NCBI RefSeq assembly: GCF_032854445.1
Contig: NC_088300.1
Coordinates: 7,502,001 to 7,566,000 of the forward strand
DNA: 64,000 bases
DNA from: Liolophura sinensis
Lineage: Eukaryota; Mollusca; Polyplacophora; Chitonida; Chitonidae
Direction of reading: 5' to 3'
The notes under the pieces are model-generated. The model was given only the letters and a program-made list of their open reading frames with translations, made no database searches and was not told the origin of the DNA. The translations under genes and the position numbers were made by a program. Positions 1-64,000 of the stretch are shown here, one piece after another (the first letter of the stretch is position 1; each line of letters begins with the position of its first letter).

Positions 1-3000
1 TCAAGGAGGACGGAGTGAAAATTTACGCTTGAATTTTAGACTGAAACTTAAGTGTGGTTTTGGTGGTCGTTGGTTAAAAATATTATCCAACACCGGCCAA
101 CAATCCAAGGGAAGTCACTCGAAAGATATCGTGTAAAAATGGTCCGACCGCTCTGTTATCTTCCTGTGCGAAGCTACTATAAACTACATGTAGCAGTTTG
201 ACTTTAAAAATACATGGATAGTGTATGTTTCAGAAAAATGAAAAAAAAAACTCTAACCTTAAAGCCACCCAATTTCTGCCTGACACACCGGCATATTTCC
301 ACTGTCCGTGACAATCTGACAGATGGACATACAAAATATGCAAACTTTTCCCTTCTAAAGTACATATATAAATGATTACGAGGAATAAAATGTAGATGTT
401 ACATCCATGCTCTCCATGCCTAAATTTCTGCTAAGAAGCTCTGGTCTTTCATACGGAGATGTCTTTTTTCTGAAATGTCAGAATTCATACGACCTCATCC
501 ATCAACCAGACGAGATCTTTCCCAAAGGATCAAAGCCACTTAACACTACTTAACTTAAACAAATCTTGCGGTATATCTATGGGCTTATATCGGGCTCGTG
601 TATCCCGTGATTTAAGTTGCAATCCTCCAAAATTTTACCAGGGGTATGAAAATCCATTAAGGCATTTAAAGCTATAATATGCTAAAATGCTTGGTTCTAC
701 AAAAGTACGACTAACAACTAGCTTGATTTTAACAAAGTTTTCTTTATTTGGGATGTAAATTTATCAGACACACAAACCATGGTGTACACATAGGATGTGT
801 TGCGATAAACTGCACTTTTGTTTTGAAACAATCAAATGACAACCTACATTACTGGAGCTATCTGAACTTAATGGATCATTTAAACAGTAAATTAAAGTTC
901 ACTTTTAAAAACCTGACACCGCATTAACCAAACACAGAGAGTATTGCAACAATTTAAAGAATCAGATACAAATGTAATCGTAAACTTTCCTTATCAAGAA
1001 AAAATATTATTGGAGTCAAATGTACTCACAGACTGAGATTAAGAAAAGTACATGAACTTTACATCCTTTTTTAAAATCTTCACTGTACAAATAGAGTCCC
1101 ATAAAACTATCAACAGGACTGTCTATACTCTCATGATCAAACATTTAATTAAAGGGCTTGTTTGCGGACTTACAAATTATTCGGAAGGATTTTCTCAGTT
1201 TTGCAGGTGGCTCATTCTATATATTTGTGCTCAACATGATTCACATGGTTGTATGTCATTAAACAAGCTGGATTTTATCCTACGACAACAGAGCATTAGA
1301 TTAGCACTTATTGCTTATCACCAAAGAATGCAAAACTCAACTAATGAACAATTAATGTGGGACTCTACATCTTTATGAATGTTTTCATAATTAATAAACC
1401 CTTACACCGAGTACAAGGATATGAAACACTATTTACAATACATCTCAATCACACTGTACACAAACAGTTCAGTAACAAGTATATACAATATATGGTAATA
1501 TCAAAGGGATCATTGCATAACATCACGTAGGAAATTCGGTCCTCACTTAAAAATATAGTTCCATACATTTGTCTTATTTCCACGAATTGAGACGGTGGCG
1601 TTTTGATGTGCTCTTCTTTTCGCGATTAACCATGGCTATACAAAGAGTAACAAAACCTAATCACACATTCACATTTCTATTCAGATGATCAGCAGAGTTT
1701 GGTATGCTAGAATTTTTTTTACTTATTGAGCCCTTTAAATATTCGATAATTTTTTCTTCTAATGACTATTATTAAAGGAAACAAAAAAAATAACTAAAAA
1801 ACACTGTATGAAATTGCTTGTCAGAACCATAAAATTAAACGCATTCCTGATTAACAAAGCTCTTCACTTCACAATTCCTAAATTACATGTGCAAGACTTA
1901 CAATATGTAACTATAGTTAATACATGTACAAATTAAAGCTTCAGCACAACAGGAAAGAGGAATACATACATACAGATGTAATACCACCTATTGAATAAAT
2001 TGAAAACTGAAAGTACGGGTACTTAGGTTTGCTTACCTGTTGAGCTCTGTTACACAGACCTGTATCTTTCCTCCTATGCCTATGACCTTACAGGCAAAGC
2101 AGCTCAATATCTCCTTAATAGTAGACAGCCAGAAAACATACAGCATAATTCAGCACAAATCCACCACAAATCTTCCTAGCATTACATCTATATCTAAAAG
2201 AGTGTCATTTTGTTTACAGTTCAAACGTACAAAGAATTCAACATAGCACTTCAGTAGCCAATCAATTGGAGCAGTACATTTTCGTCAACACCTAGGTTAT
2301 CCTTTCTGCTATACATATTACCTCATTTTCAGGGACACAATACGGCAGACCTGAAGATGTCACTATGTTTTGGATGTGTAATGAGAGTGGTCTAACACCT
2401 AGGTCAATTAAGGAATGTATCAGGTGTGTTAACAGGTGAGATCAATCATGTGTATAATGTGAGAAAAATGGAAGTTGTCATCTATTCCTCACATTTATCC
2501 AAAGATTCAGGTTTGACTACTTTTCTACACCGTCCAGATTTTAAAACACTTTAAAAAGATTAATATGAAATGGAGAAGAGAAATACAGATGAAAACAACA
2601 ACCAAATTAAACACCTTTTGATGAAGCTGCATAGATTTCTTATGCAACATTAAAACGCACCTACTAACACTAACATTACTTTCCTCATTTCATCAAAAGA
2701 AAGGATAAACTATATGCATTTCCATGTACACAAGGATAGTGTCTTCTTCTGACTTTCACTACAACAGTAAATGACAGGCCGATATCACATGACTCACTCA
2801 GAATACTCACTCAGAAGATATGTGACAACAGAAATGTTGTCAAGAGAAACTTGACAACATGGTCAGCTACACAGGTGACCATCTGAGAAGAAAGTGAAAC
2901 CTCTAGCAGTTTCTCATCAACACAACCGCAATATCAGAACACAGGAAACACAAATACACTGTACAATGCAAGGGTGGTGCAAATAATGCAGCCAATTCTC

Positions 3001-4580
3001 AAAGAATTGTTTGATGACTATCAAGATAGGTATAATCACTCCTTTTAACAATAAATAAAGAATATTTGGCATAATATACTGCTGTATTCCCATACAAGTA
3101 ATTCAAAGTAAATAGCCATAAATATGAAAGTTTGCATTGGCACACAAAGAAAAATATCAACACATCAGAATCCAAGCTGTAAACTTGGAAAATATAAAGC
3201 CTGAAATAATATTGGAATCAAAGCACGTCATAATCAACATATCTTCAGATCAGCTGTACAATTCACATCAAGTGTTAAGGTAAAAAACCATTACATTTCC
3301 CCATTGGTCACTTCTATGAAGAGCAATTTACATAATTCATGATAATTATTTCACATGGGTCTGGTCACTGATGATGATGATATCTGATTGGATGATATTT
3401 GTCTCTGATGTAAAATCCATCACCTGCAGGAGACAGATCGGAGTCTTAGCCATCGCCACTGCTCAGGGCTTCAGGTGCAAAGCCTTGGTTGCAAAACTAT
3501 TCTATTCTTGAGCTTACTCTGCTGTCAGGTCTCTGTAAATTTTCATGCCAAAATATGTATGAGTGCAAAATCGTCTCTGATTAGATGTTTTAGGTACTGT
3601 ACATTTATCAACCCATGGCCATTGGGCAAGTTTTGAGGCTTTCACCCAGGAAATCCTATCTCCAAGCAAAAGCCAATCAGGTTGATTGTGTTTCCCTTTA
3701 ACTGTTGATATTTGTCATTTCATACTTAAAACATATGTGATCTGATCAATTTATGTGTTCAATCACAAATTTTTAGCTTTTTATCTCGGTCGTCTAAGCC
3801 ATTAATCACCCATTTTACAGCAAACGGATTCTTTGGAGCAGCAGAAAAAGACAAGACTTTGATCTGGCTCATTTCAGAGTAAAACATAACTGACCTGTAT
3901 ATATGTACAGTTACTGACTTACTCACACACAAAAAAAAACTCTTACCAGTTCAACTAAAATAAATGTTGTCAACATTTACAATTTCCTGACGACAGGTAA
4001 GGTGGATGGAGATGGTTGTGGGCAGTGTACATTCACCGATGATGTGGTTTGTCAACCTGAGGAAGATGCACCTCTAATATAGTTCTGCAACAGTAACTCT
4101 CCAACCAATAGAGACAAAAAAAATTCTATTGTTTTATGAAAGGCAAATTGTTTGGTGTAAATTAGTCATATCATTCAACATCATGTTGCAATATGCTCCT
4201 AAAATTTGTGTCAAGTGGTCCAGGAGCCATTTTCATCAAAGAGCCTTAATTTCCCTCCGTTTCACTGAGCCACTGAGCCAGAAAACTGTAAAGATGAATT
4301 AGTAAAGCAATGCTCTTGTCAAATAACTACGAAACTTGTTCACCGTAGATTGTTATTCTACACACACTAAATTTAGAACAAGGTTCTTCACTGAAATCTA
4401 GATCAGAGATTCACCCTACATTTCCTTGACATAATCGATCTGTTCATTAGCCACATCATGTTAAGCAATGTGCCACAATCAGTCGCAAAACAACTGCCAT
4501 TACTTAAACAGAGGTGCATCTTCCTGTTTTAGCTATTGATACATCCACACAGGTTTATTATATGCCCATCCTTACAAGCC
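1..4580. other. 3' flank of atlastin, no gene recognised
   Basis: AT-rich sequence with only short, non-conserved ORFs. Part is probably atlastin 3' UTR (minus strand). It holds a perfect 11-bp hairpin at 2834-2860 (arms ATGTTGTCAAG and its complement, 5-nt loop) and a perfect 16-bp inverted repeat, 4060-4075 against 4510-4525. Homopolymer runs occur around 240 and 3930. No conserved exon was seen on either strand. Confidence 0.6.
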
Positions 4581-4682
4581 TTAGTTGCGCTTCTTTGCAG
4601 TTGCAGACGATCGTGTTGCCGTTGATGTCACTGCGTGTTGAACACCTTGCTGTATGACCGCCATATATACAGGAGAAACAGC
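4581..4682 (-). CDS. ATL: Atlastin exon 13: C-terminal tail and stop
   Basis: Thirty-three residues starting [18 protein letters not shown] and ending SSATAKKRN then TAA at 4583-4581. It holds the C-terminal helix that aids fusion in other atlastins, and a basic end. A TTTATT (minus-strand AATAAA) lies only 22-27 nt past the stop at 4554-4559. Whether it is used is unknown. Confidence 0.88.
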   Translation of the reverse strand, partial: AVSPVYMAVIQQGVQHAVTSTATRSSATAKKRN

Positions 4683-7600
4683 CTGAAAACAACAAACAGG
4701 TTCTGGTTACAAGTTAAATAGATGTGATGTGTCATGTGATGGAGTTATTGTGATTCTGCTGGGCGATTAGATTTCATCCTGGTGTGTGCCCTGCATGAGT
4801 GTTCCTGTACATTCACAATAGCATTGCTCATGGTGTTGCCACACGGAAGCGCAACATGGAAGTGGATAACCTTTACCACTTTTAACAGTAACCTGTACCA
4901 GGCCAAGCAGAACTTTTCTTTAAAGTCTTAACGCCAATCAAATAAGCCATAGGACCAGGCACTATTTTCATCGTCTATGCGATGACATGGATCACAACTG
5001 AAAACAGATGTACCTAAAACACAACTCCCTTAAAGCAATTTTCTGAATTTGTCAAACCAGGCCCTATCCTCCTAATACAACTGTAAACAACATGTTCCAA
5101 TAGCATAATGTGACATGAGCGTACCTTTTCCCAAAGTGTGTCTGCCAGCTGGTCGATGTGCAGGCCCAGCTCCCGATACTCTCCACTGTACCTCACATAT
5201 AGCCAGGACACAAGCAGTATGAGGAACACACCTAACACCATGTTGACCAGGTTAGCCAGCGACTCCAGCCCCACAAAGCCAAACACACCTGACACCAGGT
5301 ACGACACCACCATCATCGTAAACAACACTGCCGGCGTACGAGCGGCGCTGAAAATGTTCTTGCTCTCATTGTGCTTCTGGAAACTTTCGTAGGCCTCCTG
5401 CAGCTCCTCCTGTAGACGCTCCTCGTACGTCTGGCTGAACTCGGGGCCGCCCATCTTCCGGGACGAGCGGAACATCTGTAAGGCATTCTGGTTACTCTTC
5501 TGGTGCTCTTTCTGCATATACTCAGGGTGGAGGTATGGCTTATCACCACCACAAGCCTGCAGAGAGAACAACGGGAAAGACTTTGTCAAAGACAAGAAAT
5601 GAAATACACCTATATATTAACTCACATACTTACGACAAAGTAATTTTTATATATTTTCTTCCATTGATTGTTTTAATTATTTCCTATGTGCTTTTGGGTT
5701 TGTGGATAAATTCACAAGTACTTGACTTATTCAACAGCAAACAGTTCAATGTTTGTAATGTAATGCTTTATTATGAAACAATGTTTAAGCAACATAAAAG
5801 AATATTTTCCTTATATGGGAATGGTTAAGTCAAAGGAGGAAACTGTCACAGGTCAGCTGTCTTAGACTTAATCTTCACTACAAAACATTTTACTGTGCTC
5901 ATGATCCTGAGCCCAGAGGAAAACCAGTGAGCATCCAGCTGGAAGAAGCAGTCTCTTGGTCATGAGCTAGAGGTCTAACGTTGCACACTTTTGGCTAAAC
6001 AACCTTTGTAAAAATTCATATTTGTAGATATAAACATAAAGCCAAAAAAAAAAAATAAATAAACATACAATTAAACACATACAACAATAATATAAGCTGC
6101 TTGACACAGCTCTAGACTATACATTATCACATGTCGGGCTCCTGTCAATAGCACTGACCTCTTCCATGAGTTTGTTATACAGTGTTTTGGCATTGGCCAC
6201 TGCTGCCAGATTGTTGGCTTCTGCTGTCGCCTGGAAAAACATAAAATTTTTTAAAAAATCAAGATTTGTCATTTACCATTAGCTTGCTAACTGAAGCAAC
6301 AACAGAACCATCAGTATCAAACTTGACTGTTCACAGCTTGCCAACATTTTGATTCTATACTCATGAATCCCAACTGGTCAACATAAATACACCATAGACA
6401 ATTAACTGTAACTTTTTTTCAAAACAGAGAAGTTGTGCAGATTACTTGTTTTGTAATAATATGCAAATTTGTAGCAAAACTTATGCAGTACAAATGTACT
6501 CATTTACAAAATAGACACAAAACTTAAATCAGACAAATCCTACCTGCAACATTGATTTTGGCTCTGGGAGTTCTTCCCCCTGGTAAATGTTGACGTAGGC
6601 CTAAAGAACACAAGGCTAGCTTACAGGCCATACTACTTGTACATATATGCTAGAAATGCAAGACTGTTATTTAGAGCAAAATAAATCTGCAATAAGAAAT
6701 TACTATAAAGATTGCTGAATGAATGAATGAATCATATTGTATTGAAAAAGACCGCTGAAGATAGTATATATTTGGTATGTACCGTTATTTTCCATTCCAT
6801 AGGGTAACTTTCCAAGCTTTACATACCATATTGACGACATTTGGGATTTTTTCAAAAGCTAAATTCAGTACATGTAACTTGCAGGAGTAAAATACGTGTA
6901 AATGATCTTTTGTTATTTGATGGTTATTCATCTAGTTTCCATCCAAAATGACCAACACATAGAAAAGAACAGCTTCACAATAATAAGGGAATCAACAGCA
7001 TAAACAATAAAATATCACACTTCTCGCAGACTAACAAAAGGTCACCTTGAAATACTCCACGAGTTCTTGACAGGTCACCTCCTGGCCGTTGATCTCCTTC
7101 ACGATCACATGCTTTGGGGACAACAGGTGTGGAACCAGGAAACGCAACTCTGTCTTAAAATCTTGCTCAATATCTACAAACAAGCAAACATTAAAAGGTA
7201 AAATGTGTGACGTGAGGTTCTCTGAAGTCTGAAAAAATATTTTTCTTTACGTGAGTTTTGGTATATGTACCACATACACTGACATTAAAATAAGGCATTC
7301 AGTCACAATAGTAAATTTCATAAATCTACATTGGCTAAGGTGCATTCTGTCAAAGTTGTATGGAACTGTTGAATGTGTGACAACAATACCACGTACATGT
7401 CGTCAGGAATAAGAAATGTCAATTTCACAGAACATCAATATGCGTATTACATATGTTACAAATACTAAAAACTGAATAATGCCACAGTATCAATCACTTT
7501 TGCTACTGCCTGCTAAATAATACTTTACTAACCACTACCACTTACCAATTACCCCAGCCTGGCCCACAAATGTCCTTCTTACCACAAGCGTACAAAAGGG

Positions 7601-10600
7601 TACACTGTGCATCTGTGTGTGTGCTCCACTGTACGTACACAACTGATTGCCTCCACTGACAGTGGCAATGTAACACAGATATACTGTTAGAGATTACAAT
7701 GGGAGCCCTGAAAGCTATTTAACAGTGTAAGCCTTCTACCAATGACTGTCAAGTGATGTTACATGACTGACAGCTCCCCATGGCCTTGAATGAACAATGC
7801 TGGACAGATGATCTCAGCCACAGAAATTATACTGTACACCATACGCAGGTAAATCCTTTCACTTCAAGTACGAAACTGTCTGCTGCATGGCAATGGCTAG
7901 AGTGGGGACAAGCAGAAACCACAGACATCATGTATCACAGTAAAATAATAATGGCCACATGTTGTAAAATTACCTCTTAATCTGCCATCAAAGTGTGGGT
8001 TGGTTGCTACCTTAAGACCTGGATGGGGCATCAAGAAACAGCTGATCTGTTCAAAACAGGAGCGGATATGGCGTCTTAGCTGCTGTAGTTCAGGGTGCTG
8101 TTTGTCTGAAATCTGTGTAAGAAGAGGAAGAATTGCTTTCAATGTGAATATTATTTCTTAACTATACTAACACTAACAATATATCTCCACCACACTGAAT
8201 TGTTTACTTTTCAAGAAAACTGCTGACACAGTAAACTAGGTTTCACTTTCCATTCTAGCCTTTAAATTGTACAGGTATCTATTTATTCTTACAATTTCAC
8301 ACTGTCGTAGATAAACTTCAAGCATTCATTCGTGCTGTCCTGTAGTTCAGGATTACAAACCTGTAAACGTCTGTCCAATATTTTTTGACCCCCAACATTT
8401 CCGTAAGAGGCCTCATAAGGAAAGCTCCAGTCCCGGACCAAAAATTCCAAATGCTGTAAGAGGGAAGGCAGATGATTTATTAATATATGACATGACACAG
8501 ACGAAAAAATATCAATGTACAGGTTCTGTGAAAGTACATGCATATTAGTAATGCAACAGTAAACCATTTGTTCACAAGCAAAGCTTGTAGACAAGCAGAA
8601 ACTTACTCAAAGTGCACTTCATACATTTGGGCAGTTGCCACGTGACATGAGGTGAGGACTTAAATCCTTAAAGTGGCAGCAAACTTTGAACTCTGACCTC
8701 ATGTGGTGCTTGTTTCCTGTCATTTTATTTGAGGTAATAGACCATAAACAAAAAGACATGGATATGGATTTAGTCTGTGCTCGAGTTTGAATGCCAGTCT
8801 GTAACAAACTACCTAGTTCTGTTCTGTCAGCCATCACCTCTCAAACACCACAGCTTACTGTGTTTGCCCTAACATTTTGGCAAGGCTAAATTACTCATTT
8901 GCCTGATTCTTGACTATAGAATCAAAGGTGTTTTGATATTTGTTTGAAACTGATTATAGACTATTGGGAAAATGTAAATTTCACATTCAGAATTGGTGTT
9001 GGTGAAACAATAAGAACTCACCTGAAAAGGTTTTGACACATTGTCATTGGCCTCCAGAGCAAGGCGGCCATATTCTGTGAAAAGCTGCAAAATATAAACA
9101 GAAAAGTTTTAAAAAAGTTAAAATACACAGATTTATTTTTTATGATTCTATATTTACAAGCTTCATAAAATTATTTTGTCTAAATTTTGTTTTAGCACCA
9201 GTTATGTAGAAGGACTCCTGTATTTCAATGACGACAGCACAAACATAAAATTGCGGAGTCAGTATCTATTAGGTATTTTGCTATATTGGATACGTGCAGT
9301 TAACAGGGTCTTAGATTTCAGAACATCTCAGAAATCCATTTGTCTTCTGGCAAAAACAAGTACATGTAAACCAACAGCTTTGTTCAGTCTGATAATAACT
9401 GAATGATTGATGGTACGAACAACAACATATGGGAAAATAACAGGATTCAACAGACAAATATTTAAAACATTTAGACACAAATAAGAGACTGGTTGCCGTG
9501 TGAAATATTTCTCTCTCAATGCTCAATCAGTGAGATTACCTGAAGATGCTGCAAATCATCTTCCTGTATGTTTTGGGATAAGTTATACACCTGTAAACAG
9601 AAAACAAATCACCTACAGAGTTCATCACTTCACACAATAAAATTCATTATATGGTATAAAATGTCTTCAACAACATGCTTCTGGTAACTAAGACTACATG
9701 TAATTGTGTTCAATTTAACACATTAAAATAACAAGATGGTGTTTAAATAAACTTTCAGTTAATTTATTTACTTATTTGATTGGTGTTTTACGCCGTACTC
9801 AAAAATATTTTACTTATGCGACAGCGGCCAGCATTATGGTGTGAAGAAACCAGGCAGAGCCTGGTGGAAACACACAACCATTCGCAGGTTGCTGGCAGAC
9901 CTTCCCATGTACGGCCGGAGAGGAAGCCGGCACAAGCTAGACTTGAACTCACAGCGACTGCATTGGTGAGAGGCTCATGGGTCATTATGCTGCACTAGCA
10001 TGCTAACCAACTGAGCCATGGAAGCCCCCTAGTTTTCAGTTAAGGGTATAAAATACTATGTACATCTTATGTCTGTACTTACATGTCTGTTAAGTGAAGA
10101 AATGATTGCTGGGTATCACGGCGTCAAGAAGCATTACAATCATGGTGTTTTTCTATTCCCTCACTACATCATGTTAATCTCAACTAACTCTCCCTGTGAA
10201 ACAGGGATATAATGTTAATAGTATGTACTTATCTGTGAATGTTTATCGATGACAAACCAGAGGGCTGATTGTAGACCAGATGATCTAAGAACTAAACTCA
10301 CAGTAAAAGGGCCACGGAATCTGGCTGTCCAGAATATTTTTGATGACTTTAGGGAACAGAATGTGTTATACTGCTGATTCACACTCACCTGCACAGAGCT
10401 TAACATAGTGCTGAGAGCAAACACTGTAGCACAATCTCTCACTGTAGATTCACTGTCAAAGGCCCCTTGCGTGTCCATCAACAATACTGCCACCTGGAAA
10501 GTAAATTACATTACTATCATGCTGAAGTTATATATAGTGCTAGAACTTCATGCTTAATGTCCAGGGACCGTTTGTTCAAAGTTGGTTTAAGACTTAATAC

Positions 10601-13600
10601 CAGGTTTAACTTTAAGACAAGTCTTCAATATTAAACTTAGCCTATAAAAATTGTGCACCAGTATATTAAATATGAACTAAAACTGCTGCTATTATACTTT
10701 GACATTAAAGAACTGAAATGGCCTCTGAGTTTGGCTAAAATTGTAAATATAAAATATGACTTAATACCAATATTAGCCAATACACTTTCAAACAACTGGG
10801 CTGAGGTGGTATAATCTATCGTTGACTTCTGAAATAGACTGTGTGGCATTTACTGAACCTAGTTTAGCCCCAAATCATTTAAACTTCATGATTCCACCAG
10901 CATTTAACAATATCTCTTCAAGACAACACAATCATGAAAAGCTTGTTATATAAAACTTGTATTACCAAAATCAAACAGGACACATTTAATGTTCAGTGCT
11001 ATATTTCAAAATCTTCCCTGACCACTGACCAGCCATGTTGACCATCACATTCCTGCTACTGTGACAGTCTCAGCACACTCCTCCTTGTCTCTCACCTCCT
11101 CTCCATTAGGTAATGTTAGGATGAAGGGCTCACTCCACATGAGGATGCCTGTCGTGTCCCTCTCTGCCCCACCCCTCCACGAGAAACCTTCTAGGGGTGA
11201 ATTGTCATCTCCCAGCCAGTCTGAACCACCCTAAAGAAAAAAAATTTACACATCAGCTACAATCAGCATGTCTTCAATAGTGTGCCAAGCTGTCTGAGTC
11301 ATTTCAGCGTGCAATGAATCTGGAATATTCATAAAGCCACTACACTGCAAAACAACCAACAATAGATATTAATCACCCAGATTTTAGGATTTCCAAATGA
11401 CTGATTTTATTGAATTTTCTGTATATTCCAGTGTTCCTGTTACAGCTAAGTCTTTCTCTTGGAAAGATGAATTACTTAGAAGTACATACAGTTATAGTAT
11501 AGTTACAGTTCAGACTGGTATACAAAAAGTATACAACACAGCAGCATTCCACTGGGTGTAAGGTATGTTCTGGAAAGCTTCTGGCTGATAGTTTTGGGGT
11601 AAGATCAATTCTGTTTCATCACAATGACATAAGTGGCAATAAGTTCCTTGCTTAATATATAAATAGCTTTTGTCAAAAGAAAATTTTATTCTTTCAAAAA
11701 CTAATTGCTGGAAAGACAATAGTAAAACAGAAGACAGTTAATTGAGACACACTAACCTCTGCACTTAGATATCTCAAGAAGAAGTCTAGGAGGAATGATT
11801 TTCCCTTTCGGAAGGCGCCAGCGACTGAGACGACGACAGCTTTCTTGTCCTTGACTCTAGGGTCAAACAGGATGGCCTCGAGTGCGGCCTCGTCCAGTTC
11901 GAATGAGTGATCATCTCCAGTTAGGACTATAGGCACAGGTTCACCCTTCAACCGAGCCCCTGTTGCCGAGACTGCAAACACACAACACTCAATAAAGAAC
12001 ATGCAAGCAACATGGCCTCAGACAATCTTACAGGTATCCTTCCCCATAAAATGCAGTCATGAAATCTGAAGCAAAAATAAAAAAAAAAACAAAAAAAAAA
12101 AAAACAAACAAACAAAAACACACTAAAATTACTACATGAACATGTTGTGTTTTTTACACTGTGAAAAACACATGGATTTCTTGATGCAGTCTTCAATAAT
12201 GAGATCAATGACACTTGCAAAATCTCATCGTGAGGTAAAAGTTTTGATATATTGGAAAAACATCAACAATAATAATATACTACAAATGCCTACCATAACA
12301 TGACAGTGGCTGAAAGGTATCATACCATTCATACAACATTAACTTGTTGACTTACAAGAACAAACAAATTTTATTTATTTATTTATTTGCTTAGTGTTTT
12401 ACAAAGTACTCCTGAACATTTCATTTATAAATGCAACAGTCGCCAGCATTATGATGGGAGGGAACCAAGCGCAGAGCCTGGGAGAAATCCACACCCAAAT
12501 TTAAGGCGCGTATCATGTATAAGGCCATTTCAAGCTGACTCCAAATTCATCATGTTTTTTTTTAATAATTTTTTTTTCTTGTCTCCAAAGTAAATATAAT
12601 GTAAGTCTTTACAATGGACTTTTGGGTCCACATGCAAGTACTGCATCTTCATCTGTATTTAATGTGAAAATGTAACAGCTAGAGCTTGTTTACAAGACTA
12701 ACAAGAATCAATGATGTCAATCATGAATGCGCTTCAGTTTTTCCATATGGCCCAAAAGTCCACCAGAGAACTTCTATGTCTTGTTTGGGTATTTTATTTA
12801 CTGTAAAAAGTGTAAAAAAAAAAAAAAAAAAAATTAAAAAACATATTCTGAATCTGCAGGAAATGGCCTTTGAGATGGCGCATACTTTATCTAAATGCGG
12901 TTTCCTTTCAGAACATGTAGACTTAAATCATCGGCCTTGGCTATGAGAGATTCTCAGAACTTGGTGTTTAAGTTGAACATCATAACAAACACTCTGTGTT
13001 GGTTATGTATAATTTGTCATTGTCTACACACATTGACTTAAGCTGGTCAATGCCATGACACTCAGATTAACATGCAGATACTAAGCATGTACTGGCATAA
13101 AATAATCCTGATCAGGTTTGAAAAATAACTACATTAGCTTTGGTTGCCAGACTACAATGCAATAAGAAACAGAAGTTAGCTTTGAAATATCTTAATGGTT
13201 CAAGACTTCTCAAAAGTCATTCACTATTACGAATCCCACATGACTGAGCAGAATCTATGCACAGTACTGTCCACGCAAGGAACATTTTAAAAATAAGTAC
13301 TGTTTAAGCAAAAATGACACTTGCTTAAGTAAGATGAGTAGCCTCCCTTGATCCTCTTACAAGCTGTTGTCAGAGGTGCCAAGTAGGACATAGCAGATGG
13401 TTACATTCACAATGCATAAATAGCATCCATAGAGAATTTACCCCTTACGTGTAGCTGATATCTATATGCAACATTCACATCATAGGGCATCATAAAGACA
13501 ACGGCTGAAAAGTAACATGCCAAGAAGCCTTTTACTATGTATATCAGATACTTGTAGACTTTGAACTTTTGTATTGATTATACGCTTAAAATTTTATGTT

Positions 13601-16444
13601 AAAGACAGAAGGCCCAAAGTATGAGGCAGGAGGCAGATCCCACAACACAGTATATTATGAAACAGCTTACATTCAACATACACAAAGTCTCACATATGGC
13701 AGCACATTAAAATTTCTTAACGAAGCATAAAAATAACAAGCAAGCAGTAAAATCGCAGTATATATTCCAATGAGACAAATGCGATGAACAAACTATAAAC
13801 AACAAACATCACAACAGAACAATGCTCATGGGTACCATGGCCTGATTAAAAAAAAAAAAAAACCAAGATAAGCTGAACTATTGCAAATGATGATTATGCT
13901 GTAATTTTAGATTACTGTATGTACTTTCAGATTGATTTAATTGCCATTTTAGGAAAACTACAGTTACATATATATATGTACAGCTACATGTAGATGTTAA
14001 TAATTGATGTATATTGAAAATACCTAATTCTTTTAAAATTTGGAACAGATATTAGTAGTGTTGAAAGTAAAATATTACATTTCTTTATCAGCCTTTTGGA
14101 CAAGTAAAGATATGAGTATGTTGTTCATTAGATTCTCTAACCATATGAGCAAAAAGAAACTCAATATTCCTGCTACAATTACACATATATATTGGCCAGA
14201 ATGAGCAGATCATGTGTCCCAAATTTTAGAAGAAATAAGGTAAAAATATTTTAAGTTTGGAATGTTTAAATTCTTTTAAACATTCACCAAATTTAATTTT
14301 CATACTATGTGAAGAGAAGCAAAGTTTCCACCCACTTGTGATTCTTCGATGTAGATGGATGCAGGTGGAATGATTTTATTTCAGGAAGGCAAGAGCCATC
14401 TTTATGCTTTGAGTTTTACTGAATGATACTGATGAATCACACATATATTATATATTTAAGATGAAGTAAAACACATGAACTTGAAATGAAAAACATACAA
14501 TCATGAAAAGGGCTGAAGGTAATAATGCAAGCAGGAACATGCAAGTTCAACTGTCAGAACCATGACAAATTCCACAGGAACATGGGGTAATTTGCTGTTT
14601 GTTGTGCTAAAGTGTTGTCTCACCTTCATCCTTGAAGTTAATATCAAAACCTCCTTCTCCAGCCATTTCTAAAAACGTCTATTTATTCGTCTGGACAAAC
14701 TACCTGACTCAGCTGACTGTTCACAAGGCCACTAAACAAAGCAACAGACTGTTATGCAACTGGCAAAGCAGACTATTACTGGTTCATCAGTGTAAACAAT
14801 CAAGCAATGTTACTACATGTACATTTACATATGCCCAATTCTGGGGTTGAAATCAACTTTGTTGACCAATTGTCCCATGGGTAACCTTTTAAATATCCCA
14901 TATGCCTACTGGCAACAAGGACTGTTCAAACCTCATGCACAGAAGAAATTTAACATGCCTGGAACATGTGGACGTGCTAATTTCAACCACTGTGAATTAA
15001 CACTTTATATTTAAAAAGGCATTGTGAGCACATTGATTCAGAATATCAGTAAATACAGGCAGATACAAAATTGTTAGCAGTCATCACTGACAAGTGTGTT
15101 AAGAAACAATCACTAATGGAAAACACTAGTATCAGCTGAATCAACTGACAACCAAACAAGCAAATTCATTATCCTATTCTTACTTAAAGTAAGTTGGAGA
15201 ATTTTTCAAGCTCTTGAACTGTTGAATAGGTTTGGTAATATTATTCTGAAACCTTCATATTTCTCTTCCCTGATATACGCTCCTCAATGAATGCGGAGTA
15301 GTTATGTGCATATCTGGCTTTATAGTGGAGTAGTGGGAATATGGCGGCATTTGCTGAGTAGTGTATATACCGTGGAAGCCTTCATGACAATAATAAATCT
15401 ATTCTAAATCGAGTAGGGATGTAAGCTGGAGGTGCCGTGGGTGTGGAAAGCAGGTCTTCAGGTTGGTGTCTTTTATTTGCGCAAGACTTGTTCGAAAACA
15501 AAGACACTCGGCCTGACCTTCATTGATCACGAAAGTAACATTGTAAGCAGCAAGATGACCCTGGTAATCTCACTAAAATATCACGAAGTAAATACCTGTG
15601 TGATTGACCTTTGCATCTTTACCAGACTCAGAATCTGTTACGAGACAAGATTATGTGCACGAAGTCATCAATGATGGAAGTGCAGATGATATTGGAGGAG
15701 AGAGACACTTACCTTAACATTCGATAATGATACTGCGGTGCCTAGGTATTACCTAGGTATACTGTGGCAGCTAAATCTAACATAACACCAACATAACATT
15801 CCTGTACTGAAGTGAGCTCTAGAACATAAATGGTGACACTATTCCCACTCACTATGCCTTGGGCATCAAAACTCAGAATACTGATTTACAGTTTTCCAGA
15901 TACATCCATTATCATCAGAAAGTGCTCCAACAACTAGAAGTGTTTTGAACAAAGATTTGGAAGAACGTCACTGAGAGATTTGGGTGAATCTGATTTACGG
16001 ATGAAGATGATGACAAATACATGTTGAACATCTCTGCTGGATCACCTAATCGCACGATGAGTTACAGGGTCACATACTTCATGCCATGGACAGACACCGA
16101 GAAATTTCTTTCCGCCTCAAACGCTACTGCTGATTGAATGAGCACAACAAAATGTAGAGGAGAAACTATATTGTTTACACAGATCATTCCAGGCATGCTG
16201 AACTTCTGTTTTTACTTTACGCTGATCAGGCGAGATCCACTACGTCGTGGTCGTCGCTGGATAATCTGAGCCAAAATGTTTAACAGACCGATTTGCAATA
16301 AAATGGCCCAAGGCTTCCTGCTATGAGTTTATTGGGAATTCGCTGTTTGCAAAAGAAATACAAATCATATTTGGGATACTGACCAGGAGCAGGCGATGCT
16401 GGCATATCCATCTCTAGTTGACGTCGTACTCTGGGATCCGCCAT
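4581..16444 (-). CDS. ATL: Atlastin GTPase (ER membrane fusion), 13 coding exons
   Basis: Atlastins are dynamin-like GTPases that tether and fuse ER tubules. Coding exons in order: 16444-16384, 11971-11757, 11230-11096, 10493-10389, 9590-9540, 9084-9022, 8453-8361, 8112-7974, 7173-7046, 6600-6544, 6230-6159, 5556-5125, 4682-4581. All junctions are GT-AG and all phases agree, giving 1653 nt and 550 aa; human ATL1 has 558. The P-loop GAFRKGKS lies at residues 72-79, DTQG (G3) at 144-147 and the RD nucleotide motif at 217-218. The middle three-helix region follows. Two hydrophobic segments lie at about 449-469 and 473-493, ending in [13 protein letters not shown] basic C-terminal tail follows, as in the family. 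Invertebrates usually have one atlastin, so I do not assign ATL1, 2 or 3. The start codon gives [13 protein letters not shown]. Intron 1 is 4.4 kb and contains an alternative first exon. The gene is divergent from the MiDAC-family gene. Confidence 0.96.
5125..5556 (-). CDS. ATL: Atlastin exon 12: three-helix bundle and membrane hairpin
   Basis: Encodes residues 374-517: CGGDKPYL, the helix [11 protein letters not shown], two closely spaced hydrophobic segments forming the ER membrane hairpin, then [12 protein letters not shown]. The donor is GTACGC. Reading through the donor stays open for 34 further residues to a stop at 5023, so intron retention could give a different C terminus. Confidence 0.96.
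6159..6230 (-). CDS. ATL: Atlastin exon 11
   Basis: Twenty-four codons beginning [20 protein letters not shown], a middle-domain helix. Phase 0, donor GTCAGT. Confidence 0.94.
6544..6600 (-). CDS. ATL: Atlastin exon 10
   Basis: Nineteen codons, [19 protein letters not shown], a middle-domain helix strongly conserved in the family. Phase 0. Confidence 0.94.
7046..7173 (-). CDS. ATL: Atlastin exon 9: linker and middle domain start
   Basis: Encodes [20 protein letters not shown] then [18 protein letters not shown], matching the GTPase to three-helix-bundle linker. Starts phase 1, ends phase 0. Confidence 0.94.
7974..8112 (-). CDS. ATL: Atlastin exon 8: end of GTPase domain
   Basis: Encodes [18 protein letters not shown] and [12 protein letters not shown], the base-recognition loop and last helix of the GTPase domain. 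Ends in phase 1, completed by AT of the next exon (Asp). Confidence 0.95.
8361..8453 (-). CDS. ATL: Atlastin exon 7: G4 (RD) motif
   Basis: Encodes residues 211-241. [10 protein letters not shown] holds the guanine-specificity RD motif at residues 217-218, the numbering I recall for human ATL1. Phase 0. Confidence 0.95.
9022..9084 (-). CDS. ATL: Atlastin exon 6
   Basis: Twenty-one codons beginning [14 protein letters not shown], the helix before the G4 motif. GTGAGT donor, phase 0. Confidence 0.94.
9540..9590 (-). CDS. ATL: Atlastin exon 5
   Basis: Seventeen-codon exon encoding [17 protein letters not shown], nearly identical to vertebrate atlastins. CAG acceptor, GTAATC donor, phase 0. Confidence 0.94.
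9763..10033 (-). mobile_element. tRNA-derived SINE, family 1, near full length
   Basis: Target-site duplication TTTCAGTTAA at 9753-9762 and 10034-10043. Read on the minus strand it has a tRNA-like head with A box TGGCTCAGTTGG (10018-10007) and B box GAGTTCAAGTC (9950-9940). A GC-rich core and a TTGAGTACGGCGTAAAACACCAAT-like 3' end with an AAATAAAT tail follow. The core resembles deeply conserved metazoan SINE cores; I cannot confirm the family name. Lies in an atlastin intron. Confidence 0.88.
10389..10493 (-). CDS. ATL: Atlastin exon 4: G3 motif DTQG
   Basis: Encodes residues 138-172. [16 protein letters not shown] holds the G3 motif, and [15 protein letters not shown] matches the family closely. 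Phase 0 at both ends. Confidence 0.95.
10565..10806. mobile_element. Possible decayed MITE in atlastin intron
   Basis: Left end TTGTTCAAAGTTGGTTTAAG then ACTTAATACC is loosely inverted at the right (complement CAGTTGTTTGAAAGTG, later GGTATTAAGTC), with several internal TTAAGTCTTAAA-like palindromes. No clear target duplication. Confidence 0.35.
11096..11230 (-). CDS. ATL: Atlastin exon 3: switch region
   Basis: Encodes residues 93-137 with [15 protein letters not shown], the switch 1 segment of atlastins with its conserved threonines, then WSEPFIL. Phase 0 at both ends, GTGAGA donor. Confidence 0.95.
11757..11971 (-). CDS. ATL: Atlastin exon 2: start of GTPase domain, P-loop
   Basis: Encodes residues 21-92, including the Walker A motif GAFRKGKS followed by [14 protein letters not shown]. 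The TTTGCAG acceptor and GTTAGT donor are clear. The exon is more GC-rich than the flanking introns. Confidence 0.95.
12368..12497 (-). mobile_element. SINE family 1, truncated copy
   Basis: Tail (ATTTATTT), the GTGTTTTAC motif and the core CAGCATTATGATGGGAGG are present. The tRNA head is missing. More diverged than the copy at 9763. Confidence 0.75.
14624..14666 (-). CDS. ATL: Atlastin alternative first coding exon (candidate)
   Basis: Inside intron 1, ATG at 14666-14664 encodes [14 protein letters not shown] and ends with one base (G) before a GTGAGA donor. That is phase 1, the same as the distal exon 1, so it would splice in frame to exon 2 at 11971. It would replace the 20-residue N terminus with 14 acidic residues. 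Vertebrate atlastins also differ mostly at their N termini. No transcript evidence is available here. Confidence 0.6.
16384..16444 (-). CDS. ATL: Atlastin coding exon 1 (distal start)
   Basis: ATG at 16444-16442, overlapping a CATGGCGGAT context. It encodes 20 residues beginning MADPRVRRQ and ends in phase 1 at a GTCAGT donor. The split codon G|TC joins exon 2 and encodes Val21. Confidence 0.85.
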
Positions 16445-18129
16445 GCAAGGTTTAAATCTCTACGTCATACCTACCCAGTAGGCAGTGCGATAAATGACGT
16501 CACGAACTATTTGTAAACCTGTTCACAATGTATTAGAAATAAATATTATTGGGCATAAAATTTTAATTGAAATTAATTATTGCCTTGCTGGTAAAGTCAC
16601 ATGGAAAGAAACAAATACCTTTTGAATAAACTACACGGCAAACTGAAGGTGAGCTAATGTGAAATGTTTCGGAAAAGTGAGTCTCTGGATTATAACATAG
16701 TCCGCTGCTCGGCGCATCGAATATGCAAATAACCGCCGTAGAATATGTTGTACGGCAACTTGGCAATCTTGCCGCAACGATTGCCTAAATTACGTGAATT
16801 TGTCATTGCAGTTTCCGTCAAAATTTACGGTGATCGACAAAAATGGTAAGTGAATGCAAAAGGCCAGTTATTCTACCTCAGCTTAGCAGGCAGCTAAGAG
16901 CAGGTGCAGGGCCAATCAGTTGACAGGCTGTTGAAAAAGCGGGCGACCCTGTCTATCGGAGCGACTCTTGATGGTGCAATTCGTCAGTACGCATATCGGC
17001 CTTCAGTTCATTTCAGCTCAGCTGGATTGACGTACACTTACAACTCACAGCAAAAATAATACATCAATACAAAACTCATATACATTGCTTGTTGCAGCAC
17101 ACTTGTCAAGTTTATCTCTTGGATGCTAACCGGCGCAACACGTAGTATGACAGTACTAAAATATGTTTACAACAACACCAGGCTTGAAAGTTGATACATG
17201 CATCATATGCAGTTGTTGATGACGAGTAGTGTTTTGAAGAAGGCGTTCACAGCATGTGTCAGTGCATTGGCCAGTAACCTGCCGTCACTCCACTAGTCTG
17301 GACAGCACGTCCGTGCTATGGTTACATTGTTATTAAAAGTATAAATTAAAAAACAACTCAGAATCACTAATCTTCCTCATTTTTGTGTAAAACTGAACAG
17401 ATGTGATGAAGGAAGAAAGTTATCACCCAATCTGCACATGCAGTTTGGTATTGTTACAAATTCATTTTCTCACAATTCACAAGTTTTTGAAAATAATTCA
17501 ACACTGTGCATATCCAGTCACTTCTGGCATGTGGCATTAGCAAGCATCCGGCGATATGAAAGGTATTATGAGGAAGTACATAAAACAGTGCAATTAAACA
17601 ACACTGCATAATATTCTGAGAAATACGGCTGATGATAACCGAAAATTATAGTATGTTGAACAGCAGAGCCTTGAAAGGTATAGTTTTATTGAATTCAGGC
17701 CTTTTTATGGAATGGTTATCTTATATTTTTTATTCGTGATATTCAAGCAGCAAGCTGTGGTAAAGGTTGAACAGTTAAGTTACTTGCTCATTTTCACTAT
17801 CTTTCAGTCTGTAGTTCTGCATCAATCAGCATTTCAGAAGGAGAGCTACAGACCTGTCTTCATCATGACACATTACAAGATGTTTACACAGGGCCCTATG
17901 ACATCCCCTTCCTTCACAAGCAATAGTCAGATATGTGTATCTTTTATTCCTTTAGGTAGAGAATAAAGCTTTGCATTGATATGCTTATTAATTTGTATTG
18001 TAATTGCCATTAGAGGCAACTTGCATTTACAGATCTACATTTTTGTGTCATTTTGTAATGACAAGCAATGGTATACATAGTTTTTGCTGCAATTTCTAGT
18101 AATGTATACATGTCTTTTATGTATTACAG
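16445..18129. promoter_or_regulatory. Divergent intergenic region between atlastin and MiDAC-family gene
   Basis: Holds the CRE at 16495 and, on the plus strand, a consensus donor in ACAAAAATG|GTAAGTG at 16846 that could end a 5' exon of the downstream gene. Joined to the acceptor at 18130 it would give a short uORF of ten codons, not an N-terminal extension, because TAG follows. The rest looks like a 5' intron. Confidence 0.5.
16495..16502. promoter_or_regulatory. Palindromic CRE (TGACGTCA) upstream of atlastin ATG
   Basis: A perfect CREB/ATF octamer lies 51 bp upstream of the atlastin start codon. A TACGTCA half-site variant lies at 16461-16467. Proximity to the start and the divergent partner gene make this a likely core-promoter element. 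That role is inferred. Confidence 0.6.
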
Positions 18130-18133
18130 AATC

Positions 18134-18139
18134 ATGTAA
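18134..18139 (+). promoter_or_regulatory. Start-stop uORF (ATGTAA) in 5' leader
   Basis: The leader after the acceptor at 18130 holds ATG directly followed by TAA, 32 nt before the main ATG at 18172. Minimal start-stop uORFs are known to lower translation of the main ORF. Use here is inferred. Confidence 0.5.
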
Positions 18140-18171
18140 GAGCCAGGATTACTTCTTAGTTTCACCAGACT

Positions 18172-19033
18172 ATGTCCACCAGTTTCCAGTCTTCAGGTCA
18201 GTTGTCGAAGGCTACCACAAATGACACAATGGAAACCGGTGGTCAAGTTGTCAAGACACCTCCGGTTACTGTCGGTCAGTCATTCGGAATCATGCTGCCG
18301 CCCGGACAATTGTTACAACAACAGCAGAGACTGCAGACTAGCCAGGCATATGTGGAAAATCGCGGCGGTGTAACATATACACCTTTCACTGTTGCTGGGC
18401 AACATGTTTCAAACTTTGCTGAGGCACATGTGCGATTGGCTAAAGATGAGAAAGACGGCCACCATAGTTTGACCCGGGCATTGTTAGATCCTTCTCAGTC
18501 CTCAGGTCTGACTAATACGCAGTTCCAAAAATTTCAGTCTGCTGCATTTGCACAGGGGTCTGAGGGTTTGAACAATTTGAAAGGTGAGAGGGGTGATCTG
18601 GACGATAAGGGCATGTCCCCACTCTCCATGGCTACTGTGTCATTTCAGGATGGGGGACAGCCCAGCCCAACATCCAACTCACAAACAGGTACTCGTGCAC
18701 TGCGCTTTCAGGCGTCGGGGAATCCGGGAGATGCCATGCTAAGTGCCATCAACTACAATGACTCTGACATGCTCCAAGATGGTGGCTTCGATGTTAGCAT
18801 GCCTACCAGTTTGCCGAATCTAGAAGATGGTCTTCTCAGTAACATGACTGCTAGTGGTAATGTCAGACTTTCAGAAAACCCTGGTACCACAACCTTTGAC
18901 CTCTTTGATGGCAATGTGGCCGAGCCCTATAATATGGAGTCTCTTTCCCCCCAACCTTTCCATGATGCAAATCCCGGTTTTAACATGGCTGACAACAGCA
19001 GTTTGGGTACTGTTGGTGATGGGGATAGCTCTG
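18172..19033 (+). CDS. MiDAC-family gene exon 1: disordered N terminus
   Basis: Residues 1-287, starting [13 protein letters not shown]. Low complexity, rich in S, G, Q and N, with acidic-hydrophobic patches ([21 protein letters not shown]) like activation domains. Ends in phase 1 at GTAAGT. The first ATG after the acceptor at 18130 opens only the start-stop uORF, so this ATG is the best start. Confidence 0.85.
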
Positions 19034-22000
19034 GTAAGTTATATATAGGTTCATGTGTAGATTACTGAATGATTTATAAACATCATATACATGTAGAGTA
19101 ACATTGGTTAGTGTACTGATACACTATTTTCTCTGACAGGGTTTGGCTACAAGCAAAAGAGTGGCTTTAGGGTAAAAGCCTTTGCTGTGTTATTCTTACG
19201 AGGGCTGAAGTTTGTGTATATGTCTAAACTGTCAGGGACTTAATTCATTACTATGGGAGTCTCAAGGACAGGCTATACAGGGGGTCTAAATAACAGGAGA
19301 ACCCATTATTTTCCTCTGTGACATTGCAGTATGTGTGTACTTCCATTATGTTTTATGAGAACATGTGCACCAATAATTGTAACAAAATGAAGGAAAGAAC
19401 AAATCAGTTCACAGCTTTGGCCTTTCTCGATAGAGGTGGGAAATTTTACTAGTTCCCCCATTTACTTCAAGAGCAGTATTGTGGTGATTACTCAAGTAAA
19501 TATCTTGTATCTCATGTCAGGACGCAAAATGTTAACATGTCTCTATTTGCTTGTGGCAGTTTGAATAAAATCCTAGTTGTTGCATGTGACTGGTAAGAAA
19601 TCTGGACAGTTTAAAACAGTGCATATCATAAGCAAAAGATCTACAAGTGGGTTGGTGAAATAATCAGAGAATTAAGATATCTGCTTCTGATGATCAAAGT
19701 TGCAACGTTAACATGAATATTAGCATCGACTTTTTGGAAACAGGTGATCATGACCGGAAGCTGATCATCATGGGAGACAACAAGTGTATTTTTAATATGC
19801 ATTTCAGTTATTTCCCACAATGCAAACGTCATTGTTTTATGTGCACATCTCCATTATTCCCTGACAAAGGTCTGTCTGGTTGAGTGTAAATAAACTAAAA
19901 ATGGATTGTTTTGGTATAACTGTCATGGGAAAACTGAACCTACTTTGTATGTGGAAACTTGTGAGTCTTAGCATGCTGATCCTGCATTCTGAAATAGAAA
20001 TGTACCTACTGTCCCCATTGAGATTACATCTCTAATATATTTGGGCGCCATGCTTTTTACAACAGCGATGTCGAAAGTGAGGCTTGTGCATGATGTCACC
20101 TGATCTAAGAGGACTGTGTTCACCTACATGTAATAGGACTGTGTTCACCTAAGAGGACTGTGTTCACCTGATGTAAACAACTGCATGTGATTGCGAACGT
20201 ACTGAACTGTTGAACAGTGCGCTATTTACTGGCGTTCATGAGTATTTAACCTTTGAATTATTGTGATTTATGAACCATACATGTAGCAATTTATATAGAT
20301 ATTTCGGCACGGTGGGAAAAGAGAGCGGTTAAAGAGCACACTGACCACTTGATCTTGCATCAAAGTGGGATACAACAGTAGTTATCGTGGGTTCCTCACA
20401 GTGGTCTTGACGCTGGATGACTCAAGGCATAAGCTGATATACAAGGGTTTTACCATACCCAGTCAGTAAAACCTCAATGACCTGTTTTGTATTTTTGTCA
20501 TGTGCCGCCCAGTGCTCACGAAGAGCGGTGACCAGCTTTGCCTTCAACTCTACGGAAACATCAAGATTTGTCATACCATACACGATTACTTCTGCAAACT
20601 CTCTTTTCATGCTGCCTTTCATGGGCGATGCCATGTTGAATAATTTAATATTCATTAGCTATCATGCACATGCAAGTAAATAGTTAGTAAATATTTTTGA
20701 TGTTTTTGATTAATCCAGGTACACATAGAGATTTAGACTGAAGGAATCTGAAAATACTTATTAAATATCTGTTACTCCTGTCAAGAATTATCTCCAAATT
20801 TGGACGGAAACCACTGCGCAGATGGTGCTCATATATACATGATCCTTGTCTCTGTGCTCTAGGATCACATAACAGGGCGCTTTGATCTCCATTGGCTGAT
20901 CCTGCTGTTTGAAGTAAAGAAATACACCTGCCTGACTGTATAGGAAATGAAAACAGGGACCTTGTTTATTAAGAGTACAAATACGAAAGATGCTCATGTT
21001 TTTAGTGTTTATTTGCAGTTATTTCAGAAAATTTAAACCAAATAATAGCACAATAAATTTGTGAATATACATGTACAGTACAAATGTTGCTGAGAGGTAT
21101 AATTCTGGAAAGACTAGTGAAAAAAAAACAAAAAAACATACAGTTGCATGTGACAGGTCAAACAAGTAAGAATTTACCCCTCTACATGTACTCCTATATA
21201 GGTCATATAGGTCATTAAACTAATGGCTATTGCCCACAGAACAACGGATTTCCATTGCGATTTCATACAGTAAGGATGGTTTAGCACACAATCAAGTTAT
21301 CATGATTTTTCCTCTACTATTAGGATTGAAACATTGTCAGTTTTTAGGATTTATAATTACTAAATAAACATACTCACACCTATCCAAGTCATTGAGTACT
21401 ACTACGTAGAAGTATTCTATACAAAATTCATTCAGTCGCTGTAGGACATGAAAGGTGCTGGTTTAGACTTAGCCTTGGAGAGGGAATCTTAAAGGTTTCC
21501 CAACCACCACTGTTCCTAGAAAGTGCTTCAGTGACCTATTTGTTAGAGTGTCCAGCTGGTAGTTGTGAGTCCCGGGGTCAAAGCCTGGTCGGATCAAAGA
21601 CTTTCAAAATGGCATAAGACTAAAAATGGTACTTGCCGCTGCCTCGTTTTGGCGTTCACCACTTCGAGTTTAGAGCAAGGAAAAATGACTGGTTGGTGCA
21701 ATGTCAGTATGATGTCACTAGGTGGGGTGTCATGTCTTGTGTCTTTGGCATGAGGCTTCAGTGATGGCAATACTTTGATGGCATTGACTCACCCTGCCAC
21801 ACAAAGATACAGTATAAGTACACACATTTAATGACTTCTTGTCATCATAGGACAGAAAAATTGTTAAGCACAACATTAAACCCCAATCATAAGTACATGC
21901 ATATACTGTTCTTAGACCCTTATTGGCAGTAAGAGATTAACAGTGCTTGTGAGCCCATTCAGGTGGACTTTAGTGATCTTTTTTACACTTACCTTCTGTA

Positions 22001-25000
22001 AATGTGACATGCGTCTTAATCATGTACTGTTCAAAAAAGTTCTACATTACACCTGTCAAACCTCAGAATTTTGAGCAAACGATTGTTCAGTGTATGTGAA
22101 CTTTATTCAGGCAAGCATGAGAGAAAATATAACCAGTATTGTACCAGTGAAATATGTTTGAACAGAGATCAACTCCTAATGATTTTTGTTATGCAAATAC
22201 TTCAGAAAAGTCTGAGATGTCTACACGTAAGTTATCTCCCCTTTCCTTGATATCTCTCTTCTCTGAACTTTGATGCCCCCAGAGATGGTAAAGGGGTTGG
22301 CAGGAGTCAGCCAGCGGCATGCTGTGTCAGATTACACCAGGTGGATTAACATGCACTAGACACAACGGAGACTGGAAATCACAGTCGGTATTCGCAGTAG
22401 ACAAGTGTCTGTGTATTTAATAAAAATAACATGGGTTGTAAATGAAGATAAAAGTGGACCAAGCCGCATGGTCAATATTGACAACATGTCAGCTTTTAGA
22501 GGTGTTAATGTTATCAAGTATTACTGTACATGTAATTATTATAATGATATCAACTAGCAGCTGCCAGGTCAAGTGGAATTGACCTGTTAATGAGTGGAAA
22601 GAAAATCTTACATCATCATTTTGAAGGCATGAGATTTTAAAGACTTTAGTAAAAATATATATTTATTTTAAGTATGGGAAGTTCATATGTTGCTCATGCC
22701 AGTTGTTCATGAGGGAAGTGTGTGTTAAACAAGCATTGTAGTTACAGCAAGCTGCAGACAATACATGTATAGCATTTTCTCCATACAACTATGAGCAATG
22801 TACATATATATGCACAGTTTAGATATTTCTATGAGTTGCTATAGACTTGGCACATATGTTTTAATTAAAAAAATTAACCTACAGATACATGTTGTAGCTA
22901 ATAACCAATGACCAGGCATTAATGTCTCTTGTCAGAACATTGGTTTTTATCATCGATGCTGAATACACTAACAGTCACTAACAGTTGTTCCATTCCACTG
23001 TTGGTTCTCATGTTAGGAAATCATGAAACTGAAAGTCTGCAAAAAAAAAAAAAGAGAGAGGAAAAATATTCTGTTCCTGACTGTAAAGCCAAGCATAGGC
23101 TGATTTTTCATCTGGGACCAACTGAGTTTTTGGTTACTTGCAGAAACTTGAAGAATCTGATCAGGTGGTGATATACCAGTAGCTGATTTATGTGATCACC
23201 TACTTTGGAGTTGAACATGTTCTCCTGTTCTGCAATTCAGAACATCTACATGTAGTTGTAGGCAGTTCCGTTGATCTGCGCATTCTTTTGCTCAGAGGGT
23301 AACGGGTTCTCACAGTCCCAAAGTTTTGCCAAGCTTTTCGACGTCAACGTTAACATTGACATCACATTGTCGAGTTGGGCCTGGTTGCTGTTGCTGAGGA
23401 TCACATGTGCCCAACCATGCTTGGTAAAGTAAAACCTTTAACAGTGAAAATAGGTAGTCATCCGATGACTTCAACAGTGTAAGCCTTCAACATGTACAAT
23501 GTACCTAATTTATTAAGCCTACGTTAATACATGTTTGTACGATTGTACCATGTTCTCGTAAATCTCCTGATGAAATACTTAATGGACCTTCTCATCTCTG
23601 TGTACATAGAGCCTGCTGTGCTGTTTGTGTTTATGATAGACAGCAATTAAATAGACAGTAGCACTGCAGCTGACTTTAAACAGTGTGTTCAAGCTAATAC
23701 AGGAAAGACATCAAAGAGCGCAAAAAGAGTTTTGACTCAGAAATTGGTGTTTCAGATGGAATTCTTTCTACAATAGCCATTTAAGTGCAAAACTGTTGCT
23801 GTTGTATTTGACATCTACATACCATTGTACTTTTTTTAGCAGGGGAAATAACTTGGTCTGATGTTCATGTAGTGTAAAATGCTTGGTTGTGTCCCTCTTG
23901 CTTGAAATTTTGGGATTTATCTGTTTGCATAGTTTGGAGTTCCACATGTCCTTAGCTCAGGGACAATTGATACAGTATTAAGTAAAACGAGTTTTTATTT
24001 TGCTAGTCGTAAAAATTAATGATAATTAAGTCTACAAAACACTGAGATTGTTTGATTACATGCCTTTAATCTTAAGAATTAAAAATGCTGTTTCCACACC
24101 TGAACTTGCTGGAAGGCAAAGATACATTTCCCAGGCCAAAAAAAAAAACCCACAAAACCAAAACAATGTTTTCCAGAAATTCTGAAAAACCATAATCATG
24201 CATGAATTGACACATTATTAAAATACCAAAATTTTCCTGTCAAGACCCTTTTTGCCTAAAATAAATGGAAACTCTGCGATCCTGGAGAAATGTTAGTTTT
24301 ATTTTCTGTAAAAGCACATCAGGTTTTTAACCTGGTCATAACCTGAGCATCAACTTTCAGTAACTGGCGAAGCGTAAATGTTGGGTGGGGGTGGTTTTGG
24401 TGTCTGTATCTTATCAAGTACTAAATGTATTGAGTTCAGGTTTTGCAGACATGCAGAGCACAATAATATGAGCAGGAGGTTCCATTGTGGGGTATGTACT
24501 ATGGGCATATTAATTACCATAAATTACAAAATTTATGACTTATTATTTTCTATGTAAGAATCAGTGTTACAGTAAATGTTAGACATGAGGTTCACCTAAA
24601 AAGAAAAAAAGTACTGAATATATTGAGGTGAAGTTTTGCACATAAAAGCTGAGTAAAGAATGTCAAGGACTTGAGGCGATATTCCATCGTTTATTATCTG
24701 CTACAAAATCTAATTTTGTATGTATATCAGAATATGTAATCAGTGGCCATGCGCAAGATTTGTTCAGGCATGTACAAGGGTTCGTACAGTAGATGTGAAA
24801 ATGTTAACTGTCCTATATGAAATGATACCACTTCGCTTGCCTAGTGGTTACAGCGTTTGCCGCAATGTCAGGAGACCCTGGATCAAATCTCGGTCGCGTC
24901 ATACTAAGGACTTTAAAAATGACTCTTCTTGGTGCCTTGCGTGGTGCTTAGCACTGAGAGGTTAAAGCAAGGAAATAGAACTGGTTGGCCCTGTGTCAGT

Positions 25001-28000
25001 AAAATGTGATTGGATGATGTCTGGAGAATGGTGGTGGCAGCACTTCGGTGACATTTGCTAGCCCTGCCACAAGAAGACACAGTATACATAGCCTACTCTT
25101 AATGACTCCTTGTGATCAAGTAACTCAAAATTTTTAAGTACAACATAGAATCCCAAGCATACATACATGTACATGTGGTATATACTATCTGAAATGTTCA
25201 GTTTTTCGGGAGTTATTTTGATATTTTTAATTTGCTTATACAATCTACAGGTATAGCTACTGTATACTCTGCCAAAGCATTGACATTTGTGTCCATTAAC
25301 AGGCAGAGCAACTTTAAATGACAGGTGTGGTGTCTCAATAAGTACTGTATGTATCGAGCTCAGGTGTGCTTACGTGCAAAGCACAATATCATATGGCGGA
25401 TGTTCAATCATTGATAAGCTTTGTTTAATTAAACATGGTAAATTAAAAACTACTTTTTGTAGTATGTATAATAGAACATTACAGGTGATATCTCAAAATG
25501 TGGAGATTTTCACCACCCACAGCAAGCTACCCCACCTTACTGGCATGTCCTGTAAAAAATAGGCTGTGCGATGAAACACGGCCTTCCTTTGAGCCCTGCC
25601 AGAAAAATCTTGCGGCTTATTTCCCAAAAGTAGAAAACTCCTTTTGCCCTACATGTACCCTGCTGTACATGTAAGTTGAATATTTTCGAGTACAAACCAT
25701 GTATATAGATTTATATACATGGAGTAAGATATTAACCCAGGAGTCTCTCATCAATGTGGTCGCTGTTAGTTCAAGTGCAGCTCGTGCTGGCTTTCTCTCC
25801 AGTCGTACGTGGGAAGATCTGCCAGCAGCCTACAAATTGTTGTTGGTTTCCTCCGGGCTGTGCCCGGTTTCCTCCCACCATATAAGTGAAATATTCTTGA
25901 GTACGGCGTAAAACACTATTCAGATGAATAGATAAGATATTAACTGTTCTATGGTTTGTACTCGGAAAATGTTCAACTTACCTATGTAGCATTTAGGGTT
26001 TGGCGAAATGGTTTATATGATTATAGTTATTTACTGTACATGTATTTGATGTACTATTTTTGTCTGGTGCAGATAGTTCTGTTGGTCTTTACAAGTGTTT
26101 TGGGGTATTTTTTGTAAGGCAGGATAATATATATATATATTCATGGACATTGTCTCTAAAAATGCACTTTTCAGACAAATTCCAAGGTCACATTGTAAAA
26201 AAATAATGTGATAAATGGAAAAGAGAAAAATTTCTGGAGAGTCCTTTTATCTACAGGCTGGAGTACTTGTCTCAAGTCACGAGTTCATATTAAAAGAGTA
26301 TTAAAACATTCTCTTTTGAGTTTCCAAGTTGAGATTCCATCTCCTTTATACTATAATGACACAAGTATATTTACTGCTGTTCATAATTCACAACTTAGAC
26401 ACTTGTCACCATACAGATGTAGTATTTTATGTGTTACCAATGTATTTTGACCACATCATGTCCAAATATGCTGGCTCACACCTTTTGAAAACAGGAAAGT
26501 ACCTTTACATATTCTTTGTGTATGTATGTGAACATAAGTGAAAATATACTTCTAGGATTATGATGCATAAAGCTTAGTAATACATGTAATACATAGACAC
26601 AAGCTTCATGGCTAGCTTCAGGTTTTCAAGTTGAAGTGTTTGCTGTTACAGCAGTAGTCAGCCTTTGGTTGTGCATGGGTTGATGCATGTATGATGCTGA
26701 CCTATGTAGTTTCACTTTGAATTGTAGCACTCTGTAAGTATCTTATTTATCAGTAATGCAGGTGAATTTTAGTTCTGTGTAACCAGTTGAAATTGAACTT
26801 CAGTAATCCTTGGTAGGAAATACTAGCATAAAAAATAGGTCAAGGTCGTTTGAAATGGGATTTCCCTGGGGCTTATGGTTGTGATTCCGTTATATCTTCT
26901 ATCTGTGCTACACAGCCGCACTAAGGCTACGTCACAATCTATTTTTAACTCTATATTTGTCCCCATTTGATATTTGCACAATGACATAAGCAGTGTGGAG
27001 TATAGGGCTTAGAAGCTGCAAATCCTAGAACGGAGGAGTTTAAATGTTACAATTGTCTGAAGACACTGTGTTACTGATGACTATGTCCAAAGACTTCTGT
27101 AAGTGTTCAACTAAGGCCCAGACATATGGTCAACTTACATATTTACATGTACATGAATTACTCATCAGACATGTACATATTTCATGCATGGCCAACATGT
27201 ACAAGTGTATGCCTGTTGTAATACTTTCTGCCATAGCTGTGATGACCTTATAAAGTTTTAAGAATGTGCTGGCTTGTTCGACATGTATTTTTTGTTTTTA
27301 GGAGAGAGCATATTGAACTAGAAACTCCACATTGTAGAGTTTTGGATTGGATGTCAAATGCACTTAACTATATCATATGTATGTCATTTTGATACATGTA
27401 CATACATTCGTGTTTGATTTGAAGCTAACCTTCAACCACACATACTTCTAAATACAGCATATGATATTTCTGGAATTCCTTATTTAAATTTGCAATTGTT
27501 ATCAAATGGCTGTTCATGGAATAGACATGTAAATGTGATTAATGATTAGTAGTAACTCTGTGGAATGTGTCTGGAAATAATTGTTGGTAATAGGGTTAAA
27601 TGCTGACTGGTAATACAAGTAACACACACCCATAATAATTGATGCCTAAACTCAGGTGAAGGCCACGAAAGCCCAGATTAGGAGGATACTGATGCTGTAT
27701 AAAAAGTGATTACCTTGGTTAGTATATTGTTTAAGTGTGATGCAACATATTTCTGCGCGAGTTAAAAGTACTTATCTATTGTAAGTTGCACATAATAGGC
27801 ATATTCTCAACAATTATTATTTTTGTACTCTTCTTGATCGTAACCCAAAAGGGCATACACATTTAGATGCTGTATTTGTCCATGCCAGAAGGAAAGAACA
27901 AGGCTACATGTAGGGTGTGATATCAATTATACACAGTAAGACGTAGAGAGATGCTGTAGTGAGATAGGTGTATCAGAAATCCTATTAAAGCATATTGACA

Positions 28001-31000
28001 AATGCTTTAACCTACATGTACATAGGCTGTAGTTATATAATCCGACTTTGCGTCATTCACTGACTCTGTAGCCCTTTATTTAGATTTAGGGTGATAAGGT
28101 TTTTCGTGACTGACTTGTTTTTATGTACAAATACAGGCATTATGTTTATTTATATGGACATGTTCATTAATTATATCAGTAGTTTTCCTCAGGCTGAAGT
28201 TTGCTGCAGTGTACATGTTTTTATATAACATGCATTTATACACACATGTATGTAGATTTCTTCAAATGAACAAACCTTGGCTGCTAAGCTTTATTTTGTT
28301 AGCCCTGTGCATGTATAGAAAAACGGTTTAAAGGATTTATGGTGAGTCACAAAATGTGGTCATGAGTTACATTTCCCTTTGGTATGTTTGTGGAGGCATG
28401 GTAATTTTCCTCCAATTGGCTGATTTTAAACTTTTTTGTTAAAATTTTAAAAAAATCAAAAGCAGCTGATTTGGTTGGAACAGGTGATTGCTAATGTAAT
28501 TTGGAGTTATGTTGAGGTATTCTGAGACTTTCTTTAAAATTTTGACAGTTTTTTCTGGCCATCAGTTCCCATGCCTGTTTGTGATGTTAAAAATGTGAAA
28601 TTACACCAATATACATATCCTGCCCTAGACCTGAAATGGACGATTAAGCGGATAACCTTGGGCTACCCCTAGTGTGGATGTCAGTGACTACTGACTGATT
28701 AGATCACCTCTAGTTGACCTTAGTATGTCACACTGACCTTGCTGACCACTGACTGGTCAGTCATGACCAAACAGTCTATATGTACAGTTTATGCTGACTG
28801 GGAATGCCATGTACACTGTAGGTAGATGGACATGTAGTACTCCTGACTAGTTTCCATAGAGGTGCGTCCGTTACATTTACATTTCCTATGCCTGTGTTGC
28901 GGGCTATCACTAGGAAACCTCTGTGCCCGTGTGCATGTAAGTAGCTGAACTTGTACTCAAAGTATTACTGTAGAGCTGCCTAACCTTAATATGCTTTAGT
29001 CACAAATCCTCACACTAAGGACTAAGGACATGAAACTCAGTGTCATTATGTGTGAGCTTTTTGTCTACGGGAAGGGAGAGGGACAGGTTGCTGTGATGCT
29101 GCAGACAAGGTGATTTTGATTATGTGTATATGTATGCATGATGCATTTAGATATAAATTAAAAAATGAAACAGCAAAATTTAGGAATGTACATGGACATT
29201 GCAACAATGTAATAATGACATGATTGACTCCTGAATTTAGTGTGGATTACTAGAGGTGTTGCTCTGTAGATGTACACAGAACATGTGCATAATCATAGAT
29301 GCATGTACTGAACATGTATTAATAAGGTATGCATTGTTTGAGGCTTGAACTCTTAATGTTGCCTATCTATACAATAGGTTACTGTATTTGCAAGGTCTTG
29401 TGCAACATGTTTTGTTACTCTTTTCAGCTTTAACAGCAGGCCAGTGTTTGCAGTTCAAATTTAAGTGCTTTTGTTTCTAAACACAAGGCCTGATTCAACG
29501 GAACTCTTAATATCTGTTAAACATGCAGAGATAAACATATCAATAACATGTCTAAGCAAAGTCAAGATGTAAATGTATATATTGTTATGGTCTATGCATT
29601 CCTTTCTTCTTTAAAGATGTAAGATTTAATTTTGCCTTTACGTAACTAATTGCCAACATTTAGACATGAACTGACAGAGAAAGAACTAAACTTTCCAGAT
29701 TTCTCCTCACAGTGGTGTGATGCACAACATGAGTAAAACCAGCTCTAACCATATACATGTTGATACTCATATAGGCCGAAGCACTGTAATTATCACCCTC
29801 TGTAATAGGTACCACTCCAAAATTCCTTTGACCAGCAGGGATTGAACATTCTTGTGCCCCAAATTGTAGTTTTTGCTTTTAATGACTATTTACATGATTG
29901 ACAAGTAAAGTAACCGTTTAGTCAATATCATGGGCTGATCTAGGCCAAGTTTAAACCTACCAGATGGGTTTTGGAAGAATCGAGTTTGTGACCTCAGTGA
30001 GCAAACTGCTGAACATAAAGTCAGCCACTGAATCTGAATTAAATAATAAAATAGTATTCCAGAAATGTTCTAAAAAATAGTTTTAAAATTCTACACTGCT
30101 TATCAACAAAATAAATAGCAAACAATCATCAGTACCTAGCCACTCATTTGGTGACGTCATTTTGCCATGTTATAGCTATCTAGAGTGACGTCACAAAACC
30201 TAGGAGTTCTCCCGTACCGTCATTATTAAACAATGTGACAATTAGAACATACAAACAAAAATGTCTGGTGGTGTTAAGCCATAATCAGTTCTCAATTCCC
30301 TGCTCAGAAATGTGTGGTCCAAAATGCACCCGTTTAACACTTGAAGTAACTGCAAAATCCAATTTGTTGCATCGATATCTGTCTATCCAGTATAAGAAAC
30401 CACACTGACAAACGACAGCTAATAGGTATCTTGACTTCATCTTCTCGGCTTTCAAAAGGTTTTAGATTTTTTTTACATATTTTTCCAAGATAACTGGGTC
30501 CTATATCCTTTTTTTCTATGTTTACATAGTGGCAGACTTTATGTTCACTTTAATTAAACAAGATAATACATGATAAAATTCTCATCTAGATGGGCCTTCC
30601 AAGCAGATTGTGGTAATTGTTGAACCACAGAGTGACCACTCACAAATTTTACAACACTGAAAATTGGACTGACCACAGGAAGTGTACGCTAGATCCTGCA
30701 ACAGAAGCAACTCTTATGCCTCATACAGTACAATGTTCCTGATGAAGTCTCAAAATTACCCTCATACATTTTAATTAAACAATAAAAAAAGAAAGATTCC
30801 AAAGATTATTTTTTCAAATTGCCCAAACAAACTAATATTTTTAATGAAACAATCCTTTGCTTGCTATTTTTCAGAAAGAACATGAATATATTACTTAATT
30901 TTAAGAAAAAAACTAATTTTTGGTTTAGAATACTTAGGAAAGCAACTATGGTGGACCCCTATGTGGAAATTACAGGTAAATTAAAGTTCAGTGTACTCTA

Positions 31001-32442
31001 CGGTCATCATTTAATAAAATGTTCAATAATTTTGTACAGAAATCTCCTCTAACCATACCGATTCCAAGGCCACAAGAGCTCTGCCCAAAAAGTTCTTCAA
31101 CTCCTTTCACTTGGCATGGGGGCCCCAAACTCCTGACTACATCAGGTCTTCAATGCATCCAAGAAAATTTACCTGTACAGCCATTTTGGTGCTCATAGCA
31201 CTTTGAGCACTGACAGTGTATTTTTCCAGTTCAGTCTATGACTGTCAACGTTTACTGATGCTGTCCAAATAACCAGCAAAATGAAACAATAACGTTAACT
31301 CCATCTGTAGTTGTGTATTAATGCTCAACTATATTTACCTGAGTAATGTGAAACTGAATTTTTGTATTTGCAGGTGGTCATATTGACCGACGCCCTTCCT
31401 CAGAGTCTCCTGTACCAGGATCGGGAAAAGGACGAATCAAGGGGAGGTCATCCAAGGCAGGGTCGCCAGCTCGTTCCTCAGGTGTCCACTGTCCTATTTG
31501 TGCCAAGAGCTTTAGTAACTCCAGTGCTTTAGCAAAACACAAACTTACACACAGTGATGAGAGAAAGTATGTCTGCTCAATATGTTCAAAGGCCTTCAAA
31601 AGACAAGATCACTTGTAAGTTATCATGTATATATGTGTATAATACCCTCTATTCAAATGTTATGTTGCGTTTTTCACTTCTAGAAATAAAGGTGTGAAAA
31701 GTTTATCAAATGTCTCCTATAGCTTAGAATTGCTGTTTATTGTGTGATGAATTAAGGTTGTAGGCATTTATAGCTATCTTTATGTTTGACAAAGTAAGCC
31801 TTTTGGTATGTGATATGAAATAGTTGACCTACTTTAGACTCTCACAGAATCATGTGGGAAGAACCACTGTACCCTGATCTCACTATGTTGATATCACATC
31901 TAATTGTTTGCACGCGTTTAAGTGTCATGTGTAGCTTTATTTCAGTTTAAATATTTTTTTTTATGTCTTATTTTAGAAATGGTCATATGATGACACACAG
32001 GGATAAGAAACCATTTGAGTGTACGATGAAAGGCTGTGAAAAAAGTTACTGCGATGCTCGATCCCTGCGTCGTCACATGGAGAACCACCATAACCAGCAG
32101 AGCCCAGAGCCCCTCCAGTCCACCCAGGCATTACCCTCTCAGCTGGTGGCGGCGGTGGGACAGAGTACGGTTCCTAACCCAGCATCCTTAACAAACAACA
32201 TGGCTGTAAATGCAGGCATGGAGCTGCAGGCAGCGGCAGCAGCAGGGACACTGACAGCTGAGGGCACAACCGCTACTGTGTATGCTGACTCTGGTGGTGG
32301 GGCAGAGGGAGGTACTGGTGGTAGTGGCGGCAGGATTCACTTCACCCCTAGTCACCCGCCCTATAGTCCTAGTCCTGCCAGCACCCCTCACCAAAGCCCA
32401 GGCTATGCCAACACAAAACCCCATTACTTTCAGTTTGAAACT

Positions 32443-32473
<31 letters not shown>

Positions 32474-35400
32474 AAGTCGCGCCTCCCCCACCACCTCCAC
32501 CGCCACCCCCTCCTCCTCCCCCACCACAACCACAGGCTCATTTTCAAACCACTAGTAGTAACCAGGTGTGGCATCAAGAGGGTGGGGTGATATTTGTCAG
32601 CCATGGACCTCCCCATGCTCAAAACTCGCACAGCCCTAGGAGTGGGGAGCAGTCCCCGGGCTACCTCCAGCAGATTAGCCCCATCAGCCCTGCCCCTACC
32701 AGCCCTATGCACCCACCCCAGTCCAGGGCACCGTGGAACCAGCTGGGATACAGCCAGCCTCCCACATCAGCAGACATGATGCTGAAACAGGGGTAAGAGG
32801 CTCCCACTGGCTACCCTACTATGTAAATGTACATGTCCTTAGCATTAGCGTTCATGACAGAAGTGTGGTGTAATAATTGTCAGTATTTGATACTTGTGGA
32901 TTCGTATGAAGTACAGTTGGGAAAATTCATTTCAGTTTTAATGATTATGTTATCCGTAATAATTAAATGTCCTCCATATCAGGTTGTCTATTATTCTGAT
33001 ATCTGTTTTCTTGGCTTATATTGTTATATGGCTGAGAGAGGCTGAAGTTGACTTGTTGCATGATCTTGAAGGCTCACAGTGAAGAAGTACAGTTTTTCAC
33101 TGTTGATAGTTAAAAAGTTACATGTATGAGATGCATGATACTTTCATGAAACATTTACCATGGCTACAGTAGTAGATGGCACCTCCTTGAGTCAAGTTTG
33201 GTTCTTTTTACTTTATGTTAATTTTGTGGAATGGTAATTTTAAATACGTGTAGGTGCACTAGGGATGTATCACTATTGGCTTGCATATTCCTTGGTGGAC
33301 AACAAGTTTGGCCCTAACAGAAAAATCGGTAGTTACAAGCCACTACTGTACTTGTGTACACAAACACATTACAAGTACCAACAGTCTTTGTGATGCAGTC
33401 TCGGGATATAGTTGATAAAAAGAATTGCCCAGTAGGTTAAAGGTTTTTGAATATGTTATTGTAGTGGGTACATAAAGGTTGTTCGTAAATATTGTTATTT
33501 GAACAGGTGTATGATGTAAGCTGAATGTTAAGAATCATCAATATCACTGTCTTCTACTTCTATTTAATTCTGTTTTTAGCATTTGGTTTTATTGTCCTTT
33601 TTATCTGCTTTTACAATTTAATGAACAGTAAATCCAACCTGTCCCTTTTAATGTTATTGTGGGCTGGGCCTTCATTTTGGTTAACATTTCTACTTAACTC
33701 CAGGAATTTGCTGCCCAGCTTCACAGTGAATCATAAGCCGAGAAAACGGCGCAAAAACTCGGACCAAGGCTCCAATGGGTATTTAACCTCTCTCTGCCCA
33801 TGCTGCCTGCTCATTGTTTGACACTTGCCACAGTTGCAGGCATTTTCAGCTTCTGCATAATTCTACCCTTCTTGATATCCATGCTTGCACTTTTGGAGGG
33901 ACAAGTATTGGCATTGGTGTATAGTACATACATGTATGTACACCATGCTATTGGTTGATGATGGTGTCTTGTGTGCTGACACTTTGAACCTGCTTGTCTT
34001 GTTGGCTTACTAAATTTGCCTTGATATGGTTATATTTAAGTTACTGACAACACATTCTGGTTCACTCTTCAACACCATTTATGTTTATATGTACATGTAT
34101 TGCTTGAATATTCAACAAACAGAACTTTGCATGACAACAGAGAAATTTCTTGTTACTCATGCAACATGTACGACTTTCTCCTAGTTTAATCAATTTTCTC
34201 CAGTTCATATTGTTTTCCCCACTTCTTTGCTGGAGAAAAGTGCATTTTGAGAATCTGGCATGCCTTTTTTCTTGAGTCAAACCTAATACACAATTAATGT
34301 ATTAAAATGCACCATATCCATATCTAGTATAGGTGCATGTACAGGTGAGTTTGAATATTGTATTTTACCAGCATGATTGCTTCCATTATCATCGCTCATT
34401 GTAGTTATGAAAGTGAAATCAAGATATGATACATTGGAGCGATATTTTGTCTGCGTATCAGGGAAGTACATGAAATAATATGTTATGTGCATATTTAGCC
34501 CCCGGGTCTTTGCTCCCCCCCGCTTCCCTTAGTAATATTTTATATTTGTGGTCTTGAGAAAGCTACATTTTTAGAAATGTGGGTGAGGGGGGCCTTTTGT
34601 TAATATCTTAGCAGCACCATTGTGGGAATGTGTAGGTTTTCAAGCTGTCTATCCACTTTCAACCAATTTTTAGATGTTTTTGTTGCACTTCAGATATAAT
34701 TTTTTTTCTTCAATCCAATGATATATCCAATGATGTATACTAATGTAGAACCACACCATGGGCTGACTACAGACAGTGCTATACTATCAACAAAGTATCA
34801 TTCTGACAGCTCGAACTGGTAGAGAAGTTTGGACATTTACTACCAAAGCACTAATTAATTCTTCCAGAATACATATACATGCACTTGCTCATTTCATTGG
34901 CTTGAATAAACTAGGGCATCTTTGGAGGTGAAGGCCAGAATAAGTTAATTGCTGTTCATTCTAACAGATATCATAAAAGATACATGTATATATGTCTAAA
35001 CATATATATATTGTGTGTCTTTTTATTATATCTCCTAGAATTAATGCTTATGTTTTTTGTGGAATGGTTTAAATTTTAAGCATGTTGAGTTTTACACACA
35101 TCTGTTGTAGTTCTTAGCACAGCCTTTTGTGTTAAACAAAAAGTTTGTGTTTTCTTAACAATATATGTTCTGTTTTAGTAGTTCATTTGTGTTCAATTTT
35201 GCTGAGAAACTTTTATTTCTGACCTTTTATGTGATCACTTTATTTACAGAAGTCATTTATTCTGTCTACTCTTGGTTAGTTATAATCAAAATGAAATGCA
35301 TATTTGTGATCATGGTAATGATCTTTGGACATACCTTTATAGGTCTTTAGCCTTATTTAAGTTTCTGGTGTTAATCAAATGTGTTCATCAAATCATCTTG

Positions 35401-38400
35401 TCAGCCCACATTTCTAGTAAACATATTGCCAAACTATTGACCAATGGAGCAAAGTATATTTTATGTGACAGCATTGATGACCTTATTTTATTGTTTAAGC
35501 GTTAATGTAATATGCACTCATGGATTGAGCAGTATATTTTCACTGTTGATGATCACACAGGTATATTATGGTTGGAACCTTCCACTGTTGATGATCACAC
35601 AGGTATATTATGGTTGGAACATTCCACTGTTGATGATCACACAGGTATATTATGGTTGGAACATTCCACTGTTGATGATCACACAGGTATATTATGGTTG
35701 GAACATTCCACTGTTGATGATCACACAGGTATATTATGGTTGGAACATTCCACTGTTGATGATCGTACGTGTATGTTATGGTTTAAACATTCTTCTGCTG
35801 ATAACCATATGTGTATATTATGGTTTCAACATTCCACTGTTGATAACCATATGTGTATATTATGGTTTCAATATTCTACTGCTGATAACCATATGTGTAT
35901 ATTATGGTTTCAACATTCCACTGCTATTGAGCATACCTTATAGTTCGAGTGTTACAGTGCTGACGAGCATATCCAATGGATTTCAGCATTGCAACCCTGC
36001 AATAAGCTTTAATTTGAGCTTACCACTGTTGATGAACACATTATGATTTGATCATTTTGGGCTGTGCTTGTTACAGATGAAGTGCACCATAAGCTTTAAT
36101 TTAAGCTTAGCACTGTTGATGACATGTGAAGGTGTGATCTTAGTAGACTCTGTTTGTTACAAGTTAAATGTGCTTTAATTTGAGCATAACACTTTTGATG
36201 ACCATATTATGATTGGAACTTTGTACACTATGCTGATGATTATTGTTACAGATTGTGATTGTTCCATCTATCATGGCTTTTCTTATGGTTTCAGAGACGA
36301 GAACAAGCCTGTCCAGTGCAGCATGTGTAACCGACGATTTAAGAACATACCAGCACTTAATGGTCACATGAGGCTACATGGTGGCTACTTCAAGAAAGTG
36401 CTAAAGGTGAGTTGTCTCCCTTGATGCATCCAGTTTAATGTTTATTCGCTGCAAAGGGTAGTGGTATTTGGAATTTCAAATGTTGTCAGTGTTGAATCTC
36501 TTTAACATCAGTGCTGTGTGTGTTGATTAAAAAATATTACGTAATGAATACATTTAACTTTTTTTGGTATCTAGGTCTTATGCAGACAGTTTAACAAAAT
36601 TGTGGTGTTTTTTCTATTACTCCCTTGGATCAGAAGTAGTTTTGACAACATTTCCAAGTGGGTGCATGTCTAAAGAAAGTGTAAAGGTGTACATGTTCTA
36701 TGGCAATCTGAGCATAGGCCAGAAAAGAGAGAGGTCAAGCTTAGGTCTCTAAGCTGGATGGTACAAAACATTACAGACAGGTGGCTGGGGTTTTAGAGCT
36801 TGTAAATACCCAGGTACTGTTCAGCATAGTCACCTAGAGGATGTATCATTTGACCTGTTATTTTGTATGAACACCAGGACAATGCCAAGGATGAAAAAAA
36901 GAAGGGAAAGAAAGCTGAGTTGTCTTCTCCTCCGCCGGGCCATATTATTCTGTCTAGTAAGATGAGTCAGGACTCCGGCACCTTCAAGCAACCATTCCAA
37001 GCCCCATCAGAGCAGCAAAACCTACAGGTACCCTATCCCATATTTAGCAGCCTAGGGATGCAACTTCACGGTGGAGGAGATGTTTATTAGTTGTGCTTGT
37101 ATAATAAAACTCCTTGAGAGCATTCAGTCTGGCTGGAGATGTTTAGCTCCTAGCCCTCCTGACATAGATGAGCAGAGGTGGGCGAAGCACTTGTAAAGTA
37201 CCATATATCATGTGTTGAAATCCTATTGTGTACAGTGTTCGTTGATACATCATGCACCAGTCTCATGCATTATGACTTAAACTGTTATTAATCTTTGTCT
37301 ACAATTCTACAAAATGTGAAATAAATTTGTAGTCTAGAATCATTAACTGGTTTATCTAGATGTTGATTCTTGACTTGAAAATAAAGTGGATGAATTGAGA
37401 ATTGAATGTATTCTTTATGGAGTTCCCTACATCCCTTAAACCAAATTTTTATCACTGTTTGTAATGTACATTGTTTCAGAGTCCAGTTCAAGGTGGGCCA
37501 TTCGTGTTGCCCACTGGACAGCTGGAGCAGGAGCCTGGGCAGGAGCATACAGGCCAGGAGCAACACTCTCCTCTCACCCCTACCCATCCACCTCAACACC
37601 TGGGCAGCCCCCTCACCCAGCAACAGAACACCCTCCCAGAGCAGTCCAGCCAGCAGCATCATCATAGACATGTTCAGCAGCTTCTCCAGCAGCACATCCA
37701 GATGCAGTCATTGATGCAACAACAACAGCAATTAGAACAACAACAACAGCAACTCCAGCAGCTACAAGAACAGCTCCAGCAGCACTTCCAGCACCAGCAG
37801 AGCCCTGACAGCCCATCATCCCCTCATATTGCCGTGCCAGTGCCCTCACCACCTGTATCCATGAGTCAGGGGGAGTCTTTATCCTCTCGGGCCTGGCATA
37901 CTCCTGATGTGACCATCCATGTCCCCTCCTCACCCAACCTTCCTGTCACACAGGCTGATCCATCTCAGTCCAGGGGCGTCTGGCAGGAGTTCACGCCTCA
38001 CCAAGAAGCCGTGTTCCAACAACAACTCCAAACCATACAGGACATGCAGGACATGCAGAAGCAGCTACAACAACAACAGCAGGTCGAACAACAGCTACAA
38101 CAACAGCAGCACCACCAGCACCATCAAGAGACTGGAGCATCTCAGGTGGTGACAATGGCAGGTGACAGTCCCCAGCAGCCTTACCCTATCCTGCAGCAGC
38201 ACATCATGTTAGGACCTTGTCTACAGCAAGGCTCCGGTGGGGGGGAACAACTCCAATCTCCAGTGGAACAAATGACACTTCAGACATTTTCTGACGTGCT
38301 CCCTCAACAGGTTCATCACGAGCCTCTACCTTCAACGCTTTCTAACAGTATTGACACTTCAGATGGGCTCTCCCAGCCTGTGTTTGTCTCGGCCACTCCC

Positions 38401-41400
38401 ATCACAGTGGGACATAATTTTATTGGGGGTGATCGCCAGCAGGACCTCACAGATGCTCAGTTGCTGACCAGTGTTGTGGCCAGTATCATCTCTGGCCAGC
38501 ACCCCCTGCCCTCAATGGACCAGTCGCAGGGCCAGTTCCATCAGAATGGTGACAGCACGTCTCATGCAGCTGTCTCTGACCACCCAGAGGTCAATCTGGC
38601 TGATGTCAACTTGCATAATGTACATTTACCATCCTCCACTAGTGTGTCATATGAAAGTAGACTGACAGAGAACAGCACAGACCCTATCATGGTGAACAAT
38701 TCTCTGCACCCAGCGACATCGCTAGGTGACCCTCTTATCGTCTCCTCTCAACCTTCATTTGTCACTCATCATCATCATCAGCCGGGCTCAAGTATTAAAA
38801 GTGTTGAAGACAAACTGTTCACCTCCCAGCTGCAATCTAAACCTCCCAGTGAGATATCTCCCTTCACCTTCAGGCCAGTGAACACAGGTGGTAATGAGCA
38901 TGGGACTGGGGACAGTAAGGCAAATGTTGGGCATGGCAATGTTGCTATTAACAGAGACAAGTATTTACCATTGCCTATAGGCAGCACATACACTCAGTCA
39001 GAGAAAGAACTGAAACCTCCAAGTCGAAAGCGACACAAAAGTGAGGGTGTTATAGGGATGGCAGCTAAACGCCCTTCTGCAAGCAACCTAGCCATGCTCC
39101 TGCAGAAGGGGCCTGGGGCATCCTCAGTTAGTAAATCAGTAAACGCACAGTCACCTCACCCAGAAGGGGAGGCCAAACTCACAAAAACAGCTGATGAAAG
39201 AAACAAACTGCTACAGCGATCGAAGAGTGAGGATCATACATTCATGCGACCACGAAGTCGGGTGGATGACCCATACTACAGACCTCGAAGTCGAACTGAA
39301 GACTCTTTGCACCGTAGCAAAACTTATCACCACGAGGACTTCCTGTCTCGCTCAGATGGAGCTGGCATCTTTAGAAATCCAGGCTTGTCATTGAGTCCTA
39401 TAAGAGCCAAGAAAAAGCATCGCCCCGCCCCACTTATCATTCCTCCTCATGTGAACAGTTGTGGCTTTCAAAGTCGCCTTAGGTCTCCACGTCTGTGGGA
39501 TGGGGGTGGAGACGGGAGATTAAAGAGAGGAAGCACTCCGCCCCCGTACACTCCACCCCCAATGCTTAGTCCAGTGCGGAGTGGATCAGGCCTGTTCTGG
39601 ATGATTCATCCGGGATTCCGACCCATGACACCCAAGTCTGCTCCCATAGCACCTCGTCTATCACTCAGCCGGAGAGGTTAGTACACGTATAAATTACCCT
39701 CTCTTCATATTCATCCTTTAACATAATCCAGATAAAACAGAATGCTAGATATACATTTACATCTGTTGACACTCTCCTGACATTTGTGAAATTATTGGGG
39801 TAATTTGATGTATTTTATGGAAAAAGAATAATAATTTCAAGTTATTTTTCAATGAAACTGAAACATGTGGTATGTTTTATTATGCATATACTCTAATGTA
39901 GTTTAGAGCTGATTGACTGTCTGTTCCAGGCTCCTTGGCTACAGGGCCTGTCAAAGCTGATACAATAGAGGAGGAGCCAGAGAATGAGGAGGAGGAAGAA
40001 CCGCCCCCGGAAACAGACATCCAACCGTGAGCTTATGTTTATGAATGATCAACATGATTTGTTATTGTCATGTTTGCTATTCAGGGAACTTTGAAATGGA
40101 ATGAAGTCTAATTAAATTTTCCTACTGACAACAAAATAGGAAAAAGTCTGTCTGTTAGTATTCCATGATATTATTTAATTGAACTGCAAACATTATAATT
40201 GTTGCTGTATGCCACCAATACATCTAGATCATTTCTTTCTTATTGTTCTGACATTCCATTTGCTAGCATATGTATCACAGCTATTTCTTCTTCTTCTGTC
40301 ATATGTTCACCGCTATTTCTTCTTCTTCTGTCATATGTTCACCGCTATTTCCTCTTCTTCTGTAATATGTTCACTGCTATTTCTTCTTCTTCTGTCATAT
40401 GTATCACAGCTATTTCTTCTTCTTCTGTCATATGTTCACCGCTATTTCTTCTTCTTCTGTCATATGTTCACCGCTATTTCCTCTTCTTCTGTCATATGTT
40501 CACTGCTATTTCTTCTTCTTCTGTCATATGTATCACAGCTATTTCTTCTTCTTCTGTCATATGTTCACTGCTATTTCTTCTTCTTCTGTCATATGTTCAC
40601 TGCTATTTCTTCTTCTTCTGTCATATGTTCACCGCTATTTCTTCTTCTTCTGTCATATGTATCACAGCTATTTCTTCTTCTTCTGTCATATGTTCACCGC
40701 TATTTCTTCTTCTTCTCTCATATGTATCACAGCTATTTCTTCTTCTTCTGTCATATGTTCACCGCTATTTCTTCTTCTTCTGTCATATGTATCACAGCTA
40801 TTTCTTCTTCTTCTGTCATATGTTCACCGCTGTTTCTTCTTCTTTTGTCATATGTATCACAGCTATTTCGTCTTCTTCTGTCATATGTTCACCTCTATTT
40901 CTTCTTCTTCTGTCATATGTTCACCACTATTTCTTCTTCTTCTGTCATATGTTCACCGCTATTTCCTCTTCTTCTGTCATATGTTCACTGCTATTTCTTC
41001 TTCTGTCATATGTATCACAGCTATTTTTTCTTCTTCTGTCATATATTCACTGCTATTTCTTCTTCTTCTGTCATATGTTCACCGCTATTTCCTCTTCTTC
41101 TCTCATATGTATCACAGCTATTTTTTCTTCTTCTCTCATATGTTCACTGCTATTTCCTCTTCTTCTGTCATATGTTCACTGCTATTTCTTCTTCTTCTGT
41201 CATATGTATCACAGCTATTTCTTGTTCTTCTGTCATATGTTCACCGCTATTTCTTCTTCTTCTTCTCTCATATGTATCACAGCTATTTCTTCTTCTTCTG
41301 TCATATGTTCACCGCTATTTCTTCTTCTTCTGTCATATGTATCACAGCTATTTCTTCTTCTTCTGTCATATGTTCATCGCTATTTCTTCTTCTTCTGTCA

Positions 41401-44400
41401 TATGTATCACAGCTATTTCTTCTTCTTCTGTCATATGTTCACCGCTATTTCTTCTTCTTCTGTCATATGTTCACCGCTATTTCTTCTTCTTCTCTCATAT
41501 GTATCACAGCTATTTTTTCTTCTTCTGTCATATGTTCACCTCTATTTCTTCTTCTTCTGTCATATGTTCACCGCTATTTCTTCTTCTTCTTCTCTCATAT
41601 GTATCACAGCTATTTCTTCTTCTTCTGTCATATGTTTACCGCTATTTCTTCTTCTTCTGTCATATGTATCACAGCTATTTCTTCTTCTTCTGTCATATGT
41701 TCATCGCTATTTCTTCTTCTTCTGTCATATGTATCACAGCTATTTCTTCCTCTTCTGTCATATGTTCACCGCTATTTCTTCTTCTTCTGTCATATGTTCA
41801 CCGCTATTTCTTCTTCTTCTCTCATATGTATCACAGCTATTTTTTCTTCTTCTGTCATATGTTCACCTCTATTTCTTCTTCTTCTGTCATATGTTCACCG
41901 CTATTTCTTCTTCTTCTGTCATATGTATCACAGCTATTTCTTCTTCTTCTGTCATAATTACTGCTGTCATTCAAGCGAAAACTTCTTGAGCATGGAATTG
42001 AACTCCAGTGAAATAAATAAATCATTTCATTTACCATAACATCTACCATAGCTATTTTTTTCTTTCTTTTCGATGCCATTGACTAAAACATATATCACAA
42101 GCATTTCTTCAGACTTTCTTCACACACATTCTTTACATTGTTTATGGCATCAGTTCCATTTTTTTTTTTTATATAGTGTATTTATGTTATTTTTTTCCTA
42201 TGCATTTCACAGGCATGTCAATATTGGACCACAGTACCAAGCTGATATTCCACCTTTTAATCGTAAGTTATTTACTTAAGATCTTTTTGGAAATTAATTC
42301 AAATGCCAAGCAGGGACAGTAAGTTTTTTTGACTGGACTTTTACTGAAAAAATGTTTAGTAATATTTTAAAACACCATGCATGGCATTTTGACTTTAAAA
42401 CCTAAATATAAATAAATGAATATTTAAAATTATGTATCTGTGTTGATTTGAAATGGTTTATGAATCATTTAGGAATCGATTATCTTGAAAATGCCTTTTT
42501 CATTTATGACTTTAATTTTTTAGTTTCATTTATTTTGTAATATTGAATGTTAATCCAATTATTAAGAAAAAAGAGGAAACAAACGCCACCATCAAAATGT
42601 CAACGATCAGTTTACGAAAACGCTTACGCTTTGTGACCAACAATGTGTCTCTCTCTTGTGACATAGCTAACAAGTCTGCAGCTCTCAAACAAATGGACAA
42701 AGAGGATATGGTCTGGGACCCCAGCATAATGAAAGAGATGTCTGTTACCGATGAGGATGGTAGGTGATCAGTTAGGATGCAAAATTGTTTCTTTTTTCTT
42801 ATGTAATTCATTGTAAAATTGATTGCATGTAAAAGGAAGGCTTTAGAGTTGTCATGATAGTTTTGAAACCCAGGCCTGTACATATAAAACATGGCCAATT
42901 GAGGTTGTTTAACCTGGGCACTGAATTCCTCCAGACATGAACCTGACTGCCACCACACAAGTGAACAGGTCTTGAGCATGACATTGACGCCAATCTGCTA
43001 CATATAAATATATAAATGCGCCAGATCTGAGCCCTTCATAATAACGCGTTGTTTCTTTTGACAGTGCATTGTTACCAGGACTTTGCCTGTTGTGCTGCCA
43101 TTCATGGCAATGGTGCCAATGTGGAATACGCATTACATCTGCTTCATCTGACAAGAGGAAACATCCAGGTAACACTTGTGGTCTTCCAGCTGTCATTGAC
43201 AAGATATATTTCCCATGAAATTCTTAAGTTGTATTTTGGTTTGGGAGAGAAAATGACTTTTAGCTGAAAAAAAAAAAGATTTTTCTTTGTCAGATAATTG
43301 AAATAGATGCAAGAAAAATAAAATGCCATGTTTCATGAGCAGTTTAAGTCCCAACAACATGGTATATTTAATTCTGTGCAAATTAGGTTATTGATATATT
43401 CTGGGATACTGTGGATTGGATAGTTTGCTAAAAGTGTGTCCTTCCTGATGGAAAGAGAAATCTTGTCATTGTAAACATTGTGAGGTCTCTTGTAGGGTGA
43501 GCAAGGCTGTATGGTGAGTAATGCTGTGTGGTGAGCAGGTGACCATGTCTAGTGTTTCCTAATGATTGTTGTTGTAACTTGCAGGAAGCCATGTTAATGC
43601 TCATGAAGGACTCACTGAAGCTTCCAACAGGGCACACCTTATTAACATACCAGTACCAAGGTACGTTTTAATTTGAGAAATACCATAAATGACCTGAACT
43701 CCAGGACTCATTTTTTGTAATTCTGAGAGTTCTATAGAGAGGTGTTATAAGGTTTTTTGGAAGGTAGAGTGGTGGTATCCCTCTGAAAAAGTTTCAGCAC
43801 CAAAAATAATATTTTATGACTTTTATTTACCTCCTTGTTGGGTGCAGTGTTAGTTCAGTTAGAAGAGTAAATAATTCAGTGGATTATAAAGGTGATGGGC
43901 AGAAGAAAGATTATAAGTTTTACTGCTTTGATATATCTTTTCTTTGTCCCTCTTTATTATACAATTACCATGTAAGTTTCAGCTTGGATCTTGTCTACAG
44001 ATTTAAATTAATATGTCTGGGGTTTGTTTGAATTTGCAGAGGCAGATAGTTGGAGCACAGAAGAAATAGAAGCATATTACCAGGCTTTATTGAAGAGTGA
44101 TAAGGACTTCTTCTTGATAGCCAATGAGGTATGGTGTACATGTGTGTGACAAGCCACTTCTGTGAACGGGACTGTAAATGAGTCACAGGCATTGAATTGA
44201 TTACCAGGTGATGAGGTTGAAAGCTGTGAAAGTAACAAAAAAAGTTTATTTCTACATGCAGTAGATTCTAGCTAGTCATTGGTTGAGTGCAGTCACTTGC
44301 AGTGGGGGTAATATCCATACCACACTGCACTTGGTGACCTCTTCAAAAGAAGCTGTCAATCCATTTGCAAGTCACAATAATTTCCAAATCTACACGAAAG

Positions 44401-47400
44401 TAAAGTGTCCTCAAGTAGAAAACATCATCAAAAGCAAGTAAAATATGTCAGTATTATGTACAATACTTACAATTCAGTGCTAGAAGGGTAGGTGACAGTA
44501 TTTTCAACTGTAGCTAAATGCAGCAGTTTTGAAGAAATTTGCTGGTTGGATGGCTACCTTGACCTACCTGTACACAGATTACTGTTTTATTTCTGACCAT
44601 GCAGTAACATGGGTGATAAGACATACCTGTGTCGTCCTAAGAACAAGCCAGACCACTTCATGAATCGCACAGAAATCACAGCCTGTGATCCAGCAGCAAT
44701 AGTTAAAACTTACATGTGCAACAACAACTTTGCACTCAGCCAATATTCACTGCAGCAAAGTGGACAAAAGGACCTCTTTTGTGACTTTCAACTGCTGCAG
44801 AGACAACCAAATCTGTTGCTAGTATTCTCCTGATGTAACATCGTTATGTTAAATATCTGCTGCTGCAAAATTGTGACTCAAAAATATAGCACTATCCTTT
44901 TACATTTGTGTCTCGCAGAAGTTGAACTTTACGATGTCAGTCTTTTGGCTGACCTATATTTGACGTCATGGTGTGACCTGATTTCCCATAGTACGTATTC
45001 AAATTTCATTTTTTATTTTACAGGTCTGATAGGTATATCATCATAGATTTACAAAGATTGGATAAATTCTTTGACAGACTATATAGTCATCTACTCGGTA
45101 GCTTGTGAAAGCTAAGTGCTTACTGAGAATTTTAGGTATCAGTGGGCCTATAAGTGTACTGCTTGAATCAGCTTACACTTAAACGTTCTGAAATGTCTCA
45201 AATACCGTTTTGTTTCTTGGTAATATCACTATTCTCTGCGTTTTACCACTTCGCGGTCGTGTGGCATTTTTTGCCAGGAAATTGGATAAAATTCAGTATC
45301 AGACTCATACAGGTGGGGTAACTTACGTTATCTCATGGATTAGGGTCTTTATAGCCATCTTTGAACTAGACTTTTTCTCATGTGGTTAGTGCAATTAACA
45401 TACATGTAACCCTTTAAAATATATATGTATTTCATATTTAATTCCAGAAAATACTACAATCTAGATATTTGAGAAAGTCTGGAAGAGCCAGAGATATTTG
45501 CTAGATATTGATCAAGCTAATCTTAACGCTAGCCAATAGGAGATCTTGGCCCAATCCTTGGGTAAAGAAGTTGCAATCTTCACAAACATCTTTTCCTCTT
45601 TGTTGGCTGCATTGGGCACTGGTGTTAATCCTGCATGAGTCCAGCTCATGCTGACTTCCTCTCCGGCCATACCTAGGAAGGTCTGGCGGAAACCTGCGAA
45701 TGGTCATGGGTTTTTCCTGGGCTGTTTCCTCTCACCATAATGCTGGCCGCCATTGGATAAGCGAAATGTTCTTGAGTACAGCATTAAACACCAATCAAAT
45801 AAATAAATAATCTTGCCTGAATGTTTTTTCGAGATCACTTGCTTTTAATCAATATGACATGCTTATTGAGCTGACTCTGTGGGTGAAATTTGGGTGTCAT
45901 GTTCGGGAAAGGTTGTCTGTTACTTGCCAAAGGTTGATTGTTTTGTTCAGGCACTCTATTTTCCTCCACCCATCCTTACAACGATTACAGTAACACCAGT
46001 CAATCATTGAAAACTATCAGTGCAGAAATGTGCTGTAAGAACCCTGGTTTGGCCTAAACGGATGATCTGCCGTTGAATTATTTTGCAAGTGATAATATCT
46101 TGTGAAATTACATTCATAAGCATTCCGAAATAGGTTGTGACAGAATGTAGATGATTAAATTTTCTAACATCAGTTATTTAATTTCATAGGTCGCAAGCAA
46201 ATCGGTAAAGCAGTGTGTTCAGTTTTATTACCTGTGGAAAAAAGTGTGTCCGGACGAATACAAGCGATTACGTATTGTGCGAAGAAAGAAGGAACATGAT
46301 GAACTGTACAACCTGCGATCACGAACAGCCCCAGACCAGGCACCTCTGACAGGAGAACAAATGTCTGAGTCTGACAGCAGCACTGATGAGGAACAGGATA
46401 CCATGGAGGAGCAACCCACAGTCAGCGAAACGCACAGTGCCCAGGTTCTTGTCACTGAAATCATTAAACTAGTACATTTATGAGGGGCTCAAGCCCATTG
46501 CTTTTGTTAATATCAGTAGTATTCTCGAAACTTTCATAAGCATGCTTTTGAAACTTTGTCATCTTGTGGTACAAAACTCAAATCCATGCACCATAAAAAA
46601 ATCTGTTGCTAATAGGCCACGTGACCTATCAACTGTATTGATTATTTGCGATTACATCAAATTTCATCTGACTATAGACTTCGTACCTACTCCTAGTTCC
46701 GATTCTTCTGCATGTTCAGCTTCTGGGAGCATTTATAGCATTGATGAGACTTCAGTTATGTTTCATTTTCTCGGGAACCTGGCATGCAATTTGCAATATG
46801 TGACAGACCAAAACGGGAATTAATTTTCAAAAATTGAAAGTGACATCATTAAACTGGAAGTGGTCAGTCTCATTTGCATATGGTATTAGACACGAGAGTA
46901 CCATTCATTATCCCAATGCATAGAGACTGAATTGATCAAACTGCAGTTGACGGGAATAAAGACTGGAAATATGGGCATGAACCCGACAGTATGGGACACA
47001 ACAGCTAAGTTTCACATGTTATCGATATCGGAGAAGATATTGGCAGAAAGCAGATTTTACCTGAAGTCACTGGGGTGCATCCTCTGATACAGAAGTTAAA
47101 TCTGAATATATATATATACCCAAATGAAACTCAGAGTAAAGCTAATGCCATAAACTGTCAGCTATGATGATGGCAAAGCTTGATCATTTTTTATGAGTTC
47201 ATATCAGTTGACCTATGGGTATTAAATACTGTGCCTTACAATAGAAAATGTATGTCTGAGTGTTGGTGTCATTTTGCGTGTTGGTTGTTGTAGGATGTGG
47301 AGAGACAGACTGCAACCCCAGTGGCCAGCGTGGTGTCCCCTGCCCGCAGCGTGACCCCTCCCCGAACTGTGCCCTCACCAGCCACTGTTTACACGTGTGA

Positions 47401-48529
47401 GATACCAGACTGCAGTGCTGTAAGTCCTTCATTTACAAGGCTGTTCCTTTGCGTGCAGTTTACAAAACAGTTGAAGTAATATGTTCATCTTAATAAGTTA
47501 TATCGTAGGATCATACCCATGACTTCAAGACTGGTACCTGTTTCTACCTCACTTGGCACTCAGCACTGACAGGTTAGTGCAAGGAAACGTTACTGGTTGG
47601 CTCAGTGTCAGTGGAATCAGCAGGGTGTCATGCCTGGTCTCTTTGACTCGCCCTGCCACAAGAAGGCACGGTATATATACACACACTCTAAATAGCCCCA
47701 CCATCATAATATAACTGAAACAAAGTACAAAGTAAAAACCTAAGCATACCTGCATATTTCTTCTCATTGTGTTGTTATGCCCATCTGTATATGTGTCTCT
47801 TTGTTTCATTTGACAGACTTTCACCTCAAAACAGGCATTAAGTAGTCACCAGAAGCTTCACAGTGTTCTTCACAGCCATAGCTATGTTCAGCTGGCCGTC
47901 CATGCCACAACACCATCCCGGCCAGAGCCTCCACTCCCAGTCAGCACCCAGCCTCCCAGGGTTAATCAGGTGTACACAACAAGTGTACCTCAGCCTAAGG
48001 TCCAGCGCCGGCCGCCTGGTCCCCGCCCCACGGCCAAGAAACCCTCCCAGCCTGTGCCTCCCCCTAACCCTGGCGATGAGATATTCCCCTGTAAACTCTG
48101 TGGAAAGTAAGTGACAGCATACAAATTATATGTGGTCAAAGAAAAAGTCTAAAAGAGAAAAAGAAATCAATTCAGGTTATTATATGACACAACCCTTGTC
48201 AGATTCCATTCATTATTTTTCTTATTTTACTGCAGTGATCAAATAAATATTGAACATGGGTGTTGGTTCTTTAAAACCATGCATTTAAACAAGGCTTCTT
48301 CTCAAGGTACATGATCATCTTGTATATGTATGGATTTTAAAATAATGCATTTCAATAATAATTTTGTGAAGCTACCTGTTTGATCAATTATTAAACAGTT
48401 GAAGTACATGTACCTTGTTTTCTTACTTACCATAGGGTGTTTTACAAAGTTAAGAGTCGAAGTGCCCATATGAAGAGTCATCGAGAGGCTGAAAGGAACA
48501 AATCTCGAGCGCAGACTGTCCATCGATGA
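18172..48529 (+). CDS. C2H2 zinc-finger / ELM2-SANT protein, TRERF1/ZNF541/MIDEAS family (MiDAC scaffold)
   Basis: Seventeen coding exons: 18172-19033, 31374-31614, 31977-32792, 33704-33778, 36295-36406, 36878-37027, 37480-39676, 39930-40026, 42213-42262, 42667-42759, 43065-43168, 43585-43660, 44040-44128, 46190-46444, 47294-47419, 47817-48106, 48436-48529. Phases agree throughout: 5727 nt, 1908 aa. Six C2H2 fingers start at about residues 327, 355, 383, 673, 1774 and 1873. A basic KPRKRRK stretch is a candidate nuclear signal. The Q- and P-rich middle is followed by a pre-ELM2 block ([18 protein letters not shown], about 1419-1448), ELM2 (about 1518-1565 and following helices) and SANT (about 1627-1675). 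In vertebrates such proteins join HDAC1/2 and DNTTIP1 into the mitotic deacetylase complex: ELM2-SANT binds the HDAC, and the fingers probably bind DNA. Finger architecture is closest to TRERF1/ZNF541; MIDEAS lacks the fingers. Probably the single invertebrate pro-orthologue. Confidence 0.93.
20422..20655 (-). pseudogene. RecQ-like helicase N-terminal remnant
   Basis: A 77-codon minus-strand ORF. After a start-like [13 protein letters not shown] it reads [19 protein letters not shown] and stops. GYGKT followed by YQLMP resembles the Walker A region of RecQ-like helicases, which occur as many copies in some invertebrates. The motif I region follows the N terminus too closely, and no helicase motifs follow the stop, so it looks like a deleted fragment. 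Family assignment rests on one motif. Confidence 0.4.
21527..21893 (+). mobile_element. tRNA-derived SINE, family 2
   Basis: Head with GGTAGTTGTGAGTC and B-box-like GGGTCAAAGCC, body GAGCAAGGAAAAATGACTGG, and end TTAAACCCCAATCATAAGTAC. Similar along its length to copies at 24828 and 47515. Confidence 0.75.
24828..25170 (+). mobile_element. tRNA-derived SINE, family 2
   Basis: A-box-like TTGCCTAGTGGTTAC and B-box-like GGATCAAATCT open the element. The body contains AAGCAAGGAAATAGAACTGG and CCCTGCCACAAGAAGACACA, and the tail is CCCAAGCATACATAC. The best-preserved family 2 head in the window. Confidence 0.8.
25737..25932 (+). mobile_element. SINE family 1, 5'-truncated, perfect 12-bp TSD
   Basis: TAAGATATTAAC flanks the element at 25725-25736 and 25933-25944. 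It starts within the tRNA head (CCAGGAGTCTCTC), keeps the B box GTTCAAGTGCA region and core, and ends AGTACGGCGTAAAACAC. In intron 1 of the MiDAC-family gene. Confidence 0.87.
31374..31614 (+). CDS. MiDAC-family gene exon 2: zinc fingers 1 and 2 (part)
   Basis: A basic serine-rich lead ([17 protein letters not shown]), then finger 1 (C327, C330, H343, H347) and the front of finger 2 ([16 protein letters not shown]). The donor falls inside finger 2 before its histidines, phase 2. Confidence 0.94.
31977..32792 (+). CDS. MiDAC-family gene exon 3: end of finger 2, finger 3, polyQ/polyP
   Basis: NGHMMTH completes finger 2. Finger 3 has the form C-x4-C ([20 protein letters not shown]). Then come an alanine/glycine-rich stretch, eleven glutamines (residues 524-534), fifteen prolines (537-551) and an S/P-rich tail. 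Ends in phase 2 before GTAAGA. Confidence 0.93.
33704..33778 (+). CDS. MiDAC-family gene exon 4: basic nuclear-signal segment
   Basis: Short exon encoding [20 protein letters not shown], phase 2 at both ends, with a pyrimidine-rich acceptor. KPRKRRK is a likely nuclear localisation signal. Being a multiple of three (75 nt), it could be skipped without a frame change. Confidence 0.8.
33779..36294. other. Intron 4 of MiDAC-family gene
   Basis: A 2.5-kb AT-rich intron. Its 3' half is the 42-bp tandem array at 35541-35934 and decayed copies running almost to the next acceptor. ORFs in this stretch are products of the array. Confidence 0.75.
35541..35934. repeat. 42-bp tandem array, about nine units
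   Basis: Units begin CACTGTTGATGATCACACAG and recur exactly every 42 bp (35541, 35583, 35625 and so on). The first five are near-identical and later ones diverge (GATAACCATATGTGT). Decayed relatives (TGTTGATGAACACATTATG, CACTTTTGATGACC) continue to about 36220, 75 bp before the finger-4 exon. Because 42 is a multiple of three and the unit lacks stops, ORFs appear by chance. Confidence 0.95.
36295..36406 (+). CDS. MiDAC-family gene exon 5: zinc finger 4
   Basis: Finger C673, C676, H689, H693 in [20 protein letters not shown] then [10 protein letters not shown]. The [15 protein letters not shown] signature is typical of TRERF1-family proteins. Phase 2 in, phase 0 out. Confidence 0.95.
36878..37027 (+). 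CDS. MiDAC-family gene exon 6
   Basis: Fifty codons, phase 0 at both ends. Lysine-rich start ([15 protein letters not shown]), then [14 protein letters not shown] and a Q-rich end. Skippable without frame change. Confidence 0.88.
37480..39676 (+). CDS. MiDAC-family gene exon 7: Q-rich domain and conserved pre-ELM2 block
   Basis: Large 2.2-kb exon, residues 753-1484. A glutamine-rich region (about 823-973) in mixed CAA/CAG codons is followed by S/P/T-rich sequence, a basic KPPSRKRHK stretch and repeated [19 protein letters not shown] units. It ends in a conserved block ([26 protein letters not shown]). Related blocks precede ELM2 in MIDEAS and TRERF1. Ends in phase 1. Confidence 0.93.
39930..40026 (+). 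CDS. MiDAC-family gene exon 8: acidic linker
   Basis: Encodes [20 protein letters not shown] followed by more glutamates and prolines, an acidic run just before ELM2. Phase 1 in, phase 2 out, GTGAGC donor. Confidence 0.88.
40266..41956. repeat. 1.7-kb TTC-rich minisatellite (32/33-bp units A and B)
   Basis: About fifty units of two interleaved types share TATTTCTTCTTCTTCTGTCA and differ at TGTTCACCGC (A, 32 bp) versus TGTATCACAGC (B, 33 bp). Orders such as B-A-A-A and B-A recur, suggesting expansion in blocks. Each unit carries a CATATG palindrome. The array lies in the intron between exons 8 and 9, just before the first ELM2 exon. The plus strand has almost no stop codons in any frame, so long spurious ORFs appear; they are not genes. 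Confidence 0.97.
42213..42262 (+). CDS. MiDAC-family gene exon 9: start of ELM2
   Basis: Encodes [17 protein letters not shown], the opening motif of ELM2 domains. Pyrimidine-rich CACAG acceptor, GTAAGT donor, phase 1 out. Confidence 0.93.
42667..42759 (+). CDS. MiDAC-family gene exon 10: ELM2 continued
   Basis: Encodes [20 protein letters not shown] then [10 protein letters not shown]. The acceptor after GTCTCTCTCTTGTGACATAG fits both phase and the usual ELM2 spacing between the QADIP and VWDP motifs. The frame is open upstream to 42525, and a weaker phase-compatible acceptor at 42572-42573 would add 31 residues. I prefer the shorter form. Confidence 0.85.
43065..43168 (+). CDS. MiDAC-family gene exon 11: ELM2 C-terminal helices
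   Basis: Encodes [20 protein letters not shown] then [13 protein letters not shown], the helical HDAC-recruiting part of ELM2. Phase 1 in, phase 0 out. Confidence 0.93.
43585..43660 (+). CDS. MiDAC-family gene exon 12: ELM2-SANT linker
   Basis: Encodes [20 protein letters not shown] then TYQYQ. In the family this links ELM2 to SANT. Phase 0 in, phase 1 out. Confidence 0.92.
44040..44128 (+). CDS. MiDAC-family gene exon 13: SANT first half
   Basis: Encodes [20 protein letters not shown] then [10 protein letters not shown] and helix spacing are typical of SANT helices 1-2. Phase 1 in, phase 0 out. Confidence 0.94.
44129..46189. other. Intron 13, splitting the SANT domain
   Basis: A 2.1-kb intron with a 5'-truncated SINE at about 45639-45807 and a perfect CRE octamer at 44961-44968. 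The ORF around 44609 resembles nothing known to me. Confidence 0.7.
45639..45807 (+). mobile_element. SINE family 1, head-less copy
   Basis: Begins GTCCAGCTCATGCTGACTTC and ends CACCAATCAAATAAATAA. Flanks TAATCCTGCATGA and TAATCTTGCCTGA match at 11 of 13 positions as a decayed target duplication. In intron 13 of the MiDAC-family gene. Confidence 0.82.
46190..46444 (+). CDS. MiDAC-family gene exon 14: SANT second half
   Basis: [20 protein letters not shown] is the third SANT helix with the family's QCVxFYYxWKK signature. It is followed by a basic [18 protein letters not shown] stretch and an acidic tail. Phase 0 at both ends. Confidence 0.94.
47294..47419 (+). CDS. MiDAC-family gene exon 15: cysteine half of finger 5
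   Basis: S/P/T-rich linker ending [11 protein letters not shown], which supplies C1774 and C1779 of a C-x4-C finger. Phase 0, GTAAGT donor. Confidence 0.88.
47515..47758 (+). mobile_element. SINE family 2, 5'-truncated
   Basis: Shares GTGCAAGGAAACGTTACTGG, CGCCCTGCCACAAGAAGGCA and the AAACCTAAGCATACCTGC end with the other copies; the tRNA head is absent. It ends about 58 bp before exon 16 of the MiDAC-family gene, inside the intron that splits finger 5. Confidence 0.8.
47817..48106 (+). CDS. MiDAC-family gene exon 16: histidine half of finger 5, start of finger 6
   Basis: Opens [15 protein letters not shown], which supplies H1792 and H1796 and gives canonical x12 spacing with exon 15. A proline-rich linker follows. 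Ends FPCKLCGK, the cysteine half of finger 6, phase 2. Confidence 0.9.
48436..48529 (+). CDS. MiDAC-family gene exon 17: end of finger 6 and stop
   Basis: [20 protein letters not shown] completes finger 6 (H1889, H1893), with TGA at 48527-48529. The [11 protein letters not shown] form matches the C-terminal finger of TRERF1-family proteins, which fixes the gene end. Confidence 0.93.
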
Positions 48530-49411
48530 TTGGAAGCAGCTGGGGGATATTTTATCCAATGGACTGACCACGGACCATGCCAGAGTGGGAGGACTGGTGA
48601 ATACCAAAGCCTTGTGTCTACAGCACTTGAAAACAACTTTACGAAAGAATGCATAATAGCATTGTGATGTGCACTGATGGGCAGCAGTGGGAGTTTGTGT
48701 GGAATACCTCATGACAAGTTCTGGAGTGATATACAGGGTACACACATGTACATGGGCAGTTTAAGCCAAAATTCATTGGATGTGCTCATTGGGAATGCCT
48801 AACCAAGCAAGCTGGATTAAAGTGCGTGCTTCAGTTGTTTTCAGTCCTTCTGCCAAAGACACATTACACATCCAAAGTTCTCTTAATGCGGCCAGGAAAT
48901 TGTGGGACAATTTTTATCGAATACCGATATTTTGTGAAGATGTAACTTTGTGTAATCATGTTTAAACAGAGATTTTCCTGAAGGATTTTTAATGAATTTT
49001 GTGATGATAGATTGCTCATACTATAATGCCATTGGATCAGAGTGGTTTTTATTTGGATATATACATCTTGTTGATTTATATCTTTTTTACTCCCTACAAA
49101 ATTTTGCCTGTGTAGAAGTTTGGCATAAATGGTGCTAATCCTTGTAGATTTCTCTGTCATAATTATTTTGTGAAAGTAAAAACTCATTGCTGAAAACCAA
49201 GCATGACCTGCTGCGTACATGTTATGTATGATGTACATACAGTGTGTATTATTAAGTATGAGTTACATGCACAGTGTGTACTGTAATGTACTGTATACTG
49301 TGTGTGCTGATGGTGTAATGCACGGTGTAAACTGTTAAGTATAAGATACATTGACAGTGTGTGCTGTTAAGTGTGAGGTACATGCACATTGCAAACTGTC
49401 AACATTAATGG

Positions 49412-49708
49412 CATACACGTACAGTGTATACTGTGATGTACTCCATATGGTCTGTGCTGTTCAGTATGAGGCACATGAAGTATGAGGTACATGTACAGTG
49501 CAAACTGTTAAGTGTGACTACTGACATACACGTACAGTGTATACTGTGATGTACTCCATATGGTCTGTGCTGTTCAGTATGAGGCACATGAAGTATGAGG
49601 TACATGTACAGTGCAAACTGTTAAGTGTGACTACTGACATACACGTACAGTGTATACTGTGATGTACTCCAGATGGTCTGTGCTGTTCAGTATGAGGCAC
49701 ATGAAGTA
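49412..49708. repeat. 113-bp tandem repeat, about 2.6 copies
   Basis: CATACACGTACAGTGTATAC recurs at 49412, 49525 and 49638, a period of 113 bp. It sits in a wider decayed region (about 49240-49800) of ACAGTGT/GTACTGT words. It starts about 0.9 kb after the MiDAC-family stop, so it may be in the 3' UTR. Confidence 0.9.
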
Positions 49709-52223
49709 TGAGTGCACAGTGCAGACTGTGAAGTATTACACATATACAATGGGTACTGCAATGTACTCTATACAGTTTGTTTGTTTGTACTTGCTTTGTT
49801 CAATGTGCACTGTTCTGTACTTAAGACAGTAGGATGGACCATAATGATATAGAACAAAAGCAGCATAAAATGTTCAGGGAAGGACCCTGAACATGTGTAT
49901 ATATTATAAAGGATACTTTAGACTGTGAGCAAGGAGCCTCTGTGAGATTGACATGTAGATATGTACAGTAGCATATTTGTATTTGCTAGATGAACAGTGA
50001 CCTTGAGCAGCGAGGGATATTTTCCAGAGAGTGACCAGCAGATACTCCTCTCAAACGTTACTACTATAATTGTTCTTTTAGAACAAACATTTCTAATGCT
50101 AAAAGCTAAAATTACATTTCTCTCCCATTTTCTTTTTTCATAAAAGTAAAGATATGTATGCGTTATTCATAAGATGGACTAACAATGTGGGAAAGGAAAA
50201 ACTGTCCATTCTTGTCAAAAAATAGCTAGAACTAGCTAGACTAGAAAAAAAATCCAAAAAATTAGGAGAATCCAGTAAGGTATGTTTCATCTTAACAACT
50301 GGTTTAATTATCAAAGTTGAATTGAGCTGAGAAGGCCAACAAATAAATCATTCGTTTAATGTAGAAATTTAAAATCAGAGCAAGAAGAGATTCTCAAGTG
50401 TAACCATTAACATTTTGTCAAATTTTGTGTTAAATCAGCATTCATGCAGATGTTAGTGTAGAATAAACATCTTGAGTTTACACGTGTTCTCCCTGAACTG
50501 CTGAACAATACAGTTTTCAAATCAGAGAGAGAGATGGAGACAAATGTGGTAAATTTGGTATTTGGTTATAGGCTGCAGTTGTGCTTTTTTTTTGCAGTCA
50601 GTGAATTTGATGATAAAATGTGTCTGTGTCATGTCAGCAGTGAGAAAAACATATATATATTAGGATATGTTTTTATCCAGGACTGCACATTTTGGTGCTA
50701 AATGGACTATCTGTATCATTCACTCATTGTCAGTCAAGATTCTTGATACAGAGAATGTCAGCTGAGCAATTTGGAGAAGAGAAAAACTGAATTCTTTACC
50801 AAAAAATAGGTAGAGAAACAAAGAATGCACACAGAACTTTTTTCTTTCAATGAAGGTAAATCTTTGGCCATAGGTTCAGTTTAACATTTGTCTTTTCCAG
50901 GGGTTATAACTTTAGATGTCTGATACAGCTACTTGCGGGAGTCTTGGATGGTGCCTACCCATAGGTAGTTCTATTTCTATTGAAGACCACATATTTACTC
51001 ATTTAACTAGATTTGGGTAATAAATTAGACCACATAAAGCAGCCTGTTTTTTGTCTCAACACTCCTTTCTCTTCCACGGTAAAATTAAAATTGTCTGCTG
51101 GACACCTTGATAAACCACAAGTAAGGAGAGAACTGCTTTAGTGACTGAATTGCACATGCCGATGTGTGTATATTTTGTACTACTATATGCTGCTAAGAGA
51201 AGTAGGGGATCTGTACGTATGTTGTAAATACTCATGGTGCTACATGGTCTGTGTACTGGGGCATGTATACGACTGAAGCCTCTTCAGTCAGTTCTATTTT
51301 ATTTTTATACTTTAGATATTTTAGACTATCTAGCTCTCCATATTTCCCATTTTTACTCCCCGTGTTTGAAATTATCCTACAAGGTGCATTTGTGCTATCT
51401 AGAGAACAACATACATGTATATTGATCATAACACTTTGATTCATTTATAGTGTTACGTATGGACTACAACGTAGCTGAAATGTCAGCGTGTGACTTTGCT
51501 CTCAGCATTGATGTTCACATGTGTACAGATTCGAGTTTTATGATGTGTAAATAGAAATTCAGAATACTATTCAATTCAGTACAATTTTCAATTTAAAGTT
51601 ATGCTGATAATTGTCAGGCCAGGTTTAATTTTGAACCTACAAAATGAAATGAAGAAATTTAGTCCTGCTCAGTGAATACATGTATATTTTTCAGGTTGTT
51701 GCATGTATATGTACTTATTATATATTTTCCAGGTGCATGTATAACTCATTTACCCTCGTTACTAGCAGCTCTGTAGATTCAAGGTCTGGTAGGTGAATGA
51801 ATTAATGCAGATTCCCTTCACCCAACTCCTCCACTCTTCATTCTAGTACATGGTACTGGTGACATCAGCAGCCTAAGTGTCTTTTTTTGTAGCTTCATCG
51901 TAAGTGTATAGAGTATGTGGTTCATGTAGCAGCTTATCACCACATGCTCATGCAGCTTTGTTCTTGTAAAGCCTTGTTAAATATTGTACAATTATTATCT
52001 TCCCCACACAGATCTTTTGCCAATGAATTAAGAATTGTCCTGGGGTATGAAATTTCTATATCCTTGTAGATATGTGTATATTGCAGAGAATTTGAAATTT
52101 TTATTGATATATTGTGATACCCTGTGTGTCTGTCTGTCCGTCTTTAGATACTCACCTTGAGCAGATCAGATTATAGTGTTATCAGGCATTGTTTGTTATT
52201 ACCTACTGCAGATGTTGTTTGGT

Positions 52224-52349
52224 GTGGAAGTTGCTACTGTCTACAGTAGATGTGGATATGGTAATGTGGAAGTTGCTACTGTCTACAGTAGATGTGGATG
52301 TTGTAGTGTGGAAGTTACTACTGTCTACAGTAGATGTGGATGTTGTAGT
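52224..52349. repeat. 42-bp repeat, three units with internal hairpin
   Basis: Three units of GTGGAAGTTGCTACTGTCTA and following sequence, exactly 42 bp each. Each carries the near-palindrome CTACTGTCTACAGTAG (7-bp arms, 2-nt loop). Confidence 0.9.
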
Positions 52350-54443
52350 GATAGTTTTGTACTTGTGAGTGATTATGTTGTTCTTTTAAACCAGTAGACC
52401 TCTACATTTACATGACAATGCCTTAGTAATCTGTTGTTGTTTGTTTTTGTTTTTTTTTTTTGTTTTTTTTTTTAAACAAATAAGTCTCGCTGGCTATATA
52501 CATGTAAATCATGAATGGCAAATATAAAAAATTTTATTTCACAGAACAACACACTGTTCACAACAGTGTGCCTGAAAACTTCTATCTGTTCCAGCATACT
52601 GCCAAAGCTTGTGGGGGAAAAAGCTTTCTACAGGCCGATAAGTTGCAGGTTTTCTTTACATAACATGTACATTTGTATTCATGTATGTAAATTTGCTAAA
52701 ATTTTGTATCAGTAGTATATTTATAGCAAACTTGTGTGTGCACGTATCCTGTGTGGTGAAAATCCTCAGAGTGAAATGTCTTAAAACAAGTGATCCCCAT
52801 GGCCCCAAGTCCGTGTGAAGTGGCCCTACATTTCTGCAGTCTACAGTTATGTGAGGTGCGGATTGAAGTAGTTTACATTTGTGTGAAACTTTTGTTTCAC
52901 TTCATTTCTTATTTGTTATCACAAAAAAACCAAGTTTCTTACTGGTAACCACAAGCACCAAGTTTATTTGTAACCATAAACTCTGCGTTCTTATCTGTAA
53001 CCACAAACAGCAAATTTCTAACCAGTAACAATAAAGGTTTGTTTCACATTTATTTTAGTTTTCACTCACATTGTTAAAATGTATGAATTGATAGATTTGA
53101 TTATTTTTGGGGAGGTCAGGTATTTCTGTAAATTTCCGTGCTGCCATGCTAATGGGAAAAGAGCATTGTTTATTTGCTTTTTGAAAATTCAGAACAATTA
53201 CGTTCTCTTAAATGGCACCATTCAGTCTGTTCATCCCATTCCTCTGCAAGTTTGTTCATGTTATGCTTCAAGTTTTCAGTGCTTTATAAATGTATGGTCT
53301 TAAGCAGTCCACATGATCTGAATGTCTTATCTTTTTTACGGGTATACAAAAAGAGTAAAACCATAGAAGACATTCTGTTTGTTACCATGCTATGAAGAAT
53401 GGTAAGATTGGTTGATGTGATGTTGTTAAGACTGCATGATTATTAAAGAATGTATGTTTTTGTACATCAATGTTAACATGAACGCACTTGTTATTGTAGT
53501 TGTATATTTTATCGTATTGATGTCACTATGCGTGAAACTGCTGGTACTTGTTTTATTTCCCCAGTCTACTTGCGGGGGGAAATTTGGTCATCATACACCA
53601 TTTCTATATTATAAACATAAAAACTGTTTTCATTTAACCTCATTTAATCAACACATCATCAGAAGTGACATCTTTGTATGAAGCTGCCTTTTTAGATGAC
53701 ATCATTTATCATGCTGTACACTTGTCAACTTTTAGAAGGCATCCCATTGTACTGTTTTAATACAAGCGAACTTTGTCCTGAAAAGCATCTATCATGAGAA
53801 TAAATGGATTCAGTTTACAATGAACTGGGTCACTAACTCTTTAGCGGTGTGTCTTGAACTAACCTTGACTATTGCATGCTCAGAAGAGAACCATCTAGCA
53901 GTGTTTGTACACTATTCCTCCAGCCACAAAATTGGCTGCTGTGTATCATATAAATGAAAAATTCATCAATATGGCATTAAATCGGAACTGAGTAACTAAA
54001 TCGTGTGATAAATTAGTACAAAATGTACTGTGTATGTTTTCACCTAAAGTTTAGCATTTATCAAGTGACACATTTTCTTGATTCGTCTACCGCACAGGAC
54101 CAAGAGTGATTTGATGCCAACACTTAAGTTTTTCTGATAAGATATTTCTTACCACAAAATGTGTGTTGGCATCTAAAGTATTATTTTAAGGCCTGTGTGC
54201 TTCTTGAAATGCATTTTACACGCTGAACTTTCAGTGAAATATGATACATGTTCATTTACCGAATGCTGTGTACATGGTTTGTGTTCAGGGGACCCAGGTG
54301 GCAGAGACAGGTTGAGAAATCTACAGCACTGCATGAAAGACAACCGGCCTGTTGACAACTGGATCCATCTTCTACAGTTTGGTTAAAGTGTGATTAAGGC
54401 AGGCTGGAGTGCTTGTACACTGACAACTGTGCTGTAGGAAATA

Positions 54444-55007
54444 ATTTGTTTTATCCAATACACCAATGAGAGGAGGAAATCATGGTATTTTTTTTTTTGT
54501 CCAATACACCAATGAGAGGAAGAAATCATGGGAGATTGTTTTGTCTAATACACCAGTAAGAGGAAGAAATCATGGGAGATTGTTTTGTCTAATACACCAG
54601 TGAGGGGAAGAACTCATGGGAGATTGTTTTGTCTAATACACCAGTAAGAGGAAGAAATCATGGTAGATTGTTTTGTCTAATACACCAGTAAGAGGAGGAA
54701 ATCATGGTAGATTGTTTTGTCTAATACACCAGTGAGAGGAGGAAATCATGGTGGATTGTTTTGTCTAATGCACCAATGAGAGGAAGAACTCATGGGAGAT
54801 TGTTTTGTCTAATACACCAGTAAGAGGAGGAAATCATGGTAGATTGTTTTGTCTAATACACCAGTGAGAGGAGGAAATCGTGGTTGATTGTTTTGTCTAA
54901 TGCACCAATGAGAGGAAGAAATCATGGGAGATTGTTTTGTCTAATACACCAGTAAGAGGAAGAAATCATGGGAGATTGTTTTGTCTAATACACCAGTGAG
55001 GGGAAGG
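54444..55007. repeat. 44-bp tandem array, about 13 units
   Basis: Units read TTGTTTTGTCTAATACACCA then GTAAGAGGAAGAAATCATGG and GAGA. Alternating variants (GTAAGAGG/GTGAGAGG, AAGAAATC/AGGAAATC, CATGGGAGA/CATGGTAGA) are interspersed, as expected from unequal exchange. It lies between the two convergent genes. Confidence 0.95.
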
Positions 55008-55172
55008 CTTGGACATAAACAGCACAAGGTAAACTCGTTCGTATTGCCATTATGTTTTACACCAGAATCTCTGTGATGGCAATAATGCAAATACAAAATT
55101 GCCATTACAAATTGAAATCAAACAGGAGGATTCAAAAATAAAGGTAGTCCATGTTTTATTTCACAGTATTAA

Positions 55173-55736
55173 AGGAGAAGAAAACTTAAAATTATGACAC
55201 TATAGGCTGAAAAGAGCACATTTTTTTTCCTATCTGGTGGTGCCTGATGTATAATTTTGCAATTTTTCCTTGCCATGCACATAAAGCCTGAAAACGGCAA
55301 AGCTGGCATAAATTGCTGAGTCTATCGCATCCTCCATCTTTAACACCTGTAATTTATGCTCGGGCTGTGTTGCTTCTTGGCCAATTAGAGTGGTTAAAAC
55401 TGCTTGTTTGTGTATACTCGGAACTTATGTCCAACATTCCGGTGTCCCGATCGTCAAGAGGAAAACAAACTGTACTGTTCGCTACCTTCTGGGAAGAAGA
55501 GTTCTACCAGAAAGGTAGGAACTGCACTTTCGTTTCCAACAGCAATTCACCTCCTAACACAGAAGACTTCAGGCCTAGTTCTTAGGCAGAATGGAGTTGC
55601 CCACTAGGGGATTTTGGCGCTGACTTTATAATTTATCAATCTGAGGTACATACTAGAATTTTTTATTGCATAGACCTGTGAGAAAATGCGCACACTTTTC
55701 AGTGGTATTTGTTTGATATTTAAGTTTCCTTCTCCT
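55173..55736. mobile_element. TTAA-flanked MITE (piggyBac-type target site), 564 bp
   Basis: TTAA lies at 55169-55172 and 55737-55740. The ends are inverted: AGGAGAAGAAAACTTAAA on the left, AGGAGAAGGAAACTTAAA as the complement on the right, 17 of 18 matching. The interior has no transposase. ORFs at 55313-55607 lie inside it and are not supported as genes. Confidence 0.82.
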
Positions 55737-56006
55737 TTAAAATCAGCATCTATGTACAAGTTTATAGCAGCAATGAAATAAATAGCTGTTAAAGAAAATA
55801 TAACAATTTAATGTCCTTGTGTCAAATGTACATCAGCAGAAAATTCAGATAACAAATACGAAAATTTGCTCAGAGGAGAAATGAGGAGTAAAAGTCACTG
55901 GATTCTACCAATAAGATGGACTAAGAAAGGAATGAGTCGAGGGAAGTTTGGACGGATCACAGATTGTAGTTGTCTCCCCTTGATCACTCGGTGATTTATG
56001 TATTGA

Positions 56007-56041
56007 TTAGTCTGCATCTTCATCTCTTACCACAGGAACAC
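56007..56041 (-). CDS. DNAL1: DNAL1 exon 10 and stop
   Basis: Encodes [10 protein letters not shown] then TAA at 56009-56007. Acidic end as in the family. A minus-strand AATAAA candidate at 55667-55662 lies inside the neighbouring MITE. Confidence 0.9.
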
Positions 56042-59000
56042 CTGTAACAAAGAGAATAAGACCATCAAATAGCACAATCGAACAGAAGAACAAATTCCTT
56101 ACAGCTTTTCTGGGTTAAGTTGCAGTAAGAACTAAAAGACTGGTTTGGTTGTGAAAAGGGAGATCAACCCTCCTCTCATTAAATAACTACATGAACAACG
56201 TATGTAAATGAATATTTATTTAAGTTCAACTGAACATTTTATTGTACTGAACAAAGGGTTGTCTCCCTTTTTACATCACCTGGAAAAGCCCCTATAGTCT
56301 TTTAAATGTAACCTTCATAAAAGTGATCATATCAGGCACTTGTTAACTTAACTCTAGATCATCAAAACGATACACAAGGAAAAGTTACCATCTAGCTTTT
56401 TCAGTTTACTCAGCCGTCTGCATGCTTCGTCCCGCCATGTGTTGTTAGCCTCTTGTTCCTCATACAATGGGTTGCCTGTATTTCCAGAGAAGTTATGGAT
56501 CATAGGAACAAAAGACCATCACTAGTACACTGTTCACTAGTTAAAGAAAAATTAGGTAATGTGCAGTGTATATATCAACTACAGTAACATGTAATATAAT
56601 AAAAAGGTGCTCTTCCTCCAATAATCTCCAGCTTTTTTGGAGAATAAGCAGAGACGACATTTCAGGAATCATGCAAGTTCAGGCAGGCTTGGATGAGATA
56701 GGGTAGGCAATTTTGCGAACTAACATGGATGAAAGGCATGATAGTACAGTAACTGCTAACAGCGCGTAGGGCCCACAAACCTGGCTATGCAAGATGTATA
56801 GTCTATCTAGCAAATATATCTTACCATTTGCTTGCCCTACTTTGAGAGAGACTACACTCTGTCTCGACAATATCTGCTTGAACTCACAGGACTCCTGAAA
56901 TGCCCACTCAGCAAATGTTACACAGCATTGATTCGCAGTCAGATGTCAGTTCTTCTGAATCATTCCGAGAGACAGATGTTTTTGGCAATAAACTACATGA
57001 ATTTGATGTACAAACACTGCCTTGTTCTTGTCCCCATAGTTATGGTGATATAACCAATGAAATGTACACTTACCTACAAAAAGCAAATCTTCCAAGACAG
57101 GTAAATCTGCCTGTAATAATAATTTATATATTAATCTGATTTGTAATAATATTAAAATTAATACACAGCGCATTGCTTAAGACGGAGCCATTTCTTGTAC
57201 CACACATACAATTTCATATTCTTTGAAACTACTCTCTTGATACTGCAAATGGTCATACAGTCACTGGGCAATGTAATTACAAGGAAATAATTCATTCATT
57301 ATTTTTAGGAATGGAAAGGATTATTTCAGTCAAAACAGTAATCACATTTAGTTTTTGAAAACAACAGGGAAATGAGGCTGATTCCATCTTATCATTAGCA
57401 TATGTTAAACAACATCTATAAGAAACATACATGTATATGTATACCTACTAGTTTCATGAACTCTTCCCAGGCCTTGACAGAGTTGTTTGACATGTACAGG
57501 ACCTGCATAAAGTAAAACTTATAATGACAACATATAACTACTTACAAACAGGCAAAGAATTTTTGATATGTATACCTTGATTTTCTTGTGTACATGTTGA
57601 CCATAACCATATGACAAATCTGGCTTTTAGAAAACGAATTAATGTATCTTGAAAATATAATGACATTTTACAGTTACACAGAAATAAAAACAATAGGTGT
57701 CCATGACAGTAAAATACCATTAATAAGCCTGTTGGAAAACCCACTTTTCTTACATAAAGTTGAGCCTTGTGTTTATTTTCAATGTTTTTTTCTGCCAATT
57801 AAAGCTCATTTGAACCATGTTTTGTTTCACAACTGCCAACAGTACCTTCAGTTTTCTGAGAACATTGATGCCTTTCAGTTTTTCAATGTTGTTGTAGGAG
57901 ATCCACAATTCTTGTAATGTGTCACCAACTGCTTCCTATGAAAGGAAATGTGCATAGAAAACAATGTTTAACTTTAAATATGGCCAGTCTTCCTTTATCA
58001 AAGCAGACTTGTCAGTGATATTCTCACAGATATTTAAAGTATATACAGTTAATGTTTACTTTTTACTGTTTGTACCTAATGATTCTAAAAGTAATTCTGC
58101 TTCCTTATGAAACCATACATTAAATAACATGTGAAAAAATTACATATACCTACCAGACCAGTTAAACTTTTGATGGCATTTCTTCCAGAGACAAAATTGT
58201 GAGATTTTCTGAAAAAGGAAGTATTATTTATATATATGGTTTATACCATGTGTGGGCTTAATTGGCTTTCTGCATATGCCTGAATATACAGTTATACCAG
58301 CCATTACTTGCAAAACTTTGCAAGCTAATAAAACTTCATGGTTCATCTCAGTCTATGAGGAACACTATAATCTGTGTTGACATTTAGGCCCATCAAACAT
58401 GTCAAAATTTGTTCACTGCTTTGCTGCAGTACCACAAACTGGCAGAGCTGCAAGTGCTGTCTAGATCTGAAGGCAGAAAAACTGGTTTAGTAGTATTATT
58501 TTCATTACATCATACAGTAAGATCAGATCAGGCCTTTTAATTTGGTTGATACAAGGGTTGAGTTTTAAAGGGCCTCAGGAGTAATACTGACCTCTGCCTT
58601 CAGAGGTCAGTGTAGTGTTACTAGTCAAATGTAATCATGATGTTCAGATATGAACGGACAGAGCTTCAGTTAATTCTGAAGTCTGATAAATTAAATAAAT
58701 TACAAAACTACATCTTTTTGCATATATTTCTGCAGCAAGACATTCATTTGCTTCCGGGTATAGTATTCATGAAATCCAATGAACTGAAAACTACAGACAA
58801 CTTACCACTAAATACTAAGTTATTAACATACATAAATATGTCCTAGAACAAGCACAAACACCACAACAGTTAAGATAACTGAATCCAGAGAAAACAATCA
58901 GAAATGTTTTTCCAACTTTGCTGAATAAAGATAAATAAAATGGAAGCAAGCACTTACTTAAACCATTCAAATTTGCAATTTTTTCAATTGCATTAGTCGA

Positions 59001-61388
59001 CAAAGACAGTTTTCTGAAATGTAAGAAAATATAAGGGAAAATTTAATGACTCAAAGAATACTTGCAGTGCTGTATTTCATTAATATGCTAGAACAGCACA
59101 CAATTATTAGCTAACTTGACAAACATCTTGATCACTCAAACAGAAAAAAATAATTTGAGCTATGAAGCTTTTTGTACTTGAACAGCTATATCTGAAAATA
59201 TTATCAGTAATACAAAGGCTTCTACTTAAAAAGGCAGCTCTAGAGATGGTTATTAGATATGAATGGATTAATGATCAAGGCTTTTGGTAAATACACTGTG
59301 AACACAATTATATCCCAAATTTTACTTGTATTGTTGATGTTTATATTTTCCAGCATATGCATATTCAAAAGTACTCCAGTTTTTTCTCTGTTGTTCTTTC
59401 ACCCATGACGCTGATAAATTTCAGGCTTTAAAAATATTCTTGGTCATAACATAAACAACCATATTAAAATGTAAGTATGTATAAAGTACAAGCGCATTAA
59501 AGTATGCAGTGCTTATGAAGATGACCATTGCTCAATTATGTGAAACTTACGTGCAGCTGGCAAGAGTTGACAAAGAGGCATCCATCTTCTCTATAGGGGG
59601 ATAACATCCACATAACTTTACTTCAGTAGCTTCAGATGCTTTTTGTCCATTTTTCTCTTCCTGTTAAAGATGTATTAAACCAGAGTAAAAAAAATACTCT
59701 TCACGTATGAGAAGCTTGGACACCACGCTGAACAAATATCCACATTAGACATTGACAGAAATGAAAGACTGAACTAAAGTGTTGGTTTCTCAGATGCCTC
59801 GGATAGAAAGTTACCAGGATTAAGTTCTACACTGGTCCATCCAACTTGTGCAGATGATTTATTGCGTCAGAATATATGTGAGAGTATTGTGTCTCACTGT
59901 TATTGGCTGTCTTAATATAATTTAAAATCAAGTAATGGGGGTAAAAAAAAAAACAGTTTTTATGTTCTATTACATATATATTTCCAAACTTCAGCACTGA
60001 CCGTAACAGATCCAATGATTTTCTTTTATAACTGCATACTTTTTTATAAGGTTATATCTGCAGTATTGCAACATACAGTTCTGACTGGCCACATGGTCAG
60101 TTCATCCATTCACATCATATGAGATTTATTTATTTGACTGGTATGTGTTTTACGCCGTGCTCAAGAATATTTCACTTATACGCCAGCGACCAGCATTACA
60201 GTGAGAGGAAACGGCCAGGAAGAAACCCACAACCATCTGAGGATGCTGGAAGACCTTCACATGTACAGTAGGAGAGGAAGCCAGCATGAGCAGGACTTGA
60301 ACTCACAGCAACCGCATTAGTGGGAAGCTCCTGGGTCATCACATGAGATGTCAGTCACCTAAAGTTATCTCTATGTTCAGCCTGTAATGTAGTCACTCAG
60401 TGTGTATACACTGCTGATTGTTACGTGATGTGTACATGTAGGATTTTTAGTGATACAGTATATTTTTGGGCACATCTAAATTTGAGTACCCATATGTTCT
60501 TCATAACTAAATATTTGCTACAGATACAGCGCTAAACATAATAATGAAAGTAGGAGCACATGCTGTAAAGCGCTCAATAGCATACCAACACCAAGGTCGC
60601 CACAGAAAACAAATATTATACATGTGTAAACATACATACCCACTTTGCCAAAGCTTCTTTAATTGTTGTTGCCTTAGCCTACAAATAAAATACCAGTGCA
60701 TTATTATATATGTTGACAGCAACTGTTGTATTCATTTTAATGTACATATAAATTCTCTTAACCTTCATCTGTACTTTGCATGAACCTGTTGCATACCCAT
60801 GTTTTTGAGTGCTAATTAAGTAATAATTAAATTAATATTTAATCAAGATGCCTGTATAAAGCATTAAGGTGTTTGAAACTAAATACATACCCATAAATAA
60901 AATGATAGTTACTGTGGCATGTGTACGTACATTCTGAACCACTGAAAAATCTAGCGGGGTATGTGCAACACGGTAAAACACCATGCAGGTACACATCTAT
61001 GATGTAAATTTCTAACACAATATTCCTTGACTAGAAAGTTAGGTTATATGAATTATCATATGTCAGCTAGGTCAGAATTACAGACACTTTAGTTTAATTA
61101 CATAACATTCATAGCCATAAATATCAATGCACATGTATCATAACTCTCGTCACGATCCTTTAATGTCAGTCTAGATGGATGTGTTTTATAAGTTTAATCT
61201 TACCTTTATCAAGAACAAATGCGTATTGTATAGGACTATGACAAATTCAGAAATGTGATGAACTCCCGGTAGACCTACTGCCAGTACTGGTACTAAGAAC
61301 ATGAAGAGTAAGAAGCCGAAATGAATTAAGGCGAGAGAAAGATTTTAATTTTAAACACATGGGCAACTCAGAAGTAGCTTGTTACCAT
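56007..61388 (-). CDS. DNAL1: Axonemal dynein light chain 1 (LC1), frame broken in exon 5
   Basis: DNAL1/LC1 is a leucine-rich-repeat protein that binds the outer-arm dynein gamma heavy chain and regulates ciliary beating. Exons: 61388-61386, 60678-60640, 59660-59551, 59013-58958, 58208-58154, 57935-57846, 57502-57449, 57110-57074, 56475-56389, 56041-56007. Translation opens [14 protein letters not shown], includes [71 protein letters not shown] and [18 protein letters not shown], and ends VVRDEDAD. These match human DNAL1 (190 aa) along the full length. As sequenced the total is 566 nt, one short of a multiple of three. Exon 5 loses one base after ILSL and would stop at codon 85; with the base the protein would have 188 aa. 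All splice sites are intact, so an assembly error or a segregating allele is as likely as pseudogenisation. Confidence 0.94.
56389..56475 (-). CDS. DNAL1: DNAL1 exon 9: LRR cap
   Basis: Encodes [20 protein letters not shown] then LSKLKKLDG, the C-terminal cap. Phase 1 at both ends. Confidence 0.95.
57074..57110 (-). CDS. DNAL1: DNAL1 exon 8
   Basis: Encodes [13 protein letters not shown], the last repeat. Phase 0 in, phase 1 out, GTAAGT donor. Confidence 0.94.
57449..57502 (-). CDS. DNAL1: DNAL1 exon 7
   Basis: Eighteen codons, [18 protein letters not shown], matching the LYMSNN-V-W-EF-KL block of the family. Phase 0. Confidence 0.95.
57846..57935 (-). CDS. DNAL1: DNAL1 exon 6: LRR 3-4
   Basis: Thirty codons: [20 protein letters not shown] then [10 protein letters not shown]. 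Phase 0 at both ends. Confidence 0.95.
58154..58208 (-). CDS. DNAL1: DNAL1 exon 5: LRR 2, one-base deletion
   Basis: Starts KNLTILSL in the correct frame, but [11 protein letters not shown] continues in the next frame. A G is missing at plus 58185-58186 (CC where CCC is expected). Literal reading gives LEEMPSKV then a stop. The exon is 55 nt; 56 would fit the phases of both neighbours. Confidence 0.9.
58586..58611. repeat. Perfect 11-bp hairpin in DNAL1 intron
   Basis: ACTGACCTCTG, loop CCTT, then CAGAGGTCAGT. Lies between DNAL1 exons 4 and 5. Short weaker flanking symmetry (AGTAATA / TAGTGTTACT) extends it. Confidence 0.8.
58958..59013 (-). CDS. DNAL1: DNAL1 exon 4: LRR 1
   Basis: Encodes [18 protein letters not shown], the first leucine-rich repeat, nearly identical to human. 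Phase 2 in, phase 1 out. Confidence 0.95.
59551..59660 (-). CDS. DNAL1: DNAL1 exon 3
   Basis: Encodes [16 protein letters not shown], then [18 protein letters not shown]. Leads into the first leucine-rich repeat. Phase 0 in, phase 2 out. Confidence 0.95.
60125..60337 (-). mobile_element. SINE family 1, 5'-truncated, 11-bp TSD
   Basis: Flanks ATCATATGAGA (60114-60124) and ATCACATGAGA (60338-60348) differ at one base. Complement reads from the late tRNA head through the core to an AAATAAAT tail. Lies between DNAL1 exons 2 and 3. Confidence 0.83.
60640..60678 (-). CDS. DNAL1: DNAL1 exon 2
   Basis: Thirteen codons, [13 protein letters not shown], phase 0 at both ends, GTATGT donor. Confidence 0.93.
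61386..61388 (-). CDS. DNAL1: DNAL1 exon 1: start codon only
   Basis: The coding part of exon 1 is just ATG, followed at once by a GTAACA donor. Exon 2 starts [13 protein letters not shown] in phase 0, and human DNAL1 begins [12 protein letters not shown], which supports this start. Confidence 0.8.
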
Positions 61389-62717
61389 GATCGTTGGACT
61401 TTTTCCTCTTCTGCGTTCCTGATGTTGCGGTCTTTGGCCGTGAAGGGTATGTCAACAACTCGTCAATGTCGTGTCAAATTTGAAGTCAAACATCGACCAT
61501 CATGTATTACATACCGTAGTTGTCATGACAACTGCAGGTGACCGGAAGTCAAGCCCCCGGCAGTATTACTGGATAAAATATAAAAATTTAATTTAAGTAA
61601 GTAATAAATAAGTTTTGTCTCGATGGATGACGAGAGTTTTATTTGCAGAAGTATTTCTTTTTCAGCTAAAATTTAAAGTTTTGACAGAAATTGACGTATG
61701 CCTACACTTGTAACATTCAAATATCAAAATAGGCATACTGAAACCTACATGACCCAGTTTTAAAGCAAATTCCCTAAAGCACTGTCCAGACTATCCAACA
61801 GCGTTCAACTTTTGTTGACTCATTAGCAAGTTGAATGCTGTTGATGTAAGTTGAGTGTCCCGTCCACACTACCGATCAGGTAGGTTAACACTGTCCAATA
61901 CTGTTGTCGTGTATTGAGCTGGTTTTTTTTTTGGTTTTTTTTAACCAAACTTTCGCCATTTTGTTCAGGTCACGTGTCTTAAAGCGGTCATGTTATTTTT
62001 ACATGGACCCTGATTGGCTACATTCACTCAACTTGTTGACAAAAAAATACACATGCAAATTTCCAATTCAGAAATGTTGAGTGTTGTTGAATGAAGTTGA
62101 AGAACCCCTACAGACTACTAAACATGGCTCAACTTGTTGACTCAGCCAAAGTTGAGTGATGTGGGATAGTCTGGACAGGGCTGTAGCCTGACATATATCC
62201 TACATTTAAGATACAGTAAAAAGTATATTGCTTTTTTACCACAGCGGTCAGCTAGCTTATGTAAAATGACAGTAGGCGTATGTAAGAGACTAGAATCAAG
62301 AGAATTCAGGTATACAGATAAATTTACTTAATTAAATGTTCCAAGGCCTACAAGCACTTAATGGTGCATGTACTATATATCAATTTCTACATGGAGAACC
62401 ATGATCCAGTCATTTTATGTAGCCAATGATGCATTCAGCAAATCAGAAGAGTCGTGAGGAGAAGAAAAACTTGTGTTAAGATTGACTTTTTGTTACTTGC
62501 ACATGTAATTAAGCTGTCCAGTAGATTTATCACATGGATGATGATTTACCGTGATTGATAAAGTCAGATATAGCTATACAAATATCTTGCAAAAATAAGA
62601 AATAGACAAAACGCGGTAAAGATAATAAGTGGAAATCATGTAAATGAACACACTTCCTGAACTGGGTCGGCAATGTAATGTGCGTTTGGATTTTATAATA
62701 ACACAGGGTTATACAAA
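61389..62717. promoter_or_regulatory. Divergent intergenic region, DNAL1 and mitochondrial-type gene
   Basis: About 1.3 kb between two start codons pointing apart, so promoters of both genes should lie here. The TA-flanked MITE occupies 407 bp of it. No TATA box was convincing. Confidence 0.55.
61777..62183. mobile_element. TA-flanked MITE, 407 bp, about 40-bp inverted ends
   Basis: TA at 61775-61776 and 62184-62185. Left end AAGCACTGTCCAGACTATCC and right-end complement CAGCCCTGTCCAGACTATCC match at most positions, and similarity continues through the TTCAACTTT/CTCAACTTT region. The interior has no coding capacity but repeats CAACTTGTTGAC/AAGTTGAGTG words. TA duplication suggests a Tc1/mariner-type source, unproven. 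Confidence 0.83.
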
Positions 62718-62816
62718 ATGGCTGCGCGCACATCCGGGCGGACCGGGTATTTGTTAAAGAAGTTTGTATCGCTGTCGGTGAATTCTTCTAAACAGAGATA
62801 TCACTCCACTTACCAG
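62718..62816 (+). CDS. First exon of a probable mitochondrial protein (partial gene)
   Basis: ATG in AAAATGGCTGC, then MAARTSGRTGYLLKKFVSLS and VNSSKQRYHSTYQ, ending in phase 0 at GTACAG. Many R, K and S, no acidic residue, and an RYHS site late in the exon: a typical mitochondrial presequence. No catalytic domain lies inside the window, so the product is unknown. Its neighbours (DNAL1, MIDEAS family) recall human 14q24.3, where COQ6 and ALDH6A1 also encode mitochondrial proteins. That is a lead only. Confidence 0.6.
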
Positions 62817-64000
62817 GTACAGATACTTTAAATAATACCGTAATGTACAAATGTGAAGGTATTTATATTCTTTTTACAACTACCTCAGAGTGTACATTGA
62901 GGTATTACATAATGCTCTGTTCCCGTCACTTAAATCATCTGTCAGTCCCAAAGCAGAAGCAAGTTGCGTATAGAATCATTTCCATTGAATTTTAGTAAGA
63001 AGTTCGAAACTTGGTTGAACTGTTTCATGGACAGGGTCAGCTAGGTCAACAAAGTATACAAATGTTAAGCTCAGGATGACTATATTCGCTTTTATTTGTT
63101 CAGGCTTACGGAACATAGCCATCCAGGAATAACTTATGTCAGTGTTCGCTTCAACCGCTGTGCTGAAGTAGGAGAAAAAAAAAGCCCCTAATGTTGCATG
63201 TTTATTGATGTTGGTAGTTGGAGCAAATCAGCAATACTCGACGAAATACCTATACTCACACCAAGCAGCAAACCTGTATGAAGCAGCACAGACGCAAAGC
63301 TGTATTGGGTGCTGTTGTACTATTTATTCCCCTTTTTAAAGCTTTGAAAACATCATAATGCACTGCAGGCTTCAGGAGATGAAGTCCATGTAGATGGATT
63401 GAGTGTGCTATGATAAAATTCTGACATTCCGCATAACACTGAGCTTATCCTTGTCTCTCAAAGAACTCACCGCATATTTCTGAATGCCGACTGGATGGAA
63501 CTTAGGGCCTGGTGGCTCTCAGACTTACCTTTGATGAAAATACGCATTCTTCTTAATGCCATTGGGTTGGATTAAGAAGATTGAAATTGTGCTCATATAC
63601 AGCAGTGGAACTATTATAGCTCTCAGGAAGGATTTCATTGCCAAAACTCAGTGACATTGTCAAACCCACAAGTAGATCAAGTGTCAATTCAGGACCGCTG
63701 TTGACGGCTTTGCGCTTAGTATGACCAAAGTTCTGGACCTCAATGTGATCACAGGCCAGCAAGGTAATGAGTGCCATAGGTGAAGGTAACAACTTAAGTG
63801 GACAGTGTTCGGGACTTCTTGGACAATTTTTTATATGGAAATGAGCAAAGGAGGTCTGTTTGATTGCAATGACGGAAAGGAGATGGGAGTTTGAAATCCA
63901 CGCCATGTTTCTTGAAAGGTAGCGATGGATTCTTTGTTATAAGGCACGTCAGAATTTTAAAGTAGCAGACTGAAACATTCTAGATGGACTACACAAAATG
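62817..64000. other. Start of intron 1 of the mitochondrial-type gene
   Basis: No second exon recognised. A 118-codon minus-strand ORF (63906-63553, reading SGPELTLDLLVGLTMSLSFG among others) matches nothing I know and may be chance or a degraded element. Confidence 0.5.

Follow-up and report, generated by a model that had tools for sequence, protein, structure and literature searches.

A one-base deficit in exon 5 interrupts an otherwise intact DNAL1 gene and probably reflects an assembly error

The window (the whole stretch of 64,000 bases that was analysed, with zero N) is recognisable as animal DNA from the many introns of its genes. Its minus strand carries at 56007-61388 a ten-exon gene for DNAL1, the outer-arm dynein light chain 1 (LC1), and the fifth exon of this gene is one base short. 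The cause is most likely an assembly error or an ordinary broken allele rather than a new biological mechanism, and the finding is an ordinary one under either. Our preferred reading, to which we assign a probability of about 0.6 (a judgement rather than a computed figure, as are the weights behind our wording for the three rival explanations), is that a consensus or assembly error dropped one base of exon 5 and that the gene itself is normal: the chromosome would carry a full-length exon 5, the base would be absent from the assembly consensus only, and the living animal would probably make an ordinary full-length DNAL1 protein. The chief value of the finding is as a caution, since a single-base assembly slip can make a conserved cilia gene seem lost.

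All nine modelled DNAL1 introns are bounded by GT and AG, in agreement with the original prediction that the splice sites are intact. The coding part of exon 1 is too short for the homology check and was placed because the homologues begin with MAKATT. The features of the gene are as follows.

61386..61388, minus strand: putative coding part of DNAL1 exon 1 (ATG only), followed by the donor GTAACA
60640..60678, minus strand: DNAL1 exon 2, by homology
59551..59660, minus strand: DNAL1 exon 3, by homology
58958..59013, minus strand: DNAL1 exon 4, 56 nt
58154..58208, minus strand: DNAL1 exon 5, 55 nt, one base under the required phase
58185..58186, minus strand: frame break in exon 5 (CC on the plus strand, GG on the minus strand), at the conserved glycine of LSLGRN
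58162..58164, minus strand: premature stop codon TAA, the 85th codon when the exons are read literally (position worked out by hand from those of the exons)
57846..57935, minus strand: DNAL1 exon 6, by homology, open in its own frame
57449..57502, minus strand: DNAL1 exon 7, by homology
57074..57110, minus strand: DNAL1 exon 8, by homology
56389..56475, minus strand: DNAL1 exon 9, by homology
56007..56041, minus strand: DNAL1 exon 10, including the regular stop codon

On the minus strand, exon 5 is preceded by TACTTCCTTTTTCAG and followed by GTAGGTATA. The same tandem donor, GTAGGT, ends both exon 5 (58148-58153) and exon 7 (57443-57448) on that strand.

To establish the identity of the product, the conceptual protein was compared with an X at the break position, and homologues were ranked within the PDB alone, where 20 distinct sequences reached an E of 1e-10 or better. 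The best solved homologue is the DNAL1 chain 8j07_m3, which we take to be human; it aligns without gaps over residues 1-186 (E 1.3e-84), with 135 of 185 positions identical when the X is excluded, 62 of 77 upstream of the break and 73 of 108 downstream. Judged by sequence comparison, this match is far beyond chance, and the predicted DNAL1 identity is borne out. The top nine PDB chains, at E 1.3e-84 to 9.1e-41, all bear the name of outer-arm dynein or of axonemal or dynein light chain 1, while Rab-family, PPP1R7, internalin and guanylate-kinase leucine-rich repeat chains are weaker at E 9e-30 or worse, so that among PDB chains this protein is closer over its full length to axonemal light chain 1 than to other leucine-rich repeat proteins. 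Pfam likewise reports LRR_4 (E 1e-13) and LRR_9 (E 5.1e-08), both over the curated cut-off. The protein shares with 8j07_m3 and with 5yxm, given as Chlamydomonas LC1 in PMC10886578, its leucine-rich repeats, the MAKATTIK start and the LSL.RN residues around the break; it differs from them in that exon 5 is one base short here and the literal reading is 84 residues long. The DNA is thus a DNAL1 gene, and its literal product is not full LC1.

The deficit follows from the reading phases. Because exon 5 starts in phase 1 and homology places exon 6 in phase 0, the length of exon 5 must be 2 modulo 3, and 55 nt is one short; both the exon bounds and the phase arithmetic of the original prediction hold. 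The joined coding sequence comes to 566 nt, which is not divisible by three, and the spliced exons contain no continuous reading frame: as had been foreseen, literal translation halts at codon 85, with five exon junctions downstream of the premature stop. The prediction had also set KNLTILSL and the conserved half of exon 5 that follows it in different frames, on either side of a CC that should read CCC. The two conserved halves do fall in different frames, the sequence does contain this run of two bases where three are expected, and the aligned solved chains read LSLGRN uninterrupted across the break, which falls on a glycine found in both distinct LC1 sequences compared. No other disabling change is present in the modelled coding sequence, and exons 6-10 are open in their own frame past the break. 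We considered a decayed pseudogene and rejected it, since the single disabling change, the nine GT-AG introns and the open downstream exons all speak against one; the copy retains its introns and is therefore not a processed pseudogene.

An error in the assembly is favoured because the modelled gene has no other disabling change, and because LC1 is described as crucial and its knockdown in planarians severely reduces motility. In PMC10886578, outer-arm preassembly and the stability of cilia are described as depending crucially on LC1, which is also said to bind the microtubule-binding domain of an outer-arm heavy chain. Loss appears milder in some reports, which counts against an error: according to a review (PMC10002865), planarian LC1 knockdown reduces motility severely without a visible outer-arm defect, and it is uncertain what part DNAL1 plays in human ciliary dyskinesia. 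The view that an outer-arm subunit is not expected to be lost is accordingly reasonable, but these planarian and human reports make it less than absolute. A literature search combining DNAL1, mollusc and cilia gave no match. The nine GT-AG introns, the open exons 6-10 and the failure of every tested splice form to rescue the protein (see below) also argue for an error; against it stand a clean neighbouring gene, a site that is no long homopolymer, and the fact that the weakest donor and the weakest acceptor among 19 modelled introns both belong to DNAL1.

The neighbouring gene, which encodes atlastin (window 5125-11948, minus strand), served as a control for the error rate. Eleven exons were modelled, with boundaries set by eye and the first and last coding parts excluded, and together they form 1467 nt in a single frame with no stop and with GT-AG at all ten modelled introns; dense errors are therefore not seen. 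Three long open reading frames on the forward strand (18160, 31951 and 37465) are also open and were excluded from the estimate because their frame has no homologue check. One indel in the 2033 nt of DNAL1 and atlastin corresponds to 4.9e-4 per base (95% interval 1.2e-5 to 2.7e-3), an estimate biased upward because DNAL1 was picked for its indel. According to PMC8081667, frameshifting short indels are the commonest errors in CLR long-read contigs before polishing, at Q30-35. If every error is treated as an indel, the probability of at least one error in 566 nt at these qualities is 0.43-0.16, and that of none in the 1467 nt of atlastin is 0.23-0.63. Both an error in DNAL1 and a clean atlastin are thus unsurprising at Q30-35, and the control favours neither reading. 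At Q50, in contrast, the probability of an error in the DNAL1 coding sequence falls to 0.0056 (0.6% or less at Q50 or better), and if the assembly is of that quality, a real allele is the more plausible explanation.

The break resembles the frameshift indels of long-read assemblies (PMC8081667) in being a one-base indel in an otherwise intact coding exon, and departs from them in lying in a two-base run rather than a long homopolymer and in having a neighbour, atlastin, with no frame error. Under a simple geometric model, runs of exactly three G number 265 in the window against 275.9 expected, and runs of exactly three C number 245 against 284.0, 14% low. C runs of four (61 against 53.4) and of five (16 against 10.0) are above expectation, which argues against consistent undercalling of homopolymers, and with A runs reaching 20 bases and T runs 12, gross homopolymer compression is not seen. 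The causes listed by the original prediction (a homopolymer error, a null allele or a copy replaced elsewhere) are a fair set, but the homopolymer label is weak for a two-base run without consistent undercalling.

The main rival, compatible with everything seen, is a real null allele, probably heterozygous, that was captured in the haploid consensus, with LC1 being supplied by the other allele. Heterozygous loss-of-function alleles are numerous in outbred wild animals, and a heterozygous DNAL1 null would presumably be tolerable in any case. The break is single and clean, its site is not obviously error-prone, and the adjacent atlastin gene shows no frame error; all of this fits a true allele. 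Since five junctions lie downstream of the codon-85 stop in exon 5, the mRNA should undergo nonsense-mediated decay. Constraint on DNAL1 would, on the other hand, lower the expected frequency of such nulls, and we regard this explanation as possible but distinctly less probable than an assembly error. A literature search on loss-of-function variants in oyster returned nothing relevant.

A fixed loss at this locus, with another DNAL1 copy having taken over or the function being no longer needed, is unlikely. The persistence of visible outer arms after planarian LC1 knockdown (PMC10002865) is in its favour, but the model contains no second disabling change, the downstream exons are open, and the retained introns leave no processed pseudogene here. 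Nor did tblastn find a second copy within the 64,000-base window, where the DNAL1 exons account for nine rows at E of 0.33 or below and the rest lie at E of at least 1.4. Were the deletion real and fixed, it would offer a natural test of how far cilia manage without LC1.

The last explanation is a working bypass, in which exon 4 is skipped to give a 169-residue protein about one repeat shorter, or the ribosome slips back one base. Splice sites were scored with a matrix from 19 introns (nine of DNAL1 and ten of atlastin), trained on the introns that it scores, so the values are rough. Exon 5 has good sites of its own (acceptor 11.5 bits, donor 10.3 bits). The lowest scores of all 19 introns do fall within DNAL1, at the donor of exon 6 (3.4 bits) and the acceptor of exon 9 (6.9 bits), but neither site adjoins exon 5. 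The original prediction had allowed for a splice form that restores the frame. Among 170 alternative GT donors and AG acceptors within about 300 nt of exons 2-5, five restore the frame of exon 6. The strongest of them, a donor for exon 4 that lies four bases downstream, reaches 1.5 bits, whereas the 19 modelled donors span 3.4-12.5, and it would turn LKNLTILSL into LSKKSHNFVS. The tandem donor GTAGGT of exon 5 was also considered as a rescue and rejected: it would change the exon length in the direction required, but the codon-85 stop precedes it, and it is not among the five. Within intron 4, no pseudo-exon of 20-249 nt has sites at least as strong as the weakest modelled ones.

Exon 4 is the sole frame-reopening skip among the eight single-exon skips, which is the point in favour of a bypass, but in the 169-residue product KSHNFVS replaces 26 residues, so that most of one repeat is lost and its leucine ladder is gone. 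When one to three of exons 2-9 are skipped (92 sets), 12 sets reopen the frame into exon 6: 11 include exon 4 but not exon 5, and the twelfth removes exons 3-5 together. In two of these sets (exons 4 and 8; exons 4, 8 and 9) the frame is lost again further on. The test was scored on exon 6 residues, and sets that skip exon 6 are thus uncountable. No tested splice form yields a normal DNAL1 protein, as each reopening site or skip alters or removes part of a repeat. As to ribosomal slippage, inspection by eye showed no classic slippery heptamer, and the RNA of exon 5, folded by itself, has no unusual structure and is less stable than shuffled versions (z +1.44, with 191 of 200 shuffles folding at least as well). 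A bypass of either kind is improbable, and we put very little weight indeed on its more specific form, in which a true deletion is common or fixed in this animal and a 169-residue LC1 made by skipping exon 4 has been selected as compensation.

The window holds several other features. A probable C2H2 zinc-finger gene lies on the plus strand at 31490-39681, with finger matches at about 31490-31603 and 36317-36379 (positions by hand) and long open frames at 31951-32796 and 37465-39681. When the three forward frames of 12100-40002 were searched with Pfam, C2H2 fingers and related zinc-binding models appeared in one frame and no match in the other two, and the long forward open reading frames 18160, 31951 and 37465 matched no Pfam family. 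Three tandem arrays were recorded, with units of 32 bp (40267-41956, 52 copies), 44 bp (54446-55006, 12.7 copies) and 42 bp (35541-35923, 9.1 copies). The first has more than 500 open codons in each of the three forward frames, probably a mechanical effect of the repeat and no evidence of a gene.

Rfam at the gathering threshold and ARAGORN reported nothing in the window, and a search for relatives among viral contigs gave 11 pattern matches and no relative. A 21-base motif recurs with 0-3 mismatches at 9800-9820, 25879-25899 and 60162-60182 (chance mean 0.00), the last inside DNAL1 intron 2; it presumably resembles a SINE of marine invertebrates, and the repeat fragment had no match in the literature searched. 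From 62718 onward, the plus strand carries an ATG-started open stretch, MAARTSGRTGYLLKKFVSLSVNSSKQRYHSTYQ, that ends at a donor-like CAG|GTACAG and is possibly the first exon of a gene for a mitochondrial protein, head to head with DNAL1.
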